A stretch of 41,908 nucleotides of DNA from Pandoraea anhela (GTDB taxonomy: Bacteria > Pseudomonadota > Gammaproteobacteria > Burkholderiales > Burkholderiaceae), in the NCBI RefSeq assembly GCF_902459655.1, contig NZ_CABPSB010000031.1, positions 1 through 41,908 on the forward strand, given 5' to 3'. The translations under genes and the position numbers were made by a program. The notes beneath the pieces are model-generated. The model was not told the origin of the DNA and ran no database searches. It was given only the letters and a program-made list of their open reading frames with translations. This document shows, piece after piece, positions 1 to 41,908 of this stretch; the first letter of the stretch is position 1, and every line of letters starts with the position of its first letter.

Positions 1-26
1 TTGAACGCCTCGTCGTACTTCGTCAT
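1..26 (-). CDS. IS3-family transposase OrfA, first nine codons
   Basis: An ATG at 26-24 on the minus strand opens a frame reading MTKYDEAFK before the window ends. This is the usual opening of IS3/IS150-group OrfA proteins, whose N-terminus is a helix-turn-helix DNA-binding domain. The only Shine-Dalgarno-like bases are the G run at 34-38, which lies inside the hairpin at 33-70. In IS3 elements OrfA and OrfB are joined by programmed frameshifting; nothing of that region is visible here. Confidence 0.5.
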
Positions 27-28
27 GC

Positions 29-70
29 AAAAACCCCCAAGGGTTGGATTTATGTCCAACTCTTGGGGGT
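29..70 (-). terminator. Hairpin plus T-run at the IS edge
   Basis: On the minus strand bases 70-55 pair with 48-33 (16 pairs with one mismatch, 6-base loop), and the stem is followed by five T residues at 33-29. That is the shape of a rho-independent terminator for transcription entering the IS from the thiolase side. The 3' arm also contains the G run that would serve as ribosome binding site for OrfA, so in a read-through RNA the site would be masked. Confidence 0.6.
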
Positions 71-972
71 CAGTTCAGAATCGGGCCTGTGCCCATGATG
101 GCGGGCTCCACACCCACCACCGCATAGGAGACAACGCGTGCCAGCGGTCGAACCCCGTATCGTTGCGCGCCCGCGTACGACATCAACAAGCACGCGGCGG
201 CGCCGTCATTGAGACTCGATGAATTGCCGGCGGTGACCGTGCCGTCCCGTTTGCGAAAAACGGGTCGCAGTCGCGCAAGAGACGTAATGCTCGTGTCGGG
301 TTTGGGGCTCTCGTCGGTGTCGAACATCAGGTTGCCGCCACGGCTCTGCACCTCGACCGGTACGATTTGCGATCGAAAGCGACCTTCCTGGATGGCGGCC
401 ATGGCCTTTTGGTGACTGTTCAACGCAAAGGCATCCTGCGCTTCTCGACTGACGCCGAACATTTCCGCGACGTTTTCGGCGGTCATCCCCATATGCCCCG
501 CACCAAACGGGTCGGTGAGGGCGCCGGTCATCATGTCGACCAGCGCGCAGTCGCCCATGCGCGCGCCCCAGCGCCCGCTGGGCAATGCGTATAACGAGCG
601 GCTCATCGTCTCGACCCCGCCCGCAATCGCACATTCACAGTCTCCCAACTGAATCGCGTTGCTCGCCGAGACGATCGCCTGCAACCCCGATCCACAAAGG
701 CGATTTAGCGTCAGCGCCGATGAACTGTAAGGCATGCCCGCCTCGATTCCGGCCACACGGGCGATGTACATGTCGCGGGCTTCGGTATGCAGCACGTTCC
801 CCATGATGATTTGCTCTCCTTGCATGGGGTCGAGTCCCGCGCGGGAGAAGACCGCTTTGACCACCAGCGTCGACAGGCGTGTGGCGGACACAGACTTGAG
901 CGCGCCTCCGAATGCACCGATGGCAGTTCGGGCTGCACTCACAATCACAACGTCGTTTGCATTGGCTGACAT
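70..972 (-). pseudogene. Acetyl-CoA acetyltransferase (thiolase), C-terminus removed by IS insertion
   Basis: The product begins MSANANDVVIVSAART, typical of degradative or biosynthetic thiolases, and carries the nucleophile Cys93 in LNRLCGSGLQAI. The frame ends after about 300 residues at GTGPI, the point where family members (about 390 residues) continue into the C-terminal domain with the catalytic GHP histidine and the second cysteine. The final LN-stop is encoded by the insertion sequence. Without the second catalytic region it should be inactive. The start at 972 is supported by GAGGA nine bases upstream and by the family N-terminus; the long upstream extension of the open frame is not thiolase-like. 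It is the last gene of a minus-strand set with the MHS transporter, indolepyruvate oxidoreductase and acyl-CoA dehydrogenase, where it would have performed the final thiolytic step. Confidence 0.85.
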
Positions 973-1081
973 GCGCTTTGATCCTCGATGAAAATGCTTT
1001 TCTGATGGCGGCGAACAACTCGCAGCACGGCGGTGCTGCGACACTGCGAACGCGGGGGAGTGCGGGAAATAGAAGGGCGGT

Positions 1082-2446
1082 TCATTGCGGCGCGCTGCGC
1101 CTTGTGGACCTCGGCATATCGAACGACCGCGCAGGGGGCTGCCAGCCGTGACATGCCAGACGCCAGAAACCCATTGCCGCCCCTGCCAGTCCCATCGCTG
1201 CCACGTAGTGCGCCGGCGCCATGACATCGATCTGCTGCCAAAGCGAAACGGCGATGGGGGTGAGACCGCCGAACACGGCGTAAGCCATGTTGTACGAGAA
1301 GGACAATCCCGTGAATCGAACCTCGACCGGGAATGCGCGCACGCCAACGATCGGCAACGTCGAGACGGAACCGACGAAGAAGCCGACGAGCGAATAGCGC
1401 GCGATCAGTGTGGATTCGCCCGGAGGGTTGAGATAAAAAAGGTAAGCCGTGATCGCTGTTCCGCCCCAGCCGAGCATCATCGTCCATCGGGTCCCCACAA
1501 CGTCACTGAGCCAACCCCAGAACACGCAACCTATGGTCAGCGCGACAGTGGCCAGGGCATTCGCACTCATGGCATGCGCGGCACGGATATGAAAGACTTT
1601 CTGAAGGTATGACGGCGCAATCAGGATCACGACGATAATGGCGGTGGACAGCACCCATGTCATTAACGCGACGAGTAAGCAAGCTTCACGGTGTTCACGC
1701 AGAATCGTCTTGATCGGGAGTTCCTCGGCGCGGGTCCTGTGTTTCTGCATTTCCTGGAACAGGGGCGTTTCGTGGAGGAACCGCCGCAGGTACACCGAGA
1801 CGAGCCCGAACAGGCCACCGAGCAGGAACGGCAGACGCCAAGCCCATTCGAGAATTTCCGACGGTGAGAACGCGCTATTGAGCCACACCCCGAGGATAGA
1901 GCCCAGGAAAATGCCCCCGGTGATGCCCGAGGTCAGCGTTCCGATAGCGAATCCATAGTGTTTGGCCGGCGCATGTTCTGCGACGAACACCCAGGCCCCC
2001 GGCATCTCCCCACCGATGGCCACCCCCTGCAACACACGCATCGCGAGCAGCAACAACGGCGCAAACAATCCGATCGTTTCGTAGGTCGGCAGTACCCCGA
2101 TGACAAGCGTCGGTAGGGCCATGAGGAAGATCGACAGAGTGAACATCCGTTTGCGGCCGATGACGTCGCCATAATGGGCAATGATGATGCCGCCGATAGG
2201 GCGGGCGAGATATCCGGCGGCAAAAATCCCGTAGGTCTGCAATTGACGCATCCAGTCGGGGAGTGACGGCGGGAAAAACAAGGCGCCCAGTACGTTGGCA
2301 AAGAACACGAACACGACGAAGTCGTAGAACTCCAGGGTCCCGCCCAGGGCGGAAAGACCGAGCGTCTTGACGTCATGGCGATTGAGCGTGCGCTGCTGTG
2401 CGCCACCGGCCGTTTGTGTCGCCGGTGCAATCGAGGAATGGTTCAT
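1082..2446 (-). CDS. MFS transporter, metabolite:H+ symporter (MHS) type
   Basis: A 454-residue, 12-helix-type permease. The N-terminal segment has the MHS pattern GGTLEFYDFVVFVFFA, then the loop 2-3 signature HYGDVIGRKRM, and VLQGVAIGGEMPGAWVF in helix 4-5. MHS members (ShiA, KgtP, citrate and aromatic acid carriers) are proton symporters for organic acids at the inner membrane. GGAG lies six bases before the ATG. It is 35 bases downstream of the indolepyruvate oxidoreductase gene and 109 bases before the thiolase, so it most likely imports the acid degraded by this operon. The substrate cannot be read from the sequence; an aromatic or branched 2-oxo or amino-acid-derived acid is a guess from context. 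The last 30 residues are polar and poorly conserved in appearance. Confidence 0.85.
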   Translation of the reverse strand: MNHSSIAPATQTAGGAQQRTLNRHDVKTLGLSALGGTLEFYDFVVFVFFANVLGALFFPPSLPDWMRQLQTYGIFAAGYLARPIGGIIIAHYGDVIGRKRMFTLSIFLMALPTLVIGVLPTYETIGLFAPLLLLAMRVLQGVAIGGEMPGAWVFVAEHAPAKHYGFAIGTLTSGITGGIFLGSILGVWLNSAFSPSEILEWAWRLPFLLGGLFGLVSVYLRRFLHETPLFQEMQKHRTRAEELPIKTILREHREACLLVALMTWVLSTAIIVVILIAPSYLQKVFHIRAAHAMSANALATVALTIGCVFWGWLSDVVGTRWTMMLGWGGTAITAYLFYLNPPGESTLIARYSLVGFFVGSVSTLPIVGVRAFPVEVRFTGLSFSYNMAYAVFGGLTPIAVSLWQQIDVMAPAHYVAAMGLAGAAMGFWRLACHGWQPPARSFDMPRSTRRSAPQ

Positions 2447-2481
2447 GAATGTCTCCAGGCAGGTCGTCGGGAAGCGTAGAC

Positions 2482-5400
2482 TCAGGCAGCACTTCGCAAT
2501 GGGCGCGCCGTTCCCTGAACGATTTCCATCAGTTCTCTTTGCCGTTCGCGAACGGCCGTCATGCTCTTGACGCGAACATGGCCATAACCCCGAATGCGCT
2601 CCGGCAGGCTCGCCAAAGCGACCGCCGCATCGTAGCGAGTCGCGTCCGGGTGCGTCTCGAGTGCCCGAAGCGTGCTTTCTACAAGACGCTCATATTCCCC
2701 AATGAGCGAGCGCTCGAGCTTGCGCTCGGTGGTGTAGCCGAAAATGTCCATCCACGTTCCGCGCAAGACACGAAGTTTGGCCAGCAGCCGAAAGCACGGC
2801 ACGACCCAAGCGCCGAACTCGGATTTCACCGGTTCGCCGGTCGTCGGCGAGCGTCGCGCCAGCAGGGGAGGCGCGAGGTTGAACACCACCCGATAGTCGC
2901 CTTCGAATTGCGCCTGAACGCGCTCCATGAAGCCGCTCTCGGTATGGAGGCGCGCGACTTCGTACTCGTCCTTGATCGCGAGTAGCTTGAAGTAGTAGCG
3001 GGCAACCGCTTTGGCGAGCGCCTGGCGCCCCGGGAATGTCTGTTTTTCGAAAGACTGAATCCGGTCAACGAATGCCAGGTAGCGATCGGCGTAGCGGGCA
3101 TCCTGGTAGGACGTCAGAAATTGCCTGCGGCGGCTGATCAACTCGTCGAGATTGTCCGTTGGGAGGGCAGACAAGGGCTGGTCGTGATTGCCACGGCTTG
3201 CCGTGACGACCTTTTCGACGGCCAGCGGATATATCGCCATGCGTCGTCCCCATAGGAAGGCATCGCGATTCATCTGTTTGGAGGCACCGTTGAGATCGAT
3301 GGCCGCTTCAATGGACGCGCTGGAGACGGGGATGAAACCGCGTTGATAAGCAAATCCCAGCATGAACATATTGGACGCAAGGCTGTCGCCCAACAGGGCC
3401 GTGGCAAGTCGCCCGGCGTCGACGAATGCCGCGCGCTCCGTGCCGACAGCGTCCACCACGTTGTTCCGGAGTGTCTGCGCGGGGAATGGCAAATCCGCGT
3501 TTCTCGCGAACGGACCGGGCATCTGTTCGTGCGTGTTGACGATTACGTGGGTGCGCCCATTTCGCGACGCCGCCAAAGTCTTGGAATTTGCCGCGACGAT
3601 AAGGTCGCAACCCAGTATGAGATCCGCTGTTCCGGCCGCGATACGAAGGGTCTTGATGGCTTCGGGCGTAGCGCCAAAGCGCACGTGACTCCAGACGGAG
3701 CCGCCTTTCTGCGCGAGTCCCGCCATGTCGAGCATTCCGCATCCGCGCCCCTCCAAATGCGCCGCCATGCCCAGAATGGCGCCAATGGTGACGACGCCCG
3801 TGCCCCCCATACCGGCAACCAGAATGCTGTACACGTGCTCAAGCGATGGCAGCACAGGCTCGGGAAGCGACAAATGGGCCGAGGCATCCGCAACCGGCGT
3901 CGGTTTTCTCAAGTTGCCACCCAACACCGTCACAAAACTGGGGCAGAAGCCCTTCACGCAGGAATAGTCTTTGTTGCATGCGGATTGGTCGATCATACGC
4001 TTGCGACCAAAGTCCGTCTCGAGGGGTTGCAGCGACACGCAATTGGACTTCGTGCCGCAGTCGCCGCATCCCTCGCAGACCAAGTCGTTGATAAGGACGC
4101 GTTTGGCCGGGTCGACGATGCTGCCGCGTTTGCGCCGCCGGCGTTTCTCTGCGGCGCAGGTCTGGTCGTAAATCAGGACGCTTGTGCCCTCGACTTCCCG
4201 CAACTGCCGCTGCACGACGTCGAGTTCGTCGCGATGGTGCAGCGTGACCCCATGGGGCCATGCGGTGCCGGCGGGGTATTTGTGCGGCTCGTCGCCGATC
4301 ACCACGATACGTTTGGCGCCTTCGGCGTGGACCTGCCAGGCGATGCCGGGCACGTCCAGAGGGCCGTCATGCTTTTGCCCGCCGGTCATTGCAACGGCGT
4401 CGTTGAACAGGATCTTGTAGGTGATGTTCGTCTTGGCTGCGATTGCGGCACGGATCGCCAGCAGACCGGAGTGAAAGTACGTTCCGTCGCCGATGTTCTG
4501 GAACATATGCTTTCGCTTTGAGAAAGGCGCTTCTCCGACCCAGGCCATGCCCTCTCCGCCCATCTGGGTGTAGCCGGTCGTGGAGCGCTCCATGGCCTGG
4601 GACATCCAGTGGCAGCCGATTCCGGCATAGCCTTTGCTCCCCTGCGGAATCACGGTGGACGTGTTGTGAGGGCAGCCGCTGCAAAAATAGTAGCTGCGAC
4701 TCAGGACATCGGGATTTCCTCTGGGGACTCGGTAGGAACGCAACGCCTCGATTCGCTCGCGTAATGCCGGATCGTCGCGAAGCGCCAGTAACCGCTCCCC
4801 GATGGCGATAGCGATCTGGTTCGCGTCCAGCGCCATCTCGGGCTGAAACAACGTTCTGCCCGCTTCGTCCGTCTTTCCGACGATGACCGGGGCGTGCGTG
4901 CTGCCATACAGATGCTCTTTGAGCTGAAACTCGATCAGACTCCGCTTCTCTTCGACCACCAGAATTTTCTTGAGTCCGCTGGCAAACGCCGTTGCGTTCT
5001 GTGGCTCCAATGGCCAAACCATGCCGACTTTGTAGATGGTCAGGCCGGCAGCGGCGGCGGCCTCTTCGGACAGATGCAATTCGTCGAGCGCTTGCAGGAC
5101 GTCGAGATAACTCTTGCCGTGCGTGACGACTCCGAGTTGCGGTTCGGCGCTCGCGAGTACGACCCGATCGATCGCGTTCACCCGGGCAAAGGCGCGTACT
5201 GCGTCGAGTTTGTACTGGTGCAGTCGCGCTTCTTGCGCATGGGGGGTGTCGGGCTGGCGAATCCCGAGTCCGTCCGGGGGGAGCGCGTACTCGGTGGGCA
5301 AACGAATCTGAACCTTTTGCACGTCCACATCGATCGAGGCGGTGGCCTCGACGGTGTCTTTCACGCATTTCATCCCCACCCAACATCCGCTGTAACGCGA

Positions 5401-5967
5401 GAGCGCCCAGCCGATCAGCCCGTAATCCAGAATTTCCTGAACGCTGGCGGGGCTTAGCACCGGAATCATGGCGTCGATCATCGCAAATTCGCTTTGATGA
5501 CAGGTGGTGGACGATTCGCAAGTGTGATCGTCGCCCATGAGCACGAGAACGCCGCCCTTGTTCGAGGTCCCGGCGAGATTGGCATGCCTGAAAACGTCGC
5601 CCGTACGATCGACGCCAGGCCCTTTTCCGTACCACAACCCGAATACGCCGTCGTACTTGCCCTCGCCGCCGATCTCGGCCAGCTGGGTTCCCCACACGGC
5701 AGTCGCAGCGAGATCCTCGTTCACCCCGGGGACGAATCGGATCTGGTGTTCGTCGAGGTGTTTTTTCGCTTTGCCCAGTTGCTCGTCAAAGCCGCCAAGG
5801 GGTGATCCGCGGTAACCGGAGATGTAGCCGGCCGTGTCGAATCCCGCCTGACGGTCCCGTTGTTGTTGTGATATCGGCAGTCGCACCAGGGCCTGCGTGC
5901 CCGTGATGAAGACGCGCCCCTTTGACAGGGTGTACTTGTCCTCCAAATTCACCTGCTTCAGCTCCAT
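2482..5967 (-). CDS. Indolepyruvate:ferredoxin oxidoreductase, fused single-chain type
   Basis: A 1161-residue fused enzyme that in this family oxidatively decarboxylates aryl (or branched-chain) 2-oxo acids to acyl-CoA, with TPP and Fe-S clusters passing electrons to ferredoxin. The N-terminal pyrimidine/alpha part contains GYRGSPLGGFD. The TPP-binding part is near residues 430-560 (GDGTYFHSG, FNDAVAMTGGQ). Cysteine motifs VCEGCGDCGTKSNC and ACNKDYSCVKGFC at about 625-680 are cluster ligands. The gamma part (VAGMGGTGVVTIGAILG) follows, then a C-terminal domain. Length is normal for the betaproteobacterial fused form. The ATG at 5967 (MELKQ) is preferred over 5979 because GGAG lies six bases upstream and the family usually begins there. 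It lies 22 bases after the flavodoxin-fold gene. Substrate preference is not readable. Confidence 0.92.
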   Translation of the reverse strand: MELKQVNLEDKYTLSKGRVFITGTQALVRLPISQQQRDRQAGFDTAGYISGYRGSPLGGFDEQLGKAKKHLDEHQIRFVPGVNEDLAATAVWGTQLAEIGGEGKYDGVFGLWYGKGPGVDRTGDVFRHANLAGTSNKGGVLVLMGDDHTCESSTTCHQSEFAMIDAMIPVLSPASVQEILDYGLIGWALSRYSGCWVGMKCVKDTVEATASIDVDVQKVQIRLPTEYALPPDGLGIRQPDTPHAQEARLHQYKLDAVRAFARVNAIDRVVLASAEPQLGVVTHGKSYLDVLQALDELHLSEEAAAAAGLTIYKVGMVWPLEPQNATAFASGLKKILVVEEKRSLIEFQLKEHLYGSTHAPVIVGKTDEAGRTLFQPEMALDANQIAIAIGERLLALRDDPALRERIEALRSYRVPRGNPDVLSRSYYFCSGCPHNTSTVIPQGSKGYAGIGCHWMSQAMERSTTGYTQMGGEGMAWVGEAPFSKRKHMFQNIGDGTYFHSGLLAIRAAIAAKTNITYKILFNDAVAMTGGQKHDGPLDVPGIAWQVHAEGAKRIVVIGDEPHKYPAGTAWPHGVTLHHRDELDVVQRQLREVEGTSVLIYDQTCAAEKRRRRKRGSIVDPAKRVLINDLVCEGCGDCGTKSNCVSLQPLETDFGRKRMIDQSACNKDYSCVKGFCPSFVTVLGGNLRKPTPVADASAHLSLPEPVLPSLEHVYSILVAGMGGTGVVTIGAILGMAAHLEGRGCGMLDMAGLAQKGGSVWSHVRFGATPEAIKTLRIAAGTADLILGCDLIVAANSKTLAASRNGRTHVIVNTHEQMPGPFARNADLPFPAQTLRNNVVDAVGTERAAFVDAGRLATALLGDSLASNMFMLGFAYQRGFIPVSSASIEAAIDLNGASKQMNRDAFLWGRRMAIYPLAVEKVVTASRGNHDQPLSALPTDNLDELISRRRQFLTSYQDARYADRYLAFVDRIQSFEKQTFPGRQALAKAVARYYFKLLAIKDEYEVARLHTESGFMERVQAQFEGDYRVVFNLAPPLLARRSPTTGEPVKSEFGAWVVPCFRLLAKLRVLRGTWMDIFGYTTERKLERSLIGEYERLVESTLRALETHPDATRYDAAVALASLPERIRGYGHVRVKSMTAVRERQRELMEIVQGTARPLRSAA

Positions 5968-5989
5968 GACAGTCTCCATCGTTGATTTT

Positions 5990-6703
5990 TTATTTGTTTT
6001 GCCCGTATCGGGGATACAACTCGTCGGTGAAGTCGGCGAGCTTGGGGAATACAAGGGCGGTTTCCTGATCGATGCCCGCAAGGCGCACGCCCCATGCGTC
6101 GAGCATCGATCGTCTGGCTTCGTCGCTCACGTAGGGCACGTGCCAACTGATGAAAGGCGACAGCACCTGCATGCCCGTGTAAGCCAACGTGCCTTGCAGG
6201 AGCGGCTTTAACATCTGCTCGAGCGGACCATGAATGCCGTCGTTCGCGAACATGTGCCGCTGTCCGCCAAGCGTCGCGCTCACCAGTGCGCGCTTGCCCG
6301 GCAACCCTCCCTTGTCGTAAAAGCGCTTGCCGCCATAGACCACACCCGACACCAGCACGCGATCCAGCCAGCCTTTCAGGATCGCCGGCGCTGAAAACCA
6401 GAAGATGGGGAAGTTGAGGATCAGCAAATCGCACCAGAGAAGCTTCTCCAGTTCGGCCTGGATGTCGTCGCTCAACGTCCGGGTCGCGACCGCGTGGCGC
6501 TGCTCCAACGCATAGACCAGATAGTCCGGATCCTTGCGTGAACGGAAGTCGTCGGCCGACGCCACGGGGTTGAACCGCATCGCGTAAAGGTCCGAGACTT
6601 TGATCTCGTGGCCCGCCCGGACGAGGCGCTGTCGTGCCGTTGTCGTGAGGGCCGTACAGAACGATTTCGGTTCCGGATGCGCATGGACAATCAAGACTTT
6701 CAT
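5990..6703 (-). CDS. Flavodoxin-fold NAD(P)H dehydrogenase (quinone), KefF/MdaB-like
   Basis: A 237-residue protein opening with MKVLIVHAHPEPKSF, the phosphate-binding loop region of the flavodoxin_2 family (NQO1/MdaB/KefF). It has the family blocks LLILNFPIFWFSAPAILKGWLDRVL and YDKGGLPGKRALVSATLGG. Members bind FMN or FAD and carry out two-electron reduction of quinones and similar acceptors with NAD(P)H in the cytoplasm. It directly precedes the indolepyruvate oxidoreductase gene (22-base gap). It could reoxidise or supply electrons for that enzyme or reduce an aromatic intermediate; both are inference. No strong Shine-Dalgarno is seen before the ATG, but the start is fixed by the conserved N-terminus. 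Confidence 0.85.
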   Translation of the reverse strand: MKVLIVHAHPEPKSFCTALTTTARQRLVRAGHEIKVSDLYAMRFNPVASADDFRSRKDPDYLVYALEQRHAVATRTLSDDIQAELEKLLWCDLLILNFPIFWFSAPAILKGWLDRVLVSGVVYGGKRFYDKGGLPGKRALVSATLGGQRHMFANDGIHGPLEQMLKPLLQGTLAYTGMQVLSPFISWHVPYVSDEARRSMLDAWGVRLAGIDQETALVFPKLADFTDELYPRYGQNK

Positions 6704-6715
6704 AAAGCCACGACG

Positions 6716-6916
6716 TTAGATGGTCAGATAGAGGGCGAAGCAGAGCAACACGGCAAATCTCGACCAGAGATAGCCGAGACGAAAGTCCGTGTGGTCTTCC
6801 ACCGAGATCAGCGCAAACCCCTGGCAATTGCCAACGATGATCTGCGTTGAATCGCGCAGGGCTTGGCGCTGCGTGCGCCGCCTGCGCAGCGTTTGATCGA
6901 TGCGGGCGGCGCGCAC
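6716..6916 (-). CDS. Possible small ORF or gene remnant
   Basis: A 66-residue open frame in the 217-base gap between the acyl-CoA dehydrogenase and flavodoxin-fold genes, on the operon strand. Its first 24 residues are arginine-rich and its end (LWSRFAVLLCFALYLTI) could be one membrane helix. I do not recognise it, and there is no clear ribosome binding site. It may be a real short membrane peptide, the remnant of a decayed gene, or simply open by chance. The gap holds nothing else I can identify. Confidence 0.2.
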   Translation of the reverse strand: MRAARIDQTLRRRRTQRQALRDSTQIIVGNCQGFALISVEDHTDFRLGYLWSRFAVLLCFALYLTI

Positions 6917-6920
6917 GGGG

Positions 6921-8177
6921 CTAACCCGTCACTTCCTTGCCGAAGAGGGATCGTGCGATCACGAGCTTTTGTATCTCGTTGGTCCCCTCGTAGATTTCCG
7001 CAATCTTGCAGTCGCGGTAGATCTCTTCGACGTGATAGTGGGACTGATCCGCTGCCAACTCCTTCATGAATCCGTAGCCCCCGAAAATCTGGACGCCGTC
7101 ACGCGCAATGTCACCTGCGAGTTGCGTCGCATACCATTTGGCCATGGCGGCCTCGGGCTCCGGAAAGGCGTGGCCCTGGTCCATGCGCAGCGCTGCTTTG
7201 ACGTACAAGTTGCGCGCGTTCTCAATTTCAGTTGCTCGCTCCGCGAGTTTGAATTGCCAGTGCTGAAATTGCGCGAGCGTTTTGCCGAACGCGCGGCGTT
7301 GCTTGAGTCGATGCACGCTGTGGTCGAACACGGACTGCGCCATGCCGACGCCGCTCGCGGCAATCCCTATGCGTCCGTACGTCAACGTTTGCAGCGCGAT
7401 CTTCAGCCCGTTTCCGGGCTCGCCGACCACATTGTCGGCGTCGACATGCACGTCGTTGAAGTGGATATCGGCGGTCAGTTGTCCGTGGTTTCCTGTTTTG
7501 CGATCGGGTTTGCCGACGCGCACGCCAGGTGCGTCCATATCCACGACGACTTCGGTCATCCGACCTTCGTGCGTGCAAAGCAATACGACGAAATCGGCAA
7601 CGGGGGCGTTGGTGATAAAGCGTTTGCGGCCATTGACGACGTATCCGCCGCGCGGGTTCGCCACCAGGACCGTTTGCATGGTGTTGACGCTCAGATCCGT
7701 GCTGGCGTCGGGCTCGGTCGTGGCGAAACTGCCAATCTTGCGGCCGGCCAGCAGCGCTCGGAGATAGCGCGCGCGGAGATCCTCTGACGCGTTCTCGAGC
7801 GCGTGCCCGGCAAGAATGCAGTGAACGTCGACGATGGCGGCAATGGAGTTTGAGTGATAAGCCAGCTCCTCGATCATGACGGCCGTGGCGAGAGCGGGGT
7901 ATTGTAGCCCGAGGCCGCCGACATCCAGAGCGAATGGAATCCTGAAGAGTCCGGCCTCGGCCATCCGGGAAAACAACTCGTGGGGAAAGTGTTCCTTGGA
8001 CTCGGCGCGGCTGCCGATTTCCCACGCGATCGGCGCCACATAGCGATCCGCAAACGCCCGTACTTTGGCGCGGACTTCGAGCGTCTCGGCGGGGACGAAG
8101 GTCTCGTGGAACAGGCGGTCCTGCTGCCGCTCGGGCGCATCGATCGGGGGGAGGTAATGCTGCGTGTGCGTGTCCAT
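6921..8177 (-). CDS. Acyl-CoA dehydrogenase
   Basis: A 418-residue FAD enzyme that introduces the alpha,beta double bond in acyl-CoA esters. The order of family blocks is complete: N-terminal helical domain, FATTEPDASTD (FAD/substrate loop), beta domain with GRKRFITNAP, then the C-terminal helical domain with RRAFGKTLAQFQ, QIFGGYGFMKE and YEGTNEIQKLVIAR. Glu397 of YEGT is at the catalytic-base position used by short- and medium-chain enzymes. The start at 8177 (MDTHTQHY) has GGAG seven bases upstream; the longer open frame upstream runs into the promoter gap. It is the first gene of the minus-strand operon and faces the divergent GlxA-type regulator, probably its controller. It likely acts on the acyl-CoA made by the downstream 2-oxoacid oxidoreductase. 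Confidence 0.9.
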   Translation of the reverse strand: MDTHTQHYLPPIDAPERQQDRLFHETFVPAETLEVRAKVRAFADRYVAPIAWEIGSRAESKEHFPHELFSRMAEAGLFRIPFALDVGGLGLQYPALATAVMIEELAYHSNSIAAIVDVHCILAGHALENASEDLRARYLRALLAGRKIGSFATTEPDASTDLSVNTMQTVLVANPRGGYVVNGRKRFITNAPVADFVVLLCTHEGRMTEVVVDMDAPGVRVGKPDRKTGNHGQLTADIHFNDVHVDADNVVGEPGNGLKIALQTLTYGRIGIAASGVGMAQSVFDHSVHRLKQRRAFGKTLAQFQHWQFKLAERATEIENARNLYVKAALRMDQGHAFPEPEAAMAKWYATQLAGDIARDGVQIFGGYGFMKELAADQSHYHVEEIYRDCKIAEIYEGTNEIQKLVIARSLFGKEVTG

Positions 8178-8244
8178 TCGCCGTCTCCATGTCTGCACGG
8201 GCGCCAGCTTTTCGAAGCGTCTTGTGCGTGTGTGAAGCAGTCTC

Positions 8245-8297
8245 CCAATTGGCGTGGGGATTTGACATTGGCTAAAATGACATAATTCATGCCAAAT
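8245..8297. promoter_or_regulatory. Divergent promoter/operator region
   Basis: The 130-base gap between the divergent genes is A/T-richer than its surroundings. It holds a palindrome CCAATTGG at 8245-8252 and an inverted pair, ATTGGC at 8267-8272 and GCCAAAT at 8291-8297. The shared half-site TTGGC occurs three times. TTGACA at 8262-8267 could be a -35 element for the regulator, but the best -10-like hexamers (CATAAT, TAATTC) are too close for a standard spacer. The regulator gene has no clear Shine-Dalgarno. Confidence 0.4.
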
Positions 8298-8307
8298 ACG
8301 ACATCCC

Positions 8308-9294
8308 ATGCATAAGGCCGCCATCGTCGCGTTTCCAGGGTGCTATGCGTCGAGCATGGGCGGGTTCGCCGACGTGTTGCAGGTCGCCAACGCTCACTTG
8401 CGCCAGCAGCACGGCGAGAACGCGAAGCTGTTTCAGTGGAGTTTCGTGTCCGTGTCCGGCGAAAGCGTGCGCACGAGCAACGGATTGCTCGTGGAGACCG
8501 GTCGGCTGGACCCTCGCACGAAATACGGCCTTGTTTTCATACCGAGCTTTCATTACTCGGGGCGTGCGGATTTTGAAAAACTCTTGAAGACGCAGACAAC
8601 GCTGCGTAGCTGGCTCACGTCCCAATGGAATAACGGCGCATGGGTGGCGGCAAATTGCACGGGGACATTCATCCTTGCCGAAACGGGGCTGCTCGATGGC
8701 CGTGTCGCCACGACGACATGGTGGTTGCAACGACAGTTCCGCAGTCGATTCCCTCGTGTCGATTTGCAACTCGATCCGGTGGTCACTGAAGCGGATCGTT
8801 TGGTTTGTGCAGGCGCCTACGCCTCGTATCTTTTGCAGGCCATTCGCGTGATCGAACGCTTTTCCGGTCCCGTGATCGCGTCGCTTAGTGCGAAGACGAT
8901 GCTCATTGATGTGAGTCAAACGACCCAAACGCCCCACCTCCCGTTGCTGTCCGACAAGAGTCACGGCGACAGCATGGTCCACAAGGCTCAGCACCGGCTG
9001 CAAAAACATATGGCCAGGGACTTGAGAATCGTGGATCTTGCGGCAGAGCTCAATGTCAGCGAGCGAACGCTGATTCGCCGTTTCAAAGCAGCGCTGGATC
9101 AAACGCCGCTAAGTTACCTGCAGAGCCTTCGGCTCGATGCCGCCCGCAGCCTGCTCGAAGCCGGCGATCTCACGGTGGAGGGCGTGGCGCAGCGCGTGGG
9201 TTACGCCGATACCAGCTCGTTTTCGCGTCTGTTTCGCGAGAAGATCGGGTTAAGCCCGGGGGCGTATCGAATGCGCTTCCGGACTTCCTCGTAA
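8308..9294 (+). CDS. GlxA-family AraC-type transcriptional regulator (DJ-1/PfpI + HTH)
   Basis: A 328-residue regulator. Residues 1-190 form a DJ-1/PfpI-like (class I amidotransferase-like) sensing domain with the nucleophile-elbow block AANCTGTF (Cys117). Residues 225-328 are a double helix-turn-helix AraC domain (VSERTLIRRFKAAL and VAQRVGYADTSSFSRLFREKIGLSPGAYR). Related GlxA-like regulators control catabolism of betaines, arginine and other small amines or acids. It is divergent from the acyl-CoA dehydrogenase gene with a 130-base shared control region, so activation of that operon is the likely role. No strong ribosome binding site precedes the ATG at 8308. The ligand is unknown. Confidence 0.88.
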   Translation: MHKAAIVAFPGCYASSMGGFADVLQVANAHLRQQHGENAKLFQWSFVSVSGESVRTSNGLLVETGRLDPRTKYGLVFIPSFHYSGRADFEKLLKTQTTLRSWLTSQWNNGAWVAANCTGTFILAETGLLDGRVATTTWWLQRQFRSRFPRVDLQLDPVVTEADRLVCAGAYASYLLQAIRVIERFSGPVIASLSAKTMLIDVSQTTQTPHLPLLSDKSHGDSMVHKAQHRLQKHMARDLRIVDLAAELNVSERTLIRRFKAALDQTPLSYLQSLRLDAARSLLEAGDLTVEGVAQRVGYADTSSFSRLFREKIGLSPGAYRMRFRTSS

Positions 9295-9308
9295 ATATCG
9301 CCCAGTAC

Positions 9309-9328
9309 TGCCTACTCTCTCGTAGGCA
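9309..9328 (+). terminator. Hairpin after the GlxA-type regulator gene
   Basis: TGCCTAC (9309-9315) and GTAGGCA (9322-9328) form a perfect 7-bp stem with a 6-base loop, 14 bases after the regulator stop codon. No T-run follows, so termination is possible but not certain. The remainder of the gap to 9570 shows nothing I can name. Confidence 0.35.
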
Positions 9329-9570
9329 CGCCATACCAGGCATCGAACCGTGCCGCCATTCGGGGGCAACCGTTGCCCGGCAGCGGCAGATGAGACGTGC
9401 GCGATTCACGGGGTTGCCGACAGCGGCACGGTGTGGGATCTTAGCGGCATCGACTGAGGGAGGATTGCACGTCGCCATTCGGCATGTCCTGATCATCCGG
9501 ATAAATGGGTTCGGCATGTGCGCGGGTTCGGATCGTCTGTATCTCAAAAACGGCAAGGGCCAGGCAAAGA

Positions 9571-10668
9571 ATGGAGTCAAGGCGGGAGAAGGGACTAAAA
9601 TTTTCGCGACGGGTATTTGTCCTGCGCAGCACGGGATGTGCACTCAGTGCAATCCTCGTTCTGGCGTCGATTTACCCGCTGGGCGCGCATCCGCTCACCC
9701 TGACGCTTTGGGGCGTCAATGCTTTTGTGTGGCCGATAATCGCCTATACCCGTGCGTCACGCGCCGCGGATCCCATCAGGGTGGAGCGTGTCAACCTCCT
9801 ATGCGATTCGCTGTTCGGCGGCGCCTGGGTTTCCGCCATGCATTTCGCAGATGCGCCGTCGGCGGTTCTGATCTCGATGCTCCTCATGCACAACGCCTCG
9901 GTTGGCGGGGCACGGCTGATGCTTCAGGGCGCGGTCGTCATTGGACTGGGCGTCGCGATTGCCGGCATGTTGACCGGCTTCCGCATGTCGCTCGCGACGG
10001 ACGTGAGCCAAGTCGCCGCATGTTTTCCGATGCTCATGTTCTACCCTTCGGTGGTGGGGCTATCGAGCCATAAGCTCGCACGGCGACTGTCCCAAAGCAA
10101 AAGAGCAATCCGTGACATGAGCGGACAAGACGAGTTGACGCAACTGAAGAATCGCCATCTCTGGATGAAGGCGTTCACGGAGAGCTTCGAGAGTATCCAG
10201 CGAGGCGGCATGAAGGTGGCGTGCGTCGCCATCATCGATGTCGACGAGTTCAAATACGTCAACGATACCTATGGACATCTTCGCGGCGATGCGTTTCTGA
10301 GGGGACTCGGCGGCATACTGCGCGAGCACCAATCCGACCTGGTCAGCGCCGGTCGATATGGGGGAGACGAGTTCTGCATGCTTTTCAATCGACAGGCGCT
10401 CTCCAGTGTCTGTCAGAGACTGGAAGCGATCCGTGGATCGTTCCTTCTGCATGCCTGCCGGGACGGCGACACTGTGCCTGTGACGCTGAGCATCGGTGTC
10501 GCCGAATTCGACGCGACGTTCGAGACACCGTCCGACTGGCTTGCCGCTGCCGACGCTGCACTGTACTCCGCCAAGCGTTCAGGCAGAAACACGGTCGCTG
10601 TCTGGGATCCCGACACACGACAAGCAAACCAGTCGGGCGATGAAGTGAACCGAACCCACGCGCAATGA
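9571..10668 (+). CDS. Diguanylate cyclase, MASE2-like membrane domain + GGDEF
   Basis: A 365-residue protein predicted to make cyclic di-GMP from two GTP at the inner membrane. Residues 8-175 hold several hydrophobic helices opening with KFSRRVFVLRSTGCALSAIL, which resembles the MASE2 domain of AdrA/DgcC-type cyclases. Residues 190-350 form the GGDEF domain with an intact GGDEF at 264-268, DELTQLKNRHLW near its start and DAALYSAKRSGRN near its end. The inhibitory RxxD site normally placed five residues before GGDEF is not intact: the aligned motif reads HQSD and the spacing is seven residues. The ATG at 9571 is chosen because the MASE2-like segment begins just after it; an upstream start at 9505 is possible. 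It is monocistronic in appearance. Confidence 0.82.
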   Translation: MESRREKGLKFSRRVFVLRSTGCALSAILVLASIYPLGAHPLTLTLWGVNAFVWPIIAYTRASRAADPIRVERVNLLCDSLFGGAWVSAMHFADAPSAVLISMLLMHNASVGGARLMLQGAVVIGLGVAIAGMLTGFRMSLATDVSQVAACFPMLMFYPSVVGLSSHKLARRLSQSKRAIRDMSGQDELTQLKNRHLWMKAFTESFESIQRGGMKVACVAIIDVDEFKYVNDTYGHLRGDAFLRGLGGILREHQSDLVSAGRYGGDEFCMLFNRQALSSVCQRLEAIRGSFLLHACRDGDTVPVTLSIGVAEFDATFETPSDWLAAADAALYSAKRSGRNTVAVWDPDTRQANQSGDEVNRTHAQ

Positions 10669-10860
10669 CCGATCGGTCGCTATCCGCAGCCCCCCGCCCC
10701 CGCCCCCCGCCCCAGCTCCCCACACAAACCCGCCACCTCTTATCCGAGCATTGCGCGCCCAGGCGGCGTCTTTCCAAAACGTCATCGGCCCCTGCGCGTA
10801 AACCCCGATATCCGGCCTCCCCATCGAGGCATAACCTTCGACTTCTCATAAAACAGAACG

Positions 10861-10881
10861 TCATTCTGTCTGACAGAATGA
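10861..10881. promoter_or_regulatory. Perfect 21-bp palindromic operator
   Basis: Ten-base arms (10861-10870 and 10872-10881) around a single central T form a perfect inverted repeat with core CTGTCTGACAG. It lies 29 bases before the permease ATG, just upstream of the Shine-Dalgarno AAGGAGG, in an otherwise unremarkable gap. The form fits a dimeric helix-turn-helix repressor. The IclR gene at the other end of this module is the obvious candidate, but a GntR/FCD-type protein encoded elsewhere would fit the motif style as well. Confidence 0.6.
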
Positions 10882-10910
10882 TCAGCAATGCAATCCAAAG
10901 GAGGATTGAA

Positions 10911-12344
10911 ATGTCGAGTTTGCCTGTCGGCGCGGTGTCAGCGTCGTCTGCCGCCCATGCCGGGCCGTCCGACGCCAGTCGGCAGATCAATGCGCGCATC
11001 GACCGGTTGCCGGCGACGCGTTCCGTCTGGACGCTCATCCTGCTGCTCGCGATCGGCGGCTGGTTCGAGTTCTACGACCTGTTCTTCACCGCTTACGTCG
11101 GCCCCGGTCTCGTCAAAAGTGGGCTGTATTCCACCACGACGGCGTCGTTCTTCGGCGTCTCGGGGCTGGGCGCGTTCGTGGCGGCGTCGTTCGCCGGCCT
11201 GTTCATCGGCACGTTTTTCCTGACGGGGCTCGCCGACCGCTACGGCCGCCGCACGATCTTCACCGTCGCGCTGCTCTGGTATTCCATCGCCACGCTCGTC
11301 ATGGCGTTCCAGACCACGGCGCCGATGATCAACCTGTGGCGTCTGATCGCCGGCATCGGCGTGGGCGTCGAGCTCGTCACGATCGACACCTACGTGAGCG
11401 AACTTGCCCCGAAGCATCTGCGCGGCCGCGCCTTCGCCTTCATTCACCTGATCCAGTATCTGGCGGTGCCCGCCGTGGCGCTGCTCTCGTGGTGGCTCGT
11501 GCCGCAGCAGGTCTTCGGCATGGACGGCTGGCGCACGGTGGTCATCATCGGGGCGCTCGGCGCACTGGTCGTCTGGGCGATCCGCCGACGCGTGCCGGAA
11601 AGCCCGCGCTGGCTCGCGCAGCAAGGCCGTGCCGCCGAAGCCGAAGCGATCGTCGCGGATCTCGAAGCGCGCGTGCAACGCGAGTCGGGCCGCGCACTGC
11701 CGCCGCCGGTCCTCAGTGTCGAGCCCGCCGCGACCAAGGCCAGGTTCCGCGAAATCTGGCAGAAGCCGTACCGTCGCCGCGCCATCACGCTGCTCGTCTT
11801 CAACCTGTTTCAGGCCATCGGCTTCTACGGCTTCGCCTCGTGGGTGCCGACGCTGCTGGTGTCCAAAGGCATCACGGTCACGCACAGCCTGATGTACTCG
11901 TTCGTGATCGCCATCTCGAACCCGTTCGGCCCGCTCATCGGCATGGCCATTGCCGATCGCATCGAGCGCAAGACGCTCGTGGTGCTCTCCGCGCTCGGTA
12001 TCGCGGTATTCGGCTCGTTGTTCGCAGTGCAGACTTCGCCCGTCATGCTGATGATGCTCGGCGTGGCCATCACCCTGTGCGGCACGCTGCTGTCTGTTGG
12101 CTACCACGCTTATCAGACCGAGTTGTTCCCCACACGCATTCGCGCCCGCGCCGTCGGCTTCGTGTACTCGATGTCGCGCCTGTCGGCGATGTTCTCGGGC
12201 TTCATGATCGCCTTCGCGCTGCGCCATTTCGACGTGACCGGCGTGTTTGCGCTGATCACGTTCGCGATGGTCATGGTGATGGCGTCGATCGGGCTGTTCG
12301 GGCCGCGCACGAATCAGCGCACGCTCGACGAAATCTCGCACTGA
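10911..12344 (+). CDS. MFS transporter, NiaP/sugar-porter-like acid permease
   Basis: A 477-residue permease with 12 predicted membrane helices. Conserved blocks are GGWFEFYDLFFTAYVGPGL in helix 1, LADRYGRRTIF in loop 2-3, IAGIGVGVELVTIDTYVSELAPKHLRGRA in helices 4-5, RRRVPESPRWLA in the central loop and YQTELFPTRIRARA in the second half. The pattern matches MFS carriers for aromatic or small organic acids, related to NiaP and the AAHS group. The ATG at 10911 has a strong AAGGAGG six bases upstream. It is 40 bases before the CoA-transferase gene and is preceded by a perfect palindrome, so it is the promoter-proximal gene of the CaiB and citryl-CoA-lyase module and presumably imports its acid. 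Confidence 0.85.
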   Translation: MSSLPVGAVSASSAAHAGPSDASRQINARIDRLPATRSVWTLILLLAIGGWFEFYDLFFTAYVGPGLVKSGLYSTTTASFFGVSGLGAFVAASFAGLFIGTFFLTGLADRYGRRTIFTVALLWYSIATLVMAFQTTAPMINLWRLIAGIGVGVELVTIDTYVSELAPKHLRGRAFAFIHLIQYLAVPAVALLSWWLVPQQVFGMDGWRTVVIIGALGALVVWAIRRRVPESPRWLAQQGRAAEAEAIVADLEARVQRESGRALPPPVLSVEPAATKARFREIWQKPYRRRAITLLVFNLFQAIGFYGFASWVPTLLVSKGITVTHSLMYSFVIAISNPFGPLIGMAIADRIERKTLVVLSALGIAVFGSLFAVQTSPVMLMMLGVAITLCGTLLSVGYHAYQTELFPTRIRARAVGFVYSMSRLSAMFSGFMIAFALRHFDVTGVFALITFAMVMVMASIGLFGPRTNQRTLDEISH

Positions 12345-12384
12345 CACCCACCACCCACCACACACGCCACATCAGGAGTCAACG

Positions 12385-13584
12385 ATGGCATTGCCGCTCG
12401 CCGGGGTGAAAGTCCTCGATCTTTCCAACGTTCTCGCCGGACCGTTCTGCGCCTACCAACTGGCGCTGATGGGCGCCGACGTGACCAAGGTCGAAAACCC
12501 GGAAGGGGGCGATCTTGCCCGCAGGCTGGGGGCCGACAAGGACGCTGCGGCGCGTCAGATGGGGGCGTCGTTCGTGGCCGTCAACGCCGGCAAACGTTCG
12601 CTCACGCTCAACCTGAAGGACCCGCGTGGCAAGGCCATCCTGAAATCGCTGGTTGCATCGAGCGATGTGCTCGTCGAGAACTTTCGTCCCGGTGTCATGA
12701 CGCGACTCGGCCTCGACTTCGATGCGTTGCGCGATGTGAATCCGCGTCTGGTCTATTGCGCGATTTCGGGGTTCGGGGCGGATGGCGAAATGTCGTCGCG
12801 TCCCGCCTACGATCAGATCATTCAGGGCATTTCCGGCGTGATGAGTGTGACGGGCGACGCGCAAAGCGCCCCGCTGCGCGTCGGCTACCCGGTCTCGGAC
12901 ACGGTCGGCGGTCTGACGGCGGCGTTCGCCATCTGTGCCGCCTTGCTCGACGCACGCGTGACGGGGCAGGGCCGCATGCTCGACGTCTCCATGCTCGAAG
13001 CCACGCTCGCGACGATGGGATGGGTCGTGTCGAATTACCTGAACGCAGGCGTTGCGCCGGTCCCGATGGGCAATGAGAACTTCACCGCCGCGCCGTCGGG
13101 CACCTTCCGCACGGGCGACGGATTGCTCAACATTGCCGCAAACGAAACGCGTCAGTTCGTCGCGCTGTGCACGCTGATCGGTCGTGCCGAACTGGCCGAC
13201 GATCCGCGCTTCGCACAACGCGATACGCGCAAGCAGAATCGTCACGCGCTCAAGGCAGAAATCGAAGCCGCGCTCGCGCACGACAGCGCGGCGAACTGGG
13301 AGACGAAGCTCGTGGCGAGCGGTGTGCCTGCAGGGCGCGTGATGTCGGTGCCCGACGTGCTCGCGCACCCCCATCTCGCGTCGCGCGAGTTCGTGCGCGA
13401 ACTGAGCGTGCCGGGCGAAGCGATACCACAGCGCGTCACGCGCGCGGGCTTCCGCCTGTCGGGGGGCGACGCCGCGCCGCAGGCGCCTGCGCCCTCGCTC
13501 GGCGCCGATACGCAGGCGTTGCTCGCGGGCCTCGGCTACGACGGCGCGGCCATCGATCAACTGCGTGCCGACGGCGTGATCTGA
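12385..13584 (+). CDS. CaiB/BaiF family CoA-transferase
   Basis: A 399-residue class III CoA-transferase. It moves CoA between acyl-CoA and a free carboxylic acid through an aspartyl-CoA anhydride mechanism. The N-terminus LAGVKVLDLSNVLAGPFCAYQLALMG and the blocks NAGKRSLTLNLKDPRG, VLVENFRPGVMTRLGL and SRPAYDQIIQGISG are characteristic. Asp172 in SDTVGGLTAAF aligns with the catalytic aspartate of formyl-CoA transferase. AGGAG lies six bases before the ATG. It sits between the MFS permease and a citryl-CoA-lyase-like gene, suggesting that it activates an imported hydroxy- or tricarboxylic acid to the CoA ester that the next enzyme cleaves. The actual acid is not determined by sequence. Confidence 0.9.
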   Translation: MALPLAGVKVLDLSNVLAGPFCAYQLALMGADVTKVENPEGGDLARRLGADKDAAARQMGASFVAVNAGKRSLTLNLKDPRGKAILKSLVASSDVLVENFRPGVMTRLGLDFDALRDVNPRLVYCAISGFGADGEMSSRPAYDQIIQGISGVMSVTGDAQSAPLRVGYPVSDTVGGLTAAFAICAALLDARVTGQGRMLDVSMLEATLATMGWVVSNYLNAGVAPVPMGNENFTAAPSGTFRTGDGLLNIAANETRQFVALCTLIGRAELADDPRFAQRDTRKQNRHALKAEIEAALAHDSAANWETKLVASGVPAGRVMSVPDVLAHPHLASREFVRELSVPGEAIPQRVTRAGFRLSGGDAAPQAPAPSLGADTQALLAGLGYDGAAIDQLRADGVI

Positions 13585-13636
13585 TCCACACACGACGACT
13601 CGCCGCAACCCGCTATGCCTTCCGATGACTCCGCTA

Positions 13637-13676
13637 TGACTCCCCTGTGACTCCCCTGTGACTCCCCTGTGACTCT
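13637..13676. repeat. 11-bp tandem repeat, three full copies
   Basis: The unit TGACTCCCCTG occurs at 13637-13647, 13648-13658 and 13659-13669, with a partial fourth copy and diverged copies on both sides. It fills the gap between the CoA-transferase stop and the next start codon. Confidence 0.9.
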
Positions 13677-13754
13677 CCATGACTCGCTGGACGCACGGCG
13701 ACCCGATTCGATTCCCCACGACCCACTACCGCACGCCCACCGCGTGAACCGACC

Positions 13755-14591
13755 ATGAATCCCACTCTCGATGCTGCGGCGCTGTGCGCCGATTACTGGA
13801 GCACGTCGATCATCGATATCCATCCGGGGTCGATCAACGTACGTGGCTATCCGATTCAGGACCTCATCGGCAACGTCGGTTTTGCCCAGATGATCTGGTT
13901 GATGCTGCGGGGCGAGTTGCCGACGCACCCGCAGGCGCGTTTGCTCGAAGCGGCGCTCGTCGCGTCGGTCGATCATGGTCCGCATGCCCCCTCCATCGCG
14001 ATCTCGCGTATTGCCACGAGCTGCGGCTTGCCGTTGAACGGTGCGATGGCCTCGGCCATCAACGCGCTGGACGACGTGCATGGCGGCGCGGGACAGCAGG
14101 CTGTCGAGCTGTATCAGGACATCGCGCAGCGCCTCGCGGCGTCGTCGTCGGACGTACCGGACATGGCCGCTGCCGTCGCCGAAGGCATTGCGGCGTTCAA
14201 CGAAGCGCACGGCAAGTATCTACCGGGCTTCGGGCATCGCTTCCACCCGGTCGATCCGCGTGCGACACGACTGCTGGCGATGGTCGACGAAGCGGTCGGG
14301 CAAGGCGTGATCGACGGTCAATTCGCCGCCATCGCACGCGGTATCGAAGCGCATTTGAAGGCGCGCAAGCAAAAGCCGGTGCCGATGAACATCGATGGCA
14401 TTACGGCGGTGATCTATGCGGAGCTGGGGTTTGCGCCCGAGTTGGCGCGAGGGGTGTTTTGCCTGTCGCGCGCGGTGGGCATTCTGGCGCACGCGTGGGA
14501 GCAGCGCGGACGCGGCGAGCGCAACAAAGGCCCGCTGCCACGTCAGTTGCCTTATCACTACACCGGTCAGCCGGCGCGCTCGCTCCCCTGA
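13755..14591 (+). CDS. Citryl-CoA lyase / short citrate-synthase-like protein
   Basis: A 278-residue member of the citrate synthase superfamily, much shorter than true citrate synthase (about 430 residues). The three catalytic positions are kept: His109 in DDVHGGAG, His161 in PGFGHRFH and Asp214 in MNIDGITAVIYAELGF. Short forms of this kind are annotated as citryl-CoA lyases, cleaving citryl-CoA (or an analogous 3-hydroxyacyl-CoA) to acetyl-CoA and a 2-oxo acid. The neighbouring CaiB-type transferase would supply the CoA ester, so the pair could perform an ATP-independent citrate-lyase-like reaction. The start at 13755 is set by the conserved N-terminus; only weak ribosome-binding bases precede it. 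The 3' end overlaps the convergent IclR gene by 25 bases. Confidence 0.82.
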   Translation: MNPTLDAAALCADYWSTSIIDIHPGSINVRGYPIQDLIGNVGFAQMIWLMLRGELPTHPQARLLEAALVASVDHGPHAPSIAISRIATSCGLPLNGAMASAINALDDVHGGAGQQAVELYQDIAQRLAASSSDVPDMAAAVAEGIAAFNEAHGKYLPGFGHRFHPVDPRATRLLAMVDEAVGQGVIDGQFAAIARGIEAHLKARKQKPVPMNIDGITAVIYAELGFAPELARGVFCLSRAVGILAHAWEQRGRGERNKGPLPRQLPYHYTGQPARSLP

Positions 14592-15343
14592 GTCCGAGAC
14601 GCTTCAAAGGCGCGCCAGGCGGCGCGCACGCCACGCGAGTCGCCACCGAGTCCGTCGGTGGCGCGCGCAGCGCAGGAAAACAGATCGGGCAGATGACGCT
14701 CGATGAACGCGCGGTCGATGCGCGAGCTGGGACCGGCCAGCGTCATCACGCCCCGCAGCGCCTGCCGCACGCCGAACACCGGCATCGACACGCCCGCCGT
14801 GTCGCGCTCGCGATCGCCCATCGACACGCTGTAGCCGTCGGCGCGAATACGGTCGTACACGTCGCCCGGCTGCCCACCGAAGGCGAGAAGCGCGAGCCCG
14901 CCCGAGCCGTGTTCTAGCGGCAGCACGTCGCCCTCCCGGACATGGAACCTTACGGCATGCGTGGAATCGACGCGATGCAGACAGACGCGCACGGCGTCGT
15001 CGCGCACGTAAAACGACACGCTCTCGCCGCTCACGTCCGCCAGTTCGCGCATCAACGGCAGCACGATGTCACCGAGGTTCAGGCTGCGCTGGTACAGCGC
15101 GCCGAGCATGAACGTGGCGGGACCGAGCTGATAGCGGCCGTCTTCGAGCCGCACGAGCATGCGGTGCTGGATCAGCGCGCCGGCCAGCCGCAACAGCGTG
15201 CTCTTGTACAGGCCGGTGCGGGCGGCCAGTTCGGCCAGCGTGAGGGCATCGTCGTCGGGTTTGAACGCGAACAGGATGGCGCAGGCGCGGTCGATGACGG
15301 CAACGCCGGCGCTCTCTTTCGGTTCAGGGGTAACGTCGGACAT
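14567..15343 (-). CDS. IclR-family transcriptional regulator
   Basis: A 258-residue regulator with an N-terminal winged helix (VAVIDRACAILFAFKPDDDALTLAELAARTGLYKSTLLRLAGAL) and a C-terminal IclR effector-binding domain (VSFYVRDDAVRVCLHRVDSTH, LEHGSGGLALLAFGG, GVSMPVFG). The start at 15343 (MSDVTPEPK) is chosen for the usual family length; the Shine-Dalgarno is weak. It converges on and overlaps the citryl-CoA-lyase gene by 25 bases. Such linkage usually means that it controls the permease/CoA-transferase/lyase module with a pathway acid or CoA ester as effector. The palindrome at 10861 is a candidate target. Confidence 0.88.
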   Translation of the reverse strand: MSDVTPEPKESAGVAVIDRACAILFAFKPDDDALTLAELAARTGLYKSTLLRLAGALIQHRMLVRLEDGRYQLGPATFMLGALYQRSLNLGDIVLPLMRELADVSGESVSFYVRDDAVRVCLHRVDSTHAVRFHVREGDVLPLEHGSGGLALLAFGGQPGDVYDRIRADGYSVSMGDRERDTAGVSMPVFGVRQALRGVMTLAGPSSRIDRAFIERHLPDLFSCAARATDGLGGDSRGVRAAWRAFEASRTQGSERAG

Positions 15344-15630
15344 CGGAGCAGGCGAGGTGTCGCGGTAAAGAGTGAAGACGTCGGAGCGTCGAAGGGATGA
15401 GTTTATGCCATGTCGGCGTCGTTGTGCGTGAGCGTGGCGGTCTCGTGTTTCGGGACGCACGGCGCAGCGCTGCACCGGAGCAGGTATCGTAACGATTTTG
15501 GATGGCGCGGCGGTCGCGACATCGATGCCGGCGCTTTTTCCTCTGTCTGCATCATCGTCTTTCGTCTTTCGTCTCCCGCCTCCTGCCTTTACGACGTCCC
15601 GCCATCGTACCGATCTCCCACGCCTTCGCC

Positions 15631-16800
15631 ATGCTCACCGCCCTCGCCATCGAAAACTACCGCTCCATCCAGTCGCTCGTGATGCCGCTCACGCGTCTGA
15701 ACGTCATCAGCGGCGCAAACGGCAGCGGCAAGTCGAATCTTTACCGGGCGCTGCGCTTGCTCGCGAGCACGGCGACCGAAGGCATCGTGGCCCCGCTCGC
15801 CCGCGAGGGCGGTCTGGCGTCGGTGATGTGGGCGGGGCCGGAGGAGATCAGCCCCCGGATGCGGCGTGGCGAGGTACCGATTCAGGGCGGGCCGCGCCGC
15901 ACGCGAGCCCGGTTGCGGCTCGGGTTCAGCAGCGAGACCTTCGGTTACGCCGTTTGCATGGGCATTTCCAATGGCGACAACACGGCGTTCTGGGCGGATC
16001 CCGAGTACAAGCGGGAGAGTATCTGGGCCGGAGCGTTCCTGCGTCCGGCCAGCACGCTCGTCGATCGCGACGGTTACGTCGTCAGACGAAAAGCAGGCCG
16101 CGAATGGGTGGCGGTGACAAGCAGTCTGCCGCGTTACGAAAGCCTGTTCTCGCATATTGCCAACGACGACGCGTGTCCCGAAGTCTTCACCGTGCGCGAG
16201 CGGATACGCAACTGGCGTTTTTACGATCATTTCCGCACGGACGCGGAGGCCCCTGCGCGATGCCCGCAAATCGGCACGCGCACGCTCGCGCTTCATCATG
16301 ATGGCCGCGATCTGGCCGCCGCTTGGCAGACGATTCGCGAAATCGGTGACCGTGAAGCGCTCGACGAAGCGGTCTCCGATGCGTTCCCGGGCGCGAGCGT
16401 GACCATCGAGTTCGATGGCAAAGGCGGCTTTCTCCTTCAGTTCCAGCAGCACGGCCTGTTGCGTCCGCTGAGCGCCGCAGAACTCTCCGACGGCACGCTG
16501 CGATATCTGCTGCTGATCGCGGCGCTCATGACCGCACGTCCTCCCGAGTTGATGGTGCTCAACGAGCCCGAGGCCAGTTTGCACCCGGACCTGATGCCGG
16601 CGCTCGGCCGCCTGATCCGCCGTGCGTCGCAGCGCAGTCAGCTATGGGTCGTGTCGCACTCCGCGCGGCTGGCCGCTGCGCTGGAGGAAGATCCCGAATG
16701 CAACGCTATCAAGCTCGACAAGTCGTTTTCCGCGACCACGATTCTCGATCAGCATCCGTTCGAGCGCCCGGCATGGCGCTGGCCGGATAACGGCAAGTGA
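15631..16800 (+). CDS. AAA-type ATPase, COG4637-like (RecF/SMC style)
   Basis: A 389-residue single-chain ATPase. It begins MLTALAIENYRSIQSL, has Walker A GANGSGKS at 28-35, a serine-rich signature near AELSDGTLRYLLLIAALM, Walker B LMVLNEPEASLHPDL with Asn311-Glu312, and the H-loop VVSHSARL. The NEPE form in place of DEPE is, as far as I recall, usual for the COG4637 predicted ATPases. No nuclease, TOPRIM or membrane domain is attached. The function of this group is not established. It is transcribed alone or with the unrecognised gene 108 bases downstream. The start at 15631 matches the conserved N-terminus; upstream open frame is not family-like. Confidence 0.85.
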   Translation: MLTALAIENYRSIQSLVMPLTRLNVISGANGSGKSNLYRALRLLASTATEGIVAPLAREGGLASVMWAGPEEISPRMRRGEVPIQGGPRRTRARLRLGFSSETFGYAVCMGISNGDNTAFWADPEYKRESIWAGAFLRPASTLVDRDGYVVRRKAGREWVAVTSSLPRYESLFSHIANDDACPEVFTVRERIRNWRFYDHFRTDAEAPARCPQIGTRTLALHHDGRDLAAAWQTIREIGDREALDEAVSDAFPGASVTIEFDGKGGFLLQFQQHGLLRPLSAAELSDGTLRYLLLIAALMTARPPELMVLNEPEASLHPDLMPALGRLIRRASQRSQLWVVSHSARLAAALEEDPECNAIKLDKSFSATTILDQHPFERPAWRWPDNGK

Positions 16801-16908
16801 CAACAGGCCCGGTACTTCCCCGGAACTGGTAACTGGCCGACGCGATCGCAAAGTGCCCTGGCGGCGCGCTGTCACGATGCGAGCTTCCATCACCGACGGA
16901 GGTCGAGA

Positions 16909-17505
16909 ATGAATGTCATGAGCGCAACGACGATCGGCGCCACACCGGCGGCGACGCACGCGCCGCATCAGCGGGGGTGCCGCGTGCACGCGCGCTTTCG
17001 GGCGGATCTTGCGACGGTCCGGCTCCGGCACGCCGTGGGAAGCCATCGCGCGGCCACGTCTGTGCCGCTCCGACGCGAGGGCACACACCGGCCGTTGCCG
17101 ATCCAGTCCGTCGGCCACGTGTGGGCGACCGGCGTGCCGAAGCCTGCCGCCAACTTCGCGTTTTTCCGGGAACCGCTCAGGCAGAACGCGGCGCTGCTCG
17201 GCAAGTGGGGTGCTGCGGCAAGCGCCGGAAGTCGGTCCGAAGCCTGGTCGCATTTCGTCGCCGATGTCGGCGCGCGCTTTTTCAAAGGCAGCCGCAGGCA
17301 ACGGGTCATGGACGCGCTGGTGCTGAGCCTCGACATTCTGCCGGCCCGCCATCGGGCCGATGCGCTGGCATGTCTGCTCAACGATGGCGTCGAAGGGCGG
17401 GCCGCAGTGGAGGAGTTCTGGAAGTATGTCGGGATGGAGCGCATTCCCGAGATCGACAGGCCGCGTGTCGCCGCACTGATTCGTCGGTTCGGGATCGGCG
17501 GCTAG
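16909..17505 (+). CDS. Hypothetical protein, unrecognised
   Basis: A 198-residue protein that I do not recognise. GGAGG six bases before the ATG at 16909 argues that it is translated. The first 60 residues are arginine- and histidine-rich with two cysteines at most and look disordered. The rest is probably mainly helical, with a recurring pattern of short hydrophobic runs (MDALVLSLDILPARHRADALACLL and VEEFWKYVGMERIPEIDRPRVAALIRRF). No signal peptide or membrane segment is seen. It follows the COG4637-like ATPase on the same strand; whether the two act together is unknown. Confidence 0.6.
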   Translation: MNVMSATTIGATPAATHAPHQRGCRVHARFRADLATVRLRHAVGSHRAATSVPLRREGTHRPLPIQSVGHVWATGVPKPAANFAFFREPLRQNAALLGKWGAAASAGSRSEAWSHFVADVGARFFKGSRRQRVMDALVLSLDILPARHRADALACLLNDGVEGRAAVEEFWKYVGMERIPEIDRPRVAALIRRFGIGG

Positions 17506-17546
17506 GCGCCGACCGTTGCGCCTCGGATGCGGCGCGCTCGGGGGCG

Positions 17547-17586
17547 TCATGCATGGTTCATGCATGGGTCATGCATGCCTCATGGG
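17547..17586. repeat. 11-bp tandem repeat, three copies and a partial
   Basis: The unit TCATGCATGGN repeats at 17547-17557, 17558-17568 and 17569-17579, then breaks off. Each unit contains the palindrome ATGCAT. It lies in the 274-base gap between two convergent genes, which holds no gene I can support. Confidence 0.85.
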
Positions 17587-17691
17587 CGCAGGACCGGAAT
17601 CCGGTGCGCAAAGCGCGCCATCGCCACAGGTGGCGCAGCGCGCTGACTTTCCTGCACGGCGCCGTTGCGGGCCCGGCGTCTGTGCAAGCCC

Positions 17692-17745
17692 GCTACCGCC
17701 GCTACCGCCACTGCCGCCACTGCCGCCACTACCGCCGCTACCGCT
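17692..17745. repeat. 9-bp tandem repeat, six copies
   Basis: Six 9-base units of the form (G/A)CT(A/G)CCGCC run from 17692 to 17745. On the minus strand they would encode a Gly-Gly-Ser run in a 63-residue frame, but the frame has no recognisable start signal and no other protein-like content, so I treat it as an intergenic repeat downstream of the dehydrogenase gene. Confidence 0.8.
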
Positions 17746-17779
17746 GCCCACCCCTACCAACCGCCATGAACGCGACCCG

Positions 17780-19252
17780 TCAGTCCAGCCCGCCCTGACA
17801 AACGTACTTGATCGACAGGTAATCGTCGAGGCCGTACTTCGATCCTTCGCGTCCGTAACCGGAGGCCTTCACCCCGCCAAACGGCGCGGCTTCGCTCGAC
17901 ACCGCGCCTTCGTTCATGCCGACGACGCCCGCTTCGAGGCGTCGTGCGACCCGCTCGGCGCGCCGCATGTTCTGCGTGTAGAAGTAGGCCGCCAGCCCGA
18001 ACGGCGTATCGTTGGCGCGCGCAATCGCTTCGTCTTCGGTCTCGAAGCGGAACAGCGGCACCACCGGCCCGAACGTTTCCTCCTGACTCACGAGCATGCT
18101 GTCGGTCACGTCGGCCAGCACCGTCGGGGCGAAATAGTGCGGGCCGAGCGACGGCAACGTCGTGCCGCCGACGAGCGCGCGCGCGCCATGCGTCAGTGCA
18201 TCGTCGACATGCCGTTCGATCTTCTCCACGGCGCGGCGGTTGATCATCGGTCCGATCTGCGCATCGGTGTCGCTCGCGGGGGCGACATGCAGCGCCTCCA
18301 CCCGCTTCGCGAGCAACGCCGCGAAGGATTCGTAGACGCCGGCTTGCACGTACACCCGGTTCGGGCACACGCAGGTCTGCCCACCGTTGCGGAATTTCGA
18401 CGCCATCAGGCCCGCGACGGCCGCGTCCAGATCGGCGTCGTCGAAGACGATGAACGGCGCGTTGCCGCCGAGTTCGAGCGAAAGCTTCTTGAGCGTGCCG
18501 GCCGATTCGCGCGCCAGATGAATGCCGACGGCGGTCGAGCCGGTGAACGTCACTTTGCGTACGCGCTCGTCCGCCAGCCAGTCGGCCACGGCCTCGATGC
18601 CATGCGTGCGCGAGGCGGTGATCATGTTGAGCACGCCCGGCGGCACACCGGCTTCGACGGCCAGCGCCGCGAGGGCGAGTGCGGTCAGCGGCGTGTCCTC
18701 GGCGGGCTTGGCGACGACCGTGCAGCCCACGGCCAGCGCCGGCGCGATCTTGCGCGCGATCATGGCGAGTGGGAAATTCCACGGCGTGATCGCCGCGACG
18801 ACACCGACCGGCTCCTTGACCGCCGTCATGCGCTTACCGGGCTGGGCCTGCGGAATGATGTCGCCATAGACGCGCGTTGCTTCGCCCGCAAACCAATCCA
18901 CGTACGACGCGCCGTAGGCCACCTCACCGCGTCCTTCCGACAGCGGTTTGCCCTGTTCGAGTGAAATCAGCCGCGCGAGATCGTCGGCGTTCGCCAGGAT
19001 CAGCGCGTGCCAGCGCTTGAGCACGTCCGCACGCTCGCGCGGCAGTTTGTCGCGCCACGCGGGCAGCGCGCGGTAGGCGGCTTCGGTCGCGGCGCGGGCG
19101 TCGGCGGCAGTGCTGTCCGCCACATCGACCAGCAGGGCGTCGCTGGCCGGGTTATGCACGGGGTAGCGGCCGGCGTCGCGGGCGTCGGTCCATTCGCCGT
19201 CGATCAGGTTCTGACGGCGCATCAAATCGGGGCGTGAGAGGGCAAGCGACAT
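17780..19252 (-). CDS. NAD(P)-dependent succinate-semialdehyde dehydrogenase type ALDH (GabD-like)
   Basis: A 490-residue aldehyde dehydrogenase. Blocks include LISLEQGKPLSEGRGEVAYGASYVDWFAGEA (typical of GabD/SSADH), VAAITPWNFPLAMIARKIAPAL, the coenzyme loop FTGSTAVG, the general base in LELGGNAPF and the nucleophile Cys in NGGQTCVCPNR. It oxidises succinate semialdehyde or a close omega-acid aldehyde in GabD-type enzymes. The ATG at 19252 follows GGAG at ten bases. It is 49 bases downstream of a class III aminotransferase gene, the classical aminotransferase-dehydrogenase pair for omega-amino acid degradation. DoeC (aspartate-semialdehyde dehydrogenase of ectoine degradation) belongs to the same branch, so substrate is open. 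Confidence 0.9.
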   Translation of the reverse strand: MSLALSRPDLMRRQNLIDGEWTDARDAGRYPVHNPASDALLVDVADSTAADARAATEAAYRALPAWRDKLPRERADVLKRWHALILANADDLARLISLEQGKPLSEGRGEVAYGASYVDWFAGEATRVYGDIIPQAQPGKRMTAVKEPVGVVAAITPWNFPLAMIARKIAPALAVGCTVVAKPAEDTPLTALALAALAVEAGVPPGVLNMITASRTHGIEAVADWLADERVRKVTFTGSTAVGIHLARESAGTLKKLSLELGGNAPFIVFDDADLDAAVAGLMASKFRNGGQTCVCPNRVYVQAGVYESFAALLAKRVEALHVAPASDTDAQIGPMINRRAVEKIERHVDDALTHGARALVGGTTLPSLGPHYFAPTVLADVTDSMLVSQEETFGPVVPLFRFETEDEAIARANDTPFGLAAYFYTQNMRRAERVARRLEAGVVGMNEGAVSSEAAPFGGVKASGYGREGSKYGLDDYLSIKYVCQGGLD

Positions 19253-19301
19253 ACGAGCGGGTCTCCGGGTAGTCAGGTCGTATCGAGGATTCAGTTGCGC
19301 T

Positions 19302-20681
19302 TTAGCTGCGCAGTGCGGCGCGCACGTCGGCGGCTTCGAGCACCTCGTCGAGCGTGGTGCGCACGCGGGCGAACAGCTCGGCAAAGTCCTCCGCCGTAAA
19401 ACACAGCGCCGGTGCGAAGCCGAGGACGTTGTCCGCGAACGCACGGAAGATCACGCCGTTGCGATAGGCCGCCGCCCCAATGCGTTCATGCAGTTTGAGC
19501 GACGGATCGAAGCGTTGACGCGTGGCCTTGTCGGCGACGAGTTCGAGGGCACCGAGCAGTCCGCGATGGCGCGAGTCGCCCACGAGCGGGTGGTCGAGCA
19601 GGGCGTCGAGCCCGCGTGCGAACGTGGGGGCTTGCGCCTGCGCGTTCGCCAGCAGGCCGCCTTCGTTGTAGAGCTTCAGGCAGGCGAGCCCGATGGCGGC
19701 GCTCACCGGGTGCGCCGAATACGTCTGGCCATGGCCGACGGGCGAGCCTTGCGCGGCATCGGCAATGGCCTGATAGATGGCGTCCGACATCAGCACGGCG
19801 CCCATTGGCGCGTAACCGGCCGTCAGCCCCTTGGCGAGCGTCATCAGATCGGGGCAGACGTCTTCCGCTTCGCACGCGAACATGGGACCGGTGCGGCCGA
19901 AGCCGGTAATGACTTCGTCCGCAACGAACAGGATGTCAAGTCGCCTGCATGCCTCGCGCATGGCGCGCAGCCAGCCGTTGGGCGGCACGATCACGCCGCC
20001 CGACCCCTGGACGGGTTCGCAGAAGAACGCTGCGACATGCTCGGCGCCGAGTTCGCCGACCTTCGCTTCGAGCGCGGCCACCGAGGCGGCGATGATCGCC
20101 TGCGGATCGTTCGGCGTGGCGCTGCGATATGGGTAGGGCGACGGGATGTGATGCTGCGTCGGCAACGGCAGGTCGAAGTTACGGTGAAAAGCGGGCAATG
20201 CCGTGAGGCCTGCACCGGTCGACGACGACCCGTGATAGCCGCGATCCAGCGCAATGAAATGCTTCTTGCCGGGCTTGCCGATGGCGTTGTAGTAATGCGT
20301 GATGAAACGCACGGCGGCATCGACGGCGTCCGATCCGCCGAGCGTGAAGTAGACGTGCTGCAACGAGGGCGGTGTGAGCGCCACGAGTTTTTGCGCCAGC
20401 GTAATGGCCGGCGCCGAAGCGAAGCCGAAGTAGCCGGTGGCGTACGGCAGGCGGTTTAACTGTTCCGTCGCTGCCTGGACGATGGAGGCCTGCCCGTAGC
20501 CGGTGTTCACGCACCAGAGCCCCGCGAAGCCGTCGAGCAGGGCGTTGCCTTCGGCATCGTGCAGCCACGCGCCATTGCCGCTGGTGAGCACCTTCGCGCC
20601 CTGCGCCTCGTGCGCGCGGTAATTGGCGACAGGATGGATCAGAAACTGGCGATCGGCCTCGATCAGCGATTCGATGGACAT
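19302..20681 (-). CDS. Class III PLP aminotransferase (SpuC/DoeD-like)
   Basis: A 459-residue aminotransferase of the omega-amino-acid/polyamine group. DGFAGLWCVNTGYGQ, LGGSDAVDAAVRF, ALDRGYHGSSSTGAGLTALP, Asp255 in LFVADEVITGFGRTG and the PLP lysine Lys284 in TLAKGLTAGYAPMGAV are all present. Family members transfer amino groups from putrescine, GABA, diaminobutyrate or beta-alanine to pyruvate or 2-oxoglutarate. The ATG at 20681 has GAGG eight bases upstream. It precedes the GabD-like gene by 49 bases and follows a second aminotransferase gene after a 189-base gap in which I see no gene. The two aminotransferases differ enough (RRL-CR versus KIKIVWYYNN regions) to suggest different substrates. 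Confidence 0.88.
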   Translation of the reverse strand: MSIESLIEADRQFLIHPVANYRAHEAQGAKVLTSGNGAWLHDAEGNALLDGFAGLWCVNTGYGQASIVQAATEQLNRLPYATGYFGFASAPAITLAQKLVALTPPSLQHVYFTLGGSDAVDAAVRFITHYYNAIGKPGKKHFIALDRGYHGSSSTGAGLTALPAFHRNFDLPLPTQHHIPSPYPYRSATPNDPQAIIAASVAALEAKVGELGAEHVAAFFCEPVQGSGGVIVPPNGWLRAMREACRRLDILFVADEVITGFGRTGPMFACEAEDVCPDLMTLAKGLTAGYAPMGAVLMSDAIYQAIADAAQGSPVGHGQTYSAHPVSAAIGLACLKLYNEGGLLANAQAQAPTFARGLDALLDHPLVGDSRHRGLLGALELVADKATRQRFDPSLKLHERIGAAAYRNGVIFRAFADNVLGFAPALCFTAEDFAELFARVRTTLDEVLEAADVRAALRS

Positions 20682-20870
20682 GCGCGGTACCTCGGACGGT
20701 AGGGGAATAGAGGGGGCAGCCCGCGACATTGTTTGTCCGGGCCACCGAGTCATCCCATTAAAGCCGTGCCGGCGCGCGCGGTCATCCTACGAAACGATGG
20801 AGAGAACGGGGGCAATCTGCTGTTTCCTGTGGGGGGCGTCGCCCGTGCCTGGTCTTAACTCACCGCGGCG

Positions 20871-22256
20871 TCAGCGCAGGACCTGAGTGGCGACGTCGTC
20901 CACCGCCGCTCGCGCGATGCTCACCATTTCGTCGACATCCGCGCGCGTGGCGATCAGCGGCGGCGCGAAGCCGAGAATGTCGCCGTGGGGCATCGCGCGC
21001 GCAATCATGCCGCGCGCGAGCGCTGCGGCAGACACCCGCGGGCCGACCTTCATGGTGGCGTCGAACGGCTTGCGCGCCGCGCCGTCGGCCATGAACTCCA
21101 CAGCGGCCAGCATGCCCACGTTGCGCACCTCTCCCACGAGCGGATGCGTGTCGAACGCCGCATGGAGCCTTTCGCCGAAGTACTTGCCCACGTCTGCCGC
21201 GTTCTGCGTCAGATTCTCGCGTTCGAGAATGTCGAGATTGGCGAGCGCGGCGGCGGCGCAGATCGGATGCCCGGAATACGTCCAGCCATGTCCCATCGGA
21301 CCGTTTTCGCGTGCGCCGCGCTCGATCACGTCCCAGACCCGCTCACCGACGATCACGCCTGAGAGCGGCGCATACGCGCTCGTGAGGCCCTTGGCGATGG
21401 TGATGAGGTCGGGCGTCATGCCGTAGTGTTGCGAGCCCATGGGCGAACCGAGGCGTCCGAAGCCGCAGACCACTTCGTCCGCGATCAGCAGAATGTCGTG
21501 GCGGCGCAGCACGGCCTGAATGGCGTCCCAGTAGCCGGCAGGCGGCGCAATGATGCCGCCGGTGCCCATCACCGGCTCCCCGATGAACGCGGCGATCGTG
21601 TCCGCGCCTTCACGTGCGATGAGCTTTTCCAGTGCCTCCACGCAATGGGCGACGAACGCCTGCTCGCTCATGCCTGCAGGCGCCTGGCGATACCAATGCG
21701 GGCACACGGTGTGGTGCACACGCTCGACAGGCAGGTCGAAGTGCTGATGGAAGCTCGGCAGGCCGGTCAGGCTGCCGGTCACGATGCCCGAGCCGTGGTA
21801 GCCGCGATCGCGCGATATGATCTTCTTCTTTTGCGGACGGCCGAGCACGTTGTTGTAGTACCAGACGATCTTGATCTGCGTTTCGTTGGCATCCGAGCCG
21901 GACAATCCGTAGTAGACCTTCTTCATGCCGGCGGGCGACCAGTCGATGATGCGCTTCGACAGCTCGATGATGGCGTCCGTCGAGTGGCCGACATAGGTGT
22001 GATAGTAGGCGAGCGACGACGCCTGCCTGTGGATGGCGTCGGCCACCTCCGTGCGGCCGTAGCCGATGTTCACGCAGTAGAGGCCGGCGAAGGCGTCGAG
22101 ATAGCGGCGTCCCTCGTGGTCTTCGATGTGCATGCCTTGCGCGGCGCGGATGATCTTGCCCGGCAGCGTGCCGCTTGCGTGATCGGCGGCGTGCGTCGAG
22201 GGGTGCATGAAGTGCGCGCGATCCTGCGCAAGCAGTTGTTCGGTCGAGGCGGTCAT
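20871..22256 (-). CDS. Class III PLP aminotransferase (SpuC/DoeD-like), second copy
   Basis: A 461-residue aminotransferase with DAFAGLYCVNIGYGR, GLSGSDANETQIKIVWYYNNVLG, SRDRGYHGSGIVTGSLTGLP, Asp260 in LLIADEVVCGFGRLG and the PLP lysine Lys289 in TIAKGLTSAYAPLSGV. These blocks are those of putrescine/cadaverine:pyruvate aminotransferase SpuC and of DoeD. AGGAG lies seven bases before the ATG at 22256. The upstream aldehyde dehydrogenase gene ends 96 bases away, across a heptamer repeat. With the neighbouring dehydrogenase it makes a second aminotransferase-dehydrogenase pair, so the cluster could convert a diamine in two rounds (amine to aldehyde to acid, twice). Confidence 0.9.
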   Translation of the reverse strand: MTASTEQLLAQDRAHFMHPSTHAADHASGTLPGKIIRAAQGMHIEDHEGRRYLDAFAGLYCVNIGYGRTEVADAIHRQASSLAYYHTYVGHSTDAIIELSKRIIDWSPAGMKKVYYGLSGSDANETQIKIVWYYNNVLGRPQKKKIISRDRGYHGSGIVTGSLTGLPSFHQHFDLPVERVHHTVCPHWYRQAPAGMSEQAFVAHCVEALEKLIAREGADTIAAFIGEPVMGTGGIIAPPAGYWDAIQAVLRRHDILLIADEVVCGFGRLGSPMGSQHYGMTPDLITIAKGLTSAYAPLSGVIVGERVWDVIERGARENGPMGHGWTYSGHPICAAAALANLDILERENLTQNAADVGKYFGERLHAAFDTHPLVGEVRNVGMLAAVEFMADGAARKPFDATMKVGPRVSAAALARGMIARAMPHGDILGFAPPLIATRADVDEMVSIARAAVDDVATQVLR

Positions 22257-22292
22257 GAGGCGTCTCCTGGAGGTCGGTGATAGGGAGCGAAA

Positions 22293-22341
22293 TGCGTAAT
22301 ACCTGATGCGTAATGGGTAGTGGGTAGTGGGTAGTGGGTAA
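22293..22341. repeat. Heptamer tandem repeat, seven units
   Basis: Seven consecutive 7-base units, five or six of them of the form TG(C/G)GTA(A/G), run from 22293 to 22341. Three in the middle are identical (TGGGTAG). They lie in the 96-base gap between an aldehyde dehydrogenase gene and the aminotransferase gene behind it, so a transcript of both genes would include them. Confidence 0.9.
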
Positions 22342-22352
22342 TGCCGGGGCAA

Positions 22353-23828
22353 TCAGCCGTGATGGACCGGAATGCCGAGATTGCCGAGGCAGAAGTACTT
22401 GGTTTCGGTGAAGGGCTCGAAGCCGTCGATGCTGCCTTCACGGCCGAGGCCCGAGGCTTTCATGCCGCCGAACGGCACCGGTGCGCCGGTGAACTTCACG
22501 CCGTTGACGCTGACCATCGCGAAATCGAGCCGGCGGATCAGCGTGAAGATGTCGTCCAGGCGTCGTCCGCACACATAGGCGGCGAGGCCGTACTCGGTGT
22601 CGTTGGCGCGGGCGACGACCTCGTCGAGCGAGTCGAAGGCGCACACGGCGGAGATCGGGCCGAAGTTCTCTTCGTCGTAGATGCGCATGCCGGGGGCGGC
22701 GTCGGCCACGACGGTCGGGCGATAGAACCAGCCGCCCAGCGGATGGGGCTCGCCACCGACGGTGATCTGCGCGCCCTGACGACGGGCGTCTTCCACGCGT
22801 GCGGCTGTGGCGTCGAACGCCGCCTGATGCATGAGCGGTCCCACATCGACGTCGCCGGACAGCGCCGGCCCGACACGCAACCGGGCAACGGCCTGCGTGT
22901 AGCGGTCGACGAACGCGCCGTAGCGCTCTCGCGCCACGAAGATGCGGTTCGCGGCGCAGCAATCCTGTCCGGACGTCTGGAACTTCGCGGCGACCGCGAT
23001 GCGCACGGCCTCGTCGAGATCCACGTCGCCGAGCACGATGAACGGTGCGTTGCCGCCGAGTTCCAGCGCGAGTTTCTTCACCCCGCCGGCGGCCGCGGCC
23101 TGCGCGACCAGTTGACCGACGCGCGTCGACCCCGTGAAGCTCACGGCGCGCACGCGCGCGTCGCCCACGAACGTTCGCATGGCCATGTCCGGCTCGCCCA
23201 GCACGACATTGAACACACCGGGCGGCAAGCCCGCTTCGTCTGCCAGTTGGGCGAGCGCAAGGGCACTGAACGGTGTCTCGTGCGCAGGCTTCACGACGAC
23301 CGGACATCCGGCGGCGAGCGCGGCAGCCGCCTTGCGGGTAATCATCGCAAAGGGGAAGTTCCAGGGGGTGATGAGCGCGGCGACGCCGACTGGCTCGCGC
23401 ACCGTGCCCAGTTGCGCGCCGTCGATATGCGATGTGATGCTGCGCCCGTCGAGGCGCCGGCCTTCATGGGCATACCACTCGATGAACGATGCCCCATAGC
23501 CGATCTCGCCACGTGCCTCGTGCAACGGCTTGCCCTGCTCACGTGCGAGCAGGACGGCGAGGTCTTCGGCGTGCTGCCGGATCAGCCCATGCCAGCGCAG
23601 CAGCGCGGCGGCGCGCGTGTTGGCAGGCGTCCAGCGCCATGTCGTGAAGGCGCGTTCGGCGGCGTCGATGGCGCTGCGGATCTGCTCGCGGGTGAGCATC
23701 GGCACGCGGCCAAGCGTCGACTGATCGGCGGGATCGACGACGGCGATGGACGCAGCATCGTCGCTGTGGGTCCAGCGTCCGTCGAGGTAGCACAGCGATT
23801 TGAACAGTACCGGATGGTCGAGCAACAT
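22353..23828 (-). CDS. NAD(P)-dependent succinate-semialdehyde dehydrogenase type ALDH (GabD-like), second copy
   Basis: A 491-residue aldehyde dehydrogenase with LLAREQGKPLHEARGEIGYGASFIEWYA, ALITPWNFPFAMITRKAAAAL, FTGSTRVG, LELGGNAPF and the nucleophile Cys in SGQDCCAANR. The pattern is that of GabD and DoeC enzymes. The start at 23828 (MLLDHPVLF) is supported by AGGAG seven bases upstream; an ATG at 23861 has no such site. It is the first gene of an aldehyde dehydrogenase-aminotransferase-aminotransferase-dehydrogenase run and is separated by 143 bases from the Lrp/AsnC regulator gene on the same strand. Confidence 0.9.
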   Translation of the reverse strand: MLLDHPVLFKSLCYLDGRWTHSDDAASIAVVDPADQSTLGRVPMLTREQIRSAIDAAERAFTTWRWTPANTRAAALLRWHGLIRQHAEDLAVLLAREQGKPLHEARGEIGYGASFIEWYAHEGRRLDGRSITSHIDGAQLGTVREPVGVAALITPWNFPFAMITRKAAAALAAGCPVVVKPAHETPFSALALAQLADEAGLPPGVFNVVLGEPDMAMRTFVGDARVRAVSFTGSTRVGQLVAQAAAAGGVKKLALELGGNAPFIVLGDVDLDEAVRIAVAAKFQTSGQDCCAANRIFVARERYGAFVDRYTQAVARLRVGPALSGDVDVGPLMHQAAFDATAARVEDARRQGAQITVGGEPHPLGGWFYRPTVVADAAPGMRIYDEENFGPISAVCAFDSLDEVVARANDTEYGLAAYVCGRRLDDIFTLIRRLDFAMVSVNGVKFTGAPVPFGGMKASGLGREGSIDGFEPFTETKYFCLGNLGIPVHHG

Positions 23829-23971
23829 CGGCAATCTCCTGACATGGCGTTCGTTCGTCATGTGGAGATTGTCGGGGGCATCGCGCCGATGCTTTTTCCG
23901 TTCGGCTGAGGCGGACGTCGCTTTTCTTCTGATTTACCGGGACGCGACCGAAAGAAACTGCCGGACGGCGT

Positions 23972-24451
23972 TCAGTCCGTGTCGACCCAGGCGGGCATGG
24001 TGTCCGTCAGGTCTTTGACGACCTTGGTGACGACATAGGTGAAATAGCGCTCGATGCCGTAGTCGGCCATGAGCAGGTCGTCGATGAAACGCTGGTAGTG
24101 GTCGATGTCGCGCGCCATTACGTGCACGATGTAGTCGACGCCGCCGCCGGTAGCGTGGCATTGCACGACTTCCTGCGCGTCTCGCAATCGCGCCTCGAAG
24201 CGGTTCATGTCGTGGGCGGTGTGACGCGCGAGAGTGATCTCCACGATGATGCGGCTGACCTGCACCACGCCGCTCCAGTCGACGTCGGCGCGATAGCCGC
24301 GAATGACGCCCGCGGCTTCCAGACGTTGCACGCGCTCCCAGGTAGGCGAGACGGACAAATGGATGCACTCCGCCAGACGGGACTTCGTGATGCGGCCTTC
24401 GCGCGCCAGCACACGAAGGATTGCGATGTCGAAACGGTCGAGTTTCACCAT
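23972..24451 (-). CDS. Lrp/AsnC-family transcriptional regulator (DoeX-like)
   Basis: A 159-residue regulator of standard length. Residues 1-60 form the AsnC helix-turn-helix (DRFDIAILRVLAREGRITKSRLAECIHLSVSPTWERVQRLEAAGVIRGY) and residues 65-150 the RAM/AsnC ligand-binding domain (VQCHATGGGVDYIVHVMARDIDHYQRFI). Members bind amino acids or related amines and form octamers. The SPTW form of the recognition helix and its place between a DoeB-like deacylase and GabD/SpuC-like genes recall DoeX, the regulator of ectoine degradation genes. No clear Shine-Dalgarno is seen before the ATG. Likely target: the dehydrogenase/aminotransferase run downstream, and itself. Confidence 0.88.
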   Translation of the reverse strand: MVKLDRFDIAILRVLAREGRITKSRLAECIHLSVSPTWERVQRLEAAGVIRGYRADVDWSGVVQVSRIIVEITLARHTAHDMNRFEARLRDAQEVVQCHATGGGVDYIVHVMARDIDHYQRFIDDLLMADYGIERYFTYVVTKVVKDLTDTMPAWVDTD

Positions 24452-24470
24452 GGACGGAACGCTTGAGTAA

Positions 24471-24495
24471 GGGGCGCAAGGGGCGCAAGGGGCGC
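24471..24495. repeat. 9-bp tandem repeat, 2.8 copies
   Basis: GGGGCGCAA occurs at 24471-24479 and 24480-24488, followed by GGGGCGC. It lies 20 bases before the Lrp/AsnC start codon on the minus strand, in its 106-base leader gap. Confidence 0.85.
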
Positions 24496-24557
24496 GCGGC
24501 AGCCGCGAGTGCGTCCCCGAGGGCGACAGCGCTTGCCGCGCTCTCGTCGTAGGGCGC

Positions 24558-25607
24558 TCAAGCGTTCGGCAGAACGTCCGCCAGTACGAAGAGCGTGTCG
24601 CCGATGCCTACGCGGCCCGGAAAGTGTCGGCCGATCAGCATACCATCGCGCTTCGCACGATACTCGACCGGGGGTGTCCCCGTGCGGGTGATGTCGTGAA
24701 TGCGTGCCACGACATCGCAGCGTTTCACCGTCGCGCCGAGGTCGTAGCGCATTTCCAGCAGCCCGTCGTGCTCGCTCGTCACGTAGCAGTCGTCGCCGGG
24801 CATGGCGAGTTGCACGGCCGTGTGTTCGGCGTCGGCCTGCGCTGCGTCTCGCCATGCGACGTCCGCCGGCACGATGCCCGCGTGCACCAACACGCCATAG
24901 ACGCCGCGATGTGCGATGGCGACATGACGTGCGCTCGCCGTCCCGCCGCCGCCGAGTTCCGTCGTCACGAACACCTTGCCCTGGGCTTCCGCCGCGTTGT
25001 CGTAGAGGCCGTGCGAATCGGGATCGCGCATGCGAAGCGCATAGGGCGCACCGAACGCCTGCATGGCGGCCTCACATCGGGTTTGCTGCGCCGCGTCGTC
25101 GAGTTCGTGGATCGCGGCAAACGGCACGAAGTCGAGTGTTCGGCCACCGGAGTGAATATCGAGCACGATGTCCGCCATCGGCAGCAGACAGCGCGAGAAG
25201 TAATCGGCGATGCGCTCGGTGACGGTGCCGTCGGGGCGTCCCGGGAAGGCGCGGTTGAGGTTGCCGCCGTCCAGCGCCGACGTGCGCTTTCCCGCCTGCA
25301 CGGCAGGGGCATTCATGAACGGGACGATGATGACGGCGCCGCTCACATCACGCGTCTTCAGCGTATTCGCCAGTCGCGACAGTACGATAGGGCCTTCGTA
25401 CTCGTCGCCGTGATTGCCGCCGGTGAGCAGGGCGACAGGGCCTTCCCCGCGACGAATCACGGTGATCGGCACCATCACCGCGCCCCATGCGCTCGTGTCG
25501 TGCGAGTGCGGGACTTTCAGGAAGCCGTGCTGAACGCCGTCGCGATGAAAATCGACCGTCGGGTAGACGCGCGGCGGGCGTGTGTGCGTGGCGTGATCGC
25601 GATGCAT
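24558..25607 (-). CDS. Succinylglutamate desuccinylase/aspartoacylase-family deacylase (DoeB-like)
   Basis: A 349-residue zinc-dependent deacylase of the AstE/AspA superfamily. Zinc ligands are visible as His66 and Glu69 in GGNHGDEYEGP and His152 in DIHSGG; NLNRAFPG is the substrate-binding loop. The layout and blocks match DoeB, which removes acetate from N-acetyl-2,4-diaminobutyrate during ectoine breakdown. The start at 25607 is two bases after the stop of the 2-hydroxyacid dehydrogenase gene, with a G-rich site nine bases upstream, so translation is probably coupled. No ectoine hydrolase (DoeA) gene is in the window, so an acylated diamine or polyamine substrate other than acetyl-diaminobutyrate is possible. 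Confidence 0.83.
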   Translation of the reverse strand: MHRDHATHTRPPRVYPTVDFHRDGVQHGFLKVPHSHDTSAWGAVMVPITVIRRGEGPVALLTGGNHGDEYEGPIVLSRLANTLKTRDVSGAVIIVPFMNAPAVQAGKRTSALDGGNLNRAFPGRPDGTVTERIADYFSRCLLPMADIVLDIHSGGRTLDFVPFAAIHELDDAAQQTRCEAAMQAFGAPYALRMRDPDSHGLYDNAAEAQGKVFVTTELGGGGTASARHVAIAHRGVYGVLVHAGIVPADVAWRDAAQADAEHTAVQLAMPGDDCYVTSEHDGLLEMRYDLGATVKRCDVVARIHDITRTGTPPVEYRAKRDGMLIGRHFPGRVGIGDTLFVLADVLPNA

Positions 25608-25609
25608 GT

Positions 25610-26560
25610 TCAGTATCCCCGCGCCAGATCGACGTTGCCGGGAATCTGCCCCGTTGCCCGAAAGGCGCGGATGTTCGCGGCGATCACCTGCGCCGCCGTT
25701 TCATGATCGGTGGGGGCGGAGATGTGCGGCAGGACCGTTACATGCGGGTGGTCCCAAAGCGACGAATCGATGGGCAGCGGTTCGACGTCGAACACGTCGA
25801 GCACGGCGTGCGAGAGATGCCCCCGGTCGAGCGCATCGAGCAAGGCATTCGTCACCACGACCGGGCCGCGCGAGAAGTTGATGAGCGCAGCGCCTTGCTT
25901 CATCCGGCCAAGGCGCACGGCGTCGAGCATGCTGCGCGTTTGCGGTGTGAGCGGAATCAGGCTGACGACGATATCGCTCGTGGCGAGCATGAGGTCCAGC
26001 CCGTCTTGCCCGGAGAGCGTCTCAACGCCGTCGAGCGTCTTCGGCGAGCGGCTCCACCCACACACGACGAAACCCGCCTCGCGCAAGCGCATCGCCGCCG
26101 CTTGCCCGAGTTCGCCGAGGCCGAGCAGGCCCACGCTCGTCTGCGACGGTTTGCGGTAGGGCTGTTGCACCCATACGCGTTGCGTCTGCTGACGCGCGTA
26201 GCGAGGCATGTCGCGTTGCAGGTAATAAGTCCAGGCGAGCACGGCCTCGGCCATGGTGCGGGACATCTCCGGATCCACGAGGCGCACGATCGGTGGGCTA
26301 TCGGGCGCCAGCGCCGCGACCAGCGATTCCACGCCGGCCCACAGGCTCTGGATCCACCGCAGGCCGGGCAGCGCTGCCACATCCGCCGGATCCGGATTCG
26401 CGACGATGGCGATGGCGGCCTGCGCACGCTGCGATGCGGACAACTGCGCGAGCGGCGCCACGATCTCGCCGGGAAGCGCGGCACGCAGCGCGTCGAGATA
26501 CGGGCGCTGGTAGTGCGCGGACATCCGGCTCAGGAAGGCGATGACGGGCGGCGTTGTCAT
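25610..26560 (-). CDS. D-2-hydroxyacid dehydrogenase, GhrA-like
   Basis: A 316-residue NAD(P)-dependent oxidoreductase interconverting 2-oxo acids and D-2-hydroxy acids (glyoxylate/hydroxypyruvate reductase A type). The nucleotide-binding motif is GLLGLGELGQAAA. The catalytic triad appears as Arg in NFSRGPVV, Glu in DVFDVEPLP and His in LPHISAPT. Length and the FDVEPL/ISAPT forms are those of GhrA. The ATG is six bases after the stop of the AA_synth gene and the stop is two bases before the DoeB-like start, so these three genes form a tight operon. Its role here is unclear: possibly removal of glyoxylate or another 2-oxo acid produced by the pathway. Confidence 0.86.
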   Translation of the reverse strand: MTTPPVIAFLSRMSAHYQRPYLDALRAALPGEIVAPLAQLSASQRAQAAIAIVANPDPADVAALPGLRWIQSLWAGVESLVAALAPDSPPIVRLVDPEMSRTMAEAVLAWTYYLQRDMPRYARQQTQRVWVQQPYRKPSQTSVGLLGLGELGQAAAMRLREAGFVVCGWSRSPKTLDGVETLSGQDGLDLMLATSDIVVSLIPLTPQTRSMLDAVRLGRMKQGAALINFSRGPVVVTNALLDALDRGHLSHAVLDVFDVEPLPIDSSLWDHPHVTVLPHISAPTDHETAAQVIAANIRAFRATGQIPGNVDLARGY

Positions 26561-26566
26561 GCTCGA

Positions 26567-27217
26567 TCAGGCGGTGGTGGCGGAAGTGGTGGAGGTGGCC
26601 GTGGCGGCGGCATCGTTCGCCATTTCTTCCATGTCCTGGAAGCGGTCGGCGATACGCGGGTGCACGCGTCCGCCGTCCGAGGCGCCGATGGCCAGCAGGA
26701 TCTCGTCCGGTGCGGGCGCGTCGGTCATCTGGAACGTGGCCGTAATGAAGTGCGACCGCTTGCCCGTCTCCGACTTGTGGATCATGGGCACCGAGACCAG
26801 CGTGCCGGGACCGACGCGGGTGTTCGTGAACGGCAGGAACGCCGTGCCGTTCACCGCATTGCGGAACAGGTTGCCGAAGCGCAGCGTGTGGATGATCGCC
26901 GATGCGTGCTCGATTTCCCCACTCGTGCCGACAACGGCCGCCTTGCCGTATGCCTCCACCCGCTCGCCGGGAATGACCTCGACCAGACGTTGCGTCATCA
27001 GCGCACCGAGTTCCGGCGCGAGCCGAAGGATCTCGGGACGCAGGTTTTCCACGAACCCCTGATCGGCCCACGGATTGCGGATCACGGCGGCGACGACGAC
27101 CGTCGTCACCGGCGTCTCGGCCGCCTTGCCGCCTTCACGATAAGTGGTCTCGACATACGTTGCGATCTTGCGAAGCGCTTGTTTCACGGGTGTCTCCTGT
27201 TGCACTGCAATAGCCAT
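26567..27217 (-). CDS. AA_synth family protein (DUF1185, PF06684)
   Basis: A 216-residue protein of the amino acid synthesis family PF06684. Recognisable blocks are RKIATYVETTYREGG, VVVAAVIRNPWADQGFVENL, AYGKAAVVGTSGEIEHASAIIHTLRFGNLFR and MTDAPAPDEILLAIGASDGGRVHPRI. Structures are known for the family but no reaction is firmly assigned. It is commonly found near flavin monooxygenase catabolic genes. The ATG at 27217 matches the usual family N-terminus; an in-frame ATG 15 bases upstream is an alternative. It heads a minus-strand operon divergent from the GAF-PucR regulator, sharing a control region with three TCTTCCG half-sites. The last 18 residues are an Ala/Thr-rich tail. Confidence 0.85.
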   Translation of the reverse strand: MAIAVQQETPVKQALRKIATYVETTYREGGKAAETPVTTVVVAAVIRNPWADQGFVENLRPEILRLAPELGALMTQRLVEVIPGERVEAYGKAAVVGTSGEIEHASAIIHTLRFGNLFRNAVNGTAFLPFTNTRVGPGTLVSVPMIHKSETGKRSHFITATFQMTDAPAPDEILLAIGASDGGRVHPRIADRFQDMEEMANDAAATATSTTSATTA

Positions 27218-27260
27218 GCCGTCGCAGTCCATCGATAGGCTCGATAGGCAGTAGCGGCTT

Positions 27261-27284
27261 AAAGGACAAAGGACAAAGGACAAA
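27261..27284. repeat. Heptamer tandem repeat, three copies
   Basis: AAAGGAC occurs three times from 27261 to 27281, followed by AAA. A 9-base direct repeat TCGATAGGC lies next to it at about 27231-27249. Both are in the upstream leader of the AA_synth gene. Confidence 0.9.
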
Positions 27285-27391
27285 TCACGGGGCCACGACA
27301 GTCGGCCACCCTGGGGAAAACGTGGCGAAGGCCGGGAGACGTGTCGTTGGCCAGCCGATGAGACGCATGCTATTGCGCCTGACGGGGCAGG

Positions 27392-27433
27392 TCTTCCGCC
27401 GGAACGTCGGAAGATCTTTTTTTTCTTCCGACG
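27392..27433. promoter_or_regulatory. Three-half-site operator array in the divergent gap
   Basis: TCTTCCG at 27392-27398 is answered by CGTCGGAAGA at 27405-27414, which is answered again by TCTTCCGACG at 27424-27433. The second and third arms form a perfect 10-bp inverted repeat with a 9-base T-rich spacer; the first and second form a 7-bp inverted repeat with a 9-base spacer. The array ends 40 bases before the regulator start codon and lies between the divergent AA_synth and GAF-PucR genes. It is the natural binding site for the regulator or a dedicated partner. Confidence 0.55.
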
Positions 27434-27473
27434 CTTTGGTGTAGATTTTTCAAGGCGGGCAAGGAGACAAGCA

Positions 27474-28007
27474 ATGCCGGAACATCACCAACGGCTCATG
27501 GCCTTGCGCCATGTCGCCAGTCAGATCAGCAACGACGAAGACATCGAAGCATTGTTCCGCGATCTTGTGCGTGGCGCGGTGCAGCAAGGCGGCTGGGATC
27601 TCGGTTCGGTCATGAGCATCGATCTCGCGCACGGCTACGGGCTGGTGATCACGCGCTTCGAGACGAGCATGCTGCCGCAGCACGTCGAGGATCGCTGGGA
27701 ACTGGCGACCAGTCCGTCGCTCATTGCCTTGCAGACGAACGAACCCGTCTATATCCGCGACGCGCTCGAGAGCACGCAATTCCCCGGCTACCGACGTGAA
27801 GCGCACGAGCGCGGCTATCGCACGGTGCTGGTGCTGCCGATGGCCTCGCGCGACACCCAGGGGCGGCCGATGGTGCTCACAGTCGCCTCGCGCAAGGTGC
27901 GCGACGTGGGCGAAGACGATCTGACGTTCATGTCGACGGTCGTGCACCTCGGCGCGATCGCCGTAGAGCGCGCCCACCGTCAGCGCGCACAGGTCATGGC
28001 GCATTAG
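27474..28007 (+). CDS. GAF-domain N-terminal product of the interrupted regulator
   Basis: With its own ribosome binding site this 177-residue product will be made whatever happens at the stop. It contains a GAF domain (LRHVASQISNDEDIEALFRDLVRGAV through KVRDVGEDDLTFMSTVVHLGAIAVERAHR), a small-molecule-binding fold, and ends in the middle of the helix that normally links GAF to the next domain. On its own it lacks any DNA-binding part, so it could at most bind ligand or interfere with full-length protein. Confidence 0.6.
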   Translation: MPEHHQRLMALRHVASQISNDEDIEALFRDLVRGAVQQGGWDLGSVMSIDLAHGYGLVITRFETSMLPQHVEDRWELATSPSLIALQTNEPVYIRDALESTQFPGYRREAHERGYRTVLVLPMASRDTQGRPMVLTVASRKVRDVGEDDLTFMSTVVHLGAIAVERAHRQRAQVMAH

Positions 28008-28010
28008 CGG

Positions 28011-29471
28011 TTGCAACGCACGCTCGAAGCGCAGCGCACGCTGCTGGCCGACGTGCTCGCGGGCGGCTCGCTCGATCAGTTGACGTCGTCGCTGGGCGAG
28101 TTGATCGGCCGCCCGGTGCTCGTCATCGATTTCCTCGCCAATCAGTGGCATGCGTCGGCCTCACCTGTGCCCGCGCAGATGGATGACGCCGCATGGACCC
28201 GCTGGCTGAGCGGCGCGCAGGGGCGCGAACTCGGGGGTGCCGTGCGCGATGCGCTGCAACGCTACCGGCAGACTCGGCTGGACGTGCCGCTCCTGCCGCC
28301 CGGACGTCAGTCCGCTCAGACCACGGTAAGCGCGGCCATCGAGCCGCTCACGGTCGACGACGACCTCGTCGGCGCGCTGCTGACCTTCGGTGCGGAGGCG
28401 CCGGGCGACTTGCAGCAACTGCTGCTCGAGAGCGCCCGCTTCGCGTTGAGCGTTCAACTGATGCGCAGCGTCGTGCGTTTCCGGTTCGAGACGCGCACGC
28501 TGACCGAACTGTTTTTCGAGATCGTGGAGCGCCGCTGGCGCGACGAGGACGACGTGCTCGGCCGCGCCCGCCGTCTGGGCGTCACGCTCGACGCACCGCT
28601 GCGCATGATGGTCGTGGACTATCCCGACCAACGGGCGAATGCCGACGCGGGCCGCGCGGCGGGGCATCTGTCGCTGGAGAGCCATAGCACCGTCGAGTTG
28701 CTGGCGCGTCAGTTGAACGTGGCGATGCATATCGTGACGGTCGGCGGCGGTCTGGTCTGTCTGGTGCCGCAAGATGGCGCGACGGACGACGCGGCGCTCG
28801 CCCGTCTGGCACGGCGCATGAGCGAAGCCCTGGCGCGCTCGCTGGGGCGTGAGCCCATCGTCGTAATGAGCGACGTCTGCGAAGGACTGGAGCCGCTCGC
28901 GCGCGAGTGGGAGCGCTGCTGGCGCATGATCCGCGTGGCGCGCAAGTTCGGGCGCAGCGGGCCGCTGGACATGCCGGGTCTCGGGCCGTTGCCGATGCTC
29001 ATGGGCGCAGCCGATTCGTCGGATGTACATGGTTTCGTCGACGGCACCATCGGCAAGCTCGTCGAGCACGACAGGCAATCGGGATCGCCGTATCTCGAAA
29101 CGCTCGCGGAATATCTGCGCTCCGGCTGCCGCAGCCAGCCGTGCGCCGACGCGATGGGGCTGCACGTCACCACGTTGCGCTACCGGCTTGCGCGCATTCA
29201 GGAGTTGTTCGGTATCGACGTGGAGACGCCGGAGCGTCGCTTTGCGGTGGAACTTGCCATTCATCTGCATACGCTGACGAACGGAGGCAAGGGAATGCCG
29301 GCAGGCAGGGATGCCATGCCTGCCTCACCGACGACGTCATCGTCGCGCGACGCGGCGACGAAAGCCGACAAGACCGCGCCGGCCAGACGTGCGCCCGCGA
29401 CGTCTCACCTGCGTGCCGGCGGGCGCGCGGCTACGGCATCCATGAAAACCCTGCCGCGCAATCGAGAGTAA
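28011..29471 (+). CDS. PucR/CdaR-like C-terminal part of the interrupted regulator
   Basis: Downstream of the TAG the frame continues for 486 codons with the linker helix (TLEAQRTLLADVLAGG), a CdaR-like GGDEF-related middle region and the PucR helix-turn-helix near residues 375-425. The nominal TTG start four bases after the stop has no Shine-Dalgarno at a useful distance, so independent translation is doubtful unless ribosomes re-initiate. If made, this half would keep DNA binding but lose the GAF sensor. Confidence 0.5.
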   Translation: MQRTLEAQRTLLADVLAGGSLDQLTSSLGELIGRPVLVIDFLANQWHASASPVPAQMDDAAWTRWLSGAQGRELGGAVRDALQRYRQTRLDVPLLPPGRQSAQTTVSAAIEPLTVDDDLVGALLTFGAEAPGDLQQLLLESARFALSVQLMRSVVRFRFETRTLTELFFEIVERRWRDEDDVLGRARRLGVTLDAPLRMMVVDYPDQRANADAGRAAGHLSLESHSTVELLARQLNVAMHIVTVGGGLVCLVPQDGATDDAALARLARRMSEALARSLGREPIVVMSDVCEGLEPLAREWERCWRMIRVARKFGRSGPLDMPGLGPLPMLMGAADSSDVHGFVDGTIGKLVEHDRQSGSPYLETLAEYLRSGCRSQPCADAMGLHVTTLRYRLARIQELFGIDVETPERRFAVELAIHLHTLTNGGKGMPAGRDAMPASPTTSSSRDAATKADKTAPARRAPATSHLRAGGRAATASMKTLPRNRE

Positions 29472-29526
29472 ATGATCGCGCCTCTCCTTCGATTCGACGG
29501 AAGCTGACAAAAAAGTCCTCGCATAT

Positions 29527-29540
29527 CGTTGACCTCAACG
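29527..29540. promoter_or_regulatory. Palindrome ahead of the flavin reductase gene
   Basis: CGTTGA at 29527-29532 and TCAACG at 29535-29540 form a perfect inverted repeat with a 2-base centre, 25 bases before the ATG. A further AACG/CGTT pair overlaps its right side. It could be an operator or part of a promoter for the monooxygenase cluster; it does not share sequence with the TCTTCCG array upstream of the regulator. Confidence 0.35.
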
Positions 29541-29564
29541 TAATGACGTTTCGAGGTGAACGAC

Positions 29565-30644
29565 ATGCAAGCTGTCGCCCAACAGAGCGAAAAGCCCCAG
29601 AGCGCAGTATCGGGCGCTAACCACGCTAAGCACGCTAACGATGCTAGCGGCACGCCCGGTGCTGCCGCCGGCCCGGGCACGTCCGCCCGCTCGGCCATCG
29701 ACCCGGTGGCGCTGCGCCGTGCGCTCGGCACCTTCGTGACGGGCGTGACCGTCGTCACGACACGCGATGAGGCGGGCCGCCCGCGCGGCATGACCGCGAA
29801 CTCCTTCACGTCCGTCTCGCTCGATCCGCCGCTGTTGCTCGTGTGCATCGGCAAAAGTGCGGCGAGCTATCCGGTGTTTCAGCGCACGGAGCACTTCGCG
29901 GTCAATTTGCTGCACGACGGCCAGACCGACGTGTCGAATCTGTTCGCGTCCAAATCGACGGAGAAGTTCACGACCGTGGGACACGATGTCGTTCACACGG
30001 GCGCACCGGTCCTCACCGACTGCCTGACGTGGTTCGACTGCACCATGCATCACCGCGTCGACGCGGGCGACCACGTTGTGCTGATCGGCCAGATTCAGGC
30101 GTTCGGCACGAGTCCTGCTGCGCCGCTGGGCTTTTGCCGGGGCCGCTATGCGCAGGTGAAGGACCCGTTGCCGCCGGGCTGGCTGTCGTCTCACGACATG
30201 ATCGTCGGCTATCTGATCGACGCGAACGGCAGCCTGCTGCTCGCACAGGACGGCAAGGGCGGCTGGGTGTTGCCCAGCGCGCCGCGCCGCCTCGCGAACG
30301 GGCGTCTGCCGCTCGCCGGTGGCGGTGAACTGGCGCTGGTGCCGCATGACACCTTCCTCTATTCGGTGTTCGACACGGCCGAGAACGACCCCGGGTACCT
30401 GATGTACCGGGCGCGTCTGGCCGAACCGCTCTCGCCGGACGACTTGCCGCCGAACTTCCGCTTCTTCCCGTTCGACCAGTTGCCCTTCGACGATATCGCC
30501 TCGCGCGAGATTCGTTCGATGGTGCGCCGCTACGTGCGGGAAACCGCCGGCGGCCGCTTCGGCATCTACATGGATTCCCACGACGGCGGACGCATCGCGA
30601 TGGTGAGCGACGCGCAACCGTGGACGCAACTCTCGCAAGTCTGA
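29565..30644 (+). CDS. Flavin reductase fused to a Nudix-like C-terminal region
   Basis: A 359-residue protein, about twice the normal length of a flavin reductase. Residues 1-42 are low complexity and coded by a 9-bp tandem repeat (29615-29650). Residues 45-200 are an HpaC/RutF-type NAD(P)H:flavin oxidoreductase domain (FVTGVTVVTTRDEAGRPRGMTANSFTSVSLDPPLLLVCIG, HFAVNLLHDGQ). Residues 210-359 begin VGYLIDANGSLLLAQDGKGGWVLP, which looks like a Nudix fold strand-loop region but lacks the catalytic Nudix box. The reductase should supply reduced FMN to the luciferase-like monooxygenase encoded two genes downstream. ATG 29565 is preferred over GTG 29556 because GAGGTG lies six bases before it. It starts the plus-strand catabolic run and is 15 bases ahead of the aldehyde dehydrogenase gene. 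Confidence 0.85.
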   Translation: MQAVAQQSEKPQSAVSGANHAKHANDASGTPGAAAGPGTSARSAIDPVALRRALGTFVTGVTVVTTRDEAGRPRGMTANSFTSVSLDPPLLLVCIGKSAASYPVFQRTEHFAVNLLHDGQTDVSNLFASKSTEKFTTVGHDVVHTGAPVLTDCLTWFDCTMHHRVDAGDHVVLIGQIQAFGTSPAAPLGFCRGRYAQVKDPLPPGWLSSHDMIVGYLIDANGSLLLAQDGKGGWVLPSAPRRLANGRLPLAGGGELALVPHDTFLYSVFDTAENDPGYLMYRARLAEPLSPDDLPPNFRFFPFDQLPFDDIASREIRSMVRRYVRETAGGRFGIYMDSHDGGRIAMVSDAQPWTQLSQV

Positions 30645-30659
30645 TTCTGGAGTCAACCG

Positions 30660-32171
30660 ATGCAAACGACGATGCAAACGCTGGAAGGATCGCGCCAGCA
30701 GTTGTTTATTGACGGGCAGTTCACCGCGCCGCACAGCAACGCGTACGTGCCGAGCTACGACCCGACGACCGGCCGTGCCTGGTACGAGTTCGCGCAGGCC
30801 GACGCGACGGACGTCGACCGCGCCGTGCGCTCGGCGCAAGCTGCGCTGGTCAACCCCGCATGGCGTCGCATGACGCAGACCGAGCGCGGCAAGCTCGTGC
30901 GCAAGCTCGGCGAACTGGTGCTGGCCAACGCCGACGCGCTCGCCGCCATCGAGTGTCGCGACAACGGCAAGCTGCTCAAGGAAATGAAGGCGCAGATGCG
31001 CGCGATTCCCGACGCGTATCTGTATTTCGCGGGCATGGCCGACAAGCTGCAAGGCGACACCATTCCCGTCAACAAGCTCGATACGCTGAACTTCAACACG
31101 CGCGAGCCCATCGGCGTGGTCGGCATGATCATTCCGTGGAATTCGCCGCTGATGATGCTCACAGGCACGCTCGCACCGTGTCTGGCGATCGGCAACACCA
31201 TCGTGGTGAAGCCGTCCGAGCATGCCACGGCCTCCACGCTCGCGTTGGCCGAACTGGTGATCGAAGCCGGCATTCCGCCGGGCGTCGTCAACGTGGTGAC
31301 CGGCGACGGCATCACGACCGGCGACGCGTTGACGCGTCACCCCGGCGTCGCGAAGTACGTGTTCACCGGCAGCACCGTCACCGGCCGCAAGATCGCAGGC
31401 AACGCCGCGCAAAATCTCGTGCCGTGTCAGATGGAGCTGGGCGGCAAGTCGCCGCATGTGGTGTTCGGCGACGTGGATATCGAACGCGCCGTGAACGGCG
31501 TCGTCTCGGGCGTATTCGCCGCCGCCGGGCAGACCTGTGTGGCGGGCTCGCGCTGCTTCGTGGAGGCGTCGGTCTACGACCGCTTCGTCGAGGCGCTGGT
31601 CGAGCGCACGCGTCGTGTGCGTGTCGGGCACCCCACCCACGAGGACACCGACATCGGCCCGCTGGCGCTGGCCGCGCAACTGGACAAGGTCGAAGGCTAT
31701 GTGGCCTCCGGCCTTCAGGAAGGCGCGCGCGTGGCGGCCGGCGGTCAGCGTCCCCCGCGCGAGGACCTCGCGGGCGGCTGGTACTACGAGCCGACCGTGA
31801 TGACACAGGCGCGCAACGAGATGCGCTTCATGCAGGAAGAGATTTTCGGCCCGGTGGTCGGTGTCATGCCGTTCTCCGACGAAGCCGAACTCATGGCGCT
31901 GGCGAATGCGAGCGAATACGGGCTGGCCGCCGGCGTGTGGACTCGCGACATCGACCGCGCCATGCGCTTCGCACGCGACGTGGAGGCCGGCACGGTCTGG
32001 ATCAACACCTATCGCTCGGCGGCGTACATGTCGGCCAACGGCGGCACCAAACACAGCGGCTACGGCCGGCGTGGCGGCTTCGAGGTGATGCGAGAGTTCT
32101 CGCGCCTGAAGAACGTCGTGATCGATTACTCGGGGGCTATGCAGGACCCGTTCGTGATCCGGCTGCGCTGA
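30660..32171 (+). CDS. Aldehyde dehydrogenase
   Basis: A 503-residue NAD(P)-dependent aldehyde dehydrogenase with VVGMIIPWNSPLMMLTGTLAPCL, the coenzyme loop FTGSTVTG, the general base in MELGGKSPHVVF and the nucleophile Cys in AAGQTCVAGSR. GGAG lies seven bases before the ATG. The sequence is of the betaine-aldehyde/hydroxymuconic-semialdehyde style rather than the GabD style of the two dehydrogenases in the divergent cluster. Its place between flavin reductase and luciferase-like monooxygenase genes suggests that it oxidises the aldehyde formed by ring opening, as the dehydrogenase of the trigonelline pathway does. That assignment is by context only. Confidence 0.9.
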   Translation: MQTTMQTLEGSRQQLFIDGQFTAPHSNAYVPSYDPTTGRAWYEFAQADATDVDRAVRSAQAALVNPAWRRMTQTERGKLVRKLGELVLANADALAAIECRDNGKLLKEMKAQMRAIPDAYLYFAGMADKLQGDTIPVNKLDTLNFNTREPIGVVGMIIPWNSPLMMLTGTLAPCLAIGNTIVVKPSEHATASTLALAELVIEAGIPPGVVNVVTGDGITTGDALTRHPGVAKYVFTGSTVTGRKIAGNAAQNLVPCQMELGGKSPHVVFGDVDIERAVNGVVSGVFAAAGQTCVAGSRCFVEASVYDRFVEALVERTRRVRVGHPTHEDTDIGPLALAAQLDKVEGYVASGLQEGARVAAGGQRPPREDLAGGWYYEPTVMTQARNEMRFMQEEIFGPVVGVMPFSDEAELMALANASEYGLAAGVWTRDIDRAMRFARDVEAGTVWINTYRSAAYMSANGGTKHSGYGRRGGFEVMREFSRLKNVVIDYSGAMQDPFVIRLR

Positions 32172-32216
32172 GCGGCATCCCCCAATCCATACGAATAAGT
32201 CACTGGAGATCTACCC

Positions 32217-33344
32217 ATGAAATTCTCCGTATCGCTCAGCATGGAGCGTTTCTCGCCGCAGGATACGATGACCGACGCCGTGCGCAATATGCTGCACCTC
32301 GCGCGCATCGCCGACGAAGGCGGCTTCGAGACGCTGTGGACCGCCGAGCACCACACCATCGAGTGCACCATTTCACCCAATCCGTTCATGACGCTGACGT
32401 GGCTGTCGCAGCACACCGAGCAGATTCGATTGGGCACCGCGACCATCGTCGCGCCTTACTGGTCGCCGATTCGTCTCGCGGGAGAAGCCGCGATGTGCGA
32501 TCACCTCACGGGCGGACGTCTCGAATTCGGTATCGCACGCGGTGCATATCAGTATGAGTTCGACCGCATGGCCGGCGGCATTCCGCAGCAGGAAGGTGTC
32601 GCGTACATGAAGGAACTCGTGCCCGCGGTGAAGAAGCTGTGGGAGGGCGACTATGCCCACGACGGGCATTACTGGAAGTTTCCGCTCGCCACGTCGGTGC
32701 CCAAGCCGCTGCAACAGCCGCATCCGCCGATCTGGGTCGCCACGCGCGATCCGGGCAGCTTCGATTGGGCCGTCGGTGTGGGTGCGAACATTCTCTCGAC
32801 GCCGCTCGCCGCCCCGGTGTCCGAAGTCGCCGTGCTGGGCGAGAAGTTTCGCAAGGCGGTGGCGGATCATCCGGAACGGCCGCGCCCGCGCTTCATGATG
32901 CTGCGCCGCACGTGCGTGTACGACCGCCCGCAGGACTGGGAAGTCGCCGTGCGTCACAGCGTGGACTTCGGCCGCACGTTCGAGAACCTGATGCAGAACA
33001 TCGGCACCGTGACCAACGGGTTTCCCGAAGCCGTGCCTTACGAGGCGGTTGTCGGGCGCGCCAATTACGATCCGGCCGCGATTCGCGAGAACCTGATGTT
33101 CGGCACGCCCGACGAGATCGTGCGTAAGCTGGAAGTGTATGAAGCGCAGGGCGTCGACCAGTTCTGCCTTGGCCTGTCGTTCAACTTGCCGTTCGAATTG
33201 CAGGTGAAGACGTTGCGCCTGTTCATCGACGAAGTGATGCCGCATTTCGCCGCGCGTGAGGCACGGCGGGCCAGGGAAGCACAATCGGCGGCCGAGGCCC
33301 GGACGGCCGAGCGTCCGGCGGCGCTGGCATCGGTGGGCCGCTGA
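32217..33344 (+). CDS. LLM-class flavin-dependent monooxygenase
   Basis: A 375-residue bacterial-luciferase-like enzyme using reduced FMN and O2. It begins MKFSVSLSMERFSP and has the TIM-barrel family blocks LARIADEGGFETLWTAEHHTI, RLGTATIVAPYWSPIRLAGEAAMCDHLTGGRLEFGIARG, PHPPIWVATRDPGSFDWAV and YEAQGVDQFCLGLSFNLPFELQVKTLRLF. GGAG lies eight bases before the ATG. Related two-component enzymes (RutA, pyridine and trigonelline monooxygenases) open N-heterocyclic rings. The gene neighbours supply flavin reductase, aldehyde dehydrogenase, hydrolase and a betaine-type importer, so a ring-opening step on an imported N-heterocycle is the best reading. The substrate cannot be decided from sequence. 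Confidence 0.9.
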   Translation: MKFSVSLSMERFSPQDTMTDAVRNMLHLARIADEGGFETLWTAEHHTIECTISPNPFMTLTWLSQHTEQIRLGTATIVAPYWSPIRLAGEAAMCDHLTGGRLEFGIARGAYQYEFDRMAGGIPQQEGVAYMKELVPAVKKLWEGDYAHDGHYWKFPLATSVPKPLQQPHPPIWVATRDPGSFDWAVGVGANILSTPLAAPVSEVAVLGEKFRKAVADHPERPRPRFMMLRRTCVYDRPQDWEVAVRHSVDFGRTFENLMQNIGTVTNGFPEAVPYEAVVGRANYDPAAIRENLMFGTPDEIVRKLEVYEAQGVDQFCLGLSFNLPFELQVKTLRLFIDEVMPHFAAREARRAREAQSAAEARTAERPAALASVGR

Positions 33345-33347
33345 CTC

Positions 33348-34229
33348 ATGGGGGCGCACGCTATGACCGAACCGCCCGACGTCCCGCGCGAGCAAACGCT
33401 GCAAGTGGGCGACGTGACGCTGGCCTACCGCCTGCTCGGACGCGGCACGCGACCGCTCGTCTGCATTCACGGCGTGGGGTCGTATCAGGAGGCATGGGAC
33501 GATGTGGCGGCCTTGCTGGCCGATGACTTTCGCATCCTCACTTTCGATCTGCGCGGCCATGGTCGCTCATCGCGGGTCCGGGGCCGCTACGAAATCGACG
33601 ATTTCGTCGCCGATGCGCTGGCGCTCGCGGATCACGTGGGGTTCACCACTTTCGATCTGGCGGGCTTTTCACTGGGCGGGCTGATCGCGCAACGGCTGGC
33701 GTTGTCGCATCCGGCGCGCCTGCGTCGCCTGGCGTTGCTCGCGACCGTGTCGGGCCGTACCAAAGAAGAGCGCGAGCGTGTGCTGGCACGGCTCGCCGCG
33801 TTGCAGGGCGGTGAGCGTGGCGCGCATTACGACGCGTCGCTCTCGCGCTGGCTGACGGAGGACTTTCAGGCGAAGCATCCCGAGCGCATCGCATACCTGC
33901 GCGAGCGCAATGCGCAGAACGATCCGGATTGTTATGCGTCCGCCTATCGCGTGCTGGCGGAGACCGATTTCGGTGGCTTCATCGATCAGATCCGCATGCC
34001 GACGCTCATCGTGACCGGTGAAGACGATCAGGGCTCGAACCCGCGCATGGCGCGCTTCATGCAGGAGTGCATCGTGGGCTCGCGCCTGGAGATCCTGCCG
34101 GGCATGCGGCATTCGATTCTCGTCGAGGCGGCGACGCAGGTCGCGGCACTCCTGCGCGAGTTTCTGGGGGCGGACCTCCCGGCCGTGGCGCCGCCGGGCA
34201 GCGGCGGTGGCAAGAGGAGCGCAGCATGA
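33348..34229 (+). CDS. Alpha/beta hydrolase
   Basis: A 293-residue alpha/beta-fold hydrolase with oxyanion block HGVGSYQEAW, nucleophile Ser108 in AGFSLGGLIAQ, acid residue near LIVTGEDDQGSNP and His255 in GMRHSILVEA, so the catalytic triad is complete. The general appearance is of the RutD/3-oxoadipate enol-lactonase group, which hydrolyses amides, carbamates or lactones in ring-cleavage pathways. The start may be 33348 or the in-frame ATG at 33363, which has a G-rich site eight bases upstream. The stop overlaps the NIPSNAP start as ATGA, so the two are translationally coupled. Confidence 0.87.
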   Translation: MGAHAMTEPPDVPREQTLQVGDVTLAYRLLGRGTRPLVCIHGVGSYQEAWDDVAALLADDFRILTFDLRGHGRSSRVRGRYEIDDFVADALALADHVGFTTFDLAGFSLGGLIAQRLALSHPARLRRLALLATVSGRTKEERERVLARLAALQGGERGAHYDASLSRWLTEDFQAKHPERIAYLRERNAQNDPDCYASAYRVLAETDFGGFIDQIRMPTLIVTGEDDQGSNPRMARFMQECIVGSRLEILPGMRHSILVEAATQVAALLREFLGADLPAVAPPGSGGGKRSAA

Positions 34230-34612
34230 TCGTCGAAGAGCGCATTTATCGCATTCGCAACGGTGGCATGAGTCAGTACCTGAATCTCGTGCGCACCGAA
34301 GGGTTGGCGATCCAGCAGCCCATCCTCGGGCATCTCGTCGGGTATTTCACCACGGAGATCGGGGTACTCAGTCAGGTGACACACCTTTGGGCGTATCCGA
34401 GTCTTGACGAGCGCGCGCGCCGCCGTGCGCAACTCGCGCAGGACAAGCGCTGGCAGGCGTTCATTCCGCGTCTGTCCGAATGGATCGAAACGGCCGAGAA
34501 CCGCATTCTGGTGCCGACCGATTTTTCGCCGCTCATGGCGTTCGCGCCGCAGACGGCGCCGGCAAGGGCTTCACTGGATTCCAGCGATTTCAAGGAGATT
34601 CGCCGTGACTGA
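34226..34612 (+). CDS. NIPSNAP-family protein
   Basis: A 128-residue protein with the NIPSNAP ferredoxin-like fold pattern: MIVEERIYRIRNGGMSQYL, then LGHLVGYFTTEIGVLSQVTHLWAYPSLDERARRRAQLAQD. Members are small, often dimeric and of poorly defined biochemical role, and frequently lie in degradation operons. The ATG overlaps the hydrolase stop by four bases and has GAGGAG six bases upstream. Its own end overlaps the GTG of the next ATPase gene by eight bases. That chain of overlaps ties it firmly to the hydrolase and transporter genes. Confidence 0.83.
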   Translation: MIVEERIYRIRNGGMSQYLNLVRTEGLAIQQPILGHLVGYFTTEIGVLSQVTHLWAYPSLDERARRRAQLAQDKRWQAFIPRLSEWIETAENRILVPTDFSPLMAFAPQTAPARASLDSSDFKEIRRD

Positions 34613-35663
34613 CCGACTGAGAATCGAAAACCTTTACAAGGTGTTCGCGGACAAGCCGGCGCGAGCGCTGGCCATGTTGCGCGACGGAAAACGCAAAGCC
34701 GATGTGCTCGAGACGCTGGGCCAGGTCGTGGGACTCGACGACGTCTGCCTGACGGTGCCGTCCGGTGCGATCTACATGGTCATGGGTCTCTCCGGCTCCG
34801 GCAAATCGACGCTGGCGCGCTGCATCAACCGTCTGAACGAACCGTCCGACGGTCGTATCCTGCTCGACGGCGAAGATATCTGTGCGCTCGACGAACGGGG
34901 GCTTCGCGACGTGCGCCGCAACCGCATCTCGATGGTGTTCCAGCACTTCGCGTTGCTGCCGAACCGGCGTGTCATCGAAAACGTGGAGTTCGGCCTGAAG
35001 CTGCGCGGCATGTCGGCAGCGGCGCGTCGCCGGCGTGCGGAGGAGGTGCTGAGCGTGGTCGGTCTCGCGCGCTGGGCGTACCACATGCCGCACGAACTGA
35101 GCGGTGGCATGCGCCAGCGAGTAGGGCTGGCCCGGGCATTGGCCACGGAAGCGGACGTCCTCATCATGGACGAAGCGTTCAGCGCGCTCGACCCGCTCAT
35201 CCGCACGGAAATGCAGGACGAACTGCTGCGTCTGCAACACACGCTCAACAAGACCATTCTGTTCATCACCCACGACTTTCAGGAGGCGCTCAAGCTCGGC
35301 ACGCGCATCGCGATCATGGCGGACGGACGCCTGGTGCGCGAGGGCACGCCGCAGCAGATCGTGCTCGACCCCGGCAGCGACTACGTGGCGGCGTTTACCC
35401 GCGACGTCGACCGTGCACGTCTGTTCGATGCCCGCTCGGTGATGGCGCCCGTGCCTGCGGTGCTCGCGCAATGCGACCACCGGCTGCCGTGTGTGCCGGC
35501 GGATATGCGGTTGGTGGACGTGGCGGCGCGCTTCAATACCGAGCAAACGATGGGCGTGACGGACGACGACGGCACGCTGATCGGCGTGCTGGACGTGGGG
35601 CAGTTGCTGGCTCGTATCGGAACGGCCGGCGCGACGGTCGGTGCAGGAGAACATCATGCTTAA
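34605..35663 (+). CDS. Quaternary amine ABC transporter ATP-binding protein (ProV-like)
   Basis: A 352-residue ATPase of the glycine betaine/proline importer type. Walker A GLSGSGKST is at 61-69, the signature LSGGMRQRVGLARA at 165 onward, Walker B LIMDEAFSALD at 186-196 and the H-loop His223. The N-terminal 50 residues with NLYKVFADKPARALAML are typical of ProV/OpuAA, and the C-terminal 85 residues form a CBS-like segment that in relatives senses ionic strength. The GTG start at 34605 follows AAGGAG at seven bases and overlaps the NIPSNAP stop. The stop overlaps the permease start by eight bases. It powers uptake of a betaine-like compound across the inner membrane. Confidence 0.92.
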   Translation: MTDRLRIENLYKVFADKPARALAMLRDGKRKADVLETLGQVVGLDDVCLTVPSGAIYMVMGLSGSGKSTLARCINRLNEPSDGRILLDGEDICALDERGLRDVRRNRISMVFQHFALLPNRRVIENVEFGLKLRGMSAAARRRRAEEVLSVVGLARWAYHMPHELSGGMRQRVGLARALATEADVLIMDEAFSALDPLIRTEMQDELLRLQHTLNKTILFITHDFQEALKLGTRIAIMADGRLVREGTPQQIVLDPGSDYVAAFTRDVDRARLFDARSVMAPVPAVLAQCDHRLPCVPADMRLVDVAARFNTEQTMGVTDDDGTLIGVLDVGQLLARIGTAGATVGAGEHHA

Positions 35664-36627
35664 TATGGACGGCATCAAGGCGGATCAACTCGCAGTCTTT
35701 CCCTTCGATCAGTGGATTCAGGAGGGCGTGCAGTGGATGGCGCTGCATATGCGTCCGCTGTTCCTCGTCATCAAATGGCCGGTCGAGCGCTTGCTGACCT
35801 TCAACGACAGTGTGTTTCACGCCGCGCCGTTCCCGGTGATGGTCCTGATCGCATTTCTGTTGTGCTGGCGACTGGCCAGCCTCGGCGTTGCGGTGTTCAG
35901 CGCCATCGTCTTCGTGGCGATCGCCATGCTCGGCGTATGGAGCGAGGCGATGACGACGCTCTCGCTGATCATGACCGCCATCCTCTTCTGCGCGCTCATC
36001 GGCATACCCATCGGCATCTGGAGCGCGCGCAGCGAACGGGTGTGGCTCGTGGTGCGCCCGGTGCTCGACATCATGCAGACGACACCGACATTCGTGTATC
36101 TGGTGCCGGTGGTGATGCTGTTCGGCGTGGGCAATGTGCCGGGTGAAGTGGCCGTGGTGACGGCGGCGATGCCGCCACTCATACGCTTCACGCATCTGGG
36201 CATTCGCATGGTCGAGCATGAAATCGTCGAAGCCGGTCTCGCGTTCGGTGCGGACAAGCGTCAGTTGCTGTGGGAAGTGCAATTGCCGCTGGCGGTGCCG
36301 ACGATTCTCGGCGGTCTGAACCAGACCGTGCTCACGGCGATGGTGATGTCGGTCGTGGTGGCCATGATCGGCGCGGAGGGGCTTGGGCTCGTGGTGTTGC
36401 AGGGGCTGGGACGTCTCGATGTGGGGCGCGCGGCCGTCGGCGGCATCGCCATCGTGTTGCTCGCGATGATGCTCGATCGTTTCACGCAAAAGCTCGCTCG
36501 CACGAAGCCGCGCGATCAGCAGACGTTCCGCGCCGTCATCTCGCGGCTGTTTCGCGGAGAGCGCCAGGCTGGGGGCGACGTGGGAGGCAATGTGCCGCCG
36601 ACGGCGCGCGCGGCGGACGCGCCGTGA
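35656..36627 (+). CDS. Quaternary amine ABC transporter permease (ProW-like)
   Basis: A 323-residue inner-membrane permease with about seven hydrophobic segments. The EAA loop that contacts the ATPase is visible as EAGLAFGADKRQLLWEVQLPLAVPTILGG, and TPTFVYLVPVVMLFGVGNVPG is a typical ProW block. The ATG at 35656 follows AGGAG at six bases and overlaps the ATPase stop. The start at 35641 is rejected for lack of a site. The last 45 residues are polar and Arg/Ala-rich. A 200-base gap without a gene separates it from the binding-protein gene. Confidence 0.92.
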   Translation: MLNMDGIKADQLAVFPFDQWIQEGVQWMALHMRPLFLVIKWPVERLLTFNDSVFHAAPFPVMVLIAFLLCWRLASLGVAVFSAIVFVAIAMLGVWSEAMTTLSLIMTAILFCALIGIPIGIWSARSERVWLVVRPVLDIMQTTPTFVYLVPVVMLFGVGNVPGEVAVVTAAMPPLIRFTHLGIRMVEHEIVEAGLAFGADKRQLLWEVQLPLAVPTILGGLNQTVLTAMVMSVVVAMIGAEGLGLVVLQGLGRLDVGRAAVGGIAIVLLAMMLDRFTQKLARTKPRDQQTFRAVISRLFRGERQAGGDVGGNVPPTARAADAP

Positions 36628-36827
36628 CGTCGCCCGCCGACATTGATACATCGCGGGTTTTCGTCGCCACGTTTTGACGCACCGTGTTGAGTTGCAACGC
36701 GTTTGGCAGTACCGCAGCACCGGTCACGACGATGATGTCGCGGGCCGGCACCCGTGCCCGCAGGCGGACGTCCGGCGGGCCGATAACTCGACGATCGGAA
36801 AGATCGAACAAGTCTTGGAGAGCAGCA

Positions 36828-37859
36828 ATGAAAGGATTTGCAAAGGCGATCGCCTCGTTCACGCTTTCGCTGGTCGCAGCGGGCGCGACAGGCATGGTGA
36901 GCGCGCAGACGCTTCCGGGCACGGGAAAGACGATTCGTTATGCGCAGAGCGACAGCTTCGGCGGTAACTACGTTGTCGCCCAGATTGTCTCGAAGGCGTT
37001 CAAGGGGCTGGGCTACGACGTCAAGCTCAGCACGATGAACACGACGCTGTTCTTCCAGGCCGTGGCGCAAGGCGATATCGATCTCGCCACCGATGTGAAC
37101 TTCCCGCAGCGCGAACCGGGTTTCCGTGCCGTGGCGGCGCAGGCCATGATCGTCGGTTCGGGGCTGATTTCGGGCGACGGCATCAACGGCTATCTGATCG
37201 ACAAGAAGACGGCGCAGCAGTATCACATCACCAGTCTCGAACAGATGAAGGATCCGAAGATCGCCGGGCTTTTCGGCAAGGACGGCAAGGCTGAGCTGAT
37301 CAGTTGCGATCCGGGCTGGAGTTGCGGCGACGTTGTGGACTATCAGATCGACAAGTTCGGTCTGAAGCAGACAGTCAAGGCGGTGCGCGGCAAGTATGAA
37401 GCGCTGATGGTCGAGGCGGTGACGAAGGTGAGGCAGGGCAAGCCGGCGTTCTTTTACGCGTGGAGTCCGTCCTGGGTGACGAACGCGCTCGTGCCGGGTG
37501 TGGACGTGGTGTGGCTGCCGACACCCGCCGATGCGCTGCCGCCGAACGTACCGAACAAGGGCTCGGCGCTCGTGAACAACGTGGAGGGATGCGCGGGCGG
37601 CGCGAACCCGTGCCGCATGGCGATGGCGTCGTGGAACTGGGGATCGGTGGCGAATAAGCAGTTCATCGCCGCGAATCCGGCCGCCAAGGCGCTGATCGAG
37701 CAAATCCATTTCCCTGGCAAGACGTGGTCTCAGTGGGAAGCGGTCATCAGCAAGGAAGGCGGTTCGCCCGCGCTGATTACGAAACTGTCGGACGAATGGA
37801 TCGCCGCCAACAAGGCGCAGATGGATCAGTGGGTGGCAACGGCGGCCAAGGCGAAGTGA
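36828..37859 (+). CDS. Periplasmic betaine/quaternary amine-binding protein (ProX-like)
   Basis: A 343-residue OpuAC/ProX-type solute-binding protein. MKGFAKAIASFTLSLVAAGA followed by a VSA cleavage site after residue 26 is a Sec signal peptide. The mature part has RYAQSDSFGGNYVVAQIVSKAF and tryptophan/tyrosine positions in CDPGWSCG and FFYAWSPSWV that suggest an aromatic cage for a cationic ligand; two pairs of cysteines (CDPGWSC, CAGGANPC) could form disulfides. GGAG lies seven bases before the ATG. It delivers the substrate to the ProVW-like pair. The ligand could be an N-methylated heterocycle or an aliphatic betaine; sequence alone does not decide. Confidence 0.92.
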   Translation: MKGFAKAIASFTLSLVAAGATGMVSAQTLPGTGKTIRYAQSDSFGGNYVVAQIVSKAFKGLGYDVKLSTMNTTLFFQAVAQGDIDLATDVNFPQREPGFRAVAAQAMIVGSGLISGDGINGYLIDKKTAQQYHITSLEQMKDPKIAGLFGKDGKAELISCDPGWSCGDVVDYQIDKFGLKQTVKAVRGKYEALMVEAVTKVRQGKPAFFYAWSPSWVTNALVPGVDVVWLPTPADALPPNVPNKGSALVNNVEGCAGGANPCRMAMASWNWGSVANKQFIAANPAAKALIEQIHFPGKTWSQWEAVISKEGGSPALITKLSDEWIAANKAQMDQWVATAAKAK

Positions 37860-37873
37860 TCGGAGGATACGTG

Positions 37874-38248
37874 ATGAACCCGGAACTGTTCGAGAAAGGG
37901 CTGAAGACGCGCCGTGAGGTACTGGGCAGCGAATACGTGGACAAATCGATGGCGTCGGCGGACGCCTTCAACCGGCCGATGCAGGAACTGGTGACGACGT
38001 ATTGCTGGGGCGAGATATGGAATCGGCCGGGGCTCGACCGTCGCACGCGAAGCCTGCTCAATCTGGGCATGCTCACAGTGCTGAACCGTCCGCATGAGTT
38101 GAAGCTGCATGTGCGGGGAGCGCTGACCAACGGCGTGACGAAAGAGGAAATCGCCGAGGTGTTTCTGCAAGCGGCGATCTACGCCGGCGTGCCGGCGGCG
38201 ATCGACAGCTTCCGTGTGGCGCGGGAGGTGTTCGACGCGCAGGCGTAG
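37874..38248 (+). CDS. Carboxymuconolactone decarboxylase family protein
   Basis: A 124-residue CMD-family protein close to the PcaC form: GLKTRREVLGSEYVDKSM, CWGEIWNRPGLDRRTRSLLNLGML, HELKLHVRGALTNGVTKEEIAEVFLQAAIYAGVPAA. The AhpD-type CxxC is absent, so a peroxidase role is unlikely; decarboxylation or isomerisation of a lactone-like intermediate fits the family. GGAGG lies seven bases before the ATG, 14 bases after the binding-protein stop, so it is in the same transcript. It is the last gene of the plus-strand run and is followed by a hairpin. Confidence 0.9.
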   Translation: MNPELFEKGLKTRREVLGSEYVDKSMASADAFNRPMQELVTTYCWGEIWNRPGLDRRTRSLLNLGMLTVLNRPHELKLHVRGALTNGVTKEEIAEVFLQAAIYAGVPAAIDSFRVAREVFDAQA

Positions 38249-38263
38249 TCTGGAACGTTGGCG

Positions 38264-38291
38264 CGCGACGGCGTTTGCTGGCGCCGTCGCG
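38264..38291 (+). terminator. Hairpin between convergent gene ends
   Basis: Bases 38264-38273 and 38282-38291 form a perfect 10-bp GC-rich stem with an 8-base loop, 15 bases after the CMD-family stop and 44 bases before the stop of the XapX gene on the other strand. A weak T-rich run follows on the plus strand. It probably ends the long catabolic transcript. Confidence 0.55.
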
Positions 38292-38335
38292 ATGCCTTGT
38301 TGCGCCTCGCGGCTGCTGCGCACGGCAAATGCGGC

Positions 38336-38617
38336 TCAAGCCTTCGGTGCGTCGGTCGGTTTTTCCGTGTCTGCCGCCTTCGCCACCGGTCCCGGCAAGC
38401 CGGTGATCTTCGGTATGCACTCGCGATGAAACCAGACGAGGTTGACCGGCTCACCTGCGAGCAGACGTTTCACCGGCGGCACGACCTGTTCGCCGATCAG
38501 CATGCCGAGCAGACCGATCAGGGCGACTGCCGGCGGCGCCGGTGAGCGCACGCCGAGACCGCCGTAAATGATGCCGACGAGCACGCCGACGGCAAGCGAT
38601 ACGAGATAAAGCTTCAT
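38336..38617 (-). CDS. XapX-domain small membrane protein
   Basis: A 93-residue protein with two predicted membrane helices (LYLVSLAVGVLVGIIYGGLGV and PAVALIGLLGMLIGEQVVP) separated by the RSPAPP turn that defines the XapX domain, and a polar C-terminal tail. Family function is unknown. GGAG lies seven bases before the ATG at 38617, which is 26 bases after the amidohydrolase stop, so the two genes share a transcript. Confidence 0.85.
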   Translation of the reverse strand: MKLYLVSLAVGVLVGIIYGGLGVRSPAPPAVALIGLLGMLIGEQVVPPVKRLLAGEPVNLVWFHRECIPKITGLPGPVAKAADTEKPTDAPKA

Positions 38618-38643
38618 CGCGATTCTCCAGATCGGGCGGACGA

Positions 38644-40497
38644 TCAGAACGCCCAGCACGAGCAGCCGAGCGCACCCCAGAAGCCGCTCTCATCGGCCGC
38701 CGGAACGTTCGATGCCCACGCCTTGGCATGCCCGTGGCCGTGCACGCCGCACGCCGTTGCACAGGCACAATTCACGCTCACGTTCAGCACTTGCGGCCCG
38801 CGCGGGGAGTAGCCGACGCTGTGACGCGCCGGCGACCAGTCCGGCATCGCCGGCGGCAGCACCGGGGCGTGGCTGCCGAACTCGCCGTCGCCGTACACGA
38901 CCTTGCCGCCAAGCAGCGTGAGTACGGAGGTGATGTCCTGAATGTCGTCCTCCGGCACGCGAAAGTAATCCGCCGAGAGTACCGCCAGATCGGCCAGTTG
39001 CCCGACCTTTATCTGGCCCTTCTTGCCGACTTCGGACGAGAACCACGTATTCGCTTCCGTCCACAGACGCAGCGCCTCATCGCGATCGAGCAGGCTCCCC
39101 GGTGCGGCCATCCGCAGCCCGCCGACCGTCTTGCCTGTCACCAGCCAGTACAGCGAGACCCACGGGTTGTAAGAGGCGACGCGCGTGGCGTCCGTGCCCG
39201 CGCCGACTTTCACGCCGCGCTCCAGCATGCGGCGCACCGGCGGTGTGGCTTCTGCCGCTTTCGCGCCATAGCGCTCCACGAAGTATTCCCCCTGATATGC
39301 CATGCGATGCTGCACGGCGATGCCCCCGCCAAGCGCCGCAATCCGATCGATGTTGCGGTCGCTGATGGTCTCCGCGTGATCGAAGAACCAGTGCAGGCCG
39401 TCGAACGGTACCTCCCTGGCGACCTTTTCATAGACGTCGAGTGCCCGGGAGATGGTCTCGTCGTACGTCGCATGCAGGCGCCACGGCCAGCGGTTCTCCG
39501 CCAGCAGGCGCACGATCGGCGCCAGATCGTCTTCCATCGAGTCAGGCATCTCGGGCCGCGCGACGCGGAAGTCCTCGAAGTCGGCAGCGGTGTACACCAG
39601 CATTTCGCCTGCGCCGTTGTGGCGATAGAGGTCGTCACCCTGTCCGGGGCGAACCTGCTTGACCCACTGACTGAAGTCTGCGAGTTCGGCCTTCGGTTTT
39701 TGCGTGAAGAGGTTGTACGCGAGACGCACCGTCAAATGTCCCTCGCGATGCAGTTCCTCGATGATGCCGTAGTCCTCCGGGTAGTTCTGAAAGCCGCCGC
39801 CCGCGTCGATCACGCCCGTTACGCCGAGCCGGTTCACCTCGCGCATGAAATGGCGCGTGGAGTTCTTCTGGTACTCCGGCGGCAGCTTCGGGCCCTTGGC
39901 GAGCGTGGCGTAGAGAAGGGTCGCGTTGGGTTTGGCCAGCAGCAGGCCGGTGGGATTGCCCGCCGCGTCGCGCACGATCTCGCCGCCCGGCGGGTTGGGC
40001 GTGTCCTTCGTGTAGCCGACGGTGCGCAACGCCGCGCCGTTGAGGATTGCGCGGTCGTACAGGTGGAGGATGAACACCGGTGTATCGGGGGCGATGGCGT
40101 TCAGCTCGTCGATGGTCGGCAGACGCTTCTCCGCGAACTGATGTTCCGTGAAGCCCCCGACGACCCGGACCCATTGCGGCGCGGGCGTTCGGTCGACCTG
40201 CGCCTTGAGCATGCGCATGGCGTCCGCCAGGGAGCGCACGCCGTCCCAGCGAAGCTCCATGTTGTAGTTCAGGCCGCCACGAATAATGTGCATATGGCTG
40301 TCGATCAGCCCCGGAATGACGCGACGGCCCTTCAGGTCGATGACTTGCGTTTGCGGGCCGGCAAGGCGCATCACGTCGTCGCGCGTGCCCACGGCGGTGA
40401 ACGTTGCGCCGGTGAGCGCGACGGCGTCGGCCTGCGGGTTGGCGCGGTCGAGTGTGGTGAACTTGCCGTTGACCAGAATGAGGTCGGGAGTGGTCAT
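38644..40497 (-). CDS. Amidohydrolase family protein, YtcJ-like, with Cys/His-rich tail
   Basis: A 617-residue metal-dependent hydrolase. The HMH metal motif appears in IPGLIDSHMHIIRGG, and later metal or catalytic positions in RLHATYDET, HWFFDHAETISDRN and GAGTDATRVASYNPW, with the C-terminal composite domain (VGQLADLAVLSADYF). YtcJ-like enzymes hydrolyse amides, carbamates or formamides. GGAG lies six bases before the ATG. The last 45 residues are unusual: NCACATAC, then HGHGH and finally CSCW, so five cysteines and three histidines lie in a tail beyond the usual end of the family. The gene is divergent from the LuxR-type regulator across 311 bases. Confidence 0.88.
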   Translation of the reverse strand: MTTPDLILVNGKFTTLDRANPQADAVALTGATFTAVGTRDDVMRLAGPQTQVIDLKGRRVIPGLIDSHMHIIRGGLNYNMELRWDGVRSLADAMRMLKAQVDRTPAPQWVRVVGGFTEHQFAEKRLPTIDELNAIAPDTPVFILHLYDRAILNGAALRTVGYTKDTPNPPGGEIVRDAAGNPTGLLLAKPNATLLYATLAKGPKLPPEYQKNSTRHFMREVNRLGVTGVIDAGGGFQNYPEDYGIIEELHREGHLTVRLAYNLFTQKPKAELADFSQWVKQVRPGQGDDLYRHNGAGEMLVYTAADFEDFRVARPEMPDSMEDDLAPIVRLLAENRWPWRLHATYDETISRALDVYEKVAREVPFDGLHWFFDHAETISDRNIDRIAALGGGIAVQHRMAYQGEYFVERYGAKAAEATPPVRRMLERGVKVGAGTDATRVASYNPWVSLYWLVTGKTVGGLRMAAPGSLLDRDEALRLWTEANTWFSSEVGKKGQIKVGQLADLAVLSADYFRVPEDDIQDITSVLTLLGGKVVYGDGEFGSHAPVLPPAMPDWSPARHSVGYSPRGPQVLNVSVNCACATACGVHGHGHAKAWASNVPAADESGFWGALGCSCWAF

Positions 40498-40808
40498 GGG
40501 AGGCTCCGGAGGAAGGCGGGCAGGGTGGCCGGGCAGAATCAGGGCATCGGGGATTCAGGTAAGGCTTCGGTGAGGCGACGTCTGCATGGCCGAAACGATC
40601 TGGCAACGATCTGGCAGCGTATGTCGCTCGTCATGCGCCCACTATCGTCTTTTCGTATTAGCGCCGGAATGCCTTGCAGGACGGGGCTCACGAGAACGAC
40701 GGCTGGGCGTGGCGTGCCTATCTGTAGGCAAGGTTGTGCTTTGGGGGGAGGGTGAAGGTGACATGACTGACGTATACTCTGGCTCACCGAACCCTTACAT
40801 CGCATTGC
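40498..40808. other. 311-base divergent intergenic region
   Basis: No gene is seen between the amidohydrolase and the LuxR-type regulator. It contains an 11-bp tandem repeat at 40595-40616 and a -10-like TATACT at 40773-40778 reading toward the regulator, for which I find no good -35 element. The regulator start has no Shine-Dalgarno, so a very short leader is possible. Confidence 0.5.
40595..40616. repeat. 11-bp tandem repeat, two copies
   Basis: ACGATCTGGCA occurs at 40595-40605 and 40606-40616, inside the divergent control region about 100 bases before the amidohydrolase start codon. It may be a pair of protein-binding sites one helical turn apart, or a slippage product. Confidence 0.75.
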
Positions 40809-41489
40809 ATGAACGCGCTTGCGGACAGCGACCTCGCAACCGTCTACGTCGTCGACCATGACCCTGTGGAGACAGATGCGCTTTGCGCCTATTTGGGCGA
40901 CGCGGGCCTGCGCGCACTCGGTTTTCCTTGTGCGCAGTCGTTCCTCGCGAACGCGCGCGGCGCCGGACCCGGCTGTCTCGTGGTGCACGCCGACCTCGGG
41001 ATATGTGGCGGCGGCCTGGCGCTGCAAGATACGCTTGCCGCCATGCGCGATCCCATTCCCGTGGTGCTCATCACTGATCGTGCTGACGTGACGACGGGCG
41101 TGCGCGGCATGAAGGCGGGGGCGATCGATTTCCTCACGAAGCCGTTTCCGAGTTCGGTGCTGCTCGATGCGGTCGGTGCGGCGCTGGCGCAGGACCGGCA
41201 GCGTCTGGGACGTGAGCGGGCCAGCATCGACATGATCGAGCGTGCTCAGCGTCTGTCGCAGCGCGAGCGTGAAGTCATGGCGCTCGTCGCGGCGGGGCGA
41301 ATGAACAAGCATATTGCGGATGAACTCGGCATCAGCGAAGTCACCGTGAAGATCCATCGCGGCAATGCGATGCGCAAGATGGAAGCGCGTTCCTTTGCGG
41401 ATCTCGTCATCATGGCGCATAAGCTGGGCATGACCTCACCCGCGCTCTATCACGGCGCGATCGGCAGGCATCGGCGCGAGAGCGCCTAG
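40809..41489 (+). CDS. FixJ/LuxR-type response regulator with degenerate receiver
   Basis: A 226-residue protein. Residues 10-130 are a receiver-like domain and residues 145-210 a LuxR helix-turn-helix (LSQREREVMALVAAGRMNKHIADELGISEVTVKIHRGNAMRKM). The receiver aligns well with FixJ (MKAGAIDFLTKPF; Thr89 and Lys111 kept) but the phosphoacceptor position in GCLVVHADLG is His60 instead of Asp, and one of the acidic pair in VVDHD is His17. Phosphorylation in the normal way is therefore unlikely. No histidine kinase gene is in the window. It is divergent from the amidohydrolase/XapX pair and may control it. Confidence 0.85.
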   Translation: MNALADSDLATVYVVDHDPVETDALCAYLGDAGLRALGFPCAQSFLANARGAGPGCLVVHADLGICGGGLALQDTLAAMRDPIPVVLITDRADVTTGVRGMKAGAIDFLTKPFPSSVLLDAVGAALAQDRQRLGRERASIDMIERAQRLSQREREVMALVAAGRMNKHIADELGISEVTVKIHRGNAMRKMEARSFADLVIMAHKLGMTSPALYHGAIGRHRRESA

Positions 41490-41698
41490 TTCGTCACCGA
41501 TTCGAACGAGTGCGCCGTTCGTGTACGCGGTTGAGTGTCGTGGCGTCTTGGTGGCGAACGATGGGGCGCGCCGCCGCCCAGGGCCCCACGCGTCGGCATG
41601 TCACAACCCATCCTCTTCGCCCAGTGTGCGGATCCCGGACGCCGAGGTTTCCGCGCGATGCCGAAGAAATACCTGTCTATGTAGAGTGCGTTACGAAG

Positions 41699-41737
41699 AA
41701 CGCCCCAGGCGCCCGGTTTCCGGGCGCCTGGGGCGTT
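41699..41737. terminator. Perfect 18-bp hairpin, possible bidirectional terminator
   Basis: Bases 41699-41716 and 41720-41737 are perfect reverse complements with a TTT loop. Only a broken T-run follows (GGTTTGTTGG), so it is a strong structure but an imperfect intrinsic terminator on the plus strand. It separates the LuxR-type gene from the promoter downstream. Confidence 0.6.
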
Positions 41738-41808
41738 GGTTTGTTGGGCCGACGTGACGCATCAACACAAAAGCTTCTTCCCATCTTAAAAATAGTTTCA
41801 CAAAGTGC

Positions 41809-41837
41809 TTGCGTGTCGTAGCGAAGGTCATTAATAT
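41809..41837 (+). promoter_or_regulatory. Strong sigma-70-like promoter with A/T-rich upstream element
   Basis: TTGCGT at 41809-41814 and TAATAT at 41832-41837 are separated by 17 bases, and the stretch TTAAAAATAGTTT at 41786-41798 sits where an UP element would be. The transcript would run out of the window. The combination is typical of rRNA or tRNA operons; what follows is not visible. Confidence 0.5.
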
Positions 41838-41908
41838 CTCGTCTCTCGCAACGACAGCGACGCAGCGAAAGCAGCGACGAAGTTGAAGCGACGGGCTGCA
41901 AAGCCCGG

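Follow-up and report, generated by a model that had tools for sequence, protein, structure and literature searches.

A candidate sister pathway of trigonelline catabolism in Pandoraea anhela and its relatives

The stretch of Pandoraea anhela DNA analysed here, referred to as the window, comprises 41,908 nucleotides (contig NZ_CABPSB010000031.1). Between positions 29565 and 38248 it carries a row of plus-strand genes encoding a flavin reductase, an aldehyde dehydrogenase, a luciferase-like (LLM-class) monooxygenase, an alpha/beta hydrolase, a NIPSNAP-family protein, a ProVWX-like importer and a CMD-family protein, as catalogued in the initial annotation. The small gaps and overlaps described there were also found, the spacing from the flavin reductase to the CMD gene being 15, 45, 18, -4, -8, -8, 200 and 14 bases, and the divergent genes for AA_synth, GhrA-like and GabD-like (SSADH-like) proteins are present. 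The initial annotation was silent on a DoeB-family gene (24558-25607, minus strand) and on a plus-strand regulator gene with GAF and PucR-type HTH domains (27474-29471; PF13185, PF17853, PF13556). The latter is interrupted in this strain by an in-frame stop dividing it into 27474-28007 and 28011-29471; in 71 of the 74 relatives checked the frame is open through the HTH, and the other three were flagged solely in the last 5 codons of the stretch.

The genes form a genuine row that is conserved across relatives. Its core set, consisting of the flavin reductase, the aldehyde dehydrogenase, the LLM monooxygenase, the alpha/beta hydrolase and the divergent AA_synth gene, was found repeatedly in Burkholderiaceae, rhizobia, Agrobacterium, Bosea and Azospirillum. 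Around the best 80 of 201 confirmed LLM relatives, which were kept from genome_contigs and are not phylogenetically independent loci, homologues of at least 40% identity lay near the LLM gene for the hydrolase in 80/80, for the flavin reductase in 79/80 and for the aldehyde dehydrogenase in 76/80; the last is absent beside the LLM gene in loci L028-L031. The regulator and AA_synth families were each present in 73 of these 80 loci by reading-frame clustering, the AA_synth count varying with the method (63 at coverage over half, with a query that started with a stretch outside the gene). Partner genes at these frequencies indicate that the co-occurrence is beyond chance. The same system occurs on plasmid pAt of Agrobacterium fabrum C58 (ATU_RS24950-ATU_RS25005), where the LLM (ATU_RS24990) is 73% identical to that of the window and the reductase, aldehyde dehydrogenase, hydrolase, CMD, NIPSNAP, AA_synth and GhrA genes are accompanied by ProX (ATU_RS24960), ProW, ProV and an HTH regulator. 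The disarmed strain A. fabrum GV2260 also has homologues of these pAt genes. The pAt genes differ in order and orientation, and a DoeB-like gene is not annotated in this stretch, which carries family names only. A literature search for the cluster itself gave no lead.

The enzymes of the row resemble those of trigonelline (tgn) catabolism, in which, according to PMC8269262, the ring is opened by TgnA/TgnB. The comparison was drawn via Sinorhizobium meliloti pSymA and an Acinetobacter baumannii locus (L145), the record of which is listed in PLSDB as a plasmid of 3.97 Mb and which was assigned as tgn-type by its gene set. L145 comprises genes for a GntR regulator, AA_synth, an alpha/beta hydrolase, a flavin reductase, an LLM, an aldehyde dehydrogenase, an NCS1 (cytosine-permease-family) transporter, an SSADH-like aldehyde dehydrogenase and a CMD protein, and one gene without Pfam match. 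The claim of a trigonelline-type set, in which a two-component LLM is joined by an aldehyde dehydrogenase and a hydrolase, is thereby supported gene by gene, with identities between window and L145 of 43% for the LLM, 43% for the LLM-adjacent aldehyde dehydrogenase, 30% for the flavin reductase and 27% for the hydrolase, and of 63% for CMD, 52% for the SSADH-like enzyme and 52% for AA_synth. With regard to pSymA, PMC4207669 reports that S. meliloti lacking this plasmid does not grow on trigonelline.

The TgnA-like flavin reductase (29565-30644; PF01613, E 1.5e-42) possesses a C-terminal domain, which was present in all 37 aligned relatives of a set picked by a coverage of 75% or more; some loci, e.g., L126 (166 aa), have a short reductase of one domain. 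The structural model of the window reductase is of no more than fair quality (mean pLDDT 70), and the best match by E-value was 3rh7, which is SMa0793 of S. meliloti 1021 (E 1.3e-26, 33% identity over 303 columns), at a low TM of only 0.39-0.49. The aldehyde dehydrogenase (30660-32171; PF00171, E 1.1e-167) displays the motifs ELGGKSP at residue 259 and GQTC at residue 290, and its best NCBIfam match is BADH, under the BADH cut-off. The PcaD-like alpha/beta hydrolase (33363-34229; PF00561, with NF051488 and TIGR02427 below cut-off) has a GFSLGG nucleophile elbow at residue 101.

The LLM monooxygenase (32217-33344; PF00296, E 9e-55) is TgnB-like but belongs to a separate clade. In the tree it fell inside a clade of 16 rows with a support of 100/100, and not within the tgn-type clade represented by the Acinetobacter L145 and S. 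meliloti sequences. Thirty-seven clade-diagnostic positions separate the two types, including residues after the conserved EHH: EHHTIEC was found in 79/84 window-type rows and EHH[GAC]M.F in 36/36 tgn-type rows, where membership was set by identity thresholds and some loci entered twice. Intermediates exist, as 18 rows belong to neither clade, and the LLM of L133/L138, whose GntR/ABC locus is arranged as in tgn-type loci, is 55% identical to the window LLM and 49% to that of L145, with the motif EHHTIEF. The clustering that had been proposed as a check on this enzyme identified tgn-type kin, with the window LLM in its own clade outside the tgn type and in neither the RutA nor the SsuD group. 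A special kinship with RutA did not hold, the RutA end branch being very long (6.9 changes per column); the score against TIGR03860, the model of the wider group, was 45.5 bits (cut-off 279.7). A kinship with the alkanesulfonate enzyme SsuD was rejected (TIGR03565, 31.1 bits against a cut-off of 518.2; end branch 10). The cluster shares with the Rut pyrimidine pathway the logic of an LLM, a flavin reductase and a RutD-like hydrolase; however, the tree sets RutA far apart, and the Pfam matches of the cluster genes included no RutB- or RutC-type family.

Both LLM types were present together in 14 of the 49 genomes searched, and Rhizobium etli CFN 42 also has both, on p42f and p42c. The other 35 carried the window type only, with no LLM of at least 59% identity to L145 at the cut-offs used, and in the P. 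anhela genome the window LLM is the sole LLM at 1e-45. These genome searches were run on samples and with limits on the E-value (1e-45, 1e-60, 1e-120), and absences are therefore valid only inside these limits. A search of 369 genomes of the class with a tgn-type LLM as query, aimed at Acinetobacter, returned other LLM loci, and around an LLM on an Acinetobacter plasmid (H38) partner genes were not annotated.

Four components were weighed as possible marks of an unfamiliar pathway, namely the NIPSNAP, CMD and AA_synth proteins and the reductase fusion. As such marks they were rejected, since all four are present in tgn-type loci. The two-domain reductase had already been solved as 3rh7 (SMa0793), which is about 99% identical to the S. 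meliloti tgn-type reductase (L081). The NIPSNAP-family protein (34226-34612, plus strand; PF07978), whose closest solved relative is 1vqy (AGR_pAT_315, E 6.4e-47), is annotated in the tgn-type loci L081, L082 and L153 as well. The PcaC-like CMD protein (37874-38248, plus strand; PF02627) scores slightly below the cut-off of TIGR02425 PcaC (151.5 versus 155.7 bits), and its homologue in L145 adjoins the SSADH gene. AA_synth (DUF1185; 26567-27217, minus strand, with the start codon uncertain at 27217 or 27232; PF06684, E 5.7e-65) belongs to the TgnF family itself, as PMC7913881 describes TgnF as homologous to a DUF1185 protein and as boosting TgnE-dependent SSA oxidation. Its predicted model matches 3byq and 2qtp, and as the fold search gave solely known DUF1185 structures below 0.001, a RidA/RutC-like role was unsupported there. 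Among the 76 loci with room downstream (4 of the best 80 of 201 were dropped as too short there), both NIPSNAP and CMD were found in 18, NIPSNAP only in 25, CMD only in 19 and neither in 14. Of the initial interpretation as a whole, the kinship to tgn was thus borne out in the main, but neither a special kinship to RutA nor the foreignness of NIPSNAP, CMD and the reductase fusion.

The importer is encoded on the plus strand by genes for a ProV-like ATPase (34605-35663; PF00005, with TIGR03415, NF007480 and TIGR01186 below cut-off), a ProW-like permease (35656-36627; PF00528, NF008196 below cut-off) and a ProX-like substrate-binding protein (36828-37859), which reaches 382 bits against NF008334 ProX (cut-off 215) and matches 1r9l (E 2.3e-50). 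The proposed ProX-type aromatic cage was confirmed in part: Trp164 and Trp212, at two of the positions of the three-tryptophan cage of E. coli ProX, were found in 53/53 aligned ProX-type sequences, but the third cage site at residue 92 is occupied by Phe (45), Met (5) or Leu (3) and by Trp in none. Rhizobial relatives possess instead an SBP_bac_3 binding protein unrelated to ProX, with two tryptophans at 34/36 and 35/36, the carboxylate Arg in 36/36 and Ser/Thr replacing the alpha-amine Asp in 34/36; some loci contribute two ProX copies, and in both sets a few copies are perhaps unlinked to the cluster. R. etli p42f encodes an SBP_bac_3-type protein, and ehuAB lie a few genes downstream there. 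The ProX family and the tryptophan conservation in two unrelated binding proteins make import of a betaine-type compound plausible. Compared to the glycine betaine importer ProU (ProVWX), the window ProX exceeds the NCBIfam cut-off and retains two cage tryptophans, but it has a Phe/Met/Leu-type third site, and the window importer lies in a catabolic operon.

On the minus strand, AA_synth is followed by genes for the GhrA-like 2-hydroxyacid dehydrogenase (25610-26560; PF02826, NF012013 below cut-off), the DoeB-family N-acyl-diaminobutyrate deacylase (TIGR02994, 494.7 bits, cut-off 402.7), an Lrp/AsnC regulator (23972-24451; PF01037), an SSADH-like aldehyde dehydrogenase (22353-23861; TIGR01780, 516 bits, below cut-off), a class III aminotransferase of the PRK07482 group (20871-22352, start codon uncertain; NF005684 above cut-off), a second one of the PRK05965 group (19302-20753; NF004625 above cut-off) and a second SSADH-like enzyme (17780-19444, start codon uncertain; TIGR01780, 633.6 bits, cut-off 646.35). 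This second enzyme, which lies some 10 kb away from the operon, is the one compared with L145 above. Within the best 80 of 201 loci, homologues of at least 40% identity were found for the GhrA-like protein in 28 and for Lrp/AsnC in 32; a GhrA-like gene also adjoins AA_synth in A. fabrum pAt. PRK07482-group orthologues (57-61% identical) lie close to the LLM gene in 9 of the 80, and PRK05965-group orthologues (57-77%) in L022, L023 and L035. The DoeB-family gene is mostly a Pandoraea addition, with a homologue of at least 40% in 11 of the same best 80 of 201. Within Pandoraea it is part of the AA_synth operon in 8/10 LLM-positive versus 0/13 LLM-negative genomes (Fisher p 9e-5, the genomes being related). 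A DoeA (TIGR02993) search of the window genome at 1e-10 came up empty, as did one of the genus at 1e-60, whereas DoeA was over cut-off in 35/35 family genomes with a high-band DoeB; two LLM-positive genomes outside Pandoraea (G436, G570) had neither a DoeB nor a DoeA match at 1e-60. An amine as product is suggested by the linked aminotransferases and, in Pandoraea, by a DoeB-like deacylase that is unaccompanied by DoeA. The succession of DoeB-family, Lrp, SSADH-like and class III aminotransferase genes is reminiscent of the doeBXCD order of ectoine degradation, but the window genome lacks a match to the ectoine hydrolase DoeA. Ectoine as the product was rejected as a general rule, because most of the 80 loci have no DoeB-like gene of at least 40% identity nearby.

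Taken together, the cluster is best understood as a sister pathway of trigonelline catabolism with a tgn-like oxidative ring opening of another N-heterocyclic zwitterion, to which we assign a probability of roughly 0.57. It shares with tgn-type loci the reductase-LLM pair, aldehyde dehydrogenase, hydrolase, AA_synth, SSADH and CMD homologues (L145) and NIPSNAP (rhizobial loci), but differs in the importer (ProXVW instead of an NCS1 permease in L145 or an SBP_bac_8-type ABC importer in L082), in the regulator (GAF/PucR instead of GntR) and in the linked aminotransferases and GhrA-like dehydrogenase. Since the importer is another one and the LLM branch is separate, the substrate is probably a related ring compound and not trigonelline itself; a quaternary betaine is plausible. 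From gene content, its conservation, the tgn-type homology, the separate LLM clade and the importer families we infer the reactions, their order and the class of substrate. The ProXVW-type ABC importer would take up a small zwitterionic or cationic N-heterocycle, and the LLM monooxygenase, supplied with reduced flavin by the reductase, would open the ring with O2. The resulting aldehyde (or lactol) would be oxidised by the aldehyde dehydrogenase and an N-acyl or lactone product split by the PcaD-like hydrolase, with CMD and NIPSNAP as putative accessory proteins, perhaps acting on the lactone. A primary amine is likely released and handled by the class III aminotransferases, and a C4 product may reach succinate via the SSADH-like enzymes, assisted by the TgnF-like AA_synth protein. 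In tgn chemistry the products are succinic semialdehyde, formate and methylamine. Several observations sit less well with this scheme: aminotransferases fit an N-methyl ring poorly, at least not in a simple way; the third ProX cage tryptophan is absent throughout; many loci lack NIPSNAP and many lack CMD; and there are intermediate LLMs.

The shared core gene set would also suit a divergent but isofunctional trigonelline pathway in which importer and regulator were exchanged. Where the window type stands alone, as in 35 of 49 genomes at the cut-offs used, it could take over trigonelline breakdown; the P. anhela genome likewise has only the window LLM at 1e-45. Fourteen genomes retain both types, though, the 37 distinguishing LLM positions include some after EHH, the binding-protein families differ and aminotransferases are linked, and we therefore consider isofunctionality unlikely.

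The aminotransferases, 57-77% identical orthologues of which lie close to the LLM gene in 12 of the best 80 of 201 loci, would be accounted for by a non-quaternary N-heterocyclic acid, with a pyridine carboxylate and a cyclic amidine similar to ectoine as possible examples. Opening of the ring would give an N-acyl amine, and deacylation, transamination and oxidation would then turn this into a dicarboxylate. The linkage of DoeB to LLM-positive Pandoraea genomes, its occurrence without DoeA and the position of ehuAB on p42f favour such a substrate, but the rarity of DoeB-family genes among the loci, their absence from G436 and G570 at 1e-60 and a ProX family and lost alpha-amine Asp that suit a betaine render it quite improbable too. 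LLM enzymes such as NtaA cut C-N bonds, and the LLM might split that of an aliphatic betaine, e.g., gamma-butyrobetaine or carnitine; the aldehyde dehydrogenase would then oxidise the semialdehyde formed along with an amine. Such a reaction would agree with the ProX-type importer and the sub-threshold BADH match, but it accounts neither for the PcaD-like hydrolase, CMD and AA_synth nor for the way in which the genes match those of tgn-type loci one by one, and it appears very improbable.

Beyond the sister pathway itself, a wider scenario is possible but tentative. Plant-associated Proteobacteria may carry, on chromosomes and plasmids, a second pathway that runs alongside tgn, opens N-heterocycles oxidatively and is directed at a non-trigonelline N-heterocyclic zwitterion, for which two unrelated binding-protein families would have converged on a two-tryptophan pocket. 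The product would leave as a primary amine via aminotransferase and SSADH, and Pandoraea may have added a DoeB-type deacylase, split from ectoine hydrolysis, for an N-acyl intermediate. A search for papers describing homarine catabolic genes, judged by titles and the beginnings of abstracts, found none.

Among the metabolites of plants and of coffee, betaines and pyridinium compounds serve as food for root bacteria. Trigonelline is reported to be broken down via tgn, and a sister cluster equipped with an importer of its own could bring to light a further nutrient from root exudates. The system is present in the standard strains A. fabrum C58 and R. etli CFN 42 and could help to clarify what DUF1185, NIPSNAP and CMD proteins, of which structures are available, do in the cell. 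In place of a vague annotation there is now a testable question, for which only a few substrates come into consideration.

The nine forward-strand genes of the initial annotation (29565-38248) were confirmed at their positions by gene and domain matches. They encode a flavin reductase (FR), an aldehyde dehydrogenase (ALDH), a luciferase-like monooxygenase (LLM), an alpha/beta hydrolase (ABH), a NIPSNAP protein, ProV-, ProW- and ProX-like importer components and a PcaC-like protein (CMD); neighbouring genes are separated by -8 to 45 bases, apart from a 200-base gap upstream of proX. On the reverse strand, genes for an AA_synth protein, a GhrA-like dehydrogenase and a DoeB-family protein (24558-25607) are spaced by 6 and 2 bases; Lrp-regulator, SSADH-like ALDH and class III aminotransferase genes come next; a second aminotransferase (19302-20753) is paired with a second SSADH-like ALDH (17780-19444), both on the same strand. 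An amidohydrolase gene (38644-40497, reverse strand; PF07969, E 2.8e-134) adjoins the cluster, and homologues 92-95% identical lie close to the LLM gene in the related loci L001, L006 and L007. The GAF/PucR-type regulator gene (27474-29471, forward strand) contains an in-frame stop in this 6.05 Mb genome and is intact in 71 of 74 relatives checked, so that regulation of the cluster may be disturbed here.

A protein scan with the LLM yielded 201 confirmed relatives, of which the best 80 loci were kept. Within these 80 loci, homologues of at least 40% identity were detected for ABH in all 80, FR in 79, ALDH in 76 (not found in L028-L031), ProW, ProX and NIPSNAP in 44 each and CMD in 37, and by reading-frame clustering the regulator family and the AA_synth family are each represented in 73 loci. 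The hosts include Burkholderiaceae, Bosea, Bradyrhizobium, Mesorhizobium, Rhizobium, Azospirillum and others; the closest of the 80 loci is that of Pandoraea capi (LLM 99% identical), and Agrobacterium fabrum C58 carries the whole set on pAt, including AA_synth and GhrA. NIPSNAP accompanies the ProVWX importer within this clade: among the 76 loci that extend 6 kb or more downstream (the other four were too short and were dropped), it is present in 43 of 44 with ProX/ProW and in none of 32 without. On M. amorphae pM0123d (locus L084, 6208-7995), ABH and FR are annotated as one gene, with homology found for both halves.

A parallel module occurs on rhizobial plasmids (GntR-AA_synth-ABH-FR-LLM-ALDH-NIPSNAP-ABC importer-SSADH), its importer having an SBP_bac_8 binding protein. 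Its LLM was matched in 23 of 398 phylum-sampled genomes at 1e-45, at least three of which, the window genome, G249 and G123, hold the window-type LLM. In 18 enlarged loci, AA_synth, ABH, ALDH and FR homologues were nearby in 12, all except FR in three and FR alone in three. This LLM type also led to an Acinetobacter locus (L145; LLM 72% identical to the probe) comprising GntR, AA_synth, ABH, FR, LLM, ALDH, a PF02133 (NCS1) permease, an SSADH-like ALDH, CMD and one further gene without a match in the Pfam scan, a gene set from which we infer a trigonelline (tgn) locus. The FR of a tgn-type locus in S. meliloti (L081) is ~99% identical to the solved structure 3rh7, SMa0793 of strain 1021; SMa genes are located on pSymA. 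Published work connects the gene set seen in L145 with trigonelline: S. meliloti devoid of pSymA fails to grow on this compound (PMC4207669), TgnA/TgnB open the trigonelline ring (PMC8269262), and TgnF, homologous to a DUF1185 (AA_synth) protein, stimulates succinic semialdehyde oxidation by TgnE (PMC7913881).

The proposed kinship with tgn-type systems held gene by gene, as the window proteins have homologues in L145 (LLM and ALDH 43%, FR 30%, ABH 27%, CMD 63%, SSADH-like and AA_synth 52% identity), but not for the LLM as a close relative: in a 41-row tree it falls into a separate 16-row clade with support 100/100, outside the tgn-type rows. Neither did it group closely with RutA, whose branch is very long in this tree. 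Kinship with the alkanesulfonate enzyme SsuD was rejected; that branch is also very long.

The window pathway is probably distinct from tgn itself. When rows were grouped according to their identity with the LLM of the window or of L145, 37 positions distinguished the window type (84 rows) from the tgn type (36 rows); the shared EHH is followed by TIEC in 79 of 84 and by [GAC]M.F in 36 of 36, respectively. Eighteen rows belong to neither clade, among them L133 and L138, which are intermediate in LLM sequence and tgn-type in locus layout. Among 49 window-type genomes (50 with L010, which was left out), 14 also carry an LLM that shares 59-84% identity with the L145 enzyme, and in R. etli CFN 42 plasmids p42f and p42c hold complete clusters of the window type and the tgn type, respectively. 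The retention of both types in one genome suggests that they act on different substrates; it may also reflect redundancy. Caballeronia arvi (L146, 10.4-16 kb, and L008) has three LLM genes of these types on a single contig of 65 kb (84%, 60% and 42% identical to L145) and a fourth (83%) on a separate contig. A further clade with EHHAMEY occurs in Gammaproteobacteria (L124, L125, L126 and L127) near genes for an NCS1 permease, SBP_bac_8-type ABC components and a ribBA-like protein; a ribBA-like gene also lies in L123, which has an EHHGMQF-type LLM.

Aminotransferase orthologues (57-77% identical) occur within 9 kb of the LLM in 12 of the best 80 loci (Bosea, Paraburkholderia, Rhodoferax, Methylocapsa, Rhizobium and Ensifer); aminotransferases are also present in the window and, by annotation, on R. 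etli p42f. A DoeB-family homologue of at least 40% identity occurs in 11 of the 80. Across 200 Burkholderiaceae genomes, DoeB-family matches formed bands. The top band (535-575 bits) comprised 35 genomes, all with DoeA above cut-off; the middle band (484-496 bits) comprised eight genomes, all Pandoraea and LLM-positive; the remaining matches were weaker paralogues. No Pandoraea genome was among the DoeA matches at 1e-60, and the window genome, which has the DoeB-family gene, gave no DoeA match at 1e-10. Within Pandoraea, middle-band DoeB was found in eight of the ten genomes with the LLM and in none of the 13 without it (Fisher p 9e-5, ignoring relatedness). Judged by this genomic linkage and the absent DoeA matches, the putative deacylase goes with the LLM cluster in Pandoraea, not with ectoine hydrolysis.

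The window ProX-like protein scores above the NCBIfam cut-off and aligns to E. coli ProX (1r9l), whose cage residues are W65, W140 and W188. Two cage Trp are invariant in 53 aligned sequences; the third site is Phe in 45, Met in 5 and Leu in 3. In 33 of the best 80 loci, amino-acid-type binding proteins of an SBP_bac_3 sequence cluster take the place of ProX. The rhizobial protein of this type, unrelated to ProX, has Trp46 in 34 of 36 sequences, Trp84 in 35 and the carboxylate-site Arg109 in all 36, with Ser or Thr in 34 at the position of the alpha-amine Asp. By their residues, both proteins are compatible with a flat or cationic carboxylate other than an alpha-amino acid; such a ligand may or may not carry a quaternary nitrogen.

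No description of the window-type cluster was found among the open-licence PMC papers as represented in search listings. Every step of the following scheme is inferred by analogy to the tgn reactions. The imported substrate would be ring-opened by the LLM using reduced flavin, oxidized by the ALDH and hydrolysed by the PcaD-like hydrolase, and SSADH-like enzymes, helped by the AA_synth protein, may convert a C4 product to succinate, with accessory roles for CMD and NIPSNAP.
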